DNA of 64,000 bases from an uncultured Roseobacter sp. (lineage in GTDB: Bacteria; Pseudomonadota; Alphaproteobacteria; Rhodobacterales; Rhodobacteraceae): contig NZ_CANLQB010000005.1 of assembly GCF_947493125.1 (NCBI RefSeq), positions 248,001 through 312,000 of the forward strand. Reading direction: 5' to 3'. This document shows, piece by piece, positions 1 to 64,000 of the stretch. How positions within the stretch are numbered: position 1 is the stretch's first letter; each line of letters opens with the position of its first letter. The position numbers were made by a program, and so were the translations under genes. The notes below the pieces were generated by a model, which searched no databases, was not told the DNA's origin, and saw nothing but the letters and a program-made list of their open reading frames with translations.

Positions 1-63
1 GGCAATCAGTCCCCAACCGAAGCGCTGCAGGTCGCCATTGCAGAGGCATACGGTCGGGCGTAA
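1..63 (+). CDS. C-terminal tail of a probable YbjN-domain protein (partial)
   Basis: Frame 1 is open from the window edge and ends in TAA at 61-63, leaving 20 residues (ends AIAEAYGRA). The tail resembles the C-terminal helix of alphaproteobacterial YbjN-domain proteins, which commonly sit directly upstream of proC in Rhodobacterales. That synteny is the main support, because too little of the protein is present for domain identification. It is followed at once by a hairpin terminator. Confidence 0.5.
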   Translation, partial: GNQSPTEALQVAIAEAYGRA

Positions 64-104
64 ACCTTCCCCCCGGAACAGCAGACGTTTCGGGGGAAGG
101 TTTT
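63..104 (+). terminator. Rho-independent terminator overlapping the proC ribosome-binding site
   Basis: An inverted repeat with an 11-bp stem (AACCTTCCCCC at 63-73 pairing with 92-102) is followed by TTTT at 101-104. The 3' arm contains GGGGGAAGG, the only Shine-Dalgarno-like sequence before the proC ATG at 105. The hairpin could therefore end the upstream transcript and also hide the proC ribosome-binding site in read-through RNA. Confidence 0.7.
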
Positions 105-920
105 ATGCAGGACAGTCGGATCGCCCGGTTGGGGTTGGTACTGCTCGGCTGCGGCAAGATGGGATCTGCCATGCTGGCCGGTTGGCTGGCGCGGGGCCTG
201 CCGGTGTCCTCGGTTTGGGTTGTCGACCCCAACCCGTCGGAGTGGCTGCAGTCCAGCGGTATTCATCTCAATGAGGTCTTGCCCCCGAAACCGGCGGTCG
301 TGCTGATTGCGGTCAAGCCGCAGATGATGTCCGACGCGCTCCCAATCTTGGCCGCCATGGGCAATGGCGAGACCGTTTTTGTCAGCGTCGCCGCCGGGAT
401 CACGCTCTCACGGCTGGAAGCCATCCTCGGAGACCGGACGCCGATTGTGCGCGCGATGCCGAACACACCCGCTGCGATCTCTCAAGGGATCACGGCAATT
501 GTGGGCAACGCCCAGACCGGAGACGCCGCATTGCACGAGGCCGAAGATCTGTTGGCCGCTGTGGGCGCTGTGGTTCGGCTTGACGAGGAGGGCCAGATGG
601 ATGCGGTCACTGGTGTCAGCGGGTCCGGACCGGCCTATGTTTTCCACATGATCGAAACTCTCGCCGCCGCTGGTGTGGCGCAGGGCCTACCCGCCGAACT
701 TGCGTTGACCCTCGCCAAAGCCACCGTGGCCGGAGCGGGCGCGCTGGCGCAACAGGCCGATGAAGACCCCGGTCAACTGCGCATCAATGTGACGTCACCG
801 AACGGCACAACCCAGGCCGCGCTGGAGGTGCTGATGGACCCGGAGTCCGGCTTTCCTGCGCTTCTGAACCGCGCCGTGACCGCCGCGACACAGAGATCGA
901 GAGACCTGGACAATGGATGA
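105..920 (+). CDS. proC: Pyrroline-5-carboxylate reductase
   Basis: The 271-aa cytoplasmic enzyme performs the last step of proline synthesis, NAD(P)H-dependent reduction of 1-pyrroline-5-carboxylate. The N-terminal Rossmann motif LGCGKMGSAML lies near residues 14-24. The mid-protein motif RAMPNTPAAISQG and the C-terminal dimerisation region with GVSGSGPAYVF and VTSPNGTT are characteristic of ProC. Length is normal for the family. The ATG at 105 lies 4 nt after the GGAAGG in the terminator stem. The 3' end overlaps the next gene by 8 bp, so the two are translationally linked. Confidence 0.97.
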   Translation: MQDSRIARLGLVLLGCGKMGSAMLAGWLARGLPVSSVWVVDPNPSEWLQSSGIHLNEVLPPKPAVVLIAVKPQMMSDALPILAAMGNGETVFVSVAAGITLSRLEAILGDRTPIVRAMPNTPAAISQGITAIVGNAQTGDAALHEAEDLLAAVGAVVRLDEEGQMDAVTGVSGSGPAYVFHMIETLAAAGVAQGLPAELALTLAKATVAGAGALAQQADEDPGQLRINVTSPNGTTQAALEVLMDPESGFPALLNRAVTAATQRSRDLDNG

Positions 921-1251
921 CATCAGCTTTGACGAGTTCCTCAAAGTGGACATCCGCTGCGGTACCGTCCTCAGAGCCGAGCCGTTCCCCGAGGCACGCA
1001 AACCAGCGATCAAGATGTGGATTGATTTCGGCGCGGAGATTGGCGAACGCAAGACCTCTGCCCAGATCACCGCGCATTACGAGCCAGAGGCGCTTGTCGG
1101 CAAACAGGTTCTCGCCGTGGTGAATTTCCCGCCGCGGCAGATCGGGCCATTCATGTCCGAAGTTCTGGTCCTTGGCTTGCCGGATGAACATGGGGAGATT
1201 GTTCTGATCGGCCCCGATCACGACGTACCGCGGGGAGGGCGGATGCATTGA
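913..1251 (+). CDS. CsaA-like tRNA-binding domain protein
   Basis: The 112-aa protein is a single OB-fold tRNA-binding domain of the CsaA/EMAP-II type. Family motifs include FLKVDIRCGTVL near the N-terminus, AQITAHYEPEALVGKQV in the middle, and the FPPRQIGPFMSEVLVLG segment. CsaA proteins have been described as export-related chaperones and tRNA binders; which role applies here cannot be read from sequence. It starts inside the end of proC (8-bp overlap) and shares 4 bp with the following dehydrogenase, so it is the middle gene of a three-gene operon. Confidence 0.92.
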   Translation: MDDISFDEFLKVDIRCGTVLRAEPFPEARKPAIKMWIDFGAEIGERKTSAQITAHYEPEALVGKQVLAVVNFPPRQIGPFMSEVLVLGLPDEHGEIVLIGPDHDVPRGGRMH

Positions 1252-2201
1252 CCAAAATTTTTATGACACGGCCTCTGCCCGACACGGTCCAGGCCGCCGC
1301 GCGGGAGATGTTCGATCTGACGGTGCGTCCGATGACGTCGCCGCTGACCGTCGAGGAGATGCGCACCGCGCTCAGTGACTATGACGGCGTTATCCCCACC
1401 CTTGGAGATCTCTTCTCGGAGGAGATCTTCCTCGCGGAAGACACGTGGCGGTGCCGGATTCTCGCGAATTTTGGGGTTGGCTACAACCACATCGACGTTG
1501 CGGCGGCGCAGCGTGCCGGGATGGTTGTGACAAACACCCCAGGGGCGGTCACCGATGCTACAGCGGATGTCGCCTTGACCCTGATACTGATGAGCGCGCG
1601 ACGTGCAGGCGAGGGCGAGCGGCTGGTGCGGGCCGGGCAATGGGATGGATGGCACCCGACACAGTTGCTGGGCATGCACCTGGGCGGCAAAACAGTCGGG
1701 ATAGTCGGTATGGGGCGGATCGGGCAGGCCATTGCGCGGCGCTGCCACTTGGGGTTTGGCATGCAGGTCGCCTATCACAGCCGATCCGCCAAGTCTCTCG
1801 ACTTCCCGGCGGAGCAGAAGACCGGTTTGCTGGAGCTTGCCGCCGCCGTGGATGTCTTGGTGGTTGCCGTGCCCGGAGGAGACGAAACCCATCATTTGAT
1901 CAACGCGGAGGTGTTGGATGCGATGCCCGCGCATGCCCATCTCATCAATATCGCGCGCGGTAATGTGGTTGAAGAGGCGGCACTTGTCCGTGCCCTCAGT
2001 TCCGGTCAGATCGGCGGGGCCGGGCTGGATGTCTATGAATTCGAACCTGCGGTGCCGGACAGCCTGTGCGCGATGGAGAACGTCGTGCTTTTGCCGCATA
2101 TCGGCACGGCTGCGCTGGAGGTGCGTGAGGACATGGGGCTGATGTCGGTGCGGAACCTGCAGGCGTTCTTTGCCGGAGAGGCACCGCCGAATCTCGTCTG
2201 A
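1248..2201 (+). CDS. D-2-hydroxyacid dehydrogenase (glyoxylate/hydroxypyruvate reductase type)
   Basis: The 317-aa NAD(P)-dependent oxidoreductase has the two-domain fold of the D-isomer-specific 2-hydroxyacid dehydrogenases. The nucleotide-binding motif VGIVGMGRIGQAIA lies near residues 149-162. The catalytic Arg is in the INIARGNVV segment, the Glu in GLDVYEFEP, and the His in LLPHIGTA. Substrate is probably glyoxylate or hydroxypyruvate, inferred from overall resemblance. The start is TTG at 1248, overlapping the upstream TGA (TTGA), with GGGAGG about 10 nt upstream. Conserved context is ProC then CsaA then dehydrogenase. Confidence 0.9.
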   Translation: MTKIFMTRPLPDTVQAAAREMFDLTVRPMTSPLTVEEMRTALSDYDGVIPTLGDLFSEEIFLAEDTWRCRILANFGVGYNHIDVAAAQRAGMVVTNTPGAVTDATADVALTLILMSARRAGEGERLVRAGQWDGWHPTQLLGMHLGGKTVGIVGMGRIGQAIARRCHLGFGMQVAYHSRSAKSLDFPAEQKTGLLELAAAVDVLVVAVPGGDETHHLINAEVLDAMPAHAHLINIARGNVVEEAALVRALSSGQIGGAGLDVYEFEPAVPDSLCAMENVVLLPHIGTAALEVREDMGLMSVRNLQAFFAGEAPPNLV

Positions 2202-2205
2202 TGTC

Positions 2206-2787
2206 CTAGCGGTCGCCGACGGCGTCGCGCCAGTGACGACGGCAGAGTGAGACATAGGTCTCGTTGCCGCCGATCTGTACCTGCGCCCCATCCAGAAGGA
2301 TTTGGCCCTCCTCGTCCTGACGGACGACCATCGTCGCCTTCCTGCCGCAGTGACAGATCGTGCGGACTTCACGCATCTCGTCGGCCAACGCCAGCAGTGT
2401 GGCCGAGCCGGGGAAGAGCTTGCCGCGGAAGTCGACCCGTAATCCGAAACACATGATAGGGACGGCAAGGTCGTCGACGGCGCGCGCCAACTGCCACACC
2501 TGCGCTTCCGTCAAAAACTGTGCTTCATCGACAAAGATGCACGCCACCGGTCCCTGTTCGAGGCGCGCGGCGATTTTGGCGAAGAGGTCATCGTCGGTTG
2601 CGAAGGTCTCTGCCGGTTCGCCGATCCCGATGCGCGATGCGATCCGGCCATCACCGGCCCGGTTGTCCAGCTTGGCGGTCAACAAATACGGTACCATACC
2701 GCGTTCGCGGTAGTTGTGCGCGGCCTGTAGGAGGACGGTAGATTTGCCCGCGTTCATCGTGGAATAGTGGAAATAGAGCTTCGCCAT
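2206..2787 (-). CDS. tdk: Thymidine kinase, type II
   Basis: The 193-aa enzyme phosphorylates thymidine to dTMP with ATP (salvage). The P-loop MNAGKST lies at residues 11-17 and the DEAQFL Walker-B-like motif near the middle. A C-terminal zinc site (CHCGRKA and later CRRHW) is typical of TK1-like enzymes. The ATG at 2787 (MAKLYFHYS) matches the family start. An upstream in-frame TTG at 2811 would add eight residues with no resemblance to the family. It is convergent with the dehydrogenase, with only 4 bp between them. The rest of the pyrimidine salvage genes are about 24 kb away. Confidence 0.95.
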   Translation of the reverse strand: MAKLYFHYSTMNAGKSTVLLQAAHNYRERGMVPYLLTAKLDNRAGDGRIASRIGIGEPAETFATDDDLFAKIAARLEQGPVACIFVDEAQFLTEAQVWQLARAVDDLAVPIMCFGLRVDFRGKLFPGSATLLALADEMREVRTICHCGRKATMVVRQDEEGQILLDGAQVQIGGNETYVSLCRRHWRDAVGDR

Positions 2788-3070
2788 GCGCGTGTCATAG
2801 GGGGCGCGCAACTGTGCTGCAAGTGAGATGGCGCTGCAGAAAAAAGCCTGTGCGCGACTGTTGACGGGGTCAACCTGCCGGTCCCATCCCGGCAGAGCGC
2901 AACAAGGCTCTTACCCAAAACCGGCTTTGGGGCGACCGGCCACTCACTAGACTCCCGAACACTGGGAGTGCTTTTTATAAATGACATTTCCCTGACATCC
3001 GATTAATGGGGATCATTGGGTATGTCGGTGTTTCAGGGCGGCGCAAAGCCTTGTTTTGAGAAGGATGACT

Positions 3071-3535
3071 ATGACGGCGATCGGCAGGTATCTGAAAAAG
3101 CACACAGAGGCGCTGGTGAAAGACGTCGGGATCGAACAGGCCTGTGAGCTGACCGGCAAGTCGAAAGCCACGCTGGGCCGCTACTATTCCGATCATGACG
3201 AGCATGCCGACCGTTTCATGCCGATCGAAGCTGTCGCTTTGCTGGAGCAGGCTGCCGAGTACCCTCATGTCACTGGCGCGCTTGCCGAGCTCTCGGGGAC
3301 GTCGCTGCAATATGATGAGCGTCGCCCCAACGCTGAGCGCCCAGGGGGTGTCAACGCCGATGTTATCGCGTTAAGTCAACGGTTTGCGATGTTGATGGCC
3401 GAGTATCAGCAGTCCATGGAAGACGGGAAGATCACGGTGAATGAGGCCAAGCGGCTGCTGAAGGAAACCGGGCTTTTGCAACAGGTGTTGATCGACATGA
3501 AGCTGCATCTTGAGAATGATCACGGGGCTGTCTGA
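3071..3535 (+). CDS. Small HTH-like protein of unknown function
   Basis: The 154-aa cytoplasmic protein begins at ATG 3071, placed by the Shine-Dalgarno GAGAAGGA at 3058-3065; an ATG at 3065 is inside that site. The segment GIEQACELTGKSKATLGRYYS near residues 20-40 looks like a helix-turn-helix (Ala/Gly turn, then Ser-Lys-Ala-Thr-Leu recognition helix). The middle is low complexity, and the C-terminal half is strongly helical (MAEYQQSMEDGKITVNEAKRL). I do not recognise a named family. It could be a phage-type or chromosomal regulator. It is preceded by about 280 bp without a gene and ends 2 bp before a convergent gene. Confidence 0.7.
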   Translation: MTAIGRYLKKHTEALVKDVGIEQACELTGKSKATLGRYYSDHDEHADRFMPIEAVALLEQAAEYPHVTGALAELSGTSLQYDERRPNAERPGGVNADVIALSQRFAMLMAEYQQSMEDGKITVNEAKRLLKETGLLQQVLIDMKLHLENDHGAV

Positions 3536-3537
3536 GG

Positions 3538-4662
3538 TCAGCCTTTGCGTTCGACGAGTACGGATCCGACGGAGTAGCCCGCGCCGAAGGAGCAGATCAG
3601 GGCTTTATCTCCGGGTTCCAAGTCACTGGAATACTTTGAAAAAGCGATGATGGAGCCGGCTGAGGACGTATTGGCATAGTCTTGCAGGATGTTGGGCTGC
3701 TCGGAGGGATCGGGCGTGCGCCCGAGCACTTTCTTCCCGATGAAGTCATTCATCGTCTTGTTGGCCTGGTGTAGCCAAAGACGTTTGAGATCAGCGGCTT
3801 GCACACCATCATCGGCCATGTGCCGGGCAATGTGCTCCGAGACCATGGGCAGCACTTCCTTGAAGACCTTGCGACCGTTCTGCATGAACTGCATGTCCCG
3901 CCTGTCGGCCATTCCGGCGGGTCTGGAGCGGCGCAGGAAACCATTGTTGTTGCGGATGTTGTTGGAAAACTCGGTTGCGCAACGGGTTGAAATCACTTCG
4001 AAATATGGGCCTGTCGCGGTATCCGCACACGCGATCAGCGTGGCGGTGGCGACGTCTCCGAAAATGAAGTGACAGTCCCGGTCGCGCCACTCCAGATGGG
4101 CGGAGCAAATCTCGGGGTTGACCACCAGCGCGCTGCCGATGCTGCCGGAGCGGACCATGTCGGCGGCGGCCTGGATTCCGAAGGTCGCCGAGGAGCAGGC
4201 GACATTCATATCAAAGGCGAAGCCATTGATTCCAAGCAGTTTCTGGATCTCGATCGCAACGGCAGGATAGGCGCGCTCCATGTTGGAGGCGGCGCAGATC
4301 ACCAGATCAACGTCCGATGCAGTTTTGCCTGCTTTATCAAGAGCTTGTAGCGCGGCTTTCACACCGATTTCGGCCATCAGGGAGGGGGCGTCGTCATCGC
4401 GCTGAGGCAACAGAGGGTGCATGACTTTCGGATCCAGAACGCCTTTTTTATCAATAACGTAGCGTTGTTCGATCCCGGAGGCCTTCACGATGAACTCTTC
4501 GGAGGAGTATTCCTTGGCGGGCAGCGCGCCTGATGCAATTTCTTCTGCGTTTTCAGCGTTGTAGAGATCGACGTAGGCATTGAAAGCGGCGACAAGCTCG
4601 GCATTTGTGATGATCTCCGAGGGCGTGAACACACCGGAGCCGGTGATCGCGGGGGTCTTCAT
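3538..4662 (-). CDS. Beta-ketoacyl-ACP synthase III family enzyme (FabH-like)
   Basis: The 374-aa thiolase-fold condensing enzyme has a FabH-type Cys-His-Asn triad: C156 in NVACSSATFG, H298 in LHQANK and N331 in YANTSSAGS. It is about 50 residues longer than canonical FabH, with an N-terminal insert (AYVDLYNAENAEEIASG), the architecture of Pseudomonas PA3286-like proteins reported to use acyl-CoA from beta-oxidation. That substrate is an inference from resemblance. The ATG at 4662 is preceded by GGAGAGA. No acyl-carrier or other fab gene is adjacent, so it is probably not the main initiating FabH. Confidence 0.88.
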   Translation of the reverse strand: MKTPAITGSGVFTPSEIITNAELVAAFNAYVDLYNAENAEEIASGALPAKEYSSEEFIVKASGIEQRYVIDKKGVLDPKVMHPLLPQRDDDAPSLMAEIGVKAALQALDKAGKTASDVDLVICAASNMERAYPAVAIEIQKLLGINGFAFDMNVACSSATFGIQAAADMVRSGSIGSALVVNPEICSAHLEWRDRDCHFIFGDVATATLIACADTATGPYFEVISTRCATEFSNNIRNNNGFLRRSRPAGMADRRDMQFMQNGRKVFKEVLPMVSEHIARHMADDGVQAADLKRLWLHQANKTMNDFIGKKVLGRTPDPSEQPNILQDYANTSSAGSIIAFSKYSSDLEPGDKALICSFGAGYSVGSVLVERKG

Positions 4663-4753
4663 TTAGGTCTCTCCAAAGGGTCAAACACCTTGTCCGAATT
4701 CCCCCGCGAAGGTCAAGCCGAGCGACGCCACGTCCCCTGTCGGTGGCCTGTCT

Positions 4754-4810
4754 GTATCGCGTCGGTATAACGTCGGTATCACGTCGGTGCGCGGCGCGCG
4801 CGCGCGCAGG
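4754..4810. repeat. Three 11-bp tandem repeats followed by an alternating purine-pyrimidine GC tract
   Basis: Units GTATCGCGTCG (4754-4764), GTATAACGTCG (4765-4775) and GTATCACGTCG (4776-4786) are head-to-tail. They are followed by a largely alternating G/C tract (GCGCGCGCGCGC around 4795-4808) that ends next to the stop codon of the lipoprotein gene. The period of 11 bp is close to one helical turn. It lies between the 5' side of the ketoacyl synthase gene and the 3' end of the lipoprotein gene. Confidence 0.7.
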
Positions 4811-4816
4811 ACCTCG

Positions 4817-5104
4817 TTAACGGATGGGCACGGAATACAGCACATAGCCGTCGCGCCGGGCCACCTCCCGAGCGCCGGTGTCGATCACGAAAACGCCCAA
4901 GTTTTCCGCGTCTTCCGGGCAGGCCACGAGGTCGGCGGCGTCATCGAGGAACTGGTTGGTAAAGTCGTCCTCGCCCACGCGGCGGCAGATGTCGCCCTTG
5001 AAGCGGTAACCGTCCCCGAAGATCGGCAAGGAGCCGGTCACCGGCTCGGGGGCGGGCGCACAGGCGATCAGGGCAAGGACAGGGAGAAAAGCAAAACGGC
5101 GCAT
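4817..5104 (-). CDS. Small lipoprotein of unknown function
   Basis: The 95-aa protein has a lipoprotein signal peptide: MRRFAFLPVLALIAC with lipobox L-I-A-C, so the mature protein begins at Cys15. The remaining 80 residues contain two further Cys (ICRRVGED and VACPEDAEN) that could form a disulfide. The start at 5104 is supported by AAAGGAG 6-12 nt upstream; an ATG eight codons earlier lacks one. The sequence ends with GYVLYSVPIR. No family is recognised. It is divergent from the Pro-rich membrane protein gene, with about 185 bp between. Confidence 0.75.
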   Translation of the reverse strand: MRRFAFLPVLALIACAPAPEPVTGSLPIFGDGYRFKGDICRRVGEDDFTNQFLDDAADLVACPEDAENLGVFVIDTGAREVARRDGYVLYSVPIR

Positions 5105-5158
5105 GGGGAACTCCTTTGAGTTGAACAAATTGATGATACTATGACCATGAGTTTAGCA

Positions 5159-5188
5159 TTTTCAGATGTGTAAAAGTCGATACATAAT
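5159..5188 (+). promoter_or_regulatory. Possible sigma70-type promoter for the 5290-6620 gene pair
   Basis: TTTTCA at 5159-5164 and CATAAT at 5183-5188 are separated by 18 bp in a locally AT-rich stretch upstream of the Pro-rich membrane protein gene. Four of six -35 bases and five of six -10 bases match the consensus. Purely sequence-based. Confidence 0.35.
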
Positions 5189-5289
5189 TTGAGACAGGAT
5201 TTGAGAGAGAAAGAGAGAAGGGCCGCCGCCATGTTTCGGCTTCGGAGCACAGAGCGCGGGCGGTGCGGGACGGGAATGAGGGCGAGAGC

Positions 5290-6015
5290 GTGACGGAGCG
5301 CGGCGCGCGCAGCCCATTTGCAGCGGCCTGGCATCGGCTGCGCGCAAGCCTGTCCGGCGCTCTCAGGGCGCTGACCGCGGGCAATATCCCCTGGATCGGA
5401 AATGTCGCTGGCCTGATCGCCATTCTGACCGCGCTGGGCGGAGCGGTGTTCTATGCCGTGTCCCTGCTGTCGGCCCCCGATGTCGCACAGCCCGACTTGC
5501 CCGTGCCGGATGCGCCGAGGGCCTGGGCGGAAGCAGCCGACCTGCTGCTTACCACCCCGGCGGTGCCCGACGAGACCGACCCCCGCCCGGCGCCTATCGA
5601 CCCGTCGCAGCGCGCCGCGCCGGTGGAGCCGACCGCAGGGCAACCGGAGCTGCCCGCCGACCGGTCGCCCGCGGAGCCGGCCGCTGCCGTCGCACCGCAC
5701 AGCCGCGCGGAAGCACCCGACGCCGCGACCCCGCCAGCGGTGACGCCGGTGACGCTGACGCAGGGCATTCCCCGTCCGTTTCCGCGCCTGCCTTACACCG
5801 TGCCCTCCTGCAGCGGCGGTCCGCGGGTGCAGATCGACCGCTCGGATCTCGACAGCGCATCGCGCGGGGCGCTGAAGGTCTTCGGCACCGTTGCCGAACC
5901 CCTGCCCGTGAAAGTCGCCGAGAACTGCTGGATCCGCTCCATCAGCTACACCAACATCAACCGCCACAATTCCGGTGGCACCATCATTTTCAGCCGTGAG
6001 GAAACCAACCCGTGA
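5290..6015 (+). CDS. Membrane-anchored, Pro/Ala-rich periplasmic protein of unknown function
   Basis: The roughly 241-aa protein has a short cytoplasmic N-terminus with several Arg, then one transmembrane helix (NVAGLIAILTALGGAVFYAV). A long Pro/Ala/Glu-rich linker follows and then a small C-terminal domain with two Cys (PSCSGGPRV and AENCWIRS), probably periplasmic. I chose GTG 5290 because GAGGG lies about 7 nt upstream. An in-frame GTG at 5263 has no ribosome-binding site but cannot be excluded. The 3' end overlaps the next gene by 4 bp (GTGA), so the two products probably act together. No family recognised. Confidence 0.65.
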   Translation: MTERGARSPFAAAWHRLRASLSGALRALTAGNIPWIGNVAGLIAILTALGGAVFYAVSLLSAPDVAQPDLPVPDAPRAWAEAADLLLTTPAVPDETDPRPAPIDPSQRAAPVEPTAGQPELPADRSPAEPAAAVAPHSRAEAPDAATPPAVTPVTLTQGIPRPFPRLPYTVPSCSGGPRVQIDRSDLDSASRGALKVFGTVAEPLPVKVAENCWIRSISYTNINRHNSGGTIIFSREETNP

Positions 6016-6620
6016 AATCCATGTTCGGCAGCGCGCTCTGCAGCTTTGTTCTTTTGACGTCAAACGCCCTGGCCTGTGACGACCGGGTCGGCGACCGGGT
6101 GTCGACCACCTCGGAGGAGTTCACGGCCTCGGCGGAGGTCTTTTATGGCGACGCGATCATGCCGCTGCGGGTGGCCGCCTATGAGACGCTGCTGCGCACC
6201 AACGAACCGATTTTCGGGGCGATGGTGGAGGAGGGCAAATCCTCGGATGTGAAGGCGCTCTTCAACACGGCGGTGTTCTGCGAGATGTTCCGGGCCAACG
6301 GCTTTTTTGCACGCGTGACCGGCCTCTCGGCGCAGGCGGACACGCTGAGCGACGCGCAGAAGGAGCAGCTGCTGGGCCGGGCTTTTCAGCTGCCGGTCAT
6401 CGAGCGGCACTATGACGAGGCCTGCATCAGCACCTATTCAAACCGCGAGCCGGGCTGCAATCCGCGGTACTTCATCTCGGCCTCCAACGGGGTGGTCCGG
6501 TTTGCCAATGACCGCGAGTCGGGTGAGTTTCGCTGGGTCGAGGGGGAGTATGTGGGGACGCTGAACCTCTGGATCGGCTCGAAATATGTAAAGGTTCCGG
6601 CCAGTCTAGAGCTGCAATAG
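6012..6620 (+). CDS. Exported protein of unknown function
   Basis: The 202-aa protein starts at GTG 6012, overlapping the TGA of the preceding gene. A Sec signal peptide (MKSMFGSALCSFVLLTSNALA, cleavage after ALA) leaves a mature protein starting CDDRVGD. Cysteines at the mature N-terminus, in VFCEMF, DEACIST and EPGCNP suggest disulfides in the periplasm. The region AEVFYGDAIMPLRVAAYETLL is helical. No catalytic motif or known family was recognised. Coupling to the Pro-rich membrane protein suggests a two-protein envelope module. Confidence 0.7.
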   Translation: MKSMFGSALCSFVLLTSNALACDDRVGDRVSTTSEEFTASAEVFYGDAIMPLRVAAYETLLRTNEPIFGAMVEEGKSSDVKALFNTAVFCEMFRANGFFARVTGLSAQADTLSDAQKEQLLGRAFQLPVIERHYDEACISTYSNREPGCNPRYFISASNGVVRFANDRESGEFRWVEGEYVGTLNLWIGSKYVKVPASLELQ

Positions 6621-6627
6621 CACCGCC

Positions 6628-7356
6628 TCAGATCAGCGGACGTTGCCTGACCGGCTCCAGTTCCATATTGGCGACCGTGGCAAGTTCGGCCAGGTCGTGG
6701 ATTTTCAGCTGTCCGTCGGCCCAGGCCATCAGCTGCCGTTCGCGCAGCCGGGCCAGCGTCTTGTTCGTGTGCACCAGCGACAGACCGAGCGCGTCGGCCA
6801 CATCCTGTTGCTTGTAGGGGAAGGGCATGGTGCCGTTGCGCACCAGCCCCAGGGTTTCGGCCCGCTGAAAGATGCGGACGAAGGCCCAGGCGATGGCGGA
6901 GCGCGCGTCGCGCTGGCCGACGGTTGTCAGCGTGTCGCCCAGAAAATGCTCCTCGGTGGCGGCCAGCCATGTGACGTCGAAGGCGCGCGCGGAGGAGCTT
7001 TTGAAGAAGTCGAAGAAGTCGCTGCGGTCGAAGACGCAGAGGATCATATGCGTGGTGGCTTCCACCGAATGGCCCATTTCGCCGAGCATGCCGGCCTGCA
7101 GGCCGATGAAGTCGCCGGGGAAGATGAAATTGATCACCTGGCGGCTGCCGTCGGGCAGGGTCTTGTAGCGCAGCCCCATGCCGCGCAGGGCGGTGTAGAG
7201 CTGGGGCGCGTTGGAGCCCTCCATCAGGATCGGGGTGCCGGGGTCCACGGAGAGCTCGCCCGACTTGAAGCGCCGGGTCTTGTCGAGTTCGTCTTGTGTC
7301 ATCTCGTCGAAAAGGGGCTGGCTGCGGAGGGGGCAAGCCTTGCAGTCGGTGGTCAT
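6628..7356 (-). CDS. Crp/Fnr-family transcriptional regulator
   Basis: The 242-aa cytoplasmic regulator has an N-terminal cyclic-nucleotide-binding-like beta-roll (INFIFPGDFIGLQAGMLGEM), a long dimerisation helix and a C-terminal winged helix. The recognition segment is KQQDVADALGLSLVHTNKTLARLRE. The N-terminal CKACPLR has only a close Cys pair and I see no full four-Cys FNR cluster set, so oxygen sensing by a 4Fe-4S cluster is not supported. The start at 7356 is preceded by AAGGAG. It is divergent from the pseudo-receiver gene (79 bp between), which suggests shared regulation. Confidence 0.9.
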   Translation of the reverse strand: MTTDCKACPLRSQPLFDEMTQDELDKTRRFKSGELSVDPGTPILMEGSNAPQLYTALRGMGLRYKTLPDGSRQVINFIFPGDFIGLQAGMLGEMGHSVEATTHMILCVFDRSDFFDFFKSSSARAFDVTWLAATEEHFLGDTLTTVGQRDARSAIAWAFVRIFQRAETLGLVRNGTMPFPYKQQDVADALGLSLVHTNKTLARLRERQLMAWADGQLKIHDLAELATVANMELEPVRQRPLI

Positions 7357-7435
7357 TTATATCTCCTTGCTATGTCATAGTTTAATGCAAAGCATCGTGT
7401 GAAGTTCCATTATTGCGGGCAAAACGAGGCTCCCC

Positions 7436-7813
7436 ATGCATGATCACACCGTTTCCATCGCCATTGTCGTTGGCGACCCGCTTGTGTCGCAGGATATCGC
7501 GGGCATCTTCGCTTTCTGGCAGAGCGGCTCCATCAGCCGGATCTTTGACAGCATCACCCAGGCGCGGGCGGTGCCGCCGGATGATTTCGACCCGATGATC
7601 GTGTTCGTGGCGGCCCGGGACGGGATGCTGGAGCTCGACGGGCAGGATTTCGTCTGGCTGGAGCGGCGGCGTGTGATCACGCTCGACCTGCAGGACACCC
7701 GGCGGTTTCCGCATTGGCAGCATCTGGCGCGGCCGTTTACCCAGGCGCAGGTGATCGAGGCCGCGCACCGCCTGATCGAGGGCGACGGGCCGGAGCGGGT
7801 GGAGGCGGAGTAG
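7436..7813 (+). CDS. Degenerate response-regulator receiver-like protein
   Basis: The 125-aa single-domain protein has a CheY-like pattern. Strand 1 is VSIAIVVGDPLVSQD (compare VVEDEPLV). A central hydrophobic strand, DPMIVFVAARDGM, occupies the phosphoacceptor position. A C-terminal LARPFTQAQVIEAAHRLIE resembles the KPF loop and last helix of receivers. No Asp is placed at the end of strand 3, and Lys of KPF is Arg, so phosphorylation is unlikely. Divergent from a Crp/Fnr gene, it may be a protein-protein interaction module in that pathway. The receiver assignment is a pattern-based inference. Confidence 0.65.
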   Translation: MHDHTVSIAIVVGDPLVSQDIAGIFAFWQSGSISRIFDSITQARAVPPDDFDPMIVFVAARDGMLELDGQDFVWLERRRVITLDLQDTRRFPHWQHLARPFTQAQVIEAAHRLIEGDGPERVEAE

Positions 7814-7893
7814 GCGGCAGCGTGTTCGGCCGGTGATCGTGGCAAATATGCGACGGGTTGGCTCAAAGCGGGCAGCGGCGGCTGCGGTTTGCG

Positions 7894-7923
7894 TTGACAC
7901 AAATCCGGTCGATTTGCAATAAG
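7894..7923 (+). promoter_or_regulatory. Probable promoter of the outer-membrane protein gene
   Basis: TTGACA at 7894-7899 is a perfect -35 hexamer. AATAAG at 7918-7923 (18-bp spacing) matches four of six -10 bases. The start codon follows 28 nt later. Spacing is slightly long, so the -10 assignment is less certain than the -35. Confidence 0.5.
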
Positions 7924-7950
7924 ATCGCCAGGCAACTCATTGGGGTGATT

Positions 7951-8475
7951 ATGAAAGAGCTACAGTTATTGGGCGCGGCCGCACTTGTCGCGGCGCTGCC
8001 TCTCGCCGCACAGGCGGAAGGGTTCTATCTCGGCGTTCAGGCCGCGACCTTTGATGTCAGCACCGGCGCGGTGGACGGGGATGGCAATGGCATTGGCGTT
8101 CTGGCGGGGTACCGGTTTCAACTGACGAACGACTATTACGCGGAAGCGGAGATCGGGTATTCGGCGCTGGATGGCGATACCGAGACCGGTCTGAGCGAGT
8201 ATGACAGCCAGACCTTCATCGACTTCGGTGTGGGGCGGTATCTGAACGAGACCACGTCGATTTCCGCGCACCTCGGCTATATCGAGATCGATTTTGACAA
8301 CAGCGGCACGGACCTGACCAGCGATGGCGCGGTGATCGGTGTGCAAATTGGCTACGACCTCACACCGGTCGATACCATTGCGATCCGGGCCAGCTATTCG
8401 GACACCAACGATAGCACGTTCGACGAAGACAGCGACGGTCGCATCCTGTCGGTCCGCTACGTTCGGCGGTTCTGA
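7951..8475 (+). CDS. Outer-membrane beta-barrel protein, OmpA-like porin family
   Basis: The 174-aa protein starts at ATG 7951; the upstream extension contains the promoter. A signal peptide MKELQLLGAAALVAALPLAAQA ends in AQA. The mature protein is an alternating amphipathic beta-barrel (GFYLGVQAATFDV, GVLAGYRFQL, YYAEAEIGYSAL and others). It ends with a terminal strand ILSVRYVRRF whose C-terminal Phe is the usual BAM recognition signal. Several acidic Asp/Asn/Gly loops (DGDGNG, DTNDSTFDEDSDG) may bind Ca2+. A strong terminator follows. The exact role is unknown. Confidence 0.85.
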   Translation: MKELQLLGAAALVAALPLAAQAEGFYLGVQAATFDVSTGAVDGDGNGIGVLAGYRFQLTNDYYAEAEIGYSALDGDTETGLSEYDSQTFIDFGVGRYLNETTSISAHLGYIEIDFDNSGTDLTSDGAVIGVQIGYDLTPVDTIAIRASYSDTNDSTFDEDSDGRILSVRYVRRF

Positions 8476-8507
8476 TCGGGCGCAGGCGGCGTCATTACGA
8501 CTGACAC

Positions 8508-8534
8508 GGGCAGGCCTGCGGGTCTGCCCTTTTT
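8508..8534 (+). terminator. Rho-independent terminator of the outer-membrane protein gene
   Basis: GGGCAG (8508-8513) and CTGCCC (8524-8529) form a 6-bp GC-rich stem with a 10-nt loop that contains the smaller palindrome GCCTGCGGG. TTTTT follows at 8530-8534. Confidence 0.85.
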
Positions 8535-8644
8535 GCTGGCCGGTGCGGGATCGGTCCCGCGGAGAGGTCTCTGGGTGAGGCTCCGCCCGTTCGGTGCTCA
8601 GACTGTCCACCGGACGGTTTGCCGGGCCGGGCCCGGACCGCACC

Positions 8645-11600
8645 TCACCCCTGCAGCGCCTTGACGCCGACGTCCCCGTCGGCCTGCGCGCGGATTGCGA
8701 GGGCGGCGGCGTAGCTGCCCGCAGCGGTGGTGAAATAGGGGATCTTGTCGTAGAGCGCGATGGCGCGGATGGACTTGCTGTCCTCGACCGCCTGGGCGCC
8801 CTCGGTGGTGTTCATGACCAGATGGATCGCCTCGTCCTTCATCATGTCGGTCACGTCGGGGCGGCCCTCATAGACCTTGTTGACCGTGCCGCAGGGCAGG
8901 TCGTGCGCGTTGAGCCAGGCCGCCGTGCCGCGGGTGGCGACCAGCGAAAAGCCCTGATCCAGAAGGATCCGCGCGGTGTCGAGCATCTCGTCCGTTTTGT
9001 CCATGTCCTTGATCGAGATGAAGGCGCAGCCCTTTGCGGGCAGCTTCATGCCCGCCCCCATCTGGGCCTTCAGGAAGGCGCGGGGGAAGTCCCGGTCCCA
9101 GCCCATGACCTCGCCGGTTGAGCGCATTTCAGGGCCGAGGATCGTGTCGACGCCGGGGAAGCGCGCAAACGGCAGCACCGCCTCCTTGACCGAGAACCAG
9201 GGCATGTTGGGGTCGGCCAGCGTCATCGGATCGCCCAGCGGCAGCGTGGCGTCATAGGCGGCGTCGGCGTCATAGGGCGGGCGTTGCGGGAAATTCGACA
9301 GCGGCTCACCGGCCATGATGCGGGCGGCGATGGAGGCGATGGCGCTATCCGTTGCCTTGGCGACGAAGGGCACGGTGCGAGAGGCACGGGGGTTCACCTC
9401 GATCAGATAGATTTCGCCGTTCTGCACCGCGAATTGCACGTTCATCAGGCCGACGACGTTGAGCGCTTTGGCGAGCGCGTGGGTCTGGGTTTCGATCTCG
9501 GCGATGATCTCGCGCGGGAGCGAATAGGGCGGCAGGGAGCAGGCGCTGTCGCCGGAGTGCACGCCCGCCTCTTCGATGTGCTGCATGATGCCGGCCACAT
9601 GCACGTCGGTGCCGTCGCAGAGCGCGTCCACGTCCAGCTCCACAGCACCGGAGAGGTAGCTGTCGAGCAACACGGGGCTGTCGCCGGAGACGACCACGGC
9701 GTCGGAGATGTAACGCTCGAGGCTCGCCTGGTCGCGCACGATCTCCATGGCGCGGCCCCCCAGCACATAGGACGGGCGGATGACCAGCGGGAAGACGATA
9801 TCCTGCGCAATCTCAAGGGCTTCGGTGTCGGAATGGGCGATGCCGTTTTTCGGTTGTTTCAGCCCAAGGGATTGCACGAGCTGCTGGAAGCGCTCGCGGT
9901 CTTCGGCCAGATCGATGGCGTCGGGCGTGGTGCCGAGGATCGGGATGCCTTCGTTGGCCAGCGCCTGCGCGATCTTCAGGGGCGTCTGGCCGCCGAACTG
10001 CACGATCACGCCGTGCAGCGTGCCGTTCTCCTGCTCGACGCGGAGGATTTCCATGACGTGTTCGAAGGTGAGCGGCTCGAAATAGAGGCGATCCGACGTG
10101 TCATAGTCCGTGCTGACCGTCTCGGGGTTGCAGTTGACCATGATGGTCTCGAACCCTGCGTCGGTGAGCGCGTAGCAGGCGTGACAGCAGCAATAGTCGA
10201 ACTCGATCCCTTGCCCGATGCGGTTGGGGCCGCCTCCGAGGATCACGACCTTCTTGCGGCTCGACGGGCGGGCCTCGCATTCCACCTCGTCGAAGACCGG
10301 GGTCTCGTAAGTGGAATACATGTAGGGCGTCTGCGCTTCGAACTCGGCGGCGCAGGTGTCGATGCGTTTGAAGACGGCGGTGACGCCTTCCGCGTGGCGC
10401 AGGCTGCGCACCTCGGCTTCGGTCTGGCCGGTCAACTCAGCAAGGCGGGCGTCGGTAAAGCCCATCATCTTGAGGCGTCGCAGGGCGGCGGCCTCGCGCG
10501 GCAGGCCGTTCATATGCACCTCGGCTTCGGCCTGCACAATCTCGCGGATACGGGCGAGGAACCACGGGTCGAACATGGTGGCGGCATGGATGTCCGCGTC
10601 GCTCATGCCGTGGCGCATGGCCTGGGCGATGGTGCGCAGCCGGTCGGGCGTCTGCTGGCTGATCGCCTTGACGATGGCGGCGGTGTCGGGTGCGCCGGGG
10701 ATGTCGATCTCGTTGAACCCGGTCAGGCCCTCTTCCATCGAGGCGAGGGCTTTTTGCATGCTCTCGTGGATGGTGCGGCCAATGGACATAGCCTCGCCCA
10801 CGGATTTCATCGCGGTGGTGAGGTCCGGGGTGGAGCCGGGGAATTTCTCGAAGGCGAATTTCGGGATCTTGGTGACCACATAGTCGATGGTCGGCTCGAA
10901 GCTCGCGGGCGTGACCTTGGTGATGTCATTGTCGAGCTCATCGAGGGTGAAGCCCACGGCGAGCTTGGCGGCGACCTTGGCGATGGGAAAGCCCGTGGCC
11001 TTGGAGGCGAGCGCCGAGGAGCGCGACACACGCGGGTTCATCTCGATCACCACCATGCGGCCGTCGGCGGGGTTCACCGCCCATTGCACGTTGGAGCCGC
11101 CCGTCTCCACCCCGATCTCGCGCAGCACCGCGATGGAGTGGTTGCGCATGATCTGGTATTCCTTGTCCGTGAGCGTCAGCGCCGGGGCGACGGTGATGCT
11201 GTCGCCAGTGTGCACGCCCATCGGGTCAACGTTTTCGATCGAGCAGACGATGATGGCGTTGTCGGCGACATCCCGCACCACCTCCATCTCGAACTCCTTC
11301 CAGCCGAGCAGGGATTCGTCCACGAGGATCTGGCCCACGGGCGAGGCGTCGAGCCCCGAGCGGCAGATCGCCTCATAGTCATCACGGTTGTAGGCCACGC
11401 CGCCGCCGGTGCCGCCCATGGTGAAGGCGGGGCGGATAATGGCGGGCAGGCCGACCTCTTCCAGAGCTTCAAGTGCTGCTTTAACTCCGGCGGCCAAGTC
11501 TTTCTTTCCATTGGTATCTGTGGGGGCCGTCACGATGGTGGCTTTGGGGTTTTCGATGCCCAACCGGTCCATGGCCTCGCGGAAGAGCTTGCGGTCTTCG

Positions 11601-11977
11601 GCCATCTCGATGGCGTCGCGCTTGGCGCCGATCATCTCGACGTTGTACTTCTCCAGCACCCCCATCTCTTCCAAGCTGAGCGAGGTGTTGAGGCCGGTCT
11701 GCCCGCCCATTGTGGGCAGCAGCGCGTCGGGGCGCTCCTTCTCGATGATCTTGGCGACCATCTCGGGGGTGATGGGCTCAATATAGGTGGCGTCAGCGAG
11801 GCCCGGGTCGGTCATGATCGTGGCGGGATTGGAGTTCACGAGGATGACGCGATAGCCTTCCTCCTTCAGCGCCTTGCAGGCCTGCGCGCCGGAGTAGTCG
11901 AACTCGCAGGCCTGGCCGATCACGATGGGGCCGGCACCGATGATCATGATCGATTTGATATCGGTTCTCTTCGGCAT
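8645..11977 (-). CDS. carB: Carbamoyl-phosphate synthase large subunit
   Basis: The 1110-aa cytoplasmic enzyme makes carbamoyl phosphate from bicarbonate, ATP and ammonia supplied by the CarA glutaminase, for pyrimidine and arginine synthesis. It shows two homologous ATP-grasp halves. Each begins with a biotin-carboxylase-like N-domain ([21 protein letters not shown] near residue 10; [19 protein letters not shown] near 550) and is followed by an oligomerisation region. A C-terminal MGS-like allosteric domain ([11 protein letters not shown]) is present. The start MPKRTDIKS at 11977 is the family start; a nine-codon upstream extension is possible but unlikely. carA is not in the window. Confidence 0.97.
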
Positions 11978-12072
11978 GACACGACCCCCGGGGCAGACGG
12001 GCACGGCAGGTGCCCAAATTGTCCTGCGTTATAGGCAAGCGCGGACCGGGCGCAAGGGCCGATTGGCGGATT

Positions 12073-12831
12073 TTACTGTGCGGTGAGAAAGGTGCGGACC
12101 GTGGCCTCGAATTCGCGCGGCTTGTCGGCGTGCAGCCAGTGCCCCGCGCCGGGCAGCTTGGCGAACCGCGCCCTGGGGAAGAGCGATTTGATCCGCGGAC
12201 GGTGATCGGCGGTGACATAATCGGAGTCCGCGCCGGAGAGGAACAGCGCGGGGCCGTCGAACTGGCCGTCAAGCTCTGGAAAGCCGAGGATCCTGTCCAT
12301 TTCGGCGGCAAGCGTGTCGAGGTTCAGCCGCCAGCGCTTTTCGGCAACGTCCAGAGACTGCGTGAAGAAGCTTTGCAGCGCGGGCTCGACACCTTGTGCG
12401 CCGAGCTGGGCTTCGGCGTCCGAGCGGCGGGTCACGGTGGTCAGGTCAACGGCGCGCATCGCGTGGATGAACTGTATCTGGCTGTGGCTGTAGGCGACGG
12501 GCGCGATGTCGGCGACGATGAGGCGCCCGACCAGTTCCGGGTGGCGGTGGGCCAGCACCATCGCGGCCTTGCCGCCCATGGAGTGGCCGACCACATGCGC
12601 GGGCGCGCCGAGGTGGCGAATGAGCGCGGCCAGATCGGCGGCCATGTCGGCATAGCTGTGGCTGTCGTCCCACGGGCTTTGGCCGTGATTGCGCAGATCA
12701 GGGGTGATCACCCGCAAATCGTCGCTGAGCCGTTTTGCAATGACCCCCCAATTGCGCCCGGAGCCATAGAGCCCGTGTACGATCAAGGTGATCGGGGCAT
12801 CCGCCGGCCCGAATTCGGAATACGTCAGCAT
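12073..12831 (-). CDS. Alpha/beta-hydrolase (YbfF-like esterase)
   Basis: The 252-aa cytoplasmic alpha/beta-hydrolase has an oxyanion-hole motif HGLYGSG (residues 19-25), a nucleophile elbow GHSMGG with Ser84, and a catalytic His231 in GAGHWLHAD; the acid is probably in SGADSDYV near 201-204. DLRNHGQS is typical of the YbfF/RutD-like subgroup of small acyl esterases. Substrate is unknown. It lies downstream of the divergent pair start at 12831/12911 and 95 bp from the carB start codon on the same strand, so it may be transcribed with carB. Confidence 0.88.
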   Translation of the reverse strand: MLTYSEFGPADAPITLIVHGLYGSGRNWGVIAKRLSDDLRVITPDLRNHGQSPWDDSHSYADMAADLAALIRHLGAPAHVVGHSMGGKAAMVLAHRHPELVGRLIVADIAPVAYSHSQIQFIHAMRAVDLTTVTRRSDAEAQLGAQGVEPALQSFFTQSLDVAEKRWRLNLDTLAAEMDRILGFPELDGQFDGPALFLSGADSDYVTADHRPRIKSLFPRARFAKLPGAGHWLHADKPREFEATVRTFLTAQ

Positions 12832-12910
12832 GACGCAGGAGCTACCGGATTTGACCCGGCCGCGCCAGTGCTATTGCGCTTGGCAGGCGCGCGGGGATAG
12901 GGTCCGGGCG

Positions 12911-13276
12911 ATGAGGGAGATCGAGACACAACTGCCCGCCTTGCGCGAGGCGCTTGAGACGCATCTGGGCGTCAAGGGACGGTCACTTGCGCAACAGATC
13001 AAGCGCGCCGGACGCCGTTTGCCGCGCAGGCTGCGGGTGCAGGCAGGGATGTTGGCCCAGGCGGAGGCGGCGGCGGGCAATCCACGGCTGCTGCGCCAGT
13101 TGGACGAGGCCCGGCTGACCCGGGCGCTGGACGCGCTGAGCGCCTATCTCGCCGGCATCGACCGCGCGGAGGCCCGGCGCACGCGGATGATTTCCATTGC
13201 GGCGGTGATCGCGTTCAACCTGATCCTGCTGTTCACCGCGGTGGTGGTTCTGTTGCGGCTGCGTGGGGTGATCTGA
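12911..13276 (+). CDS. Tail-anchored membrane protein of unknown function
   Basis: The 121-aa protein (MREIETQLPALREALE start) has an Arg-rich, helical N-terminal region (GRSLAQQIKRAGRRLPRRLR) and one C-terminal hydrophobic helix (SIAAVIAFNLILLFTAVVVLLRL). It is therefore predicted to be tail-anchored with the basic domain in the cytoplasm. I chose ATG 12911 (AGGG 8 nt upstream, and room for promoters). An in-frame ATG at 12830 would overlap the divergent hydrolase start by 2 bp and is the alternative. I recall similar proteins as a conserved Rhodobacterales hypothetical without a function. Confidence 0.65.
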   Translation: MREIETQLPALREALETHLGVKGRSLAQQIKRAGRRLPRRLRVQAGMLAQAEAAAGNPRLLRQLDEARLTRALDALSAYLAGIDRAEARRTRMISIAAVIAFNLILLFTAVVVLLRLRGVI

Positions 13277-13409
13277 TCGGGTCGATCTGAGCCGGTGTGC
13301 CGTCGGGGGGCGGTGCCGTCCCGGCCTCGGCGAGCTTGGCCGACGCCAGCGCGGCGATGACAACCAGAATCATCAGAACGGTTGGGGGAGCCTGAAAGGG
13401 CAAACGCAT
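13233..13409 (-). CDS. 58-aa predicted membrane or exported microprotein
   Basis: The open frame MRLPFQAPPTVLMILVVIAALASAKLAEAG begins at 13409 behind an excellent Shine-Dalgarno (AGGAGAGG, 5-6 nt spacing). It ends at TGA 13233-13235, overlapping the 3' end of the opposite-strand gene by 44 bp. It encodes one hydrophobic helix that may act as signal peptide or anchor, then a Pro-rich tail (GTAPPPDGTPAQIDP). The main evidence is the ribosome-binding site and the hydrophobic profile; there is no homology support. Confidence 0.4.
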   Translation of the reverse strand: MRLPFQAPPTVLMILVVIAALASAKLAEAGTAPPPDGTPAQIDPIRSPHAAATEPPPR

Positions 13410-13506
13410 GAATACCTCTCCTGTCGGTCGCGAACATGTCTTCTACGTGGCAGGAGAACGTTTCCGTCGCGGCTTTATTCCACGGCAGGCGCGCGGCGAC
13501 CGGCAG

Positions 13507-13602
13507 AGGTGGCCTGAAGCCCACCTGACCTGTTAGGACAGATCGGTCGCCCAACAGCCAGACCCTTGGGCAGGCAGGTGGGGTGGGCCTTGGGCCACCC
13601 CT
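13507..13602. repeat. Two copies of the GGTGGG-CCACC intergenic hairpin repeat (family A)
   Basis: A degenerate inverted copy lies at 13507-13532 and a fuller copy at 13573-13602 (GGCAGGTGGGGTGGGC, then CCACCCC). The second ends about 12 nt from the glyA stop codon. Related copies lie at 32153-32181, 42263-42293 and 48933-48962. Each forms a roughly 7-bp GC-rich stem, without a U tract. Confidence 0.65.
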
Positions 13603-13613
13603 CGTTCAAGCCG

Positions 13614-14909
13614 TCAGAGCGTGGGGTAGATCGGGAAGCGCCCGCAAAGCTCTGCGACCTCCGCCTTCACCTTGGCCTCGACCGCGCTGTTGCCGTCTTC
13701 GCCGTTGGCTGCGAGCCCGTCGACCACCTCGATGATCCAATCGGCGATCTGGCGGAACTCCGGCTCGCCGAAGCCGCGCGTGGTCGCCGCGGGCGAGCCC
13801 AGGCGGATTCCGCTCGTCACCGTGGGCTTCTCTGGATCAAACGGCACGCCGTTCTTGTTGCAGGTGATGTGCGCCCGGCCCAGGGCCTTCTCTGTCGCGT
13901 TGCCCTTCACACCCTTGGGGCGCAGATCCACCAGCAGCACATGGGTGTCGGTGCCATGGGTCACCGTGTCGAGCCCGCCTTTTATCAGCTGGTCGGACAG
14001 TGCCTGTGCGTTGCTGATGACCTGCTGGATATAGCTCTTGAATTCGGGCCGCAGCGCCTCGCCGAAGGCCACCGCCTTGGCCGCAATCACATGCATGAGC
14101 GGACCACCCTGGATGCCGGGGAAGATGGCCGAGTTGAACTTTTTCGCCAGCGCTTCGTCGTTCGTCAGGATCATCCCGCCGCGCGGGCCGCGCAGGGTTT
14201 TGTGCGTCGTCGTGGTCGCCACATGCGCATGCGGGAACGGCGAGGGGTGCTCGCCCCCCGCCACGAGGCCTGCGAAATGCGCCATATCCACATGCAGGTA
14301 GGCGCCCACGGAATCAGCAATCTCGCGCATCTTGGCAAAGTCGATCTGACGCGGAATGGCCGAGCCGCCGGCGATGATCATCTTCGGTTGATGCTCCTGG
14401 GCCAGTGCCGCGACCTGGTCGTAGTCCAGCATGTTGTCCTCGCGCCGCACACCGTATTGCACCGCGTTGAACCACTTGCCCGACTGGTTCGGCTTGGCGC
14501 CATGGGTCAGGTGCCCGCCGGCGTCGAGGCTCATGCCGAGGATCGTGTCGCCCGGCTGCAGCAGCGCCTGGAAGACCCCCTGGTTGGCCTGGGACCCGGA
14601 GTTCGGCTGCACATTTGCAAAGTCACATGCAAAGAGTTTGCACGCCCGTTCGATCGCCAGCTCCTCGGCGATGTCCACGAACTGGCAGCCGCCATAATAG
14701 CGCCGCCCCGGATAGCCTTCGGCGTATTTGTTGGTCATCACCGAGCCCTGCGCCTGCATCACCGCGGCGGAGACGATGTTCTCGGAGGCAATCAGCTCGA
14801 TCTCATCCCGCTGGCGGCCCAGTTCCTGTGTGACGGCGCGATGGATCTCCGGATCGCTCTCGGCCAGGCTCTGGGTGAAAAATCCGGGCGTGCGGTGCGG
14901 GGCGTTCAT
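13614..14909 (-). CDS. glyA: Serine hydroxymethyltransferase
   Basis: The 431-aa PLP enzyme interconverts serine and glycine with tetrahydrofolate. The PLP Lys is in [24 protein letters not shown] and [20 protein letters not shown] are family signatures. The ATG 14909 (MNAPHRT) is preceded by GAGGGAGA. A stretch encoding [12 protein letters not shown] (about 14606-14645) uses unusually AT-rich codons and contains TTTGCAAA-gtca-CATGCAAA, discussed in the findings. It is divergent from nadK with 222 bp between. Confidence 0.97.
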
Positions 14910-15131
14910 GGGGCGGTCTCCCTCTCGAGTGAGCAAATGATGCGGTGTCCTATCGGAAACCGGAGCGGCGGAAAAGCCGGGAAAGCGACCTGGTGGCCGA
15001 TCTCTGCGGCAGACATACGGGCTTGGGCGGGGTCGCGCAATCGGGCAGGGCGCGCCATTTCGGCGCGATACTGGTCAGCGCGTGGGATATGTGCTTGTTT
15101 CGGATCGACAAGTGCCGGATCGGAACCCTCG

Positions 15132-15893
15132 ATGCCTGAAAAGATCGCCTTCACCGCCGCCCATGCCGAGGTTGCGCAGACCGCCCGGGCGGCGCTGATC
15201 ACCCGCTATGGCAATGCGACGCCCGAGGAGGCGGATGTGATCGTGGCCCTTGGGGGAGATGGGTTCATGCTGCAGACGCTGCATGCCGCCCAGCACCTGA
15301 GCGCGCCGGTCTACGGGATGAACCGCGGCACCATCGGGTTTCTGATGAACACCTATGCGGAGACGGATCTGCCGGCGCGCCTCGAAGCGGCGGAGGAGGC
15401 GGAGTTGAACCCGCTCAGCATGGTGGCCACGGGCGCGGATGGCACGGTGACGCAGGCGCTGGCGATCAATGAGGTGTCGCTGCTGCGCGCCGGACCGCAG
15501 GCGGCGAAGCTGAAAATCACCGTGGACGGGCGGCTGCGCCTGGCCGAGCTTGTGTGTGACGGCGCGCTGGTGAGCACGCCTGCGGGCTCGACCGCCTATA
15601 ACTATTCCGCGCATGGTCCGATCCTGCCCATCGGCTCGGAGGTGCTGGCGCTGACGGCGATGAGCGCCTTCAGGCCCCGGCGCTGGCGCGGTGCGCTGTT
15701 GCCCAAGACGGCGGTCGTGGAGATCGAGGTTCTGGAGCCGGAAAAGCGCCCGGTGATGGCCGAAGCGGATGCCAATTCGGTCATGGACGTTCTGCGGGTG
15801 AAGATCCAGTCGGACGGGTCCGTGGTGCACCGGATCCTCTTTGATCCGGGCCACGGGCTGGAGGAGCGTCTGATCAACGAGCAGTTCACGTGA
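15132..15893 (+). CDS. nadK: NAD kinase
   Basis: The 253-aa cytoplasmic enzyme phosphorylates NAD to NADP. The family GGDG motif is in [12 protein letters not shown] near residues 37-48, NEV in [11 protein letters not shown], and the glycine-rich [16 protein letters not shown] segment follows. Length is typical of alphaproteobacterial NadK (short form). ATG 15132 is the first plausible start; the ribosome-binding site is weak. The stop overlaps the GTG of the next gene by 4 bp. Confidence 0.95.
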
Positions 15894-17116
15894 TCCTCAG
15901 CCCCGATCTGCGGGCGCCGGCGCCCCGGGGGCTGTGCACGGATTGCGGCGTGTCGCGGATGGAGAATGCCAAGGCCTGCGGGCACGCCTGCCAGTTCATC
16001 GCGCCGGACTATCCCGCGCTGGAGACCCGCGTGCATGGGCGGGCGCGCGGCGACGGGGACGAGCGGTTCTTTGGCCCGTTTCAGGCGATGTATCGCGCCG
16101 AGATGGTGGCGCCTCGGGCGGGCGCGCAATGGACGGGCATCACCACATCGCTGGGCGCGCGGCTTCTGGACCAGGGGGCGGTGCAGGCTGTGCTGACGAT
16201 GATTCCCGACGCCGATGACCGCTGGCGCCCGCAGCCCGCACTGATCACGCAGGCCGAGGAGATGGCGCAGGCACGCGGCATGCGGATGGGCTATGCGCCG
16301 CTTCTGGCCCTGCTGGAGGAGGCGCAGGCGCAGGGGTTCACCCGGCTTGCGGTGATCGGCATTCCCTGCCAGATCTACGCGCTGCGCTGTCTTGAGGCGG
16401 AGTTGGGCCTTGAGCGGCTCTATGTGATCGGAACGCCCTGTTCGGACAATACATCGACCGAGAATTTCCATCATTTTCTCAATCTCTTGGATGAAGATCC
16501 TCATGCGATAGATTATCTTGAGTTCCGGGCGGATTATAAGGTGGAGCTGCGCTTTTCCGACGGGCGGCAGCGGCTCATCCCCTTTCTCAGCCTGCCGATT
16601 TCAGACCTGCCGCAGGACTTCTTCCCGCTGACCTGCCGCACCTGCGTGGATTACACCAACGTGCTGGCGGATATCACCGTCGGCTATATGGGGGGTGAAG
16701 GGCAGCAGTGGGTGCTGGTGCGCAATGCCCGGGGGGCGGAGATGCTGGAGGCGCTGGGCGAGGATATCCGCCTGAGCGCGTCGGGCAGCGCGGGCAAACG
16801 GGCGGGGGCTGTGAAGGGCTTTGTCGCCAATACCGAGCGGGCGGCGGGCGGGCTGCCTCTGCGGCGGATGCCGAATTGGCTGCGGCCCATCGTGAGCTGG
16901 ATGCAGCCGCGGTTTGGCCCGCGCGGGTTGGAGTTCGCCCGGGCGCGGGTCGAGATGAAGGCGGCGGAGACGATCCTGCACCTGCGCCGGGCGATGCCCG
17001 CCAAAATGAAGAATATGGTGCCCCGTCACGTCTGGGACATCGCCGCGCCTTATGGGCTGCGCCCGGACGCGGGTGAGACGCCGCCGCCCGGCCCGCGAGA
17101 CGCCGACACCCCCTAG
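15890..17116 (+). CDS. FrhB-like iron-sulfur flavoprotein (coenzyme F420 hydrogenase/dehydrogenase beta-subunit family)
   Basis: The 408-aa protein starts at GTG 15890, overlapping nadK by 4 bp. Its N-terminal ferredoxin-like Cys set is C16, C19, C30 and C34. Further Cys at 160 and 167 ([11 protein letters not shown]), 184 (TPCSDNTS), and 249 and 252 ([11 protein letters not shown]) are characteristic of the FrhB/FdhB C-terminal domain family that includes BciB and 7-hydroxymethyl chlorophyll reductase. These bind FAD and 4Fe-4S clusters and use reduced ferredoxin or F420. No bch genes are nearby and F420 use is unlikely, so the substrate is unknown. Coupling to NAD kinase is notable. Confidence 0.85.
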
Positions 17117-17673
17117 CCGCGGGGCGCCAGATAGCCGCGGACGATGTCGGCGCTGCGCTCGGCATCGAGGATCGGCGGCAGCAGTGTCAGCATGTCCCCC
17201 GCGCCGTCGAGCAGGTGCACGAAGCTGCCGTGGGCGTAGACCCAGCCGTATTCCGGATCCTGGAAGAGCGGCTCCACCTCTATTGCAAATGCGTCGTAAG
17301 CAGTTTGCAAAGTCGCGCGATCACCCGTTAAGCCGATGAAATCCGGATGGATTTCTGCGAGGGGCGCGCCCATGGTCTCGACGGTGTCCTGATCGGGTGC
17401 CACGGTGATCATCACCGGGGTCACCGCGATTCCATCCTCTGCCAAGGCATCCACCACGTCCGCCATCAGGGGCAGGGCGGCGGAGCAGATGTTGAGGCAG
17501 TTGGCATAGCCGAAGAACAGAAGCTGGGCGTGGCCCTCCGGGTCCGCCTCGGTGCGGGTCTCGCCGAATTGGTTGGTCAGCGCATAAGCCCCGCCGAGAT
17601 CGAAGGGCAGAGGCGGCTCCGCCGCCGCGCTGCTTGCCGCCAGAAGCGAGACGGCCAGCGCCCGCCGCAGCAT
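17113..17673 (-). CDS. SCO1/SenC-family copper/thiol-redox protein
   Basis: The 186-aa exported thioredoxin-fold protein has a signal peptide MLRRALAVSLLAASSAAAE. The SCO metal/thiol motif C59-x3-C63 (ANCLNIC) and the conserved His148 (YAHGSFVH) are both present. SCO proteins deliver copper to or reduce the CuA site of cytochrome oxidase. The ATG at 17673 overlaps the TGA of the upstream gene (ATGA). The stop codon overlaps that of the convergent FrhB-like gene in a CTAG. A rare-codon, AT-rich patch lies at 17281-17318 with two TTGCAAA elements. Confidence 0.88.
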   Translation of the reverse strand: MLRRALAVSLLAASSAAAEPPLPFDLGGAYALTNQFGETRTEADPEGHAQLLFFGYANCLNICSAALPLMADVVDALAEDGIAVTPVMITVAPDQDTVETMGAPLAEIHPDFIGLTGDRATLQTAYDAFAIEVEPLFQDPEYGWVYAHGSFVHLLDGAGDMLTLLPPILDAERSADIVRGYLAPRG

Positions 17674-18236
17674 CAGAAGTTTTCCTCCGCATAGGTCGCG
17701 TCGGCCTCGAGCCCGAGGCCGAGATAGCCTTCGGAGGCGATCACCTCCTTGATGCGCGGATCGCGGCGGAACCACGGCCCCTTGCCCGCCGCTTCGGGGT
17801 GCGCCTCGGCCCATTTCTTGGTCCAGGTGTTGGCCTTGATCCAGTCGGCCTCACCTGCCTTGATCCGCTGCACCAGGTAGATGTTGCGGGCGTTCAGATC
17901 CTCGTCCTCGATCATCAGGCCGTCCACCTCGATGACCTGGCCACAGAAGGGCGCAAGCTCGGCCACAGCACCCGTAAAGGCGGGTTGGGAATTCTTCATT
18001 GGCAGCACCATGACGTCGTCCGCGGTGCGGATCAGCCCCAGCTGCCGGGCCCCGTCGCCGCAGTTGTCGGGGCAGTCGCCGCTGAGCTCGCAAAGCACAT
18101 CGACGACCTTGGCCTCAAAGCGGGCGGGCACCTCGGCGTAGAGGTTCCAGGACCGCGCCTCGGAGCCTTCGGAGAAATCCTGCGCCGCCAGAGGGCTTGC
18201 GATCAGGGCGAGGAGACATGTCAGTTTGCGCATCAT
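17673..18236 (-). CDS. Exported CxxxC protein of unknown function
   Basis: The 187-aa protein has a signal peptide (MMRKLTCLLALIASPLAAQ). The mature part has Cys49, then C55-x3-C59 (GDCPDNCGDGARQ), a Cys in LAPFCGQVIEVDG, and a C-terminal Trp/Lys/Pro-rich segment (WTKKWAEAHP). The phrase FCGQVIEVDGLMIEDEDLNARNIY suggests a small beta domain. It is coupled by ATGA overlaps to both the SCO gene downstream and another CxxxC exported protein upstream. Metal or disulfide chemistry in the periplasm is inferred from context; no named family recognised. Confidence 0.78.
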   Translation of the reverse strand: MMRKLTCLLALIASPLAAQDFSEGSEARSWNLYAEVPARFEAKVVDVLCELSGDCPDNCGDGARQLGLIRTADDVMVLPMKNSQPAFTGAVAELAPFCGQVIEVDGLMIEDEDLNARNIYLVQRIKAGEADWIKANTWTKKWAEAHPEAAGKGPWFRRDPRIKEVIASEGYLGLGLEADATYAEENF

Positions 18237-18676
18237 TCAGGCTCCGGAAAAGAGAAGGGCGGCACGGTGCCGTAGTCTTCATGGGTGGGGTTCACGATGT
18301 CCATGTCGCTGATCACCTCGCTGACGACGATGTAGTTCAGCCCGTCGCGTTCGTAGAACATGCCATCGGCGGTCACCGTATGCGCAGCAAGGCTCAGCTG
18401 TGTGTCGCCGCTGGCCGAGGTGGCGTCCTGCGCGATCTTCAACACCATGTAGACGGTGCCGTCTTCGGCCAGCAGACCCACCGGGATGCCCCCGGCCGAG
18501 CACCAGAGCGCGCAGGTGTGATGTGCCGAACCCACGACGGCATCCGGGCCGCCCATGACGCCGGAGTAGTAACACCAGGTGTCGATAATCTCTCCGGTGA
18601 CCTGAATGCGGGTGCCTTCGGCGGCGGTGGCGGGGAGTGCGAGGCTGCTCAGAAGCAGCGGTAGGGCGTATCGCAT
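18233..18676 (-). CDS. Exported Cys/His-rich protein of unknown function
   Basis: The 147-aa protein has a signal peptide ending ATAAE. The mature protein contains C35 (TWCYYSG), H52-H53, C55 and C59 (AHHTCALWCSAGGIP), so it has CxxxC with two adjacent His, a plausible metal site. The rest is beta-rich (VTGEIIDTW, TVYMVLKIAQD). It is the first gene of the three-gene operon ending in SCO. Start 18676 has AAGGAG upstream. I know of no characterised homolog. Confidence 0.78.
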   Translation of the reverse strand: MRYALPLLLSSLALPATAAEGTRIQVTGEIIDTWCYYSGVMGGPDAVVGSAHHTCALWCSAGGIPVGLLAEDGTVYMVLKIAQDATSASGDTQLSLAAHTVTADGMFYERDGLNYIVVSEVISDMDIVNPTHEDYGTVPPFSFPEPE

Positions 18677-18768
18677 CGATCATCTCCTTGCTGACGCTGG
18701 GGAAAGCCTACGGGGGGCGTGCGCGGCAGGCAATGCGCGAAAACCGGCTTGTCGATCACTTTTTCAAT

Positions 18769-18794
18769 GGAACCATTCACCGCGACGTCGCGTT
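18769..18794 (+). promoter_or_regulatory. EcfG (general stress response) type promoter of csbD
   Basis: GGAAC at 18769-18773 and CGTT at 18791-18794 are separated by 17 bp, matching the alphaproteobacterial EcfG sigma-factor consensus GGAAC-N16-17-CGTT. They lie 66 nt upstream of the csbD-like ATG. CsbD-like proteins are typical general-stress genes, so function and site agree. Confidence 0.7.
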
Positions 18795-18860
18795 GGTGGC
18801 ACAAGAGCATATGATGCGGATGTGCTTGGTTCAACGTGATCAACCGTAAAGGAGAGACCA

Positions 18861-19070
18861 ATGAACTGGGACATTATCAAAGGCAACTGGAAACAGATGA
18901 AAGGTCAGGTCCAGTCCAAGTGGGGCGAGCTGACCGACGATGAGATCGATCAGGCCGAAGGCGACCGCGAGCGCCTCGCCGGGCTCATCCAGGAGCGCTA
19001 TGGCGTGGCCAAGGATGAAGCCGAGCGTCAGATCGACGCCTTCATCGCAGAGAATAAGTCAGCCGCGTAA
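18861..19070 (+). CDS. CsbD-family stress protein
   Basis: The 69-aa soluble protein is a CsbD-like domain: MNWDIIKGNWKQMKGQVQ, then the acidic KWGELTDDEIDQAEGDRERL and the C-terminal helix YGVAKDEAERQIDAF. The family is induced by general stress in many bacteria but has no clear biochemical role. AAGGAGAG lies 5-12 nt upstream. It is preceded by an EcfG-type promoter and followed by a strong hairpin terminator, so it is probably monocistronic. Confidence 0.95.
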   Translation: MNWDIIKGNWKQMKGQVQSKWGELTDDEIDQAEGDRERLAGLIQERYGVAKDEAERQIDAFIAENKSAA

Positions 19071-19094
19071 TTACCTCGTCGCGACTGATTTCCT

Positions 19095-19125
19095 AAAGGG
19101 CGGTCCCGATCGGGGCCGTCCTTTT
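19095..19125 (+). terminator. Rho-independent terminator of csbD
   Basis: AAAGGGCGGTCCC pairs with GGGGCCGTCCTTT through two G-U pairs and a short GATC loop, followed by TTTT at 19122-19125. It lies 25 bp after the csbD stop. Confidence 0.8.
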
Positions 19126-19781
19126 ATGTGTGCGGGTCATGGGGGCTCAAGAGCGGTGTGCGGCGTGGGCAAGGGCGGGGATACGGGACAGCCGTGGTGT
19201 CTCTAAGACACACGGGCTGCCGCCCGGCGACACCGCGCGCGCCAGATGTGACATCGGTGCCGTTCGGGACAGCTGTGGTCGGGTCGGGAATAGAGTCTGT
19301 CGCCTGCCTTGAGCGGCCCCGAGGGCCCGGGACTATCCCCGAACTCACAGAGGTAAGGCTATCGTTCATAGGTGTGGGTCACGTGCGGAGTGGCCATGGA
19401 CCGTACCATGAGGGCAGCAACTATGCGCCCCGGTTCTGCTGCGGCACGTCGGAAAGCGGAGAGATGAGTACTCCGGACTGACCCGCCCCCCCAAGGTTCT
19501 GCGATTTTACCCTGGTTCTGCCGCTGCGGGGCGGTGATCTCGATGCGGTTTTGGCAGATGGCACGGTGGAGTTTCTGGCGGCCATGGGCTGGCAAGGGAG
19601 CGCGTTTTGGCGACCCATGCGCGTGCTGTGCGGCTGTCGTTCTGCTGCCCGTGGGTGGATTGCTGCTGACAGGGCTCATTGGCCTCGCGGTGCGGCGCAA
19701 CGAGCAGGCGGGGCATTGTCTCGGGGGCTTTCAAGCCCTGACGGTCGGATGGGCCGCAGGGCCCACGCGGCGTAGGAGGCC
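19126..19781. other. 656-bp region without a convincing gene
   Basis: Open frames here have no good ribosome-binding site, no recognisable domain and codon use unlike the neighbours. I see a 15-mer repeated with one mismatch 81 bp apart (CGGGACAGCCGTGGT at 19184 and CGGGACAGCTGTGGT at 19265). There is also a compound hairpin around 19186-19215 (CAGCC and GTGTC-TCTAA-GACAC-GGCTG) and a GGGCTTTCAAGCCC palindrome near 19724-19738. It may hold a structured RNA or decayed sequence; nothing more can be supported. Confidence 0.5.
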
Positions 19782-21674
19782 CTAGGCCTTTGCGTAGCCG
19801 ACGGTTTGCAGGGCCGCCGTGATCTCGTCGAGAATGGCCGGGTCGTCGATGGTGGCGGGCATCTTGAAGTCGTGCCCATCGGCGATCTTGACCACCGTGG
19901 CGCGCAGGATCTTGCCCGATCGCGTTTTGGGCAGGCGGTCGACCACCACGGCCGTCTTGAAGGCCGCGACCGGGCCGATCTGTTCGCGCACCAGCTTGAC
20001 GCATTCGCGGGTGATCTCGTCATGGGGGCGGTTGACGCCCTTGGTCAGACAGAGCAGGCCGAGGGGCGATTGCCCTTTGAGCGTGTCCGACACCCCGACC
20101 ACCGCGCATTCAGCCACATCGGGGTGGCCGGCGAGCACCTCCTCCATGGCGCCGGTCGAGAGCCGGTGGCCCGCCACGTTGATCACGTCGTCGGTGCGCG
20201 CCATGATGTAGAGATAGCCATCCTCGTCCATCATGCCGGCATCGCCGGTTTCGTAGTAGCCGGGGAAGGTGGTGAGGTAGCTTTTCTGGAACCGCTCCGT
20301 GGCGTTCCAGAGCGTGGGCAGGGTGCCGGGGGGCAGCGGCAGCTTGATGGCGATGGCGCCCAGTTCGCCCGGTTTTTGCGGATGGCCCGCTTCGTCGAGG
20401 ATCTGCACGTCATAGCCGGGCATCGCGACGGTGGGCGAGCCGATCTTCACCGGCAGTGCTTCGAGCCCTGCGGGGTTGCCGGCGATGGTGTAGCCGGTTT
20501 CCGTCTGCCACCAGTGGTCGTAGACGGGGATCTGCAGCAGGTCCTGCGCCCATTCAATCGTATCCGGGTCCGCCCGTTCGCCCGCGAGGTAGAGCGCGCG
20601 CAGGCCGGAGAGGTCGTATTTGGCCTTGTAGGCACCCTTGGGGTCTTCGCGCTTGACCGCGCGGATGGCCGTGGGCGCGGTGAAGAAGCTGCGCACGTTG
20701 TGCTCGGAGATCACGCGCCAGAAGGTGCCCGCGTCGGGGGTGCCCACGGGCTTGCCTTCGAAGACCACGGTGGTGTTGCCGTGGATGAGGGGCCCGTAGC
20801 AGATATAGCTGTGGCCCACGACCCAGCCCACATCCGAGGCGGCCCAGAACACATCGCCCGGGTCGCATTGGTAGATGTTCTTCATGGTCCAGTTCAGCGC
20901 AACCAGATGCCCGCCGGTGGGCCGGACAACGCCCTTGGGCGCGCCGGTGGTCCCGGAGGTGTAGAGGATGTAGGCCGGATGATTGCCTTCGACGGGCACA
21001 CAATCTGCCGGGGTCACATCTTTCTGGACCTCATGCCAGTCGAGGTCGCGCCCGGGGATCAGCTCTGCCCGTTCCTGCTCTCTTTGCAGAATTATGCAAA
21101 CATCAGGCGTGTGGTTTGCAAACTCGATGGCGCCATCCAGCAGCGGTTTGTAGTGGATGACGCGCCCCGGCTCGAGCCCGCAGGAGGCAGCAAGGATGGC
21201 CTTGGGCGCGCAGTCGTCGATGCGCACGGCCAGTTCGTTGGCCGCAAACCCACCGAAGACCACCGAGTGGATGGCGCCGATGCGCGCGCAGGCCAGCATC
21301 GCCTCCAGCGCTTCGGGCACCATCGGCATGTAGATGATCACGCGATCCCCTTTTGTGACCCCCTGGGCCACAAGCGCACCGGCGAGCGCGGCCACGCGGG
21401 TCTGCAGCTCGGCGTAGGTCAGCGTCGACTTGGTGCCGGTGATCGGGCTGTCGTGGATGATGGCGGGCTGATCGCCCCGGCCCTGTTCCACATGGCGGTC
21501 CACGGCGTTGTAGCAGCCGTTGGTCAGCCCGTCGGCGAACCATTCATACATGTTGTCGCCACGCTCGAACAGCGCCTTGCTGGGGGGCTTTGTCCAGTGG
21601 ATGGCCTCCGCCGCCTGCATCCAGAACCCTTCGGGATCAGCCATGCTGGCCTCATAGGTGGCGCGGTAGGTCAT
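19782..21674 (-). CDS. prpE: Propionyl-CoA synthetase
   Basis: The 630-aa ANL-superfamily ligase activates propionate (also acetate or acrylate) to the CoA ester via an acyl-AMP. The AMP-binding P-loop-like YTSGTTGAPKG is in the middle. WAASDVGWVVGHSYI and YETGDAGMMDEDGY are acetyl/propionyl-CoA synthetase signatures. The catalytic Lys is in LPKTRSGKILR near the C-terminus, the usual site of regulatory acylation. Length and end motif fit PrpE better than Acs (about 650 aa). Start MTYRATYEAS at 21674. The gene contains a TATGCAAA-N14-TTTGCAAA pair at 21093-21122. Confidence 0.9.
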   Translation of the reverse strand: MTYRATYEASMADPEGFWMQAAEAIHWTKPPSKALFERGDNMYEWFADGLTNGCYNAVDRHVEQGRGDQPAIIHDSPITGTKSTLTYAELQTRVAALAGALVAQGVTKGDRVIIYMPMVPEALEAMLACARIGAIHSVVFGGFAANELAVRIDDCAPKAILAASCGLEPGRVIHYKPLLDGAIEFANHTPDVCIILQREQERAELIPGRDLDWHEVQKDVTPADCVPVEGNHPAYILYTSGTTGAPKGVVRPTGGHLVALNWTMKNIYQCDPGDVFWAASDVGWVVGHSYICYGPLIHGNTTVVFEGKPVGTPDAGTFWRVISEHNVRSFFTAPTAIRAVKREDPKGAYKAKYDLSGLRALYLAGERADPDTIEWAQDLLQIPVYDHWWQTETGYTIAGNPAGLEALPVKIGSPTVAMPGYDVQILDEAGHPQKPGELGAIAIKLPLPPGTLPTLWNATERFQKSYLTTFPGYYETGDAGMMDEDGYLYIMARTDDVINVAGHRLSTGAMEEVLAGHPDVAECAVVGVSDTLKGQSPLGLLCLTKGVNRPHDEITRECVKLVREQIGPVAAFKTAVVVDRLPKTRSGKILRATVVKIADGHDFKMPATIDDPAILDEITAALQTVGYAKA

Positions 21675-21750
21675 GGACAAAAACTCCCCCTCATTGGTCC
21701 TCGGCGCCATGGTTAAGCGCAAGCGACAGGGGCGCGCAAGACTGTGAGGG

Positions 21751-22068
21751 CTAACGGCGGCCGATAATCTCGCGGATCGGGCTGGCAGCGACGCCGCCAT
21801 TGGTGCTGATCGAGTCGGCGTTGAGGACGCGCTGCACCACATCTTCGCAGTCGCCCGCCTCAAGCGGATTGCAGCCCCAGCGGCGGTTGTAGACGCGCAC
21901 CTCACCGGTCAGCACCGTGCTGCCGCGCTGCTGAAATTCGCGGATGATGGTTTCATAGTCGCGCCCATGCACCGTCACGGTCCCCGATGTGGCAGAGGCA
22001 AAAGCCGTGGTGGCGTTGAGGGCGACGGCGGTCGCGAGGATCAGGGCGGGACGCCAAGACTGTGTCAT
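21751..22068 (-). CDS. Small exported protein, paralog 1 of a tandem three-gene family
   Basis: The 105-aa protein has a signal peptide (LILATAVALNATTAFA). The mature domain GTVTVHGRDYETIIREF, then EVRVYNRRWGCNPLEAGDCEDVV, matches the core of the next two genes: TVTV-x-G-R-x-Y-E, V-R-V, Cys, then GDC. Two Cys probably form a disulfide. AGGAGAG lies upstream of ATG 22068. Function unknown. It diverges from the other two by having a cleavable signal rather than a lipobox. Confidence 0.75.
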   Translation of the reverse strand: MTQSWRPALILATAVALNATTAFASATSGTVTVHGRDYETIIREFQQRGSTVLTGEVRVYNRRWGCNPLEAGDCEDVVQRVLNADSISTNGGVAASPIREIIGRR

Positions 22069-22203
22069 GCAAGCTCTCCTTTATCTGAGCGTTCGGGCGG
22101 CAGGGCCCGGTGTGTGTACGCTCCATTTAGGGAGGGGCGCGCAGGCTTGCGGCCAATGTGTCAGGCTCTCCGGCGCATGTGATGGCCCGTGACCGGTGGG
22201 TCG

Positions 22204-22473
22204 CTATTCGCGGTCGAAAGGGAAGTAGTCGCGCCCGAAGCGGACGGCGGCGGCGCAATCTCCGGGGCTGGCGAGCTTGCAGGGATAATAGGAGTTGTAC
22301 ACCCGGGCGCTGGTGGTCTGGTAGGTGCCGTTCGGCCCTTCGATGGTCCGGGTCCGCAGGGTATAGGGCTCGTCATCGACAATGATGGTGCTGAGGCGCG
22401 TGTCGATGACGCGGGTGCCGCAGGCCGCGAGCGTCGCAAGGACCAGCACGAGCAAAGAGATGCGCAAAATCAC
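22204..22473 (-). CDS. Small lipoprotein, paralog 2 of the tandem family
   Basis: The 89-aa lipoprotein (LATLAAC lipobox, Cys18) starts at GTG 22473, which has AGGAGG 8-9 nt upstream. The core is LSTIIVDDEPYTLRTRTIEG, then SARVYNSYYPCKLASPGDCAAAVRFG. It is clearly homologous to the 22498-22767 gene (same length, lipobox position and GDCAAAV) and more distantly to 21751-22068. No known function. Confidence 0.75.
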   Translation of the reverse strand: MILRISLLVLVLATLAACGTRVIDTRLSTIIVDDEPYTLRTRTIEGPNGTYQTTSARVYNSYYPCKLASPGDCAAAVRFGRDYFPFDRE

Positions 22474-22497
22474 CGGGAACGCCTCCTGTCGGTCGGT

Positions 22498-22767
22498 TCA
22501 GTCATTGTCGCGGACGCCGCTTTCCCGCCCGCGGCGCACGGCGGCGGCGCAATCGCCCGGGCTGTCGATCTTGCAGAGGGCATAGCCGCCGCGCACGCGC
22601 ACGCTGGTGGTTTCGAACTGCCCGCCGGGCCCGTCGATGGTGCGGGTGCGCAGCTCATACTCGCGGCCATCGACCGTGACGGTGCTCAGCCGGTCAGCGC
22701 TTGCGGTGGCGCAGGCCCCGAGGGCCAGCAGGGCAAGGGCTGCGAGAGAGCGAGGTGCTGTGAACAC
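22498..22767 (-). CDS. Small lipoprotein, paralog 3 of the tandem family
   Basis: The 89-aa lipoprotein (ALLALGACATAS lipobox) has the core LSTVTVDGREYELRTRTIDG and SVRVRGGYALCKIDSPGDCAAAV. I set the start at GTG 22767 because it gives exactly the same length and lipobox spacing as paralog 2, with GGAAAGGG about 10 nt upstream. An ATG at 22833 would add 22 residues ahead of the signal peptide. It lies 130 bp beyond the 3' end of maeB. Confidence 0.7.
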   Translation of the reverse strand: MFTAPRSLAALALLALGACATASADRLSTVTVDGREYELRTRTIDGPGGQFETTSVRVRGGYALCKIDSPGDCAAAVRRGRESGVRDND

Positions 22768-22897
22768 GTGGACGGGGCCCTTTCCTTCAGAGACCACGGC
22801 GCGGCGGAACTGCGCGCCACTCTTTCCAGACATGTGTTCTTCGCGCCTGAAATCAACCGCGGGTCGGTGGTTTCGCCGCGCTCCCCCGATGCCGGGA

Positions 22898-25174
22898 TCA
22901 GCCGTAGTGATCCACCGGCGTGCCGGCGATGGCGGACATGTTCAGGAGCCCCCGCGCGGTGATCGAGGGCGAAACGATATGGGCGCGGTTGCCCATGCCC
23001 ATCAGGATCGGGCCAACTTCGAGCCCGCCGCCCTTCATTTTCAGGATGTTGCGCACGCCCGAGGCGGCGTCCGCATGGGCGAAGACCAGCACGTTGGCCG
23101 CCCCCTCGGGCATGCGGTTGCCGGGCAGGATGCGCGCGCGCAGCTCCGGATCGAGGGCGGTGTCGATGTTCATCTCGCCTTCGTAGCAGAAGTCGTGGCC
23201 CTGCGCGTCGAGCATGCGGATCGCCGCGCGCAGGCGCCCGCCGGTGCCGTCGCCGCGGTTGCCGAACTGCGACTGCGAGCAGAAGGCGATGCGCGGCTCG
23301 ATCCCGAAGCGGCGCACGTGGCGGGCCGCCCCGATGGCGATCTCGGCGATCTGCTCGGGGTCGGGGTGCAGGTGTACCTGCGTGTCGGCCACGAAGAGCG
23401 GCCCGTCTTCGAGGATCATCATCGAGAGCGCGCCGACGGGATGCGGCTCGCCGCGTCCCAGGATCTGGTTCACGTAGTTCAGATGCCAGCTGAATTCGCC
23501 GAAGGTGCCGCAGATCAGGCTGTCGGCCTCGCCCCGGTGCACCATCACGGCACCAATGGCGGTGGTGTTGGTGCGCATGATCGCGCGGGCGATGTCGGGT
23601 GTGCCGCCGCGCCGGGCCATCAGCTCGTGGTAGGTTTCCCAGTAGTCGCGATAGCGGGCGTCGTTTTCAGGGTTCACCAGGTCGAAGTCCGTCTCGAGCG
23701 CGATGGTGAGGCCCGCTCGGGCGATGCGGGTTTCGATGACCTCGGGGCGGCCAATGAGGATCGGACGTTCGGTGGTTTCCTCGAGCATGGCCTGGGCGCA
23801 GCGCAGCACGCGCTCGTCCTCGCCTTCGGCAAATACGATGCGGCGGGGGGCCTGCCGCGCGGCCTGGAACACCGGGCGCATGAGCAGGGCGGATTTGAAG
23901 ACCGAGCCGTCGAGCTTCTGGCGATAGGCGTCGAGGTCCTCGATGGGCCGGGTGGCCACGCCGGTTTCCATCGCCGCCTGTGCCACGGCGGAGGAGACAA
24001 CACTGACCAATCGGGGGTCGAAGGGTTTCGGGATCAGGTAGTCGGGCCCGAAGGTGAGCTGTTCACCCTGGTAGGCGGCGGCGGCTTCGGCGGAGGTGGT
24101 GGCGCGGGCAAGCTCGGCGATGCCGTCGATACAGGCGAGCTGCATCTCGTCGTTGATCACCGTGGCACCCACGTCCAGCGCACCCCGGAAGATGAAGGGG
24201 AAGCAGAGCACGTTGTTGACCTGATTGGGAAAATCGCTGCGGCCCGTGGCGATGATCGCCTCGGGGGCGACCTCGCGGGCCAGCTCGGGCAGGATTTCCG
24301 GCGTCGGGTTGGCCAGTGCAAAGATGATCGGGCGTTTGGTCATTTTCTTAACCAGCTCGGGGCTGAGCACGCCGGGGCCGGAGAGGCCGAGGAAGAGATC
24401 CGCGTCGGGGATCACGTCCTCGAGCGTGCGCAGGTCGGAGGGTTGCGCGAACTCGGCCTTGGAGGGGTTCATGTCGATCTCGCGGCCTTCATAGACCAGC
24501 CCGTGGATGTCGCAGAGCCAGACGTTTTCGCGTCTCACGCCCAGCTTCAGCAGCATGTTGAGGCAGGCAATACCGGCGGCACCTCCGCCGGTGGAGACGA
24601 TCTTGATGTCTTCGAAGGTTTTGCCCGCGACATGCAGGGCGTTTTTCGCAGCGGCCCCCACGACGATGGCGGTGCCGTGCTGATCGTCGTGGAAGACGGG
24701 GATGTTCATCCGTTCGCGGCAGATGCGCTCGACGGTGAAACAGTCGGGTGCCTTGATGTCTTCGAGGTTGATCGCGCCAAAGGTGGGCCCGAGGGCGCAG
24801 ACGATATCGGCGAGCTTCTCGGGGTCGGTCTCGTCCACTTCGATGTCGAAGCAGTCGATGCCTGCGAATTTCTTGAAGAGCACCGCCTTGCCTTCCATCA
24901 CCGGCTTGGAGGCCAGCGCGCCGATGTTGCCGAGGCCCAGGACCGCCGAGCCGTTGGACACGACCGCGACGAGATTGCCGCGGGCGGTGTAGCGGGCGGC
25001 GGCGGCGGGGTCCTCCTTGATCTCCAGGCAGGCTTCGGCCACGCCGGGGGAGTAGGCGCGGGCCAGATCACGCCCGTTGGCGAGCGGCTTGGTGGCGCGA
25101 ATCTCGAGTTTTCCGGGTTTGGGAAATTCATGATAGTCGAGTGCGGCCTGCCGCAGGTTTGTGGTGTCACTCAT
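22898..25174 (-). CDS. maeB: NADP-dependent malic enzyme with phosphotransacetylase-like C-terminal domain
   Basis: The 758-aa enzyme decarboxylates malate to pyruvate, producing NADPH. The N-terminal malic-enzyme part (about residues 1-430) shows [12 protein letters not shown], the catalytic FHDDQHGTA, and the nucleotide-binding [12 protein letters not shown]. The C-terminal part (about 430-758) is homologous to phosphate acetyltransferase ([29 protein letters not shown]) and is regulatory in the MaeB family. Start MSDTTNLRQ at 25174; GGAGG lies about 11 nt upstream. Divergent from the cupin gene. Confidence 0.95.
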
Positions 25175-25314
25175 GGTCTGGCTGCCTCCTGCCCCGGGAT
25201 CGTTTAGTGTTAAACCACTTGTCCGCAGGGGCCAAGGTGCTGATTTTTTGCGCGGGCCGCGTCTTGTCAATTGCTCCGGCGGGCCGCAGGATGCGGCGCG
25301 ACCAGGGAGGGGAC

Positions 25315-26406
25315 ATGGGCGAGATCAGGGCCGAGGTGCTGTTGCCGACGCAGGAGCTGCGCGACGATATTCCGTTTTTCACCAAGGTGTTGGGGATGCG
25401 GATGGATATGATCTATCCGGCGGACGACCCCTCTGTCGCGGTGTTTTCGGGGCACGGCCTGCGGGTCCGGGTCGAAAAGGACGCCGATACGCCGCCGGGG
25501 ATGCTGCGGCTGCTGACAGATACGCCGGAGGAGGTGGCCGGGGGGCAGCGCGATCTGGTGGCGCCCAATGGCACGCGGGTGGAGGTGCGCCCGTTGCACG
25601 AGCCGCTGGTGATGCCCGAGACGGTGCACAGCTTTGTGGTGCGGCGGCTGGCGGATCAGGCGCCGTGGATCATCGGGCGCGCGGGTATGCACTATCGCGA
25701 TCTGATCCCGGACCGGCTGGGCGGGTCGATCATCGCCAGCCATATCCGCATCCCCGATGGCGGGCCGGTGCCGGATATGGTGCATTACCACACCGTGGGG
25801 TTTCAGCTCATCTTCTGTTATCGCGGCTGGGTCGATCTGGTCTATGAGGACCAGGGGGAGCCCTTTCGGTTACATGCGGGGAACTGCGTGATACAGCCGC
25901 CGGAGATCCGCCACCGGGTGCTCTATGCCTCGGACAATATCGAGGTGATCGAGATCGGGGTGCCGGCGGAGCACGTGACGACGATTGATCACGAGATGGA
26001 CCTGCCGAATGGGCCGGCCAATCCGGACCGGGTATTTCAGGGGCAGAGATTTGTGCATCACACAGCGGACGGTGCCGCCTGGGCGCCGTTCCGGGTGCCG
26101 GGGTTCCAGAGCCGGGATACCACGATTGCCGAGCACACCGGAGATGTGGCGGGCGTGCATGTGGTGCGGTCCAATGGGGCCGGGAGCCCCTGGACGCGGC
26201 ACAACAGCGACATCCTCTTCACCTTCGTGATGGAAGGCGGGATGGTGCTGGAAGGTGAGGGCCGGGAGCCTTTTGCGCTGCAGGCGGGTGATGCCTTCGT
26301 GATCCCGCCGGGACTGCCGGTGCGCTATGCCGAGGCGACCGAGGATCTGGAGCTGCTGGAGGTCTCGCTGCCCGGCGCGTTCCGGACAGAGACCGTCGCG
26401 CGTTAA
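25315..26406 (+). CDS. VOC (glyoxalase-like) plus bicupin fusion protein
   Basis: The 363-aa protein is a fusion of three double-stranded-beta-type modules. Residues 1-55 (EVLLPTQELRDDIPFFTKVLGMRMD) read as half of a glyoxalase/VOC domain. Two cupins follow: cupin 1 around 140-225 (MVHYHTVGFQLIFCYRGWVDL, PPEIRHRVLYAS) and cupin 2 around 275-360 (TRHNSDILFTFVMEGGMVL, AFVIPPGLPVRYAE). Metal-binding His candidates are visible in both cupins. A dioxygenase or isomerase role is possible; the substrate is unknown. ATG 25315 has GGGAGGGG upstream. The stop overlaps the convergent DUF3072 stop. Confidence 0.78.
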   Translation: MGEIRAEVLLPTQELRDDIPFFTKVLGMRMDMIYPADDPSVAVFSGHGLRVRVEKDADTPPGMLRLLTDTPEEVAGGQRDLVAPNGTRVEVRPLHEPLVMPETVHSFVVRRLADQAPWIIGRAGMHYRDLIPDRLGGSIIASHIRIPDGGPVPDMVHYHTVGFQLIFCYRGWVDLVYEDQGEPFRLHAGNCVIQPPEIRHRVLYASDNIEVIEIGVPAEHVTTIDHEMDLPNGPANPDRVFQGQRFVHHTADGAAWAPFRVPGFQSRDTTIAEHTGDVAGVHVVRSNGAGSPWTRHNSDILFTFVMEGGMVLEGEGREPFALQAGDAFVIPPGLPVRYAEATEDLELLEVSLPGAFRTETVAR

Positions 26407-26615
26407 TCCAGATCGTGCAGCTCACGCAGCGCGGCGATGCGCTTTTGCGCCTGCGCTTCTGTCAGGCTGGCATCGAAAGTTTCGGATGTCGTGTCACAAA
26501 GCGCACGCAGGCGGGCGGCGGTTTCTTCGGTCATCTCGCCCGATCCGCTGTCGGGGGTGTCGAGGTCGATGGCCTGCGGGCCGGCGATGATGTCACCGTC
26601 TGTCTTGGGGTCCAT
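26403..26615 (-). CDS. DUF3072-family small protein
   Basis: The 70-aa protein has an acidic N-terminus and the family core MTEETAARLRALCDTTSETFDASLTEAQAQKRIAALRE, here spread over residues 28-65. The family has no assigned function; the C-terminal helix pair resembles DNA-interacting or SAP-like helices in shape only. GGAGAGA precedes ATG 26615. Its TAA overlaps that of the cupin gene. Confidence 0.85.
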   Translation of the reverse strand: MDPKTDGDIIAGPQAIDLDTPDSGSGEMTEETAARLRALCDTTSETFDASLTEAQAQKRIAALRELHDLD

Positions 26616-26695
26616 GATGTCTCTCCATGTCGATTGCTGTGGGCAAAACGCGCCGCGGAGATTAAAAGTTCCTGAGCGGGTTTCGTGAGGGGACG

Positions 26696-27091
26696 ATGTC
26701 AGATCAATTGAGACAGGCGGCGGCAGCGGTGCGCGACAACGCGCATGCGCCCTATTCGCAGTTCAAGGTGGGCGCCGCCATTCGGGGCGCCTCCGGGGCG
26801 GTCTATGTGGGCTGCAACGTGGAGAATGTGGCCTATCCCGAGGGTACTTGCGCCGAAGCGGGGGCCATCTCGGCGATGGTGGCCGCGGGCGAGACTGAGC
26901 TCACCGAAGCCTATGTGATCGCAGGATCGCCGATGCCGGTGACGCCCTGCGGGGGCTGTCGCCAGAAGCTGGCGGAATTTGCTGCGGGCGAGGTGCCGGT
27001 GACCATGGCAACCACCGGGGGGGTGGAGCAGGTCACCACCGTGGCCGAGCTTTTGCCCGGCGTGTTCAACGCAGCGCATATGGAGCGCTGA
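26696..27091 (+). CDS. cdd: Cytidine deaminase
   Basis: The 131-aa zinc enzyme deaminates cytidine and deoxycytidine to uridine and deoxyuridine. The zinc ligands are C52 (in TCAEAGA, with catalytic Glu54), C85 and C88 (PCGGCRQ), the three-Cys pattern of tetrameric CDAs. FKVGAAIR and [10 protein letters not shown] are substrate-binding motifs. GAGGGGA lies before ATG 26696. First gene of the salvage operon cdd-deoA-deoB-upp, 5 bp from deoA. Confidence 0.96.
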
Positions 27092-27096
27092 CGGGT

Positions 27097-28401
27097 ATGG
27101 CGGCGCGCGCAATTCTCGCCCGTTTGCGGCATGCAGAGCCGTTGGACGCCGCGCAGCTGCAGTGGCTGGCGACCGGTTTGGCCGATGGCACGGTGAGCGA
27201 TGCGCAGGCCGGCGCCTTCGCCATGGGGGTCTGTGCGCGGGGGTTGGGCGAGCAGGGGCGCGTGGCGCTGACGCAGGCGATGCGCGACAGCGGGCGGGTT
27301 CTGTCCTGGGATCTCGACGGGCCGGTGCTGGACAAGCACTCCACCGGCGGCGTGGGGGACTGCGTGTCGCTGGTGTTGGCCCCGGCGCTGGCCGCCTGCG
27401 GGGCTTATGTGCCGATGATTTCGGGTCGCGGGCTGGGGCACACCGGGGGCACGCTCGACAAGCTGGAGGCGATCCCGGGGCTGGTCACGCAGCTGGAGGA
27501 GCCGCGGCTTCGCGACGTCGTGGCGCAGGCGGGCTGTGCCATCGTCGGGGCGACGGCGGATATCGCCCCCGCCGACAAGCGGCTTTACGCGGTGCGCGAT
27601 GTCACCGCGACGGTGGACAGCCTCGATCTGATCACCGCCTCGATCCTGTCGAAGAAGCTGGCCGCGGGGCTCGACGGGCTGGTGCTGGACGTCAAGACCG
27701 GCAGCGGGGCGTTCATGAAGGATATCGCCGCCGCGCGGGCCCTGGCGCAGGCGCTGGTGGAGACGGCCAATGCCGCGGGCTGCACCACCACGGCGGTGAT
27801 CAGCGACATGAACCAGCCGCTGGCGCCCAGCCTGGGCAATGCGCTGGAAGTGGCGGAGGCCATGCGGGTGCTGTGTGGGGAGCTGCGGGGGCCCCTTGTC
27901 GAGATCAGCGCGGCGCTGGGCGGTGTGCTGCTCGCCAACGGCGGGCTGGCGGCGGATGTGCAGGCGGGCGCGAAGGCCATAGAGGAAGCGATCGCGCAGG
28001 GGCGCGCAGCCGAGCGGTTCGGGCGCATGATCGCGGCGATGGGCGGACCTGTGCGGTTCGTCGAGAACTGGGCGCGTTTTCTGCCCGAAGCGCCGGTGAT
28101 CCGCGAGGTCAAGGCGCCGCAGGCCGGATACGTCAGCGCCATCGACGGCGAGGCCCTGGGGCTGGCGGTGGTAGCCCTGGGCGGCGGGCGCGTGGTGGAA
28201 AGCGATGCGGTCGATCCCGCCGTGGGGCTGGGGCAGGTGGTGCGTCTGGGCGCGAAGGTGACCGCCGGTCAGCCGCTGGCGCTGGTGCATGCGGCGCGGT
28301 CCGATGCCGCCGACCGGGCGGCGGAGGCCGTGCGGGCGGCGATCACCCTGGCGCCCGAGGCGGCTGCCGCGCCCGATCTGATCCGGGAGCATGTGGGCTG
28401 A
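27097..28401 (+). CDS. deoA: Thymidine phosphorylase
   Basis: The 434-aa enzyme phosphorolyses thymidine and deoxyuridine to base plus 2-deoxyribose-1-phosphate. The phosphate-binding loop [10 protein letters not shown] lies at 79-88, and the family signature [16 protein letters not shown] follows. VKTGSGAFM is conserved. It forms part of the deoxynucleoside catabolic operon; its stop codon shares one base with the deoB start (TGATG). Confidence 0.96.
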
Positions 28402-29597
28402 TGGCGCGGGCTTTTCTTGTGGTCATGGATTCGGTGGGGATCGGCGGGGCGCCGGATGCCGCGCTCTATCGCAACGGCGAGGTGCCCGATGAAGGCGCCA
28501 ATACGGTGGCGCATATCGCGCGGGCCTGCGCGCAGGGCTTGGCGCAGGAGGACCGGGTGGGCCCGCTGCGGCTGCCGACGCTCGATTCGCTGGGGCTCGG
28601 CCGGGCGGTGCAGCTGGCCAGCGGAGAGATCGCGCTGGGTCTGGGGCGAGAGCCGTCGGGCGCCTGGGGCGTGGCCACCGAGGTCTCTCGCGGGAAGGAC
28701 ACGCCGTCGGGGCATTGGGAGCTTGCAGGCGTGCCGGTGCCCTGGGACTGGCATTACTTCCCCGACGCCGAGCCCGCCTTTCCACCCGAGCTGAGCCAGG
28801 CGGTTGCGGATCTGGCCGGGACAGAGGGCATACTGGGCGATTGCCATGCCTCCGGCACGATGATCATCGAAGCGCTCGGCGCGGAGCACATCCGGACCGG
28901 CAAGCCGATCTGCTACACGTCGGCGGATTCGGTGTTTCAGATCGCCGCGCATGAGACCACCTTCGGTCTCGACAAGCTGCTGGCGCTCTGCGAGACGATT
29001 GCGCCGCGGCTGCATGAGATGAAGGTGGGCCGGGTGATTGCGCGCCCCTTCGTCGGGCGGCCAGAGACCGGGTTCCAGCGCACCGCGAACCGCCGCGACT
29101 ATGCCATTGCGCCGCCGCGCCCGGTGCTGACCAACTGGGTGCAGGATGCCGGGCGCATGGTCTATGGCGTCGGCAAGATCGGGGATATCTTCTCGATGCA
29201 GGGGATCGACCGGGTGCGCAAGGGGTCGGACGCGGTGCTGATGCGGCATCTGGCGAACCTCATCGACACCGCAGCGGAGGGCAGCCTGATCTTTGCGAAC
29301 TTCGTCGAGTTCGACAGTCTTTACGGCCACAGGCGCGATGTGTCCGGCTATGCGCGCGCGCTGGAGTGGTTCGATGAGGAGATCGGCAAGCTCATCCCGC
29401 GGCTGCGCCCGGACGACATTCTGGTGCTGACGGCGGATCATGGCAACGATCCCACCTGGGTGGGCACCGATCACACGCGCGAGCGGGTGCCGGTGCTGAT
29501 CGCCGGGCTGGGGCCGCGGGTGCTCGGGCACATCGGGTTCCGGGATGTGGCCACCATCGTCGCGCGGCATCTGGATGTGCCTGTCCCCGCCGCCTGA
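28401..29597 (+). CDS. deoB: Phosphopentomutase
   Basis: The 398-aa Mn2+ enzyme of the alkaline phosphatase superfamily interconverts (deoxy)ribose 1- and 5-phosphates. The metal motifs are the N-terminal [14 protein letters not shown] (Asp10) and the C-terminal [18 protein letters not shown]. The catalytic Thr is in [10 protein letters not shown]. It is translationally coupled to deoA, linking thymidine and uridine phosphorolysis to pentose metabolism. Confidence 0.96.
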
Positions 29598-29618
29598 CCG
29601 CCTTGCAGCCGGGCGGTC
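29596..29618 (+). terminator. Hairpin between deoB and upp
   Basis: GACCGCC (29596-29602) and GGCGGTC (29612-29618) form a perfect 7-bp stem just after the deoB stop. No T run follows, so it may be a weak terminator or an mRNA-stabilising structure within the operon. Confidence 0.4.
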
Positions 29619-29657
29619 TCCGGGGCACAACGGGGGCGGTTTAGAAAGAGGTGCCTC

Positions 29658-30290
29658 ATGTCCGATCACGTGACCGTCGTCGATCATCCGCTGGTCCAGC
29701 ACAAGCTCACCATCATGCGCGACAAGGAGACCTCCACCGCGGTCTTCCGCCAGCTCTTGCGCGAGATCAGCCAGCTGCTGGCCTATGAGGTGACACGCGG
29801 CCTGCCGATGACCACCAAGACCATCGAGACGCCGATGCGCGCGATGCAGGCGCCGACGCTTGATGGCAAGAAGCTGGCGCTGATCTCGATCCTGCGCGCG
29901 GGCAACGGGCTGCTGGACGGGGTGCTGGAGCTAGTGCCCTCGGCACGCGTCGGGTTTGTCGGTCTCTACCGCGACGAGGAAACGCTGCAGCCGGTGCAAT
30001 ACTATTTCAAGGTGCCCGAGGGGCTGGACGACCGGCTGGTGATCGCTGTCGATCCAATGCTGGCCACGGGCAATTCCTCGGTGGCGGCGATTGATCTGCT
30101 CAAGCAGGCCGGGGCCACGAACATCCGCTTTCTCTGCCTGCTGGCCGCGCCCGAGGGCATCGCGCGCATGCAGGAGGCGCACCCGGATGTGCCCATCGTG
30201 ACTGCGTCTGTCGATGAGAAGCTGAACGAGATCGGCTACATCGTTCCGGGCCTTGGCGATGCGGGTGACCGGATGTTCGGCACCAAGTAA
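29658..30290 (+). CDS. upp: Uracil phosphoribosyltransferase
   Basis: The 210-aa enzyme converts uracil and PRPP to UMP. The PRPP-binding loop [11 protein letters not shown] lies at 131-141. The N-terminal [17 protein letters not shown] and the C-terminal uracil-binding region ([13 protein letters not shown]) are typical. GAAAGAGG precedes the ATG. It receives uracil from upstream nucleoside breakdown; it is 60 bp after deoB, probably the same transcript. Confidence 0.97.
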
Positions 30291-30312
30291 AGTCTTCGGG
30301 AGGCTGCTTTTT
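30291..30312 (+). terminator. Probable weak terminator of the salvage operon
   Basis: AGTCT-tcggg-AGGCT (30291-30305, one G-U pair) directly follows the upp stop, with CTTTTT at 30307-30312. The stem is short (5 bp). Confidence 0.45.
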
Positions 30313-30365
30313 CTTGCGTCGAGGACGGTCTTAGGGCATCGTCCGCCGCACCTCTTGCGGAGAAA

Positions 30366-30995
30366 ATGATGCAGATCACACGACTTATCGCGATGCTCGC
30401 CGCATCGGCCACCCTGAGCCTCGGCGGTCAGCCGGGTGCGGCTCAGAGCCGTATCGCGCCGCAGGAATTGCCACCGGCGGGTTTCACCGGGCGCCAGTAT
30501 GTGGACAGCGCCGGATGCGCCTTCATCCGCGCCGGCGTGCCGGGTGCGGTGCAATGGGTGCCGCGGGTGACCCGGGATCGCCGACAGCTCTGCGGGTTCC
30601 AGCCCACATTTGCCGCTGGCGCCGGGTCGGCACCGGCACCGGAGGCAGCAGAGGTTCTGGTGTTGCAGCCCGCCCCGCGGGTGTTGCGCCCGGGCGTGCC
30701 GGATCGCAGCCAGCCGTCGCGCGGGTCGGACCGCCGGGCGGAGCCCGCTCTGGTCGGCACCGTGGTGACCCCGTCCAATGCCGCCTCCAAGGGGGTGTCG
30801 CAGACAACGCGGGTGATGCCCCGGCATGTCTATGAGGCGCGCCGGAACACGTTGAGCGTCACCGTGCCCAAAGGCTATCGCAGCGTCTGGCAGGATGACC
30901 GGCTGAACCCGCGCCGGGCGGAGCAGACGCTTGGCGGGCACAGCCGCATGCACAAGATCTGGACCAAGACCGCTCCAAGCCGCCTGGTGGAGTAG
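30366..30995 (+). CDS. Exported protein with a conserved Rhodobacterales CAFIRAG motif
   Basis: The 209-aa protein has a signal peptide (MQITRLIAMLAASATLSLGG). Residues around 45-80 (YVDSAGCAFIRAG, WVPRVTRDRRQLCGF) match a short motif that I recall in Rhodobacterales SPOR-type cell-envelope proteins, with two Cys that may pair. The centre is Pro/Arg-rich, and the C-terminal KGYRSVWQDDRLNPRRAEQTLGG is also recurrent. No SPOR domain is seen here. GCGGAGA precedes ATG 30366; ATG 30369 is equally possible. Confidence 0.7.
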   Translation: MMQITRLIAMLAASATLSLGGQPGAAQSRIAPQELPPAGFTGRQYVDSAGCAFIRAGVPGAVQWVPRVTRDRRQLCGFQPTFAAGAGSAPAPEAAEVLVLQPAPRVLRPGVPDRSQPSRGSDRRAEPALVGTVVTPSNAASKGVSQTTRVMPRHVYEARRNTLSVTVPKGYRSVWQDDRLNPRRAEQTLGGHSRMHKIWTKTAPSRLVE

Positions 30996-31072
30996 GGCGG
31001 GTCAACCGCCTGTGCTGTGCTGCGTTCAACCGGGCAGCGGCCTGGCAGGCCTCCGGTGCGGGGTCCGCGGGG

Positions 31073-32086
31073 TCACGGCCCGCAGATCCCCTGCAGGCGC
31101 AGCCAGTCCGCATCGCTGAGCAGTGCTCTGGAAGGTTTGCCGCGCATCGGGTCCGCCTCGATCAGCGCCAGAACCGTCTCACCGGTGATATCGCGCGCGT
31201 AGGCGTAGGGCGTGCTGCGCAGGTCGGCTGCCGCGAAGACGGGGAGCAGCGTTTCGGGCGCCGGCGGCACCACCTCGCGGGTCAGCAAATGCTCGGCGTA
31301 GCTGTCGAGCCTCTCCGGGTCCAGCTGCCCGGTTGTGAGCAGTTGGAAACTCGCCCAGGTGCCGCTGATCTCCAGCAGGTCGCGCAGCGGATCCCGGGTG
31401 CGTGCGCGGCTCTGTTCGACCAGGGCAAAGCCTGCGGCCACGTCCGGCTCTTCGAAATCCTCCACCAGCGCGCGGTTGAGCAGGATGCGCGCGCCCGGCA
31501 GGTGCAGGCTGGTCTGGGTGCCGCCGGGCAGGATGCTGATCTGATCCGCGCCCAGCCGCGCCCGCAGGGTGCTGAGCGCGCGCAGGCCGGCGGCCTCGCT
31601 GCAGGCGGGGCCTGTCATCCGCTCGATCCGGCGCAGCAGCGCCTCCCCGATCTCGGCGCGTTTGACGGCGGGCACCACGGTGAGGGTGTGCTCGGTCAGC
31701 GCCGAGGGCACCCAGAAGACACCGGCTGCGACCACCGTCCCGACGGACAGCGCCATGCCGAGCCAGCGCAGGCGGCCCGGACGCGGGCGGCTGCGCTCCA
31801 CCGCGCGGCGCAGCGTCTCGATGGCCTCGATCATCTGCGTCTCGCCCTCGGCCAGCTCCAGCGTCTCGCCGGGGTCGCCCTCGGGGAAATAGAGCGCCGG
31901 GTGCATGCCCGGATTGGCCCGCTGCAAGGCGGCGAGCGACCAATGGGTCAGCGGCCGGTCGCGGGTGTCGGAGATGATCAGCGTGGCATCGCCGATGGAG
32001 ACGACAACCTCGCGCCGCTGCTCCTCGGGCGTGGGGCGCCAAAGGCCGCTGGCTTCGAGCCGGGCGTATTTCTTCAGGGCCGTCAT
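31073..32086 (-). CDS. Membrane protein with a possibly degenerate M48-like peptidase domain
   Basis: The 337-aa protein starts MTALKKYARLEASG (ATG 32086; a TTG at 32122 is an alternative). It has a cytoplasmic beta-rich N-terminus, one transmembrane helix (LRWLGMALSVGTVVAAGVFWV) and a C-terminal domain. The segment LPGARILLNRALVEDFEEPDVAAGFALVE sits where M48 peptidases have their HExxH helix, but that motif is absent here (AGFALVEQSRA). The resemblance is weak, so a non-catalytic role is inferred. No recognised partner. Confidence 0.6.
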   Translation of the reverse strand: MTALKKYARLEASGLWRPTPEEQRREVVVSIGDATLIISDTRDRPLTHWSLAALQRANPGMHPALYFPEGDPGETLELAEGETQMIEAIETLRRAVERSRPRPGRLRWLGMALSVGTVVAAGVFWVPSALTEHTLTVVPAVKRAEIGEALLRRIERMTGPACSEAAGLRALSTLRARLGADQISILPGGTQTSLHLPGARILLNRALVEDFEEPDVAAGFALVEQSRARTRDPLRDLLEISGTWASFQLLTTGQLDPERLDSYAEHLLTREVVPPAPETLLPVFAAADLRSTPYAYARDITGETVLALIEADPMRGKPSRALLSDADWLRLQGICGP

Positions 32087-32152
32087 GACGGGTATGGGCT
32101 GCTCGTTCTGGCTTTGCCGCAACCTATCATTCGCGCGTCCCCGCGGGCAACC

Positions 32153-32181
32153 GGCAGGTGCGGTGGGCTTTCAGGCCACCG
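32153..32181 (-). repeat. Family A hairpin repeat near the 3' end of the acyl-CoA synthetase gene
   Basis: GGCAGGTGCGGTGGGC-TTTCAGG-CCACCG ends 8 nt from the stop codon of the acyl-CoA synthetase, in the orientation of the 42263-42293 copy. It forms a GC-rich hairpin without a U tract. Confidence 0.6.
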
Positions 32182-32188
32182 CCCCGGC

Positions 32189-33820
32189 TCAGGCCATCTC
32201 GCGCGCCCGTTTGCGCAGCTCGAACTTCTGGATCTTGCCGGTCGAGGTCTTGGGCAGCTCCTCGAAGACCACGTGCTTCGGTGTCTTGAAGCCCGCGAGC
32301 GTCTGCCGCGCAAAGGCGATGAGGGCCGCCGCATCCGCCGCGGCGCCGGGCTTCAACTCGACAAAGGCGCAGGGCACCTCGCCCCATTTCTCATCCGGTT
32401 TCGCCACCACGGCGGCCAGCATCACATCGTCATGACCCATCAGCACGCCCTCCACTTCCACGGAAGAAATGTTCTCGCCGCCGGAGATGATGATGTCCTT
32501 GGCCCGATCCGCGATCTGCATGTAGCCGTCGGGGTGCTGCACCGCGATGTCGCCGGAGTGAAAGTAGCCGCCCGCAAAGGCCTCTGCCGTGGCCTCGGGG
32601 TTCTTGTAGTAACCCTTCATGACCGCATTGCCGCGGATCATGATCTCGCCCTGTTCCGCGCCGTCCTTCGGAACCTGCGCCATCCGGTCGTCCAGTACGG
32701 TGATGTCCTCCATCATCGGGAAGGCCACGCCCTGGCGTGCTTTGATCGCCGCACGCTCCGGGCCCTCCAGCGCGTCCCAGTCCGACCCGCGCCACAGGCA
32801 TTCAGTCACATGCCCATAGGTTTCGGTCAGCCCGTAGACCTGTGTGACGTTGAAGCCCAGCTTCTCGATCTTGGCGAGGGTGGCGGGGGCAGGCGGGGCG
32901 CCCGCAGTGAAGACCTGCACCTCGTGGGTGAAACTGCGCCTCTCGTCCTCCGGTGCGTTCACCAGCATGTTGAGCACGATGGGCGCGCCACCCAGATGGG
33001 TCACGCCCTCATCCGCAATCGCACCGAAGATCGCGGGCGCCGTGATGTCGCGGCAGCAGACGATCGTGCCGCCGACCAGCGGCATCATCCAGGTGTGGTT
33101 CCAGCCGTTGCAGTGAAACAGCGGCACGATGGTGAGGTACACCGGGTGCAGCACCATGCGCCAGCTCACCACCGTGCCCATGGTCATCAGATACGCGCCC
33201 CGGTGGTGATAGACCACGCCTTTGGGCCGCCCCGTGGTGCCGGAGGTGTAGTTAAGCGCGAGGCTCTCCCATTCATCCTGCGGCAGGATCCAGTCGAACG
33301 CCGGGTTGGCCCCTGCGAGCATCTTCTCATAGGTCTCGTGCCGACCGGAGGCGGGGTGGCCCGCCGCCTCGTCCGGCGCTTCGATGAGCGTGGGCGCAGG
33401 CCCGGCCATCTGCGCGCAGGCGGCCTCGGCCAGCTCCAGGAACTGGCTGTCGACCAGCACCAGTTTGGCCTCGCCGTGCTCGAAGATGTAGGCCACCGTG
33501 TCCACGTCGAGCCGGGTGTTGATCGTGTTCAGCACCGCCCCGCAGGCGGGGACGCCAAAGCTCGCTTCGACCTGTGCGGGCACATTGGGCAGCAGCGTGG
33601 CCACCACATCACCCGGGCGCACACCACGCGCCGCCAGCGCCGAAGCGAGCCGGGTGCAACGCGCGTGATACTGCGCATAGGTGACCCGATGCGCACCGTG
33701 GATCACCGCCGCATGGTCGGCAAAGACATGGGCCGCGCGCTGCAGATGCGACAGCGGGGTCAGCGGCACGTAGTTGGCGGCGCATTTGTCCAGCCCGGTT
33801 TCATCACTCATCCAGCCCAT
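32189..33820 (-). CDS. Acyl-CoA synthetase, AMP-forming (DmdB-like)
   Basis: The 543-aa ANL ligase has the P-loop YTSGTTGRPKG, the acyl-pocket segment VPLFHCNGWNHTWMMP, the hinge Asp in DRAKDIIISGGENISSVE and the C-terminal catalytic Lys in LPKTSTGKIQK. Similar proteins in roseobacters include 3-methylmercaptopropionate-CoA ligases (DmdB) and medium-chain ligases; substrate cannot be fixed from sequence. A GGGGAGGA lies 5 nt before ATG 33820. It is near acyl-CoA dehydrogenases 8-10 kb away, not in an operon with them. Confidence 0.87.
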   Translation of the reverse strand: MGWMSDETGLDKCAANYVPLTPLSHLQRAAHVFADHAAVIHGAHRVTYAQYHARCTRLASALAARGVRPGDVVATLLPNVPAQVEASFGVPACGAVLNTINTRLDVDTVAYIFEHGEAKLVLVDSQFLELAEAACAQMAGPAPTLIEAPDEAAGHPASGRHETYEKMLAGANPAFDWILPQDEWESLALNYTSGTTGRPKGVVYHHRGAYLMTMGTVVSWRMVLHPVYLTIVPLFHCNGWNHTWMMPLVGGTIVCCRDITAPAIFGAIADEGVTHLGGAPIVLNMLVNAPEDERRSFTHEVQVFTAGAPPAPATLAKIEKLGFNVTQVYGLTETYGHVTECLWRGSDWDALEGPERAAIKARQGVAFPMMEDITVLDDRMAQVPKDGAEQGEIMIRGNAVMKGYYKNPEATAEAFAGGYFHSGDIAVQHPDGYMQIADRAKDIIISGGENISSVEVEGVLMGHDDVMLAAVVAKPDEKWGEVPCAFVELKPGAAADAAALIAFARQTLAGFKTPKHVVFEELPKTSTGKIQKFELRKRAREMA

Positions 33821-33948
33821 CTTGTCCTCCCCATTCGCGATTGGCAGTTTAGGCGCAACACCGCTATGACGATATTGTTTTTGCGGCATTTGGAAAGTCA
33901 ATTGTCTTACATTTGCAGATCGGCTGTCGGACAGGGCGGGCCGGGGCG

Positions 33949-34626
33949 GTGATCATCTCGCGCGGGCGGTCCTACATCTTCGTGCATATCCCCAAGACCG
34001 GGGGCACCGCGCTGGCCGCGGCGCTGGAGGCGCGGGCGATGAAGGATGACATCCTGATCGGCGACACCCCCAAGGCGCAACGCCGCAAGGGGCGGCTGAA
34101 AGACCTGCATTCGCGCGGGCGGCTCTGGAAGCATTCCACCCTGGCCGACATCGACGGGGTGGCGCGCCCAGATGACATCGCGCAGATGTTCACCTTCACG
34201 CTGGTGCGCAACCCGTGGGACCGGGTGGTGAGCTATTATCACTGGCTGCGAACCCAGAGCTTCGATCACCCGGCGGTGGGCCTGGCACAGTCGCACAGCT
34301 TTGCCGCCTTCCTGGCCGCGCCGCTGATCCAGAGCAGCCTGCGCCAGTCGCCCGCGCGCAGCTACATGCAGGATGTCACCGGGGTCGAGCGCTGCGATCT
34401 CTACATCCGGCTGGAGCGCTTCGAGCAGGACGCGGCGCCGCTGGTCGCGCATCTGGGCTTTGCGCTCTCTCTGCCGCATGTGAATGCCTCCGACCGGCCC
34501 GCGGACTATCGGGCGGTCTACACCGAGGAGACCCGCGCGCTGGTGGCACAGCTCTGCGCCGAGGACATCGCCCGATTTGGATATGAGTTTGAGGCGCCCG
34601 CGCAATTCCCGTCAGGGCCGAGCTGA
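33949..34626 (+). CDS. Sulfotransferase-family protein
   Basis: The 225-aa protein starts at GTG 33949 (VIISRGRSYIFVHIPKTGG). The PAPS-binding motifs are the 5'-phosphosulfate loop HIPKTGGTAL near residues 13-22 and the 3'-phosphate motif RNPWDRVVSYY. The family transfers sulfate to carbohydrates or lipids, but many bacterial members are uncharacterised. An upstream in-frame TTG at 33913 lacks a ribosome-binding site. Divergent from the acyl-CoA synthetase. Confidence 0.85.
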   Translation: MIISRGRSYIFVHIPKTGGTALAAALEARAMKDDILIGDTPKAQRRKGRLKDLHSRGRLWKHSTLADIDGVARPDDIAQMFTFTLVRNPWDRVVSYYHWLRTQSFDHPAVGLAQSHSFAAFLAAPLIQSSLRQSPARSYMQDVTGVERCDLYIRLERFEQDAAPLVAHLGFALSLPHVNASDRPADYRAVYTEETRALVAQLCAEDIARFGYEFEAPAQFPSGPS

Positions 34627-34817
34627 CCTGCGCCGCCACAATCTATGCGGCTATATTCCCGATTTTTCTGGCTTTTCTTACGTTTCTGCAGCGCATCGCC
34701 GTAGCGCTGACGCGCCCTTTTGTGGAACAGCTATAGGCAAGAGCCGGTGCGCCCGATCGCCGGGGGCGGATGACATCCGAAGGCGATGCGGGGCGTGAGC
34801 AACAGGGGACAGCGGCC

Positions 34818-35477
34818 ATGTACGGGTGGAATGTGAACGTGTCGGTCGAGCGTGCGCCGGCGCCGGAGCAGGGCTTCTCTCACGGTGTCATCGCGGGCAG
34901 CCGCGTGGCCAGCGTGTCGGGCTGGCGCCGGGTGGAAGAGCTTGCGGTGGGCGATGCGCTATTGACCTTCGACAATGGCCCGCAGCGGATTCAGCGTCTG
35001 AGGCGGGCGCAGCTCTGGGGTGATCCTGCGGCGGTGCCGCGCCCGTCCTGGCCCACGGTCATGCCCGCCGGCGCGCTTGGTCATGCGGAGGAGATCGTGC
35101 TGTTGCCGGGGCAGGGGGTGCTGTTGCAGACGGAGGCGGCCACAGACCCGATGGGCGATCCCTTTGCGGTGGTGCCTGCCCTGGCCCTGGCGGGTTTCTG
35201 TCGCAGTGATCGGGCGCGCCCGGACCGACCTGTCGAGGTCGTCACACTGCAGTTTGCCGGCGACGAGGTGATCTTCACCGAGGCCGGGCTGATGCTCCAT
35301 TGCCCGCGCTGCCCGGCACCGCCTGCGGACTTTGGTATCGCCGAGCCGCCACTCTACAGGGTGGCGACGCCAGACGAGGCGTTGGAGATCCTGGCCCGGA
35401 CCGACAGCGTGGGCGCGGCGCTGGTGCGCCGGGCTGCGGATGTGCCGGACGCCGAGGCGGCTGCGGACGTCGCCTGA
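34818..35477 (+). CDS. Hint (Hedgehog/intein)-domain protein
   Basis: The 219-aa protein (MYGWNVNVSVERA) has a Hint-like module from about residue 20: HGVIAGSRVASVSGWRRVEELAVGDALLTFDNGPQ, broken as AGSRV, then VGDALLT, then LPGQGVLL. This is the Hint_2 type common in Rhodobacterales. The Cys/Ser normally at position 1 of the splicing block is Ala/Gly-Ser here, so autoprocessing is uncertain. It has no C-extein, so it is a stand-alone Hint protein. A tail with AlaAspVal repeats ends it. Confidence 0.75.
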   Translation: MYGWNVNVSVERAPAPEQGFSHGVIAGSRVASVSGWRRVEELAVGDALLTFDNGPQRIQRLRRAQLWGDPAAVPRPSWPTVMPAGALGHAEEIVLLPGQGVLLQTEAATDPMGDPFAVVPALALAGFCRSDRARPDRPVEVVTLQFAGDEVIFTEAGLMLHCPRCPAPPADFGIAEPPLYRVATPDEALEILARTDSVGAALVRRAADVPDAEAAADVA

Positions 35478-35534
35478 CGCCCCGGGGTGGGGGCGAAGAG
35501 GGCCGATCCCGGCCGCCCCTCAACCATCAGCGTG

Positions 35535-37736
35535 TCAGGCCGCGGCTTTGGCCTGGCCGAAGCGGCCATAGAAGCTCTGGCCTTTGGCCGCCATGTCCCG
35601 CAACAGATCTGGGCATTTGAACCGGTCGCCAAACGCCTCGGTGAGCTGGTCGCAGCGGTCGGCGGCATAAGGCGCGCCGATCATGTCGAGCCAGCTGAGC
35701 GGGCCACCGGACCAGGGCGCAAAGCCCCAGCCGAGGATCGCACCCACGTCGCCCTCGCGGATGTCCATGAGCACGCCTTCCTCCAGGGCGCGCACAGCTT
35801 CGAGCGACTGCGCGAAGAGCAGGCGGTGCTGCACATCTGTGAGCGCGGGCTGCTCCTGTGCCGTGGGGTACTGTGCGCTCAGCCCATCCCAGAGCCCCTG
35901 GCGTTTGCCCTTTTCATCATAGCTGTAGAACCCGGCGTTGGACTTGCGGCCCAGACGCCCGAGGTCTTCCATCCAGAAGATCACCTCATCGACGGCGCCG
36001 TCCGGGTAGGCATCGCCCATGGCGGATTTGGTCGCCCGCGCGATCTTGGCGCCCAGGTCGATGGAGGTTTCATCGACCAGCTGCAGCGGCCCCAGCGGCA
36101 TGCCGACGAGGCGCGCGGCGTTCTCGATCAGCGCAGGCTCGACCCCTTCGGCGACCATGCGGATGCCTTCGTTGATGTAAGGGATGATGCAGCGGTTGGC
36201 GTAGAAGAAGCGCGCGTCGTTGACCACAATCGGTGTCTTGCGGATCTGGCGCACGTAGTCGAGCGCCTTGGCCACGGCGCGGTCGCCCGTCTCCTTGCCC
36301 TTGATGATCTCGACCAGCAGCATCTTTTCCACCGGCGAAAAGAAGTGGATGCCGATGAACTGATCGGCGCGGCGGGACGCCTTGGCCAGCTCGGTGATCG
36401 GCAGGGTGGAGGTGTTGGAGGCAAAGATGCAGTCCTCGCCGATCACCGCTTCGACCCGGTCGGTGATGTCGGCCTTGATCTTCGGGTCTTCGAAGACTGC
36501 CTCGATGATCAGATCGCAGCCCTTGAGCGCGCCCAGATCGGTGGTGGCGGTGATGAGGCTGAGCAACTGGTCCTTCTTCTCGGGCGTGGTTTTCTTGCGC
36601 TGGATGCCCTTGTCCGCGAAACTGGCGGTGTAGGCCTTGCCCTTGTCGGCGGCCTCCTGTGTCTGGTCGATCAAGACGACCTCGATGCCCGCCTGGGCCG
36701 AGACCAGTGCGATTCCCGCGCCCATCATGCCCGCGCCCAGCACGCCAAGCTTCTTGACCTTCTGGTCGGGCACGTCCTGCGGGCGCACAGCACCCTTCTC
36801 CAGCGCCTCCTTGTTGATGAAGAGCGAGCGGATCATCGCCTCGGAGGAGGGATTCATCAGCACGGAGGTGAACCAGCGCGCCTCGATCTTCAGCGCGGTA
36901 TCAAAGGGCACGAGCGCGCCTTCATAGACTGCGGAGAGCAGCGCCTTGGCCGCCGGATAGACCCCTTGGGTCTTGCCGTTGACCATCGCCGAGGCCCCCA
37001 CGAAGGTCATGAAGCCCGCGGGGTGATAGGGCGCGCCGCCGGGCATCTTATAGCCCTTGGCGTCCCAGGGCTTCACCAGATCGGCGTCCTTGGCGCTGAG
37101 CACCCAGTCGCGGGCCGCGGCCATCGGATCGTCGCTGACCTCGTCGATGAGACCTGCGCCCTTGGCCTTGACCGGGTCCACCAGCTTGCCTTCCAAGAGG
37201 AACGGCGAGGCGGCCATCGCGCCCATCTTCCGCACCAGTCGCGTTGTGCCGCCGGCACCCGGAAAGATGCCCACCATGATCTCGGGTAGGCCGATCTTGG
37301 CCTTGGGATTGTTGGCGGCAAAGATGCGGTGGCAGCTGAGCGGCAGCTCCAGCCCGATGCCAAGCGCGGTACCGGGCAGCACGCAGGCGACCGGCTTGCC
37401 GCCCTTCTGCGTCTTGGGGTCCATCCCCGCCAGCTCGATCTTGCGCAGCAGGCGGTGCATGTCCATCACGCCGTCAAAGAGCCCTTTGGCGGGGTTGTCG
37501 CCCGCATCCACCTTCATCTTGGCGATTAGGTTGAGATCCATGCCTCCGGCGAAGGAGCCCTCCTTGCCAGAGGTCAGGATAATGCCCTTCACACCATCGT
37601 CGGCGAGCGCTTCATCCATCAGTGTGTCGATCTGCGCGAGCCCTTCGTAGGACATCACGTTCATGGATTTGCCGGGCACATCCCAGGTGATCGTGGCGAT
37701 TCCGTCGCTGTCGGTTTTCAGTGTAAACTCGGTCAT
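35535..37736 (-). CDS. fadJ: Fatty-acid oxidation multifunctional protein (enoyl-CoA hydratase/3-hydroxyacyl-CoA dehydrogenase)
   Basis: The 733-aa FadB/FadJ-type protein carries out two steps of beta-oxidation. The N-terminal crotonase domain (1-190) has the oxyanion residues in SFAGGMDL and PGTALG and catalytic Glu130 and Glu152 (GLELPLSCH, GLPEIMVGIFPG). The dehydrogenase NAD-binding motif GVLGAGMMGAGIA lies at 331-343, with a downstream His (FIGIHFFSPVEKM). ATG 37736 overlaps the upstream gene by 4 bp. The operon is fadA, NTF2-duplicate, fadJ. Confidence 0.95.
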   Translation of the reverse strand: MTEFTLKTDSDGIATITWDVPGKSMNVMSYEGLAQIDTLMDEALADDGVKGIILTSGKEGSFAGGMDLNLIAKMKVDAGDNPAKGLFDGVMDMHRLLRKIELAGMDPKTQKGGKPVACVLPGTALGIGLELPLSCHRIFAANNPKAKIGLPEIMVGIFPGAGGTTRLVRKMGAMAASPFLLEGKLVDPVKAKGAGLIDEVSDDPMAAARDWVLSAKDADLVKPWDAKGYKMPGGAPYHPAGFMTFVGASAMVNGKTQGVYPAAKALLSAVYEGALVPFDTALKIEARWFTSVLMNPSSEAMIRSLFINKEALEKGAVRPQDVPDQKVKKLGVLGAGMMGAGIALVSAQAGIEVVLIDQTQEAADKGKAYTASFADKGIQRKKTTPEKKDQLLSLITATTDLGALKGCDLIIEAVFEDPKIKADITDRVEAVIGEDCIFASNTSTLPITELAKASRRADQFIGIHFFSPVEKMLLVEIIKGKETGDRAVAKALDYVRQIRKTPIVVNDARFFYANRCIIPYINEGIRMVAEGVEPALIENAARLVGMPLGPLQLVDETSIDLGAKIARATKSAMGDAYPDGAVDEVIFWMEDLGRLGRKSNAGFYSYDEKGKRQGLWDGLSAQYPTAQEQPALTDVQHRLLFAQSLEAVRALEEGVLMDIREGDVGAILGWGFAPWSGGPLSWLDMIGAPYAADRCDQLTEAFGDRFKCPDLLRDMAAKGQSFYGRFGQAKAAA

Positions 37737-38683
37737 GTCCGGGTCCTTTCTTGGATCGTTCGGAGGGTCACCAGAGCCTTGCCGGGCCTGGGGACGTTGT
37801 AGGGAAACCTGTTGTTGGACAGGGAATTGGTGACGGATTTCAGGTACCAGGTGGTGCCTTGGCGTTTCAGCACCATGCGCGATTTGATCGGGCCAAAGAC
37901 GCTGACCTCTCCGGCGTATAGGTCGGTGGCATGATAGCCGCAGATGAGATCGCTTGAGATGAACTCGGCCCGTTCCGCCTGCCGTTCCAGCCGGTCCGCG
38001 TTCCTGTCGCGCATCTCCCGGCGCAGCATGTCGAAGAACGGGCGCACCTCATCCGGTGTCGAAATGATCGTGTCCAGCGATTCCGTGTGCGAGCTGTAGG
38101 GGAACAGCAGACAGCTGCAGTAGGCGTCGAAATCATCCTCGGTATTGGCCTCGGAGAGCTCGTCTATGAAGCTCTGGTAGATGGTCAGCGGGTCGACCGA
38201 TTGCTTGCGCGCATCGGTTTCGGGGGATGCCAGGGCCTCGGGCCGGGCCCCGTCGCGGTGGACCCGGGGGATGTGGATGGGCCAGTGCGGGTTGTCGAGC
38301 ATGCTCTCCACCTCCAGCACCTTCCACAGCCCGTCCTCCCGCAGCAGCACCATGCGGTTGGCATAGCTCTCCACCACCGGCACAGCGTTGTTCAGCGTAT
38401 GGGTCACGTGATGCCCGGCCATGTAGTTCTCGCTCAGGAACTCTGCGTCGGTGGCCAGGCGGACCAGATGCGTGGCCCCGCGCCCCACCAGGGCGTCTCG
38501 GAACGCTGTGAGGCCGATGATCAGGTCCTCGACGGTCTCCACCACGATCTCGGAGCTTTGCGTGCGTTGCAGATGCGGCAGCTTGATCCGCGCCTGCGCC
38601 ACCTCCCAGTCGCCCTCCATCAGGGCGCGGGACAGAATATCCAGCGTCTCCTGATAGACGGTGAGGGCGGTGACGCCGACCAC
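37733..38683 (-). CDS. Two-domain NTF2-like protein within the fad operon
   Basis: The roughly 316-aa protein lies between fadA and fadJ. It consists of two NTF2-like repeats. Repeat 1 has VYQETLDILSRALMEGDW, YMAGHHVTHTL, RMVLLREDGLWKVLEVESM and NPHWPIHIPRV. Repeat 2 has IYQSFIDELSEANTEDDF, LICGYHATDLY, RMVLKRQGTTWYLKSVTNSL and NRFPYNVPRP. No catalytic residue can be placed with confidence. The start is a GTG at 38683, 4 nt after the fadA stop; the 3' end overlaps fadJ by 4 bp (ATGA). Role in beta-oxidation is inferred from coupling only. Confidence 0.8.
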   Translation of the reverse strand: MVGVTALTVYQETLDILSRALMEGDWEVAQARIKLPHLQRTQSSEIVVETVEDLIIGLTAFRDALVGRGATHLVRLATDAEFLSENYMAGHHVTHTLNNAVPVVESYANRMVLLREDGLWKVLEVESMLDNPHWPIHIPRVHRDGARPEALASPETDARKQSVDPLTIYQSFIDELSEANTEDDFDAYCSCLLFPYSSHTESLDTIISTPDEVRPFFDMLRREMRDRNADRLERQAERAEFISSDLICGYHATDLYAGEVSVFGPIKSRMVLKRQGTTWYLKSVTNSLSNNRFPYNVPRPGKALVTLRTIQERTRT

Positions 38684-38687
38684 CGGG

Positions 38688-39899
38688 TTACACCCGCTCG
38701 ATGATGGTGGCCGCCCCCATACCGGAGGCGATGCAGAGCGTGGCAAGGCCCACTTCCTTGTCCGCGCGCTCCATCTCGTCGAGCAGGGTGCCGATGATCA
38801 TGGCACCGGTGGCACCCAGGGGGTGCCCCATGGCGATGGAGCCGCCGTTCACGTTGACCTTGCCATGATCCACATCGAAGGCCTGCATGAAACGCAGCAC
38901 GACGGAGGCGAAGGCTTCGTTGACCTCGAAGAGGTCGATGTCTTTGATATCCATTCCATTATCGGCGAGAATCTTCTCGGTCACGGGCACGGGGCCGGTC
39001 AGCATGATGGTCGGATCGGTGCCGATCTTGGCGGTCGCCTTGATGCGGGCGCGGGGTTTGAGCCCGTGCTTCTCGCCAAACTCCTTCGAGCCGATGAGCA
39101 GCGCGGCTGCGCCGTCCACGATGCCCGAAGAGTTCCCCGCGTGGTGGATGTGGTTGATCTTCTCCAGATGCGGGTACTTCATCAGCGCGACCTTGTCGAA
39201 GCCCGGCATCACCTCGCCCATCGCCTGAAACGCGGGGTTCAGACCGCCCAAGCTCTGCATGTCGGTCTGGGGCCGCATGTATTCGTCATGATCGAGGATC
39301 GGCAGGCCGTTCTGATCCTTGATCTCGATGACGGATTTGGCAAAGCGCTTCTCATCCCAGGCGGCCTTGGCGCGGCGCTGGGATTCCACGGCCAGCTGGT
39401 CTGCGTCGTCCCGCGTGAAGCCGTATTCGGTGGCGATGATGTCGGCGCTGATGCCCTGCGGCACGAAGTACTGCTCCATCGCGATCGACGGATCGACGGC
39501 AATCGCCGCCCCGTCCGAGCCCATGGCCACGCGCCCCATCATCTCGACACCACCGGCGATATAGCCCTCACCCGCGCCGCCTTTGACCTGGTTCGCGGCG
39601 AGGTTCACAGCTTCCATACCGCTTGCGCAGAACCGGTTGATCGCCAGACCCGGGATGCGCTCGTCCAGGTCGGAAGCCAGCACGGCGGACCGCGCGAGGC
39701 AGCCGCCCTGCTCCATCACCTGGGTGACATTGCCCCAGATCACGTCTTCCACCGCGTGACCTTCGAGGTTGTTGCGCGCCTTCACGGCATTCAGCGTCTG
39801 AGCGGAAAGGCGCAGGGCGGTCACCTCGTGCAGGCTGCCGTCCTTGCGGCCCTTGCCGCGCGGGGTGCGCAGGGCGTCATAGATATAGGCGTCGGTCAT
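38688..39899 (-). CDS. fadA: Acetyl-CoA acyltransferase (thiolase)
   Basis: The 403-aa thiolase cleaves 3-ketoacyl-CoA to acetyl-CoA and shortened acyl-CoA. Active Cys91 is in NRFCASGMEAVN, the NEAFAS motif follows, and GHPLGATGA and CIASGMGAA carry the His and second Cys. Start 39899 has AGAAGGAGA upstream. It is the first gene of a three-gene operon with the NTF2-duplicate and fadJ. Confidence 0.96.
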   Translation of the reverse strand: MTDAYIYDALRTPRGKGRKDGSLHEVTALRLSAQTLNAVKARNNLEGHAVEDVIWGNVTQVMEQGGCLARSAVLASDLDERIPGLAINRFCASGMEAVNLAANQVKGGAGEGYIAGGVEMMGRVAMGSDGAAIAVDPSIAMEQYFVPQGISADIIATEYGFTRDDADQLAVESQRRAKAAWDEKRFAKSVIEIKDQNGLPILDHDEYMRPQTDMQSLGGLNPAFQAMGEVMPGFDKVALMKYPHLEKINHIHHAGNSSGIVDGAAALLIGSKEFGEKHGLKPRARIKATAKIGTDPTIMLTGPVPVTEKILADNGMDIKDIDLFEVNEAFASVVLRFMQAFDVDHGKVNVNGGSIAMGHPLGATGAMIIGTLLDEMERADKEVGLATLCIASGMGAATIIERV

Positions 39900-39938
39900 G
39901 TATGTCTCCTTCTCGCGCGTGCTGCGCGGTTCATCGGG

Positions 39939-40577
39939 TCAGGCGCGGTCAGCAGGGCTGCCGGGCATGAGATCGTAGGGGGCTTTCCAGCCCGAGGTCT
40001 TGGACAGGCGCGTGAGCCAGGCATCGATATGCGGCCAGTCGGCACGGTCAAAGCCAAAGGGTTCGGGGTAGTAGAGATATCCGCAGCAGCTGATATCGGC
40101 GTTGCTCACCCCATCGCCCACAACCCAGTCGCGTGCGGCCAGATGATCGTCCAGCACGCCGTAGGCGGCCTTGAGGCGTCCCTGGTTGAAGGCGATCACC
40201 TCTGCGGGGCGTTTGTCCTCCGGCAGAAAGTTCATCAGGAACCGGGTCATGCCGGCCATGGAACTGAGCTTGTGGTTGTCCCAGAGCACCCAACGCAGGA
40301 CCTCGCGCCGCTCGGTTGCGTCCCTGCCGCCGAGCGTGCCGGATTTCTCAGCGACATAGTCCTGAATGACCCCCGACTGCGTCAACCGCAGATCGCCGTC
40401 GACCATGACCGGAGCCTCGCCCATGGCGTTCACCGTCTCGCGGTATTCGGATGTGCGGGTCTCACCGTTGAAGAAATCCACCTTCACCGGCGCCCAATCA
40501 AGGCCGGAAAGCTCCAGCGCGAGCGCTGCCTTGTAGCAATTGCCACTTTCGCCGAAGCAATACAGTCGGATGGTCAT
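39939..40577 (-). CDS. Glutathione S-transferase family protein
   Basis: The 212-aa protein has an N-terminal thioredoxin-fold GST domain (MTIRLYCFGESGNCYKAALAL, then EAPVMVDGDLRLTQSGVIQDYV, where QS is the glutathione gamma-Glu site). The C-terminal helical domain has VGDGVSNADISCCGYLYY. Start ATG 40577; an upstream extension (MRTCASFF) has no resemblance to the family. It lies 39 bp downstream of the fadA 5' side on the same strand, so it may be part of the same transcription unit. Substrate unknown. Confidence 0.85.
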   Translation of the reverse strand: MTIRLYCFGESGNCYKAALALELSGLDWAPVKVDFFNGETRTSEYRETVNAMGEAPVMVDGDLRLTQSGVIQDYVAEKSGTLGGRDATERREVLRWVLWDNHKLSSMAGMTRFLMNFLPEDKRPAEVIAFNQGRLKAAYGVLDDHLAARDWVVGDGVSNADISCCGYLYYPEPFGFDRADWPHIDAWLTRLSKTSGWKAPYDLMPGSPADRA

Positions 40578-40617
40578 ATGTGATCGTCTTTCAGTGCTGG
40601 GGGAGAGATCGGGATTT

Positions 40618-40808
40618 GAGTATTTTTGGAAGAATGAAGCGCAGGTTCGCATCGCTTTGAACGATTTGTTAACTCTGATCGGGTCAGCGTGACGATGCGG
40701 TACAGGCTGGAGAGCCGATGGCCGTGAAGGATGAAGGCGCTTCGGTCGGGATGGCCAACGCCCAAAGGCCGAAGCGTCTTTACGCCTTCATTCTTCGCCA
40801 AATACTCC
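40618..40808. repeat. Inverted pair of family B motifs (GAGTATTT...AATGAAG)
   Basis: Between the GST and acyl-CoA dehydrogenase genes, GAGTATTTTTGG-AAG-AATGAAG (40618-40639) and a reverse-complement copy (40787-40808) flank a hairpin whose arms are GCGCTTCGGTC (40737-40747) and GGCCGAAGCGTC (40767-40778). A third, diverged copy lies at 53257-53280. The copies face each other, as in a pair of transcription-end sites or a small non-autonomous element. Confidence 0.6.
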
Positions 40809-40854
40809 CGCCGGAGGCGTCCCGCCGTGTCAGGCCAAACCGCTGTCTGCCCTG

Positions 40855-42012
40855 TCATAACGCCCTCCCGATCAGCTCTTTCATGATCTCGTTGGTGCCG
40901 CCGTAGATCCGCTGGACCCGCGCGTCAGCCCACATTTCCGCCACCGCATATTCCTGCATGAAGCCGTATCCGCCGTGCAGTTGCACACAGTCGTCAAGCA
41001 CCGCGCATTGCGTATCCGTGAGCCAGTATTTGGCCATCGCCGCCTTTTCCACGGTCAGCGCGCCGCGCAAATGCGCGTCGACGCATTGATCGAGAAAGGC
41101 GCGCGCAACCGTCGTGCGTGTCTTGCACTCCGCCAGCTTGAAGCGGGTGTTCTGGAACTGCGTGAGCGGCCCGCCAAAGGCTTCGCGCTCCTTGCAGTAG
41201 GCGATGGTGCGCTCCACGGCACCTTCCATCGCACCCACGGCGCCACAGGCGATGATCAGCCGCTCCTGCGGCAGCTGCTGCATCATCTGGTAGAAGCCCT
41301 GGCCCTCTTCGCCGCCCAGGATGTTCTCGGGCGGGATCGCGAGGTCATCAAAGAAGAGCTCCGAGGTGTCATTCGCGTGCAGCCCGACCTTCTCCAGATT
41401 GCGCCCGCGGCTGAAGCCTTGCGCGCCATCGGTCTCCAGCATCACCAGCGAGATGCCCTTCGAGCCTTCGCCGGGGTCCGTCTTCGCCGCCACGATGATC
41501 AGGTTCGCGTGCTGGCCGTTGGTGATGAAGGTCTTCTGTCCCGAAAGGCGATAGACGTTCCCGTCCTTCAGCGCGCGGGTTCTGATCGCCTGCACGTCCG
41601 ACCCGGTCGAGGGCTCCGTCATCGCCAGAGCACCCACCAACTCGCCCGAGATCATCTTGGGCAGCCAGCGTGTTTTCTGATCCTCGGTGCCATAGGCCAG
41701 CACGTAATGCGCCACGATCCCGGAGTGGATGCCATGCCCCCAGCTGGCCAGATTGGCCCGCGCCGTCTCGATCAGGATCGCGGCCTCATGGCCGAAATCG
41801 CCACCCGGCCCGCCATAGGCCTCCGGTATGGACGGGCAGAGCAGGCCCAACTCACCGGCTTGGCCCCAGGTCTCACGGTCCATCTGCCCCTGCTTGCGCC
41901 AGCGCTCGAACTGCGGCGCCCACTCGGTGGTGATGAACTGCGCCGTCATCTCCGCAATCATGCGGTGCTCGTCGGTCATCCAACCGGACATGTCACCTTT
42001 TGCATCTGTCAT
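40855..42012 (-). CDS. Acyl-CoA dehydrogenase
   Basis: The 385-aa flavoenzyme introduces the alpha-beta double bond in an acyl-CoA. FAD-binding segments are [14 protein letters not shown] and FITNG; the catalytic Glu375 is in [13 protein letters not shown], the usual position for short/medium/long-chain ACADs. YAYGTEDQ variants ([12 protein letters not shown]) are normal. ATG 42012 follows the 70-aa gene by about 20 bp. Chain length or substrate is not readable. Confidence 0.93.
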
Positions 42013-42033
42013 GCCGCGCCCTCCCCAAAGCGC

Positions 42034-42246
42034 TTACCTCTTGCGGGCATCCAGCTCCGCGTTGAAGAGACCCAACCGGTGGCCGAAGGTCTCTTCATCG
42101 ATCACACTATCGAAATTCTCGAAGAGAAAAGACAGCGCCTCGCCCTCGTCCAGCCCCGCGTCAGCGGAAAACTGTTTCAGCCTGCGATACGCATCCTCGG
42201 TCATGGCGACCGGGACGCGTCGGGTCAGGCGAAACCGTTTCGGCAT
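42034..42246 (-). CDS. Small ribbon-helix-helix-like protein
   Basis: The 70-aa protein has RRVPVAMTEDAYRRLKQFSADAGLDEGEALSFL, broken as a basic strand (RRVPVAM) and two helices, which resembles a ribbon-helix-helix (MetJ/Arc) DNA-binding fold. The C-terminal LFENFDSVIDEETFGHRLG is acidic. GGATCCGC with GAGAGGA precedes ATG 42246. It is immediately upstream of and probably cotranscribed with the acyl-CoA dehydrogenase, so it could be an operon repressor. The fold is a prediction from pattern only. Confidence 0.6.
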   Translation of the reverse strand: MPKRFRLTRRVPVAMTEDAYRRLKQFSADAGLDEGEALSFLFENFDSVIDEETFGHRLGLFNAELDARKR

Positions 42247-42262
42247 GCGGATCCTCTCCGTT

Positions 42263-42293
42263 GGCAGGTGGGGTGGGCTTTCAGGCCACCCCT
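42263..42293 (-). repeat. Family A hairpin repeat, copy adjacent to a stop codon
   Basis: GGCAGGTGGGGTGGGC-TTTCAGG-CCACCCC ends 8 nt from the stop codon of the acyl-CoA dehydrogenase C-terminal family gene. This is the best-preserved copy. Confidence 0.7.
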
Positions 42294-42300
42294 CCCAAGA

Positions 42301-44082
42301 TCAGAAGTTTGCGGCATCCAGCGCCATGACGGTATCCGCGCCGGTCTCGATCCGGCTCAGATGCAGCGCCGTCGCTGGCAGTTGCCGCGCCATGTAATAG
42401 CGCCCGGTGTGCAGCTTGCTCTCATAGAAATCGACATCCGAGGCGCCATTTGCAAGCGCGTCCCTGGCCGCCTTGCCCATCTTCGCCCACATCAGGCCGA
42501 GGCAGACATGCCCGAACATATGCATGAAGTCATAAGAGCCCGAGAGCGCGTTGTTGGGGTTCTTCGTCCCGTTCTGCATGAAGTACATCCCCGCGGCCTG
42601 CAAATCCTTGCTCGCCGTCTTCAGCGGCTCCAGGAACTGCGCGTCAAACGCCGCATCCTGGCCCGCGTTCTCCTTGATGAAGCTCTTCACCAGCTCGAAA
42701 AAGGCCATCACATGCTTGCCGCCGTCCTGAGCAAGTTTGCGGCCCACCAGATCCAGCGCCTGCACGCCGTTGGCGCCTTCGTAGATCATGGCAATTCGGG
42801 CGTCGCGCGCGAACTGCGACATGCCCCATTCCTCGATATAGCCGTGCCCGCCATAGACCTGCTGCGCCTTCACGGTCATGTCATAGCCCTGATCCGTCAG
42901 GAAACCCTTGATCACCGGGGTCAGCAGCGAGACCAGCCCATCCGCGTCTGCGTCCCCTCCGCGATGCGCGGCGTCGATCATCGTCGCCCCCCAGAGGATG
43001 AAGGCGCGCGCGCCTTCGGCAAAGCTCTTCTGATCCATCAGGCTGCGGCGGATATCGGGGTGTACGATCAGCGGGTCGGCGGGGCCTTCGGGGTTTTTCA
43101 CGCCCGTCACATCGCGGCCTTGCAGACGGTCCTTGGCGTAATCCAGCGCGTTCTGATATGCGGCCTCGGCCTGGCTCACGCCCTGCATGCCCACACCCAG
43201 ACGCGCCTCGTTCATCATGGTGAACATCGCGCGCATGCCCTTATGCTCCTCGCCGAGCAGGTAGCCTGTTGCGCCGTCGTAGTTCATCACGCAGGTGGAG
43301 TTGCCGTGGATGCCCATTTTCTCTTCGATCTTGCCGACGGCCACGCCATTGCGCGCGCCCAGGGTGCCATCGTCGTTGACGCATATTTTTGGAACAATGA
43401 AGAGCGACACGCCCTTAATTCCCTCAGGTGCGCCGGTGATCTTGGCCAAAACAAGATGAATGATGTTCTCGGACATGTCGTGCTCACCGGCGGAGATGAA
43501 GATCTTCTGCCCGGTGATCTTGTAGCTGCCATCGCCCTGCGGCTCGGCCTTGGTGCGCATGAGGCCCAGATCGGTGCCGCAATGCGGCTCGGTGAGGTTC
43601 ATGGTGCCGGTCCAGTCGCAGGCGACCATCTTGGGCAAATAGGTCTGCTTCTGCGCCTCCGTCCCATGCGCAAGGATCGCCGAGGCCGCGCCATGGGTCA
43701 GGCCCTGGTACATGGTGAAGGCCATGTTCGCGCCCGAGAACATCTCGCCCACGGCGGTGCCGATCACGTAAGGCATGTTCTGTCCGCCGTATTCCTCGGG
43801 CATGTCGAGCCCGGGCCAGCCGCCTTCCTTGATCTGCTCGAACGCCTCCTTGAAGCCGGTCGGCGTGCGCACCACCCCGTTCTCGAGGGTGCAGCCTTCG
43901 GTGTCGCCCACCACGTTGAGGGGGGCCAGAACGTCGGAGCTCAGCTTGCCCGCCTCTTCGAGGATGGCCGAGGTGAAGTCAGCCTCCAGCTCGTCATAGC
44001 CGGGAATGCTCTGCTCGGTCACCTTCAGCACATCGTGCAGAACGAATTGCATGTCTTTGGTCGGGGCGGTGTAGCGGGGCAT
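42301..44082 (-). CDS. DmdC-like acyl-CoA dehydrogenase (3-methylmercaptopropionyl-CoA dehydrogenase family)
   Basis: The 593-aa flavoenzyme is of the long DmdC/FadE-type architecture, with N-terminal [19 protein letters not shown], an ACAD core with [14 protein letters not shown], and a catalytic Glu435 in [12 protein letters not shown]. This position corresponds to the active-site Glu in DmdC. A C-terminal extension ends NF. A DMSP or fatty-acid role cannot be separated on sequence. The gene contains a family B-like motif inside the coding sequence (43381-43402) that encodes IVPKIC. ATG 44082 lies near the end of the MerR gene upstream. Confidence 0.9.
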
Positions 44083-44120
44083 CGTGTCTCTCTCTCCCTG
44101 AACGCGTGATGGCGTGTGTC

Positions 44121-44522
44121 TTATTCAGCGGCGCTGCGGGGCGCGCGCAGGGAGGTCAGCATCTCTTCCCCCCACTTCAACTGTTCGGTCAGCTCGGCGA
44201 TGGCCTCGTTCAGCGCGTCACGCTGGCTGACCAGATCGGCCAGCCGCTCGCGGGCCACCTCATAGGTGCGCTCCAGCTGGGTCTGCTGCTGGTCGCCCAT
44301 GTCGTAGAGATCCAGCAACTGGCGGATTTCCTCCAGGCTGAAGCCGAATTTCTTGCCGCGCAGGATCAGCTTGAGCCGAGCCCGGTCGCGGCGGGTAAAG
44401 AGACGTTTCTGCCCTTCGCGGATCGGGAACAGAAGCTCCTTCGATTCGTAGAACCGCAGGGTGCGGGGTGTCACCTCGAAGGCATCGCACATCTCGCGGA
44501 TGGTCATGATTTCATCGGTCAT
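44121..44522 (-). CDS. MerR-family transcriptional regulator (LiuR-like), copy 1
   Basis: The 133-aa regulator has an N-terminal winged helix ([36 protein letters not shown]), a wing-linked [11 protein letters not shown], and a C-terminal coiled coil ([28 protein letters not shown]). It lacks the Cys ligands of metal-sensing MerRs, which fits the acyl-CoA degradation MerRs of the LiuR kind. Start ATG 44522 ([10 protein letters not shown]). It is next to acyl-CoA dehydrogenase genes, which it probably regulates. Confidence 0.9.
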
Positions 44523-44587
44523 CGTGTCAACTCTTCTCACATCGGAACGCGGCACAAATATGAACTGGGGGTCCAGCTACAACACGA

Positions 44588-44605
44588 GGTAACGTTTACG
44601 TAACC
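44588..44605. promoter_or_regulatory. LiuR-like DNA box between the two MerR genes
   Basis: GGTAACGTTTACGTAACC contains two ACGT cores spaced as in MerR-type boxes, 65 bp upstream of MerR copy 1. It resembles motifs reported for LiuR/PsrA-type regulators of branched-chain amino acid and fatty-acid degradation, as I recall them. It probably serves autoregulation. Confidence 0.5.
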
Positions 44606-44737
44606 CGAACGTCACGTCACTTTGGCACCTGTCATTGCGGAAGCCCAGAGGCACGTGGCGTCACATTGCTGACGCGTGGGGCGTCGCGCGCCCGATGTGC
44701 GAGAATCCGCCCGTACGAGCGGTTTGGATGCCAGGTT

Positions 44738-45112
44738 TCAGCTCTTGCCGATCTCTCCGGCCACAGAATCGCGCAGGTCCTGCAGCTCCTGCATGGCCTC
44801 GTCGAGCTGGCGGCGCTGCTCGGCCAGCTCCTTCAGCTGCCCATCGGCCAGCTCCACCCAGGCCTCCATCTGTGCCGACGTGCCCTCGTTCTCATAGATC
44901 AGCAGCCATTGCCGGATGTCTTCCAGCTGAAAGCCGAACTTGCGTCCCCGCAGGATCAGTTTCATGCGGGCGCGTTCTCGCGGACCGTAAAAGCGCGCGC
45001 GCCCCTCCCGGTCCGGCTGGAGCAATTCGATGTATTCGTAATACCGGAGTGTCCGCGGCGTTACGTCGAATTCGGTGCACATTTCTTTGAACGTCAGGCG
45101 CTGGTCTGCCAT
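44738..45112 (-). CDS. MerR-family transcriptional regulator, copy 2
   Basis: The 124-aa regulator (MADQRLTFKEMCTEFDVTPRTLRYYEYIELL) is a paralog of the copy at 44121-44522: same domain order, same RGRKFGFQLEDIRQ-like helix, and a C-terminal coiled coil. No metal-ligand Cys. GGGAGAGA precedes ATG 45112. Tandem with copy 1; divergent from the thioesterase operon at 45246. Confidence 0.9.
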   Translation of the reverse strand: MADQRLTFKEMCTEFDVTPRTLRYYEYIELLQPDREGRARFYGPRERARMKLILRGRKFGFQLEDIRQWLLIYENEGTSAQMEAWVELADGQLKELAEQRRQLDEAMQELQDLRDSVAGEIGKS

Positions 45113-45245
45113 GCGAAGTCTCTCCCTGTGCCCCAAGCTAGGCCGCACCTATCCCGAGTGCAACCACGGGGTCTTGCCCTCGATCGCCGGATGCGTTGAT
45201 AAAGGGGCAATCAGATCCGGGCCCCGCCCGAGGGAGCAGTCACCC

Positions 45246-45668
45246 ATGGCGACGAAAACCGATATCGCCCGACAATTCATCGAAGCCATTCCCCACAGCA
45301 AAGCGCTCGGCATGCGCCTGGCCGAGATGGGCGACGGGGCGGCGGTGATCGAGATGCCCTATGACGAAAAGCTGGTGGGCGACCCCGAGACGGGGGTGAT
45401 TCACGGCGGCGCCGTCTCGGCCCTGATGGACACCTGCTGCGGCGCTGCGGTGATGAGCCATCCGGCGAACCCTGGCGGCACGGCGACCATTGATCTGCGC
45501 ATCGATTACATGCGCGCCGCGACCCCGGGCCAGTCGATCACGGCGACGGCGACCTGCTATCACGTGACCCGCACGGTGGCCTTCGTGCGCGCCACGGCCA
45601 CCGATGACGACACCGAGAACCCGGTGGCCGCCGCAACCGGTGCTTTCACGGTGGAGGGCACGCGATGA
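45246..45668 (+). CDS. Hotdog-fold thioesterase (PaaI family), copy 1
   Basis: The 140-aa acyl-CoA thioesterase has the hotdog motif VIHGGAVSALMDTCCGAAV; the IDYMRAATPGQ segment is typical of PaaI. GAGGGAGC precedes ATG 45246. The 3' end overlaps copy 2 by 4 bp (ATGA). Probably hydrolyses an aryl- or acyl-CoA intermediate accumulated by the neighbouring pathway. Confidence 0.88.
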   Translation: MATKTDIARQFIEAIPHSKALGMRLAEMGDGAAVIEMPYDEKLVGDPETGVIHGGAVSALMDTCCGAAVMSHPANPGGTATIDLRIDYMRAATPGQSITATATCYHVTRTVAFVRATATDDDTENPVAAATGAFTVEGTR

Positions 45669-46180
45669 GAGCGCCCCGCCGCAAACCCGAACCGGTACAG
45701 GTGGTCAAGCAGCGCCGCGACGCGACCCTCCGCGCGCTGGTCGAAGGGGTTCCTTACATCCAGTACCTCGGCATGCAGTTCGAGCGCAAAGGCGATGAGC
45801 TGACGGGTGTGCTGCCCTTCGATCAGAAGCTCATCGGCAACCCGATGCTGCCCGCGATCCATGGCGGGGTGACGGCGGCCTTTCTGGAGGTCACCGCGAT
45901 CATCACGCTCAGCTGGACCTACCTCTGGGAAGACGTGGAATCGGGCGCCATCGACACCGCGGCCCTGGAAGCGGGCGGGTTGCCGCGCCTGCCCAAGACC
46001 ATCGACATCTCCACCGATTACCTGCGCTCCGGCCTGCCGCGCGATGCCTATGCGCGGGCGCGGATCAACCGCTCGGGCCGCCGCTATGCCTCGGTGCATG
46101 TGGAAGCCTGGCAGGACAACCGCAACCGTCTCTTTGCCCAGGCCACCGGACATTTCCTGATGCCGCAACGCCGTGACTGA
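45665..46180 (+). CDS. Hotdog-fold thioesterase, copy 2
   Basis: The 171-aa hotdog protein has AIHGGVTAAFLEVTAI, an insertion relative to copy 1 (DVESGAIDTAALEAGGLPRLP), and TDYLRSGLPRDAYARARI. A longer Arg-rich N-terminus precedes the domain. Coupled to copy 1 (ATGA) and to the MATE transporter (8-bp overlap). A pair of different hotdog domains could form a heteromer. Confidence 0.85.
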   Translation: MRAPRRKPEPVQVVKQRRDATLRALVEGVPYIQYLGMQFERKGDELTGVLPFDQKLIGNPMLPAIHGGVTAAFLEVTAIITLSWTYLWEDVESGAIDTAALEAGGLPRLPKTIDISTDYLRSGLPRDAYARARINRSGRRYASVHVEAWQDNRNRLFAQATGHFLMPQRRD

Positions 46181-47507
46181 CACCGCCGCGGGCGCGCAGG
46201 CAGCTGTCAGCCACCGCCGCGTCCTGAAAATCGCCCTGCCCATCGTGCTGTCGAATGCGACGGTGCCGATCCTGGGCGCGGTCGATGTCGGTGTCGTGGG
46301 CCAGATGGGCGAGGCAGCACCCATCGGCGCGGTGGCGCTTGGCGCGATCATCCTCTCGACGGTCTACTGGATCTTCGGCTTTCTGCGCATGGGCACCGTG
46401 GGCCTCGTGGGCCAGGCGGCCGGGGCGGGCGACGAGGCCGAGGTGTCCGCCTGGCTGACCCGCGCGCTGATCGTCGCGGGCGTGGGGGGGCTGGCCCTGA
46501 TCGTGCTGCAGCCGCTGATCTTCTGGGGCGCGCTTGCGCTCGCGGATGCCAGCGACGAGGTCACGACGCTCGCCTGGTCGTACCTGACGATCCGGATCTG
46601 GACGGCGCCTGCGGCCATTGCTGTCTACGCGCTCACCGGCTGGCTCGTGGCGATGGAGCGCACGGCTGGGGTCTTCTGGGTGCAGCTGGTGATGAACGGG
46701 GTGAACATCCTGCTCGATCTGCTCTTCGTGCTGGTGTTCGAGTGGGGCGTGCCGGGCGTGGCCGTCGCCACCGTCATCGCCGAGCTGACCGGCGCGGCCC
46801 TGGGGCTCTGGTTCTGCCGGTCTGCCTTCGGGCGGCCCGACTGGCGCGACTGGCCGCGCATCTTCGACCGGGCCAAGCTCATCCGCATGGCGCTGCTGAA
46901 CAGCGATATCCTGCTGCGCTCGGCCATGCTGATGATCATCTTTTCCTCCTTCGTCTTCATCGGGGCGCGCTTCGGCGATGTGATCCTCGCCGCCAATGAG
47001 GTGCTGATCCAGTTCATGTACATCACGGCCTATGCGATGGACGGGTTCGCCTTCGCCGCCGAGACGCTGATCGCCCGCGCCTATGGCCGAGGCGACCGGG
47101 GCTATGTGCGGCGCGCGGCGCTGGTGACCTCGTTCTGGGGGCTGATCATCTGCATCGCCACCGCCGCCGCTTTTGCGCTGGCCGGTGGCTGGATCATCGA
47201 CCTGATGGCGAAGAACACCGAGGTGCAGCAGACCGCGCGTGTCTTCCTGCCCTATATGGTTGCGGCCCCTCTGCTGGGCTGTGCGGCCTGGATGTTCGAC
47301 GGCATCTTCATCGGGGCGACCCGCAGCAAGGACATGCGCAACATGATGGCGCTGAGCTTTGCGATCTATTGGGCCGCCATCGCGGTGCTCTTGCCGACCC
47401 TTGGCAACCATGGTCTGTGGCTGGCGCTCTTGGTGTCCTTCGTGGCCCGCGGGGTCACGCTGGGTCTGCGCTACCCCGCCCTGGAAGCGGCGGCGGAGAA
47501 GGCCTAG
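46173..47507 (+). CDS. MATE-family efflux transporter (DinF-like)
   Basis: The 444-aa inner-membrane protein has about 12 transmembrane helices and begins [29 protein letters not shown], the DinF branch signature. It exports an organic cation or drug-like molecule by Na+ or H+ antiport. Start GTG 46173 overlaps the thioesterase stop by 8 bp. Operon placement suggests export of a product of the thioesterases, but substrate is unknown. Confidence 0.92.
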
Positions 47508-48547
47508 AGCCAGTCCGCGCGGCCCGTGCCCACGGCTTCGCGAACGTTCGCAAACCCGTCGCGCGCGAGCAGAGCGTCGAGGCCTGCGGCAATCTCCTGC
47601 ACCAGCGACAGCCCGCCGTAGACCAGTGCGGTGTAGAGCTGGACGGCGGATGCGCCTGCGCGGATCTTCGCATAGGCCTGCTCGGCGGAGCCGACGCCGC
47701 CCACACCGATCAACGGGATGTCCGTCTGCGCCGAGAGCTGCGCCAGCGCGCGCGTCGACCGTCCGAACAGTGGCTGGCCGGAGAGCCCGCCCGTCTCCTG
47801 CGCGTTGGCGCTTTGCAACCCGTCGCGCGCTAGGGTGGTGTTGGTGGCGATGATCGCATCGACACCCGCGTCGCGCGCGACCACGGCGATGTCTGCGATG
47901 TCGGCGTCGGTCAGATCCGGCGCGATTTTCAGAAAGACGGGGGTGTCGCCGCGCACCTGCATGACCCCGTCGAGCAGGGCGGCCAGTGCGGCGGGGCCTT
48001 GCAGGTCGCGCAGCTTTTCGGTGTTGGGGGAGGAGACATTGACCGTTGCGAAGTCCACGTCTTCGCAAAGATGCGCCATGACGGTCCCAAAGTCTGCGGC
48101 CCGGTCCGGGCTGGTCTTGTTGGCGCCGAGGTTCAGGCCGACGGGGATCGGCGCCTGCGCCGTCTTGAGCCGCCTGCCGATCACGTCCATCCCGTCGTTG
48201 TTGAAGCCAAAGCGGTTGATCGCGGCGGCGTCTTCATGCAGCCGGAAGAGTCGGGGTCTGGGGTTGCCCGGCTGGGCGAGTGGCGTGGCAGCGCCCACCT
48301 CCAGAAAGCCGAAGCCTGCGCGCGCCAGGGGCGCGATGGCCTCGGCGTTCTTGTCAAATCCAGCGGCCAGACCAACCGGGTTGGGCAGGCCCAGGCCCGC
48401 AAGCGTGGTGTGAAGCCGGTCCGAGGTCATGGGGCCCGGCGCAGGTGTGAGCCCGCGGCGCAGAGCTTTCAGCGCAAGACCATGCGCGGTTTCCGGATCC
48501 ATCCGGCGCAGGGCCGCGAGCCCCAGCCGCTCCAGCGGTCTGATCAC
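47504..48547 (-). CDS. pyrD: Dihydroorotate dehydrogenase (quinone), class 2
   Basis: The 347-aa membrane-associated flavoenzyme oxidises dihydroorotate to orotate with ubiquinone. [26 protein letters not shown] (with the catalytic Ser), and [13 protein letters not shown] near the FMN site are class 2 signatures. An amphipathic N-terminal helix ([18 protein letters not shown]) is the membrane/quinone tunnel. The start is GTG 48547, overlapping the DUF952 stop (GTGA). Its 3' end overlaps the MATE gene convergently. Confidence 0.96.
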
Positions 48548-48894
48548 GCGCGGGCCTCGTCGAGCCCGGCGGGGAACTGATGCACGCCGTCTTTCAGCGG
48601 TAGGGGTTGTGCCCAGACAACGTCTTCCATCCGGAGCACGCGGTAGAGATGCGGGAAGAGCTGCTCTCCCCGCGAGACCTCCCATCTCAGATCATCGCCG
48701 AGAGTATCGGTGTCGACGGCGAGCAGCATCAGGCCGTCTTCGCCTGCGAAATGCTTCGCGGCGGTCTCGGCGGCCTGCGGAGCGGTGGAGAAATGCACGT
48801 AGCCGTCGGCCAAGTCGATAGGCGCGCCTGTGGTCTCGCCTTTGGCGCGCAGGTCGGCCCATTCGTCGGCTCGGAAAATCTTGAAGATCAGCAT
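48544..48894 (-). CDS. DUF952-family protein
   Basis: The 116-aa protein ([15 protein letters not shown]) has the DUF952 core [53 protein letters not shown]. The family adopts a small alpha/beta fold of unknown biochemical role. Start ATG 48894, and it overlaps pyrD by 4 bp, a pairing seen in Rhodobacterales. Confidence 0.9.
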
Positions 48895-48932
48895 GAGGGG
48901 CACATGCCCGCTGTGGTGCGGGGCGTCAAGCG

Positions 48933-48962
48933 GGGGTGGCCTGAAAGCCCACCCCACCTGCC
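48933..48962 (+). repeat. Family A hairpin repeat, inverted copy
   Basis: Reverse complement of the 42263-42293 copy (GGGTGGCCTGAAAGCCCACC). It lies in the 5' region of the DUF952/pyrD operon and upstream of the nucleotidase, so it is not tied to a gene end as the other copies are. Confidence 0.65.
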
Positions 48963-49095
48963 TGGCCCGTTGTCGCGCGTTTGGGCGCTGTCCCGCGTTG
49001 ACGCATCGGCAGGCCCGGTCCCGCGCACAGAGGCTTTGACACGCCTTTGGTGCGGCGTCACCATGCCTGCATAAATCTCAAAAAGGGGAGACATG

Positions 49096-50655
49096 ATGAA
49101 CCGATTCCTCACTGCCACAGCCGTCCTTGCCCTCAGCGCCGGCATGGCCTCGGCGGATTATACGCTGCACATTCTGCACACCAACGACATGCACAGCCGC
49201 ATCGAATCGATCAACAAATACGATTCGACCTGCGACGCCGAAGGCGAGGCCGAGGGCGCCTGTTTTGGCGGCGTCGCGCGGGTGAAGACCGCCGTCGACC
49301 AGAAGCGCGCCGAGCTTGAGGGCCAGAACGTGCTGGTGCTCGATGCCGGTGACCCGTTCCAGGGCTCGCTGTTCTATTCCACCTACAAGGGCGCGGCGGA
49401 GGCCGAATTCATGCAGGCCATCGGCTATGATGCCATGGCCGTGGGCAACCACGAGTTCGACGACGGGCCGCAGGGCCTCGCGGACTTCATCGAGACAGTG
49501 AGCTTCCCGGTGGTCTCGGGCAACCTCGATCTCTCGGGCGAGGCGTTGCTCGACGGCAAGGTCGAGAACCACGTGGTGCTTGAGGTCGGAGGCCGGAAAA
49601 TCGGCATCGTCTCCGCCCTGGCCACCGATACGGTGGAGACCTCCAGCCCCGGTGAGGGTGTCGTGTTCCAAGACGAGATCGAAGCGCTGAAGGCGGATGT
49701 GGCTGCCCTTGAGGCCGAGGGCGTCGACATCGTCATCGCCCTCAACCACGTGGGCCTGCGCAAGGACCTTGACATCGCGGCCAATGTGCCGGCGATCGAC
49801 GTGGTGATCGGCGGGCACAGCCACACGCTGATGAGCAACGATGACGAGGGCACCCCCGCCTATCCCGAGATGGTCGAGGGCACACCGGTGGCGCAGGCCT
49901 ATGCCTATACCAAATACCTCGGCCATCTGACCTTGACCTTTGATGACGCTGGCACTGTGACCGCCGCCTCCGGGGATCCGATGCTGCTCGATGCCTCGGT
50001 CACGCCGGATGAGGGCTTTATCGCGCGTATCGCGGAAATGGGCGCGCCCATCGAAGCGTTGAAACAGAAGGTCGTGGCCGAGACCGCCTCCGAGATCATC
50101 GGCGCGCGCGAGACGTGCCGCGCGCAGGAATGCGCCATGGGCAACCTCATTGCCGATGCCATGCTCGACCGGGTCAAGGACCAGGGCGTCGAGATCGCGA
50201 TCCAGAATGGCGGCGGCATCCGGGCCAGCATCGATGCGGGTGAGGTCACCATGGGCGAGGTGCTCACCGTGCTGCCGTTCCAGAACACGCTTTCGACCTT
50301 CCAGGTCAGCGGCGCCAGCATCGTCGCGGCGCTGGAAAACGGCGTGAGCCAGATCGAGGACGGTGCGGGGCGCTTTCCGCAGGTGGCGGGCATGAGCTAT
50401 GCCTTCGACGCCAGCCAGCCCGCAGGCAGCCGGGTCAGCGATGTGATGGTGGGTGGTGCACCGATTGACCCTGAGAAGGTGTACTCGGTGGTGTCCAACG
50501 ACTACGTCCGCAACGGCGGCGACGGCTATGCGATGTTCAAGGACGCGCAGAACGCCTATGACTTCGGTCCTGACCTCGCGGATGTCACGGCGGACTTCCT
50601 GGCCGCCAACGGTCCTTACACGCCCTATACCGACGGGCGCATCACCGCCAAGTAA
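49096..50655 (+). CDS. Secreted bifunctional metallophosphatase/5'-nucleotidase (UshA family)
   Basis: The 519-aa periplasmic protein has a signal peptide (MNRFLTATAVLALSAGMASA). The metallophosphatase motifs are NDMHSRIE (D, H), AGDPFQGS, AVGNHEFDDG, NHVG and GGHSHT. The C-terminal nucleotidase domain has QNGGGIRASIDAGEVT and VVSNDYVRNGGDGY. It dephosphorylates 5'-nucleotides for salvage or phosphate scavenging. ATG 49096 is preferred over 49093 on spacing from AGGGGAG. Followed by a strong terminator. Confidence 0.93.
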   Translation: MNRFLTATAVLALSAGMASADYTLHILHTNDMHSRIESINKYDSTCDAEGEAEGACFGGVARVKTAVDQKRAELEGQNVLVLDAGDPFQGSLFYSTYKGAAEAEFMQAIGYDAMAVGNHEFDDGPQGLADFIETVSFPVVSGNLDLSGEALLDGKVENHVVLEVGGRKIGIVSALATDTVETSSPGEGVVFQDEIEALKADVAALEAEGVDIVIALNHVGLRKDLDIAANVPAIDVVIGGHSHTLMSNDDEGTPAYPEMVEGTPVAQAYAYTKYLGHLTLTFDDAGTVTAASGDPMLLDASVTPDEGFIARIAEMGAPIEALKQKVVAETASEIIGARETCRAQECAMGNLIADAMLDRVKDQGVEIAIQNGGGIRASIDAGEVTMGEVLTVLPFQNTLSTFQVSGASIVAALENGVSQIEDGAGRFPQVAGMSYAFDASQPAGSRVSDVMVGGAPIDPEKVYSVVSNDYVRNGGDGYAMFKDAQNAYDFGPDLADVTADFLAANGPYTPYTDGRITAK

Positions 50656-50671
50656 GCCACCATATGAAAAC

Positions 50672-50702
50672 GGGCGCGCGGGATGGGCTTGCGCGCCTTT
50701 TT
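50672..50702 (+). terminator. Rho-independent terminator of the 5'-nucleotidase gene
   Basis: GGCGCGC (50673-50679) and GCGCGCC (50691-50697) form a 7-bp stem with an 11-nt loop, followed by TTTTT at 50698-50702. Confidence 0.9.
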
Positions 50703-50863
50703 GTTCCGGCCCGCCCCGACGGGCCTTGCCCCGCATCCGGACGCTGTGGCCCGCACCCGGGCAAGGATCGGTTCGAAGGATACCAGGACAACTCGTTACA
50801 CCACATCTGCGCAAAACCCGCGCAGCCCCTCGAACCGACCCCATCCAACCGGTGGATGCTTTT
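50703..50863 (+). ncRNA. Candidate small RNA ending in a terminator
   Basis: Between the nucleotidase terminator (ends 50702) and a second terminator (CATCCA-accgg-TGGATG at 50842-50858, then CTTTT at 50859-50863) lies about 140 nt with no gene. It contains hairpins GCCCG-ccccga-CGGGC near 50708-50723 and CTGCGC-aaaaccc-GCGCAG near 50807-50825. A long-range inverted repeat CGGTTCGA (50769-50776) with TCGAACCG (50830-50837) encloses the latter. No promoter was identified, so it could also be a processed 3' product or a double-terminator. Confidence 0.35.
50842..50863 (+). terminator. Second terminator, followed by an AT-rich block
   Basis: CATCCA (50842-50847), a 5-nt loop and TGGATG (50853-50858) form a 6-bp stem, then CTTTT. 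The next 17 bases (TAATTTAAATTTGAATT region) are almost all A/T, unusual in this GC-rich sequence. The rest of the gap to 50997 shows no gene. Confidence 0.7.
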
Positions 50864-50997
50864 AATTTAAATTTGAATTAGGGCCGAAACGGGACGCCTG
50901 CGTGTCGCCCAAGCGGCAATGCTCCCGTGGACAGACTGTTTCTCCATGCGCGACAATCCCCAGCGCCAAATCCGGCTGGAGGCGCGGATGCCGCCCC

Positions 50998-51888
50998 TCA
51001 GGAGCTCAGGCTTTGCGCTTCAAGCCAGCCCCGGAAGGAGGTGAGCGCGGGCGGCTCGGTGCGGTCTTCCGGCCAGACCAGGAAATAGCTGCCGATGCTT
51101 TGCGAGGTCTGCTCCGAGGCGAGCACAAGCTGCCCGTCCGCGAGGTAGGGCTCGGCAAAAAACGTGGGCAGCAGCGCGATGCCGAGCCCGTGGATCGCCG
51201 CCTGCGCCATGGTGGCGAACTGGTCGAACATCATACCGGGCGGCGGCTCCACATCATGCCCCAGCGCCCGCAGCCACCGCGCCCATCCGCGCGGGCGGGT
51301 GTCCAGATGCAGCAGATCATATCGCAGGATCTCCGCCGCCTCACCGAGCGGCGCGGGGATCAGCGCGGGCGCACAGACCGGCACCACGGTTTCCGGCAGC
51401 AGCGGCAGGTACCGCACGCCGGGCCAGTCTTCGCGCCCGAAATGGATCGCCGCATCAAACGCGCTGTTGCGAAAGTCGAACGGCGCCAGCCGGGTGGAGA
51501 GGTTCACGGTGACCTCGGGGTGCCGCCGCGCGAAATCGCGCAGACGCGGCGCCAGCCAGTGCATGCCAAACGCAGGCAGGATCGCGAGATTGAGCGGTCC
51601 ACCCTCGCTGACCGTCCGCGCCGCGACCCCGGCCTGCGCCAGACGCTGCAGCGTGCCGCGCACCTCGCGCACATACTCTTGCCCCTTGGCGGTCAGGACC
51701 AGCCCGCGCCCCTCACGGGCCAGCAGAGCGACACCCAGCTGCGCCTCCAGTGCCTTCAACTGGCGGCTCACGGCGCTTTGGGTCAGCGACAGTTCGGCAG
51801 CCGCCTGCGTCGCACTCCCCAGCCGCGCCACCGCCTCGAAGGCCAGCAGTGCGGTGATGGAGGGCAGATAGCGGCGCGGCAGCGACAT
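50998..51888 (-). CDS. LysR-family regulator, probably of the divergent gcdH gene
   Basis: The 296-aa regulator is GcvA-like: [45 protein letters not shown], here in pieces as an N-terminal HTH ([20 protein letters not shown]) and a C-terminal effector-binding domain ([31 protein letters not shown]). Start at 51888 fits GcvA-type starts; an ATG at 51903 adds five residues. It is divergent from glutaryl-CoA dehydrogenase with about 100 bp between, the layout of GcdR regulators in other Proteobacteria. Confidence 0.9.
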
Positions 51889-51990
51889 ATGAGTTTTTCT
51901 CATGTTTGGCAGGACAAAGCATCGTTAGTCTTTTGCCCGTGCATTTGCAATAATGACGCCCAACAGCACGCAAGATCAGGAGGACTGAGA

Positions 51991-53214
51991 ATGAATGTCG
52001 AAAGCCCGATTCTGAAAGCCAAGGACGCGCCCGACCTGGGCGCCTTTGACTGGTCCGATCCCTTCCGTCTCAATGACCAGCTCGCCGAAGACGAGCGCAT
52101 GATCCGTGACAGCGCCAACTCCTATGCGCAGGAAAAGCTACAGCCGCGCATCATCGAGGCCTTTGAGAAGGAAACCACCGAGCCCGAGATTTTCCGCGAG
52201 ATGGGCGAGATGGGCCTGCTTGGCGTGACCTGCCCGGAGGACTACGGCGGGCTGGGAGGCTCCTACGTCTCCTACGGCCTCGTCGCACGCGAAATCGAGC
52301 GGGTCGACAGCGGCTATCGCTCGATGATGTCGGTGCAGTCGAGCCTGGTGATCTACCCGATCTATGCCTATGGCTCAGAGGCGCAGCGGCAGAAATACCT
52401 ACCGAAGCTCTGCGCGGGCGAATGGATCGGCTGTTTCGGCTTGACCGAGCCCGACGCGGGCTCTGACCCTGCGGGCATGAAAACGCGGGCCGAGAAAACG
52501 GCGACCGGCTACAAGCTCACCGGCTCGAAGATGTGGATTTCCAACGCGCCCATCGCCGATGTCTTCGTGGTCTGGGCGAAGTCCGAGGCGCATGACGGCA
52601 AGATCCGTGGGTTTGTCCTCGAGAAAGGCATGCACGGCCTCTCGGCGCCGAAGGTCGGCAATAAGCTGTCCTTGCGCGCGTCGATCACCGGCGAAATTGT
52701 CATGGATGGTGTCGAGGTCGGCGAAGACGCGCTGCTGCCGAATGTGCAGGGGCTCAAGGGCCCCTTCGGCTGTCTGAACCGCGCGCGCTATGGCATCAGC
52801 TGGGGGACAATGGGGGCGGCCGAGTTCTGCTGGCACGCCGCCCGGCAATACGGGCTCGACCGCAAGCAATTCGGCAAGCCCCTGGCCGCGACACAGCTCT
52901 TCCAGAAGAAGCTCGCCGACATGCAGACGGAAATTGCCCTTGGCCTGCAGGCCTCGCTGCAGGTGGGCCGGCTGATGGATGCCGCCGAGGCCGCGCCCGA
53001 GATGATCTCCATCGTTAAGCGCAATAACTGCGGCAAGGCGCTGGAGATCGCCCGCCACGCCCGCGACATGCACGGCGGGAATGGGATTTCCGGCGAATTC
53101 CAGGTGATCCGCCACATGATGAACCTTGAGACGGTGAACACCTATGAGGGGACCCATGATGTGCATGCTTTGATCCTGGGGCGCGCACAGACGGGCCTGC
53201 AGGCGTTTTTCTGA
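51991..53214 (+). CDS. gcdH: Glutaryl-CoA dehydrogenase
   Basis: The 407-aa flavoenzyme oxidatively decarboxylates glutaryl-CoA to crotonyl-CoA in lysine, tryptophan and benzoate breakdown. [13 protein letters not shown]-like FAD segment ([16 protein letters not shown]), [15 protein letters not shown] (with the substrate Arg) and catalytic Glu386 in [17 protein letters not shown] are GCDH-specific. AGGAGG at 51979-51984 precedes ATG 51991. Regulated probably by the divergent LysR protein. Confidence 0.94.
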
Positions 53215-53222
53215 GCGGGCCA

Positions 53223-53280
53223 GGGGGCTCTCTGCCCCCGCCCTGCGGGCTCCCTCGAGCATGTTTGACGAACAATGAAG
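53223..53280 (+). repeat. Family B repeat with GC-rich hairpins downstream of gcdH
   Basis: GGGGGC-tctct-GCCCCC (53223-53239) and GCCC-tgc-GGGC (53240-53250) are followed by GAGCATGTTTGACGAACAATGAAG broken over 53257-53280. The last part is a diverged copy of the motif at 40618-40639. It begins 8 bp after the gcdH stop and may double as a transcription-end structure. Confidence 0.6.
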
Positions 53281-53313
53281 CGGGCGGGCGGCTTGCGGAA
53301 ACAGTGAGGCAGG

Positions 53314-55488
53314 ATGGACCGCGTCCAAATCGTGCATGACAATTTCCTGCGGCGACTGGCGACAGGGGATTTTCCACCCGGCAAACCACCGGCGGGGCCG
53401 CTCGAACCCGCCGAGGCGCTCAAGCTCTATCGTGCGCAGGTGACGAGCCGCGCGCTCGATATCCAGAGCCGCGCGATGCAGAAGGCGGGGCAGGGGTTCT
53501 ACACCATCGGCTCCTCGGGGCATGAGGGGATGGCGGCGGTGGCCCATGCGCTGCGGGTGGATGACATCGCCTTCCTGCATTACCGCGATGCCGCCTTCCA
53601 GCTGGCCCGTGCCGATCAGGCGGGCAAGTCCGGCATGATGCGCGACATGCTTCTGAGCTTCGCCTGTTCCTCCGACGACCCGACCAGTGGCGGGCGGCAC
53701 AAGGTGCTGGGCAGCAAGCCGCTGATGATCCCGCCGCAAACCTCGACCATCGCGAGCCATCTGCCGAAAGCGCTGGGGGCGGCCTACAGCCTCGGTCTCG
53801 CCCGCCGCCGTGCGCCGGAGCATCGCGCCTTGCCGGAGGACGGCATCGCGATGGTCAGCTTCGGCGACGCCTCGGTCAATCATTCCACCGCGCAGGGCAC
53901 GATCAACGCCGCCGGTTGGACCTCCGTGCAAGGTGCGCCGCTGCCGCTGCTGATGGTCTGCGAGGACAATGGCATCGGCATTTCGACCAAGACGCCCGAA
54001 GGCTGGATCACCGCGTCGCTGCAGCACCGCCCCGGGCTGCGCTATTTCGCAGCGAACGGGCTCGACCTCTTCGAGAGTTTCGCGGTCGCTTCGGAGGCCG
54101 CCGACTATGTGCGCCGCCAGCGCAAACCCGCGATCCTGCACCTCTCCATGGTCCGTCTCTACGGTCACGCGGGCGCGGATGTTGCCACAAGCTACCTGCC
54201 GCGCGCGCAGGTCGAGGCGGAGGAAGCGAATGACCCGCTGTTGCACGCCGCCCGGCTTCTGGTGGAGGCCGGTGCCGCCAGTGCTGCGGAGTTGGTGCAA
54301 ATCTATGAAGAGACGTTGAAGGAGGTCGCGGAGGAAGCCGCGCGAGTCGCCACGCGCCCACATCTGCAAACCGTGCAAGATGTGATGTCCAGCCTGATCC
54401 CGCCCGTGCGGGATTGCGCCGCCACGAACGGCCCCGACCCGCAGACCCGCGCCGCCACCTTCGGCAGTGACGTGGCCCAGATGGACAGCCCGCAGCCCAT
54501 GTCGCGGATCATCAACTGGGCGCTGCACGACCTCATGCTTACGCATCCCGAGACGCTCATCATGGGCGAGGATGTGGGGCGCAAAGGCGGTGTCTATGGT
54601 GTCACGCAGAAATTGCAGGCGCGCTTTGGGCCCGACCGGGTGATCGACACGCTGCTCGATGAGCAATCCATCCTCGGTCTCGCCATCGGCACGGCGCACA
54701 ACGGCTTTCTCCCGATGCCGGAAATCCAGTTCCTCGCCTATCTGCACAACGCCGAGGACCAGTTGCGCGGCGAGGCGGCAACGCTGCCCTTCTTCAGCCG
54801 CGGTCAGTGGACGAACCCGATGGTCCTGCGCATCGCGGGGCTGGGTTATCAGAAGGGGTTCGGCGGGCATTTTCACAACGACAACTCGCTCGCCGTGCTG
54901 CGTGACATCCCCGGCCTCGTGATCGCCTGCCCCTCGACCGGGGCCGAGGCCGCGTGCATGCTGCGCGAATGCCACCGGCTGGCGCGGGAGGAGCAGCGGG
55001 TTTGTGTCTTTGTCGAACCCATCGCCCTCTACCCCATGCGCGACCTGCACGCGCCCGGCGATGGTGCCTGGATGACGCGCTACCCCGCACCTGACCAGCG
55101 CGCAGCGCTTGGTGAGATCGGGGTCCACGGGGAGGGCACCGATGTGGCCATCGTGACCTATGGCAACGGCCACTACTTCTCGCGTCAGGCGCAGCAGCGT
55201 CTGACGCAGGACGGGATCAAGGCCCGGGTGATCGACCTGCGCTGGCTGGCCCCGCTTCCGGAGGCAGCGCTGCTGGAGGCCATCGCCCCCTGCACCCATG
55301 TGCTCATCGTCGACGAATGCCGCCGCACCGGCGGGCAGGCCGAGGCGCTTATGACCTTGCTGGCCGAAAACGGCCGCAGCGCCACACGCTATACGGCCGA
55401 GGACAGCTTCATCGCCACCGGCCCCGCCTATGCCGCCACGCTGCCCTCACGCGATGGCATCATCGCCGCCGTCAAGGCGCTACTCTAG
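53314..55488 (+). CDS. Branched-chain 2-oxoacid dehydrogenase E1, fused alpha and beta subunits
   Basis: The 724-aa protein fuses the E1 alpha subunit (about 1-345) and the beta subunit (about 385-724). The alpha half carries HRD-like FLHYRDAAFQLAR and the TPP motif GDASVNHSTAQGTINAA. The beta half has EDVGRKGGVYGVT and the GYGSM-like YGNGHYFSRQAQ. It decarboxylates 2-oxo acids from Val/Leu/Ile. E2 and E3 genes are not nearby, so the complex partners lie elsewhere. It starts at ATG 53314 (GAGGCAGG upstream) and its stop overlaps the convergent NTF2 gene by 9 bp. Confidence 0.88.
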   Translation: MDRVQIVHDNFLRRLATGDFPPGKPPAGPLEPAEALKLYRAQVTSRALDIQSRAMQKAGQGFYTIGSSGHEGMAAVAHALRVDDIAFLHYRDAAFQLARADQAGKSGMMRDMLLSFACSSDDPTSGGRHKVLGSKPLMIPPQTSTIASHLPKALGAAYSLGLARRRAPEHRALPEDGIAMVSFGDASVNHSTAQGTINAAGWTSVQGAPLPLLMVCEDNGIGISTKTPEGWITASLQHRPGLRYFAANGLDLFESFAVASEAADYVRRQRKPAILHLSMVRLYGHAGADVATSYLPRAQVEAEEANDPLLHAARLLVEAGAASAAELVQIYEETLKEVAEEAARVATRPHLQTVQDVMSSLIPPVRDCAATNGPDPQTRAATFGSDVAQMDSPQPMSRIINWALHDLMLTHPETLIMGEDVGRKGGVYGVTQKLQARFGPDRVIDTLLDEQSILGLAIGTAHNGFLPMPEIQFLAYLHNAEDQLRGEAATLPFFSRGQWTNPMVLRIAGLGYQKGFGGHFHNDNSLAVLRDIPGLVIACPSTGAEAACMLRECHRLAREEQRVCVFVEPIALYPMRDLHAPGDGAWMTRYPAPDQRAALGEIGVHGEGTDVAIVTYGNGHYFSRQAQQRLTQDGIKARVIDLRWLAPLPEAALLEAIAPCTHVLIVDECRRTGGQAEALMTLLAENGRSATRYTAEDSFIATGPAYAATLPSRDGIIAAVKALL

Positions 55489-56466
55489 CGCATTCGACCG
55501 CGCGGTCAGATCCACGCCCATCTGCCTCATCAGATCCATATAGTCGAGCAACACCCAGTTCTCGGCGATCTTGCCGCCCGCACAGCGGTAGAAATCCATC
55601 ACCCGCAGCGTCAGGTCGCGCCCCGTCGGCGCCACGCCCAGATAGGGCCCCCGATGCGTCATCGTCATCGACGGCCAGCCCGAGACCGCCGCAAAATTCC
55701 CATCTCCGATCCGGCAATAGTGATTGCCCCCCTTGCGGTCCGGGAAGGCGGCCAGAAACGGCGCGCGGTGGTCCTTCACGAACCCTTCCCAGCGGTAATT
55801 CGACCCGATCCCGCAGGGCCCGTACCACATCATGTCCTCGGCCCAATAGCCGTCCGCACCGGTCTGCCCTTTCGACCCACCCGTCGCCGGGTCATAGACA
55901 TGCAGATCGCCCAGCATCGCCTCCACCAGATCCAGGCTCGCGCCACCATCACCCGTCTGTGGCAGCACCCCGTCATGGGTTGCCGGTCCGGGAAACAGCC
56001 CCTCCAGCCCCAGCTGCCCACCAAACGGGTCACGCCCCGCCTGGCGCATCAGATCCGGAAGATCGAGGATGATTCGCGCCTGGGTTATGCGCCGATCCTC
56101 GACCCGGTAGAACTCTCCGGCGCGCAAAAACGCCAGCCGACCCGAGGGCTTTATGCCGAAAAACGCGGCATCGAAGGTGCCAACATAATGCGTCACCGCT
56201 GCAATCCACTGACCGCCCTCGGCTCGCCGGTTCATCCCGGTGATGAATATTTCGTCTCGCCGATAGACATGCCGCAGTGCTGCGCGCAACGGCGCATAGA
56301 ACCCCTCTGCAATCGCGTCGATTCCGTCCAGACGGCCCAAAGGATGTGACATTTCAAAGGCACAGTCCGGGTGCAGAACCTGCGCGCAACGCCGCCGCAT
56401 CGTGGCGTCATCGCCCCTCAAGAGCGTGTTTAACAAATCGTGAATTTTTTGCTGAAGATCGGGCAT
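55480..56466 (-). CDS. Two-domain NTF2/SnoaL-like protein (transport locus, copy 1)
   Basis: The 328-aa protein has two NTF2-like cone folds. Domain 1 spans about 1-150 (DLQQKIHDLLNTLLRGDD, MSHPLGRLDGIDAIAEGFYAPL, LAFLRAGEFYRVEDRRITQARIILDLPDLMRQAG). Domain 2 spans about 190-325 (WYGPCGIGSNYRWEGFVKDHRAPFL, VMDFYRCAGGKIAENWVLLDYMDLMRQMG). Both end in the same helix DLMRQ-G, showing an internal duplication. SnoaL-like enzymes are often isomerases or cyclases, but no catalytic Asp/His pair can be fixed. It is divergent from the ABC ATPase and shares the 126-bp control region. Confidence 0.8.
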   Translation of the reverse strand: MPDLQQKIHDLLNTLLRGDDATMRRRCAQVLHPDCAFEMSHPLGRLDGIDAIAEGFYAPLRAALRHVYRRDEIFITGMNRRAEGGQWIAAVTHYVGTFDAAFFGIKPSGRLAFLRAGEFYRVEDRRITQARIILDLPDLMRQAGRDPFGGQLGLEGLFPGPATHDGVLPQTGDGGASLDLVEAMLGDLHVYDPATGGSKGQTGADGYWAEDMMWYGPCGIGSNYRWEGFVKDHRAPFLAAFPDRKGGNHYCRIGDGNFAAVSGWPSMTMTHRGPYLGVAPTGRDLTLRVMDFYRCAGGKIAENWVLLDYMDLMRQMGVDLTARSNALE

Positions 56467-56496
56467 GGGCTGGCATCCTGAGAGCGCAATTTCGGG

Positions 56497-56514
56497 TTTG
56501 CACACGTGTGCAAA
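56497..56514. promoter_or_regulatory. 18-bp perfect palindrome, probable operator of the transport locus
   Basis: TTTGCACACGTGTGCAAA is perfectly symmetric with a central CpG. It lies between the start codon of the NTF2-like gene (56466) and the ABC ATPase (56593), an ideal position to control both. Central CG and TTTGCA arms are typical of LacI-type operators. No regulator gene for it is in the window. Confidence 0.65.
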
Positions 56515-56552
56515 AAATCCTTGCCAAGCGCCGCGTGTAATGTCTAGCGTGA

Positions 56553-56573
56553 ATGCAACCTGCAAAATGCAGG
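56553..56573 (+). promoter_or_regulatory. Leader repeat of TGCAAMM units before the ABC ATPase gene
   Basis: Three TGCA elements at exact 7-nt spacing (ATGCAACC-TGCAAAA-TGCAGGG) lie 20-40 nt upstream of the ATPase ATG. The arrangement recurs in the leader of the binding-protein gene (57722-57744). Confidence 0.5.
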
Positions 56574-56592
56574 GCGCGACAGCGGGGGACAT

Positions 56593-57672
56593 ATGGCCGA
56601 GATTCAACTTCGGAACGTCAACAAGCGGTGGGGCAGCTTTGTCGGTGTCGATAATTTCGACCTCACCATTGCCGATCAGGAATTCCTCGTGCTGCTAGGC
56701 CCCTCGGGCTGCGGCAAGACCACGACCATGCGCATGATCGCGGGGCTGGAAGACGCTACCGATGGCGAGATTGTCATTGACGGGCGCGTGGTCAACGACC
56801 TCGACCCGAAAGACCGCGACGTGGCCATGGTGTTCCAGTCCTACGGGCTCTACCCGAACATGAACGTCTATGAGAACATCCGCTTTCCGCTGAAAGTGCG
56901 TAAAGTGCCTGATGCCGAACATGACGAGCGGGTGCGCCGCGCCTCCGCCATGGTCGAGCTTGACGACTTCCTGCACCGCAAACCCGCCGAGCTCTCCGGC
57001 GGCCAGCGCCAACGGGTGGCGCTCGCCCGCGCGATTGTGCGCGAACCCAACGTCTTCCTGATGGACGAACCGCTCTCGAACCTCGATGCCAAGCTGCGGG
57101 TCTCGACCCGTGCGCAGATCAAGAACCTCAGCCACGAGCTGAAAGTGACCACCGTCTATGTGACCCACGACCAGATCGAAGCGATGACCCTGGCAGATCG
57201 CGTGGTCGTCATGAAGCAGGGCAAGGTCCAGCAGGTGGGCACGCCCACCGACATCTACGACCACCCCGCCAATACCTTCGTGGCGAGCTTCATCGGCAGC
57301 CCGGCCATGAACCTGATGGATGGCACGCTGCAGGGTGGCACCTTCACCGGCGACAATGTCTCAATCTCCGGCCTGACCGGCCCGGATGGTCCGGTCACGC
57401 TCGGGTTCCGCGCCGAGGATGCGACGCTCGCCGAAGGTGCCAGCGGCCAGATAACGGCGCCGATCTATACGATCGAGCTCCTGGGCGATGCCACCATGCT
57501 GACGGTTCGGGCGGGAGGGCAGCTGGTCTCCGTCAAGGCGCACAAGGAGTACCGCGCCGAGATCGGCGACACCGTGTCCTTCGCCGTGCCTGTCGGCATT
57601 TGCCATCTTTTCAACACGGACACCGGCATGCGGCTTGATATCGGATCGCAACAGCACGCCGAGAGCGCCTGA
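56593..57672 (+). CDS. Carbohydrate ABC transporter ATP-binding protein (UgpC/MalK type)
   Basis: The 359-aa ATPase of the CUT1 family has Walker A GPSGCGKTTTM near residue 37, signature LSGGQRQRVALARA, Walker B VFLMDEPLSNLDA, the H-loop VTHDQIEAM and a C-terminal regulatory TOBE-like domain (GFRAEDATLAEG). It powers the importer built from the downstream permeases. GGGGGA lies before the ATG. Operon with the binding protein, permeases, an NTF2-like protein and a HisD-like enzyme. Confidence 0.94.
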   Translation: MAEIQLRNVNKRWGSFVGVDNFDLTIADQEFLVLLGPSGCGKTTTMRMIAGLEDATDGEIVIDGRVVNDLDPKDRDVAMVFQSYGLYPNMNVYENIRFPLKVRKVPDAEHDERVRRASAMVELDDFLHRKPAELSGGQRQRVALARAIVREPNVFLMDEPLSNLDAKLRVSTRAQIKNLSHELKVTTVYVTHDQIEAMTLADRVVVMKQGKVQQVGTPTDIYDHPANTFVASFIGSPAMNLMDGTLQGGTFTGDNVSISGLTGPDGPVTLGFRAEDATLAEGASGQITAPIYTIELLGDATMLTVRAGGQLVSVKAHKEYRAEIGDTVSFAVPVGICHLFNTDTGMRLDIGSQQHAESA

Positions 57673-57680
57673 GCCTACAC

Positions 57681-57696
57681 GCCCCGGATCCGGGGC
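57681..57696 (+). other. Intercistronic palindrome between ATPase and binding-protein genes
   Basis: GCCCCGGATCCGGGGC is a perfect 16-bp palindrome 9 bp after the ATPase stop. It can form a 6-bp stem with a GATC loop; no T run follows. It may separate the expression of the ATPase from the binding protein. Confidence 0.6.
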
Positions 57697-57721
57697 CAAC
57701 CGACGGGTGCAGCCTTGCAAG

Positions 57722-57757
57722 ATGCACCCTGCAAAACTGCAAAAGGGAGTTTGCAAA
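57722..57757 (+). promoter_or_regulatory. TGCAAAA leader repeats over the binding-protein ribosome-binding site
   Basis: ATGCACCC-TGCAAAAC-TGCAAAA, AAAGGGAG and TTTGCAAATG lie in a row, the last overlapping the start codon at 57757. TGCA cores at 57723, 57730, 57738 and 57752 are spaced about 7, 8 and 14 nt. It is strikingly similar to 56553-56573. A protein or small RNA that binds repeated TGCAAA could control translation. Confidence 0.5.
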
Positions 57758-58974
57758 TGTTTCTGAGAAAAATCGCACTGGCGGGCGTCGTCTCGCTCAT
57801 GGGGAGCGCGGCACTGGCCTGTTCCTATGAGAACGAGGTGCCGATCAAATCGCTGAGCGCTGGTTTTGAAGCCTGGAAGGCCGTGACCGATGCCATGGCC
57901 GAATGCGGCAATTTCCAGGCCGAGCTGGACCAGGAGTTCCGCACCAAGCAGCCCGCGGCCTTCGAGGCCAACCCGTCGCTCTATCAGATCGGTGGCGTGT
58001 CGAACGGCACCATCACGCCGTTGCTCAACGCGGGCACGATCCGTCCGTTGGATGATCTGGTCGAGAAATACGGCCAGAACCTCAAGCCCAACCAGCTGAT
58101 CCGGATCAACGGCCAGATCATGGCCGTGGCGATGATGGTGAACACCCAGCACCTGATGTACCGCTCCGACGTGCTGGCGGATCTGGGCATCGAAACGCCG
58201 ACCACCTGGGATGAGGTCTATGCGGCCGCCGCGCAGATCAAGGAGGCCGGGGTGATGGATTACCCGCTTGGGGCCACCATGAAGTCCGGTTGGAACCTCG
58301 CGCAGGAATTCGTGAATATGTATCCCGCGCACGGCGGTAAATTCTTCAATGATGACAATACCGCAGCGATCAATTCTGAGGCGGGTCTGGCCGCATTGGA
58401 AACGATGAAGGCGGCCCTGGACTTCACCGACCCGGAAGTTCTGGTGAGCGATTCAACCTACGTGCAGCAGCAGTTCCAGCAGGGCAAGATCGCCATGGCC
58501 AACCTCTGGGCCAGCCGGGCAGGCGCCATGAATGATCCCGCCGAAAGCGAGGTGGTCGGCAAGGTGGCGATGGCCGCAGCACCCAAGGCGACAGCCGATG
58601 GTGCGCCCGCCACAACGCTCTGGTGGGACGGTATCGTCATCGCTCAGAACATCTCCGACGAGGAGGCCGATGCGGCCTTCCGTCTGGCCATGGAAGGTCT
58701 GGACGCCGAGACCGTGCAGGGCGCCAACGATGCGGCGATCTGGCTGGTCGACGGCTATGAGCCGACCGAGATCGCCGCAGGGGCCATCGCCACGGCGACC
58801 GCCAATCCGGCGCCGCCAGCCTATCCGTCGACGACCCAGATGGGTTTGCTACACACCGCGTTGGGCAATGAGCTGCCCGCGTTCCTGACCGGTGAGCGCG
58901 ATGCGGCGGCAACCTTGGTCGCAATCGAGGAGGCTTATACGACCTCCGCCAAGGAAGCAGGCGTCCTCAAGTAA
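57757..58974 (+). CDS. Extracellular substrate-binding protein of the carbohydrate ABC transporter
   Basis: The 405-aa periplasmic protein (COG1653-like) has a signal peptide MFLRKIALAGVVSLMGSAALAC. The mature protein has the two-lobe fold: QIGGVSNGTITPLLNAGTI, LMYRSDVLADLGIETPTTWDEVY, QGKIAMANLWASR and LWWDGIVIAQN. Trp-rich pocket positions are visible (WNLAQEF, WWDG, WLVDGY). Ligand not identified. ATG 57757 has AAAGGGAG upstream. A strong stabilising hairpin follows the gene. Confidence 0.93.
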   Translation: MFLRKIALAGVVSLMGSAALACSYENEVPIKSLSAGFEAWKAVTDAMAECGNFQAELDQEFRTKQPAAFEANPSLYQIGGVSNGTITPLLNAGTIRPLDDLVEKYGQNLKPNQLIRINGQIMAVAMMVNTQHLMYRSDVLADLGIETPTTWDEVYAAAAQIKEAGVMDYPLGATMKSGWNLAQEFVNMYPAHGGKFFNDDNTAAINSEAGLAALETMKAALDFTDPEVLVSDSTYVQQQFQQGKIAMANLWASRAGAMNDPAESEVVGKVAMAAAPKATADGAPATTLWWDGIVIAQNISDEEADAAFRLAMEGLDAETVQGANDAAIWLVDGYEPTEIAAGAIATATANPAPPAYPSTTQMGLLHTALGNELPAFLTGERDAAATLVAIEEAYTTSAKEAGVLK

Positions 58975-58979
58975 CGTCG

Positions 58980-59007
58980 GGGCTGGCCGGAACCGCCCGG
59001 CCAGCCC
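58980..59007 (+). other. Intercistronic hairpin after the binding-protein gene
   Basis: GGGCTGGCCGG (58980-58990) and CCGGCCAGCCC (58997-59007) form a perfect 11-bp stem with a 6-nt loop, 6 bp after the stop. No U tract. Such structures at the 3' end of binding-protein genes usually stabilise that message relative to the permease part. Confidence 0.75.
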
Positions 59008-59045
59008 TCCGCGCCTGGGGCTGTGTCAAACGCATGACGCTGCGT

Positions 59046-59075
59046 TTTGCAAAGTCCCGGCGATGAATTTGCAAA
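59046..59075 (+). promoter_or_regulatory. Paired TTTGCAAA octamers in the permease leader
   Basis: TTTGCAAA at 59046-59053 and again at 59068-59075, 22 bp centre to centre (14 nt between), 25-55 nt upstream of the permease ATG. The same spacing occurs in prpE (21093/21115) and sco (17282/17304). Confidence 0.45.
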
Positions 59076-59099
59076 CAGCCCTGCCGCAAGGAGAGCCCC

Positions 59100-60125
59100 A
59101 TGAAATTCAAGACATTTGCCGCCTTCGTCGGGCCGTCCGTCTTTATGATGCTCCTCTTCATCGCGGCCCCACTGGTCAGCGTCTTCATCCAGAGTTTTCA
59201 GGTCACCCAGCCGATCCTCGAACAGGTCGAGGTCGAGACCTGCACACCCGGGTTCCTGACCCAGACCTGCACCACCGAAATCAAGACCGTCCCGGTGCTG
59301 GACGACAATGGCAAGACGCTCACCGAAACCCGCTGGGTGGGCCTGCAAAGCTATCAGAATGTCCTGCAGATGGACAAGTTCTGGGAGGCGGTCGGCAACG
59401 GCAGCTGGAACCAGATCATGCAGATCGACTTCTGGAAGGCCCTGCGCTTCACGCTCTCCTTCACGCTGCTGACCTTGCCGCTGGTGATCGGCGTCGGCCT
59501 CGCCATCGCGCTTGCGGTCAACAACGCCACGCGCTCCATCCGTGGCCCCATCATCTTCATCTCGCTCCTGCCGTTCATCATCACACCCGTGATCGGCTCG
59601 CTCTCGATCTACTGGCTCTTCGTGGGCGACGGTATCCTGACCGCGATGCTCGAACGCTGGACGGGCACCAACATTTCCATGTTCGCGCAGGCCTGGACCA
59701 TCGAGCTGCTGATGTATTTCTACCGCGTCTGGCACGTGGCGCCCTTCGCCTTCGTGATCTTCTACGCCGGCCTGCAGACCGTGAACATGGACACGCTGGA
59801 ATCGGCCGTGATCGACGGCGCCAGCCGCTGGGAGCGCCTGCGCCACGTGATCATCCCGCACCTGATGCCGCTCATCATCTTCATCGCGCTCATCCACCTG
59901 ATGGATTGCTACCGCGTCTTCGAAGAGATCGTTGGTTTCCGCAGCCAGGCGCATGTGATCTCGCTGCAGTGGCTCACCTATGATTTCATGACCCCGGATG
60001 ATGCGGGCAACCGTGCGATCTCCCGCGCCTCGGCCTCGGCCATGCTGACCATGATCGGGATCGTGTTCCTGCTGATCCTGCCGCTGCGCCGCACCTGGCG
60101 CGACCACAAAGGGAGCGCGCACTGA
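59100..60125 (+). CDS. Carbohydrate ABC transporter permease 1 (MalF/UgpA type)
   Basis: The 341-aa inner-membrane subunit has six or seven transmembrane helices. The EAA loop is in TLESAVIDGASRWERLRHVIIPHLMP, broken here as ESAVIDGASRWERL. A periplasmic loop between the first two helices contains two Cys (VETCTPGFLTQTC). AAGGAGAG lies before the ATG. Its TGA overlaps the start of permease 2 by one base. Confidence 0.93.
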   Translation: MKFKTFAAFVGPSVFMMLLFIAAPLVSVFIQSFQVTQPILEQVEVETCTPGFLTQTCTTEIKTVPVLDDNGKTLTETRWVGLQSYQNVLQMDKFWEAVGNGSWNQIMQIDFWKALRFTLSFTLLTLPLVIGVGLAIALAVNNATRSIRGPIIFISLLPFIITPVIGSLSIYWLFVGDGILTAMLERWTGTNISMFAQAWTIELLMYFYRVWHVAPFAFVIFYAGLQTVNMDTLESAVIDGASRWERLRHVIIPHLMPLIIFIALIHLMDCYRVFEEIVGFRSQAHVISLQWLTYDFMTPDDAGNRAISRASASAMLTMIGIVFLLILPLRRTWRDHKGSAH

Positions 60126-61282
60126 TGTCTACCTCCAAGGCCATGCAGCAGTCCTTTGCGCTGCGCTTCTCCTCCGGCGCCTTCCTCGCCTTCTGGTGCC
60201 TGCTCGCCGCCTTCCCGATCTTCTGGATAGCGGTGATGAGCTTCAAATCGCCCGTCGACGCCTTCGCCGACAGCCCCTGGGACGTGATCTTCGGCCCGGC
60301 GACCCGCGCGAACGGAGACGGACTCTCTGTCATCGACATCGTCGTCGGCCTCATCGTGCTCTTCTTCGCGATCCGCTGGGCCTTCACCAAACTGCCCGAT
60401 CTGGTGCGCCAATACTGCCCGCCCGGGCTGATCGTGCTGGGCTGGATCGTGGGGGCCTTGGTCTATGCGATCGTCTTCGTGCTGATCTTCTTCGGTCTCT
60501 TGCCCCTGATCCTTGGGGCGCTCAACGGCCTCTTTGGCCCGCTGGGCGCGCCGGTTCTGGGCCTGACGACCGAGCACTACGTTGCGGTCTGGGCCGAGAA
60601 CGAATTCTACCGCAACTTCCTCAACTCCATGCTGGTCACCGCAGGTGTGGTGACGGTCTCGCTGACGGTGGGCACCCTGGCGGGCTACGGGCTCGCCCGC
60701 TCCGGCTCAGATCTGGCGTTCTGGCTGCTGATCCTGGCGCTGGTCTTCCGCGCCTTGCCGCACTCCGTGCTGGTCGCGGGCTACCTGCCGGTCTTCATCA
60801 ACTCCTCCGAAATCCTGCGCCCCATCCTCGGCGAGGGCGCGCCCACACTCTACGGCCAGCCCTGGGCGGTGATCGCGGTGCTCGTCGCGATCAACCAGCC
60901 CTTCACCATCTGGATGCTGCGCAGCTTCTTCCAGAACATCCCGGCCGAGCTCGACGAGGCCGCCCGGGTTGATGGCTGCAGCCACTTCCAGGCCTTCCGC
61001 CGCGTGATCATGCCGGTGATGTGGCCGGGTGTGATCACCACGGGGCTCTTCAGTTTCCTCTTGGGCTACAACGACTTCCTCGTAACGTCGCTGCTGCTCG
61101 ACGCGCAGAACCAGACGATGGTCCCGGCCATCGCGGGCTACTTCAACCGCGAAACCACCACCACCGATCAGGTCGAAGCCGTCGCCGCTGCCGTCTCCAT
61201 CACGGCCCCGCTCTTCCTGCTGGTCATGGTTTTCCAGCGCCAGATCGTCTCGGGCTTGACCGCGGGGGCCGTGAAGGGCTGA
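60125..61282 (+). CDS. Carbohydrate ABC transporter permease 2 (MalG/UgpE type)
   Basis: The 385-aa inner-membrane permease has an EAA loop in ELDEAARVDGCSHFQAFRRVIMP and TM segments flanking it. It is longer than typical MalG because of an N-terminal insert (about residues 70-150) containing two extra hydrophobic segments (VIDIVVGLIVLFFAIRWAF, LIVLGWIVGALVYAIVFV). ATG 60125 shares one base with the permease 1 stop (TGATG). Confidence 0.92.
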   Translation: MSTSKAMQQSFALRFSSGAFLAFWCLLAAFPIFWIAVMSFKSPVDAFADSPWDVIFGPATRANGDGLSVIDIVVGLIVLFFAIRWAFTKLPDLVRQYCPPGLIVLGWIVGALVYAIVFVLIFFGLLPLILGALNGLFGPLGAPVLGLTTEHYVAVWAENEFYRNFLNSMLVTAGVVTVSLTVGTLAGYGLARSGSDLAFWLLILALVFRALPHSVLVAGYLPVFINSSEILRPILGEGAPTLYGQPWAVIAVLVAINQPFTIWMLRSFFQNIPAELDEAARVDGCSHFQAFRRVIMPVMWPGVITTGLFSFLLGYNDFLVTSLLLDAQNQTMVPAIAGYFNRETTTTDQVEAVAAAVSITAPLFLLVMVFQRQIVSGLTAGAVKG

Positions 61283-61407
61283 TGAGCAAGCGGTCGAGAT
61301 CAGGGTTGGTGCAACGTCATCCGGCGCTCAACCGGCTGCCACGGGATTTCATCAGCGGAGGCGCTTCCTGAGCATACGCTTTTCCACCTTGATGACAGGA
61401 GCACCCT

Positions 61408-61938
61408 ATGAAGGGATCCAGACCAGAGCAGGCCGTGCTGAGCAGAGACACGGATATGAGCAAGACAGACCAAACCCGCGCGGTGATCGAAGGCATGGTC
61501 GATGGGCTGAACGACCACCGCATCGACGATATCGGGGCGTTCTTCGCGGAAAACTTCCGCTGGATGGGCAACCAGGGCTGCGGCACCAAGACCGGCCTGA
61601 AAGAATTTCAGGACAACTGGCAGCGCCCGTTTCAGGCGTCGTTTTCCGACAAGATCTGCGTCGACAAGGCGCGGCTTTACATGGGCGAATGGGCCGCGGC
61701 ATTCGGGCGGCAGGAGGCCACGCATTCCGGGACCTTCATGGGTGTGGAACCGACCGGCAAGCGCGTGAACATCCGGTATATGGATTTCTGGAAAGTGGAG
61801 GACGGCAGGATCACCGGCAATTGGGTGATGGTCGATTTTCCGCATGTATTGGCGCAGCTGGGCGTGGATGTGTTCGGGGGCGAGGGCTGGGAGGCCTTTG
61901 ACCGGGGAGCGAAGACCCCGCCGCGCCCGGATCAGTGA
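61408..61938 (+). CDS. NTF2/SnoaL-like protein (transport locus, copy 2)
   Basis: The 176-aa single-domain NTF2-like protein has AVIEGMVDGLNDHRIDDIGAFFAENFRWMGNQG, then MGVEPTGKRVNIRYMDFWKVEDGRITGNWVMVDFPHVLAQLGVD. The C-terminal module resembles domain 2 of the 55480 protein (YRCAGGKIAENWVLLDYMDLMRQ). AGGAGC 5-6 nt before ATG 61408 supports that start rather than ATG 61456. It is 125 bp after permease 2 and 12 bp before the HisD-like gene. Confidence 0.85.
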   Translation: MKGSRPEQAVLSRDTDMSKTDQTRAVIEGMVDGLNDHRIDDIGAFFAENFRWMGNQGCGTKTGLKEFQDNWQRPFQASFSDKICVDKARLYMGEWAAAFGRQEATHSGTFMGVEPTGKRVNIRYMDFWKVEDGRITGNWVMVDFPHVLAQLGVDVFGGEGWEAFDRGAKTPPRPDQ

Positions 61939-61950
61939 GGAGAGAGTGAG

Positions 61951-63279
61951 ATGGCAATCGACTATCTGAAACGCGGCAAATCCGACGCGGAGCGCGCGGA
62001 GGATGATGCCAAGACGCGGGCCGCGGTTGAGGCGACGCTCGCCGACATCGAGGCGCGTGGCGATGCGGCCGTGCGGGAGCTCAGCGAAAAGTTCGACAAC
62101 TACTCACCGGCCTCCTTCCGGCTCAGCGAGGAGGAGATCGACGACCTCATCGCCCAGCTTTCTCCGCGCGAACTCGAAGATATCAAATTCGCGCAGGAGC
62201 AGGTGCAGAACTTCGCGCAGGCGCAACGGGATTCGATGCTGGATATCGAGGTGGAGACGATGCCCGGCGTGATCCTTGGGCACAAGAACATTCCCGTCCA
62301 GTCCGTTGGGTGCTACGTGCCCGGCGGTAAGTTCCCCATGGTGGCCTCGGCGCATATGTCCGTGGCCACGGCGAGCGTCGCAAAGGTGCCGCGCATCATC
62401 GCCTGCACCCCGCCGTTTCAGGGCAAGCCGAATGCCGGCGTGATCGCCGCGATGCACTTGGGCGGCGCGCATGAGATCTATGTGATGGGTGGTATTCAGG
62501 CCGTGGGTGCGATGGCACTGGGGACGGAGACCATTGATCCGGTGCATATGATCGTGGGTCCGGGCAATGCCTTTGTGGCGGAGGCCAAACGGCAGCTTTT
62601 CGGGCGCGTGGGGATTGATCTTTTCGCCGGTCCCACCGAGACGATGGTGATCGCCGACGAGACGGTCGATGCGGAAATGTGCGCGACGGACCTTCTGGGC
62701 CAGGCCGAGCACGGGTACAACTCGCCCGCAGTACTGTTGACGAACTCGCGCAAGCTCGCGGAGGAAACGGTCTCCGAGATCGACCGCATCCTGCAAATCC
62801 TGCCGACGGCAGAGACCGCGCGCGTGAGTTGGGAGGAGTATGGCGAGGTCATTCTCTGCGACAGCTACGACGAGATGCTGCAGGTCGCCGATGATGTAGC
62901 CAGCGAGCATGTGCAGGTGATGACCGACCGCGACGACTGGTTCCTCGAGCATATGACCTGCTACGGCGCGCTGTTCCTTGGGCCCCGCACGAACGTGGCG
63001 AATGGCGACAAGGTGATCGGCACCAACCATACGCTGCCGACGAAGAAGGCGGGGCGCTATACGGGCGGGCTCTGGGTCGGCAAGTTCCTGAAAACCCACA
63101 GCTATCAGAAGGTGACCACGGATGCGGCGGCGGCGGAAATCGGCGCCTACGGCTCGCGTCTCTGCATGTTGGAGGGATTCGTGGGCCACGCCGAGCAATG
63201 CAACCTGCGGGTCCGTCGCTACGGTGGCATCAACGTGCCTTACGGTGAAGGCGCGCCGGCAACAGAGGCTGCGGAATGA
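61951..63279 (+). CDS. Histidinol-dehydrogenase-like NAD-dependent oxidoreductase (HpsN-type homolog)
   Basis: The 442-aa protein is of the HisD fold but is not with other his genes. Residues matching the zinc ligands of HisD are present: Q251 and H254 ([10 protein letters not shown]), D353 ([10 protein letters not shown]), H413 (GFVGHAEQ); the catalytic pair E319-H320 is in SEHVQV. Homologs outside histidine synthesis include the sulfopropanediol dehydrogenase HpsN; overall similarity is comparable but not specific. A polyol or sulfonate oxidation role is inferred from the adjacent importer. GGAGAGAG precedes ATG 61951. Confidence 0.88.
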
Positions 63280-63286
63280 GCGGAGA

Positions 63287-63334
63287 GGCGGGGGCGCCGG
63301 GCGGGGCGCAAGCGCCCCGCCCGGCGCCCCCGCC
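63287..63334 (+). other. 23-bp all-G/C hairpin between the HisD-like and NTF2-like genes
   Basis: Positions 63287-63309 are the exact reverse complement of 63312-63334, separated by AA, and every base in the 23-bp stem is G or C. It starts 7 bp after the HisD-like stop and ends about 30 bp before the next ATG. No T run. It must strongly affect message processing or read-through. Confidence 0.9.
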
Positions 63335-63366
63335 GCCAGCCCTACACGGTTCAACCAGAAGACGCC

Positions 63367-64000
63367 ATGGATTTACACTCTGAACACAAAGACCTCATCG
63401 CCCCGCTGCGCGCGGCGATGTATGATCTTGATATCGCACGGGTTCGCGCGGTCTTGCACGACATCTGTACGCCGGATGTCACCTTTCGCCTCGCCTTTCC
63501 CTTCGAGACCACCACCGGCGTCGATGCTTATCTAGATGCGGCTTACGTACCGCTTGTCCAGGCTATCCCCGATCTGGAGCGCCGCGATCATATCGTGATG
63601 GCGGGGCCCACGCCGGATGGCGCAGATTGGGTCGGTTGCGGCGGTTTCTACACCGGAACCTTCCGCGCCCCCTGGCTCGACATCCCGCCGACCGGGCATC
63701 TGCTTCATATGCGGTTTCACGAGTTCTACCGCGTCGAGAACGGCAAGATCGTCGAGATGCAGGCGCTCTGGGACCTGCCGGAGGTCATGATGCAGTCAGG
63801 CGCCTGGCCGATGACCCCATCCCTGGGGCGGGAGTGGCACATTCCGGGCCCTGCCACCTGCGACGGTCTTGTGCCGGGCCCTCATGACGCTGCGCAGGGT
63901 GCGGCCACCTGCCAGCATATCATCGACATGCTGGCGCATCTCAAGCGCCACCCGGCGCAGGGCGGCCCCGAGGTCATGGAGATGCCCAGGTTCTGGCATC
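63367..64000 (+). CDS. Two-domain NTF2/SnoaL-like protein (transport locus, copy 3; 3' end outside window)
   Basis: The open frame from ATG 63367 (MDLHSEHKDLIAPLRAAMYDL) runs to the window end (211 codons, no stop). Domain 1 has LHDICTPDVTFRLAFPFETTTGVDAYLDAA, then MRFHEFYRVENGKIVEMQALWDLPEVMMQ. A second domain begins with TCQHIIDMLAHLKRH, PEVMEMPRFWH, similar to the start of domain 2 in the 55480 protein. So it is another two-domain member. It lacks a strong ribosome-binding site and follows a 23-bp hairpin. Confidence 0.85.
   Translation, partial: MDLHSEHKDLIAPLRAAMYDLDIARVRAVLHDICTPDVTFRLAFPFETTTGVDAYLDAAYVPLVQAIPDLERRDHIVMAGPTPDGADWVGCGGFYTGTFRAPWLDIPPTGHLLHMRFHEFYRVENGKIVEMQALWDLPEVMMQSGAWPMTPSLGREWHIPGPATCDGLVPGPHDAAQGAATCQHIIDMLAHLKRHPAQGGPEVMEMPRFWH

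What the first reader, a model, noticed from the sequence alone, without database searches (positions are those of the whole stretch)
55480..64000. Uncharacterised uptake-and-oxidation locus: CUT1 ABC importer with three NTF2/SnoaL-like proteins and a HisD-like dehydrogenase
Sequence shows a complete sugar-type importer (ATPase, binding protein, two permeases) followed by a single-domain NTF2-like protein, a HisD-fold enzyme with all expected metal and catalytic residues, and a two-domain NTF2-like protein, with another two-domain NTF2-like gene divergent from the ATPase. HisD-fold enzymes outside histidine synthesis are known to oxidise small polyols such as dihydroxypropanesulfonate (HpsN). 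I infer import of a polyol, sugar acid or sulfonated compound, oxidation by the HisD-like enzyme, and handling of the product by NTF2-like proteins.
Basis: partly seen in the sequence, partly recalled or inferred. Interest (0 to 1): 0.75.

Follow-up and report, generated by a model that had tools for sequence, protein, structure and literature searches.

The report
Widespread uncharacterised marine nutrient-degradation operon
This is a genuine set of genes, shared by many marine and some soil bacteria, that appears to take up and break down some still unknown small organic compound; its key enzyme resembles one that degrades an algal sulfur compound but lacks the part that recognises the sulfur group.

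Summary
In detail: a complete CUT1-type ABC importer, one single-domain and two double-domain SnoaL/NTF2 proteins and a HisD-fold dehydrogenase lie where stated. The gene array continues past the window with SDR, LacI, another double SnoaL, cupin, MetE-like and RraA-like genes. The set is co-conserved: of 394 family genomes, 127 have the single-domain SnoaL gene and 123 of these also carry this HisD type. A LacI-type inverted repeat precedes the importer in 61 of 65 loci. Much of the set recurs, rearranged, in a distant 1.4-Mb alphaproteobacterium.

The HisD-like enzyme belongs to its own clade beside HpsN (DHPS-3-dehydrogenase). It keeps the catalytic residues and sulfonate-contacting lysine but lacks the diagnostic sulfonate histidine: 115 of 115 unique close members read GKFPM where HpsN reads GRY[A/S]H. 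The genome has a separate hps-like locus. So dihydroxypropanesulfonate is unlikely.

Most likely: a LacI-controlled catabolic operon in which HisD-like enzyme and SDR oxidise a vicinal diol, probably carboxylated or carbonyl-bearing; SnoaL, methyltransferase and aldolase steps follow. The substrate is unknown and no activity was shown. Boldest reading not excluded: mycosporine/gadusol-type algal sunscreens.

The parts
55480..56607 (-). double-domain SnoaL/NTF2 protein (SnoaL2_A), divergent; probable true start near 56466 (inferred)
   Evidence: a homolog in 46 of 62 full-length loci
56497..56514 (.). perfect 18-bp palindrome TTTGCACACGTGTGCAAA, probable LacI-family operator between the divergent genes
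   Evidence: core GCAnnCGnnTGC within 300 bp upstream of the ABC ATPase in 61 of 65 loci (61 of 66, one of which was cut at the locus end); 0.029 per 300 bp over all loci; one of two exact matches in the genome to TTTGCANNCGNNTGCAAA, the other with a different core on contig C3
56593..57672 (+). ABC importer ATPase, MalK/UgpC type
57715..58974 (+). periplasmic binding protein, SBP_bac_1 (probable start 57757, signal peptide; inferred)
   Evidence: best solved match 5iai, E 4.6e-15
59100..60125 (+). ABC permease A
60125..61282 (+). ABC permease B, 385 aa
61408..61938 (+). single-domain SnoaL/NTF2 protein (SnoaL1)
   Evidence: in 127 of 394 family genomes at E 1e-30 or better
61951..63279 (+). 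HisD-like dehydrogenase of the GKFPM clade
63367..64000 (+). double-domain SnoaL/NTF2 protein (SnoaL2_B), cut by the window end; complete in L004:9367-10413 (348 aa)

Best explanation
A LacI-controlled catabolic operon: 14 co-directional genes from the ATPase to an RraA-like gene beyond the window, plus a divergent SnoaL gene. The CUT1 ABC importer brings in a small hydroxylated compound (inferred). The HisD-like enzyme oxidises a terminal CH2OH beside a hydroxyl to a carboxylate in a four-electron, Zn- and NAD-dependent reaction, as HisD and HpsN do (inferred from conserved residues). Its substrate should carry a carboxylate or carbonyl rather than a sulfonate near Lys354 (inferred: in HpsN the sulfonate meets Zn, Lys353 and His126; here His126 is Met and the lysine is kept). 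The SDR, a distant relative of HpsO, oxidises the neighbouring secondary alcohol (inferred). SnoaL enzymes isomerise, dehydrate or hydrolyse the keto intermediates; the MetE-like enzyme moves a methyl group to a thiol; the cupin protein, an alpha/beta hydrolase (not seen in this genome's copy) and the RraA-type aldolase finish to central metabolites (all inferred). Shown: gene content, co-conservation, the inverted repeat, clade and motif. Not shown: any activity, ligand, transcript or substrate.
For: Genes overlapping or closely spaced on one strand. Homologs within the stretch in the 62 loci longer than 21 kb, of 80 fetched: LacI 61, SnoaL2_C 61, SnoaL2_B 59, ATPase 57, cupin 57, SDR 56, permeases 54 each, SnoaL1 52, MetE-like 51, RraA 50. 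123 of 127 SnoaL1 genomes have this HisD type, against 69 of 267 without SnoaL1; odds ratio 88, Fisher p 7e-46. Inverted repeat before the importer in 61 of 65 loci, and 0 before SBP (of 29), permease A (29), permease B (29), SnoaL1 (65), SnoaL2_B (71), LacI (73), SnoaL2_C (72), cupin (65), MetE-like (58) and RraA (55). Much of the set, rearranged, in a 1.4-Mb genome. The HisD-SDR pair also stands with TRAP, TAXI-TRAP or other neighbours. Catalytic and metal residues kept.
Against: No biochemical or growth data exist here. The 80 loci were the nearest by HisD identity, so describes near kin; its counts are tblastn homologs (E 1e-10, 40% of the query or more) and include a few low-identity paralogues (ATPase and LacI above all). 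Fisher's test ignores phylogeny, though the 394 genomes stand for 393 genera. 69 of 192 genomes with this HisD lack SnoaL1, and 4 of 127 with SnoaL1 lack this HisD. 15 of the 94 SnoaL1 places compared were not within 5 kb of an entered HisD place. In the 1.4-Mb genome SDR, cupin and SnoaL1 match at only 32-36% and no LacI was found. Four of 20 distant loci show no SDR hit. Vibrio pelagius and Halobellus clusters carry SnoaL sets without an annotated HisD in the stretches read.
Confidence: 0.62

Rival explanations
1. The HisD-like enzyme is a diverged DHPS (or other sulfonate) dehydrogenase and the operon a second sulfonate route.
For: Closest solved structures are DHPS dehydrogenases (8v35 381.5 bits; 8wwe 368.4), about 124 bits or more ahead of the best HisD (244.5); the lysine that contacts sulfonate is kept; the SDR is related to HpsO (35%); LacI + TRAP + HisD + SDR loci mirror hpsRKLMNO.
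Against: The His126 equivalent is Met, Leu or Ile in every clade member examined (115 of 115; 25 of 25 further rows); the genome already has a hps-like locus with GRYSH; no gene named as a sulfolyase in the annotated neighbourhoods read, which were not searched by profile; one TauD/TfdA-family gene stands at the edge of L125.
Confidence: 0.1
2. Sugar-acid or polyol route: the HisD-like enzyme oxidises the terminal CH2OH of an aldonate-like acid, the SDR the next hydroxyl, and an RraA/HpcH-type aldolase cleaves the keto acid; SnoaL genes are accessories for some substrates.
For: HisD-SDR with TAXI-TRAP + RraA + aldolase/citrate-lyase-family gene in Antarctobacter; aldolase hits near the pair in L159, L161, L162 and L164; the SDR's nearest models are KduD and gluconate 5-dehydrogenase, though below their cut-offs; OtnK and an aldolase in an Ensifer cluster with a 62% SnoaL2_C.
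Against: Does not by itself explain four SnoaL proteins, the cupin protein and the MetE-like enzyme of the full cluster.
Confidence: 0.28
3. Histidinol salvage: a true histidinol dehydrogenase fed by an importer.
For: TIGR00069 above its cut-off (431.4 against 243.8 bits).
Against: Another HisD at 37% identity exists in the genome; the HisD motif GSAPL is absent; the Lys354 position is Tyr in that other HisD; I recognise no histidine-synthesis gene in the gene list of L004.
Confidence: 0.03

Closest known systems
HpsN, DHPS-3-dehydrogenase (8v35 C. pinatubonensis; R. pomeroyi HpsN)
   Same: fold, Zn and catalytic residues (E, H, D, K), partner SDR and LacI
   Different: 45% identity to the same genome's HpsN; motif G-[KR]-[FY]-P-[MLI] instead of G-R-Y-A/S-H, so no sulfonate histidine
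hps locus of Ruegeria pomeroyi (SPO0590-0598; PMC4334477, passages seen)
   Same: LacI + transporter + HisD-like + SDR logic, closest in the TRAP versions
   Different: CUT1 ABC instead of TRAP in the window; no UspA or sulfolactate genes recognised; an alcohol dehydrogenase about 7.5 kb downstream of the HisD-SDR pair is only weakly like the genome's HpsP-like protein (32% over 196 residues); SnoaL, cupin, MetE-like and RraA genes added
Biosynthetic HisD
   Same: fold; four-electron alcohol oxidation (inferred for the window enzyme)
   Different: 37% identity; motif and lysine position differ; separate gene present
SnoaL/IdmH/AclR and double-domain Lsd19, MonBI/II (NTF2-fold enzymes)
   Same: NTF2 fold; two fused domains as in Lsd19
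   Different: whole-chain TM-score only about 0.3 to the double-domain enzymes (domain arrangement differs or is mispredicted); no polyketide synthase named in the regions read
3-O-methylgallate route of Pseudomonas sp. NGC7 (MgaC hydrolase, MgaD SnoaL-like, GalC aldolase; PMC12314914, passages seen)
   Same: combination of alpha/beta hydrolase, SnoaL-like isomerase (predicted there) and an aldolase in degradation of a methoxylated ring; that GalC is of the RraA type is recalled
   Different: no LigAB-type ring dioxygenase named in the cluster; direct homology of the proteins not tested

Membership tests
HpsN (DHPS-3-dehydrogenase) | G-R-Y-A/S-H motif with sulfonate-binding His126 | tested here: not met
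   GKFPM in 115 of 115 unique close clade rows; G[KR][FY]P[MLI] in 25 of 25 further clade rows
HpsN (DHPS-3-dehydrogenase) | Glu318, His319, Asp352, Lys353 equivalents | tested here: met
   E319, H320, D353, K354
HpsN (DHPS-3-dehydrogenase) | R-DHPS oxidation to sulfolactate | not testable with these tools
   needs an enzyme assay
HpsN (DHPS-3-dehydrogenase) | hpsP or sulfolyase genes in the neighbourhood | tested here: inconclusive
   none so named in the annotated regions, but not sought by profile; the window's downstream alcohol dehydrogenase is only 32% over 196 residues to the genome's HpsP-like protein
Histidinol dehydrogenase HisD | TIGR00069 score above cut-off | tested here: met
   431.4 against 243.8; the name does not separate HisD from this clade
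Histidinol dehydrogenase HisD | G-S-A-P-L motif | tested here: not met
   GKFPM; note that the genome's other HisD reads GLASY, so the motif is not universal
CUT1 ABC importer | one UgpC/MalK ATPase, SBP_bac_1, two BPD_transp_1 permeases | tested here: met
SnoaL/NTF2 fold | Pfam SnoaL above gathering score; NTF2 fold | tested here: met
   SnoaL2_B model pLDDT 89.4 and Foldseek matches; the other three were not modelled
Mycosporine/gadusol catabolism | growth on or conversion of mycosporine-like amino acids | not testable with these tools
   no reference genes known to me

The most novel reading that the evidence does not exclude
The full SnoaL cluster degrades methoxylated cyclohexenone sunscreens of algae (mycosporine-like amino acids and gadusols). 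SnoaL enzymes hydrolyse the amino-acid arms and later dehydrate the ring, the HisD-like enzyme oxidises the C5 CH2OH beside the tertiary hydroxyl to give a methylgallate-like acid, the MetE-like enzyme takes the methyl group to homocysteine, and cupin, hydrolase and RraA aldolase open and cleave the ring.
Probability: 0.08. Interest if true: 0.88.

Novelty: new variant of a known kind. Interest (0 to 1): 0.58.

Why it matters
A catabolic gene set whose SnoaL1 marker is in 127 of 394 genomes of the window's family, and much of which recurs in a distant 1.4-Mb alphaproteobacterium, points to a common compound whose degradation route is unassigned. It also shows that proteins named histidinol dehydrogenase, or close enough to be taken for HpsN, include a large third group that should not be counted as DHPS degraders in ocean surveys.

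Tried and rejected
DHPS as substrate: judged unlikely on the motif and the second, hps-like locus. Histidine metabolism: judged unlikely. Rfam scan of 55000-64000: nothing at gathering score. Cupin structure: model poor (mean pLDDT 55.6), not used; its profile's only solved match is acireductone dioxygenase at E 0.0039 over 43 positions, treated as weak. Pfam finds one cupin stretch in that protein; a second cupin half is my reading of the sequence. Reading the HisD family from the NCBIfam name alone: rejected.

Literature: none of the titles and abstract starts listed by searches (14 of 14 listed; none found; 15 of 39 listed; 7 of 7; 1 of 1) describes this cluster, nor do those of searches (15 of 217; 9 of 9; 10 of 124) show bacterial mycosporine catabolic genes. 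Only open PMC papers are held, and papers beyond the listings were not seen. Passages were read in PMC11382572, PMC11131964, PMC12314914, PMC3621897, PMC4103551, PMC4334477 and PMC3083659; no paper was read whole.

Partial inputs. For adjacency I entered by hand 102 HisD places from the truncated listing (count) and SnoaL1 places, of which 94 (of 131 matches tallied there) lay in a genome with an entered HisD place. The 1e-150 cut for 'this HisD type' was my choice, in the gap between 4.3e-123 and 2.1e-174's best E-values. One search counted genes cut at the locus end; one search repeats it without them. The context labels rest on hits within 2.6 kb, and loci L001-L003 and L007-L035 hold only about 1.5 kb on each side. 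Structure job A7 used 21 rows, including SnoaL2_C and SnoaL2_A paralogues. Searches (Ensifer E-60; Paracoccus) returned records without annotation in the stretch.

Full report
Setting. The window is G000:C5:248001-312000 of a 4.83-Mb genome. The closest named locus is Roseobacter sp. MH60115 (HisD-like 96%), so the genome is a roseobacter (inference).

The observation. The genome shows what lies beyond position 64000 (L004 = C5:302001-322000): the second double SnoaL protein is 348 aa (L004 9367-10413), then an SDR (10410-11171, overlapping both neighbours), a LacI regulator (11171-12187), a further double SnoaL protein (12184-13158), a cupin-domain protein (13297-14262), a hypothetical gene, a MetE-II-like gene (15380-16507) and an RraA-like gene (16504-17199). 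A gene that I read as enolase-superfamily and an alcohol dehydrogenase follow on the other strand; homologs of these two stand in only 2 of 62 loci each.

Co-conservation. Of the 62 loci longer than 21 kb, homologs within the stretch (tblastn, E 1e-10, 40% of the query or more) were: LacI 61, SnoaL2_C 61, SnoaL2_B 59, ATPase 57, cupin 57, SDR 56, permeases 54 each, SnoaL1 52, MetE-II 51, RraA 50, SnoaL2_A 46, alpha/beta hydrolase 39, SAM methyltransferase 17. These loci are the nearest by HisD identity, and a few hits are low-identity paralogues, so the figures describe near kin. A broader test is the family search: of 394 genomes, 192 have a HisD of this type (best E below 1e-150; no best E lies between 4.3e-123 and 2.1e-174), 127 have SnoaL1 (E at most 1e-30), 123 have both, 4 have SnoaL1 only, 69 this HisD only and 198 neither (odds ratio 88, Fisher p 7e-46, phylogeny not modelled but 393 genera). 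Of 94 SnoaL1 places compared with the HisD places I entered, 79 lie within 5 kb and 15 do not. In the class search 56 of 385 genomes carry a HisD at E 1e-150 or better, 62-100% identical. Twenty of these places were fetched. In L169, from a genome of 1.4 Mb with 32% GC in this stretch, permease A, binding protein, SnoaL1, double SnoaL proteins, MetE-II, RraA, cupin, HisD (74%) and SDR stand together in a different order; SDR, cupin and SnoaL1 match at only 32-36%, and LacI was not found. Of the 20 loci, 16 have an SDR hit and 4 (L153, L165, L167, L168) do not; some add amidase, aldolase, LacI, cupin, MetE-II, SnoaL or TRAP genes.

One control point. An inverted repeat GCAnnCGnnTGC occurs within 300 bp upstream of the ATPase in 61 of 65 loci, against 0.029 per 300 bp over all 1.53 Mb of the 80 loci, the sites themselves included. 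It is absent before SBP (0 of 29), permease A (29), permease B (29), SnoaL1 (65), SnoaL2_B (71), LacI (73), SnoaL2_C (72), cupin (65), MetE-II (58) and RraA (55), and rare before HisD (5 of 82) and SDR (1 of 68). In the window it is the perfect 18-mer TTTGCACACGTGTGCAAA at 56497-56514. In the genome one other exact match to TTTGCANNCGNNTGCAAA exists, with a different core, on contig C3, and 13 places match with up to two mismatches against 3 for the control pattern. The form fits a LacI-family operator (recalled).

The HisD-like enzyme. The nearest solved proteins are DHPS dehydrogenases (8v35, 381.5 bits; 8wwe, 368.4), then histidinol dehydrogenases (244.5 bits and less). PMC11382572 (abstract and passages seen) reports that His126 in the motif G-R-Y-A/S-H separates HpsN from HisD (G-S-A-P-L), that His126 and Lys353 contact the sulfonate, and that Glu318, His319 and Asp352 are important for activity. 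The window enzyme has G-K-F-P-M, with E319, H320, D353, K354 and the metal residues kept. The 115 unique close members all have GKFPM and the same nine key residues; 25 of 25 further clade rows down to 63% identity read G-[KR]-[FY]-P-[MLI]. The genome's other HisD reads GLASY, so the published HisD motif is not universal. On a tree of 122 rows the 115 GKFPM rows form one group with SH-aLRT 99, apart from the genome's own HpsN, its other HisD and further HisD-like proteins; it is a quick tree with several very long branches, so the deeper order is unsure. The label of genomic setting (SnoaL, TRAP or other) needs 16 changes on that tree, fewer than for shuffled labels (mean 21.1); starred branches force at least 6 for SnoaL. 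So the same enzyme seems to be plugged into different uptake systems, though some settings are cut short by locus ends.

The hps-like locus. At C11 (L005) lie LacI, an HpsN with GRYSH (45% to the window enzyme), an SDR (35% to the window SDR), a zinc alcohol dehydrogenase, a UspA protein, a sulfopyruvate-decarboxylase-like pair and an FMN dehydrogenase (names mine, not searched by profile). PMC4334477 (passages seen) lists for R. pomeroyi SPO0590-0598: hpsR, hpsKLM, hpsN, hpsO, hpsP, hpsQ (UspA), slcD. With DHPS served there and the sulfonate histidine missing here, the window operon most likely serves another compound. A carboxylate would need one contact fewer than a sulfonate, which fits loss of His126 with Lys354 kept (inference). 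The alcohol dehydrogenase downstream of the window operon is only weakly like the HpsP-like protein (32% over 196 residues).

The SnoaL proteins. Profiles hit SnoaL-type cyclases and hydroxylases. The predicted SnoaL2_B structure is good (mean pLDDT 89.4, pTM 0.89). Foldseek ranks the double-domain epoxide hydrolases MonBI/MonBII and Lsd19 first by E-value but with whole-chain TM-scores near 0.3, and single SnoaL-like domains (IdmH, AclR, SnoaL2, ChaU) with TM about 0.7-0.85 by target length. An aspartate near each domain's end is invariant (D143 in 15 rows; D136 and D314 in 19 rows); that it is the catalytic base of SnoaL is recalled, not tested.

Relatives in other phyla. Deinococcus sp. QL22 (two hisD, four SnoaL, CUT1 genes, LacI, cupin, hydrolase, aldolase), Priestia filamentosa (LacI, SDR, cupin, hydrolase, aldolase, SnoaL, hisD, amidase, MFS), the archaeon Halobellus limi (five SnoaL, MetE-II, an aminomethyltransferase-family protein, ABC importer) and Vibrio pelagius (importer and four SnoaL/NTF2) carry recognisably similar sets. 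MetE-II relatives in Novosphingobium US6-1 and Sphingobium RAC03 sit beside an NTF2 protein, with an aminomethyltransferase or glycine-cleavage-T-like protein, metF and purU a few kilobases on, and ligAB in US6-1; this looks like a methoxy-aromatic demethylation setting (inference). Other MetE-II relatives, in Rhodococcus and two haloarchaea, have no such neighbours named. The Zn ligands and homocysteine-side motifs of MetE appear conserved in alignment A6 (motifs recalled).

The bold reading. Mycosporine-like amino acids have a methoxy-enone ring with a CH2OH next to a tertiary hydroxyl (structure recalled). PMC12314914 (passages) describes a route for 3-O-methylgallate with an alpha/beta hydrolase, a predicted SnoaL-like tautomerase and an aldolase. 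PMC3083659 (passages) says that Vibrio harveyi was suggested to hydrolyse shinorine and porphyra-334, giving mycosporine-glycine and 4-deoxygadusol. These fit the gene content, but nothing here tests it. Against it: four rhizobial plasmids carry the HisD without a named SnoaL gene in the stretches read, so HisD's substrate is unlikely to be exclusive to algae; and soil isolates carry the SnoaL set too (Ensifer adhaerens E-60 has HisD, SnoaL1 and SnoaL2_C within 4 kb; Paracoccus alcaliphilus). Hence probability 0.08.

Verdict. A real, widely conserved gene set that looks like an uncharacterised catabolic operon. Importer, SnoaL, SDR and LacI are known kinds; the HisD-like clade is a distinct, unassigned branch beside HpsN. 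Interest 0.58.

Noticed in passing
window 53314-55488 and about 52000-53214: A fused alpha/beta 2-oxo-acid dehydrogenase E1-like gene and an acyl-CoA dehydrogenase (my reading) stand directly upstream; genes so annotated stand upstream of the operon in Ruegeria sp. THAF33 too. Possibly a separate 2-oxoadipate/glutaryl-CoA route; the E1 is within the stretch in only 5 of 80 loci, partly because the stretch ends there.
   Followed up: partly
L005 (G000:C11:112001-127985): A DHPS-degradation-like locus (hpsN, O, P, Q order) in the same genome.
   Followed up: yes
L041, L107, L164 and L140: A further HisD-like subfamily (motif GRYPL or GRFPL, 39-47% to the window enzyme), in some loci in a cluster with amidase, double SnoaL and CUT1 genes; also uncharacterised.
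   Followed up: partly
L073 and L083 (JAHVJD010000006.1): A contig labelled Nocardioides marinus carries roseobacter-like operons (HisD 90% identical); probably mislabelled or contaminated.
   Followed up: no
L129/L135 Halobellus limi NZ_CP031313.1: Five SnoaL genes in tandem with a MetE-II gene on a haloarchaeal plasmid beside an ABC importer, no HisD annotated in the 27.5-kb stretch.
   Followed up: partly
window 60125-61282: Permease B is 385 aa, about 90 residues longer than the corresponding permease gene of Labrenzia (879 bp), with extra N-terminal segments.
   Followed up: no
G000:C3:378459 and C3:383863: A second LacI-type palindrome (TTTGCAACCGGTTGCAAA and a one-mismatch copy) about 5 kb apart, possibly another sugar regulon.
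   Followed up: no
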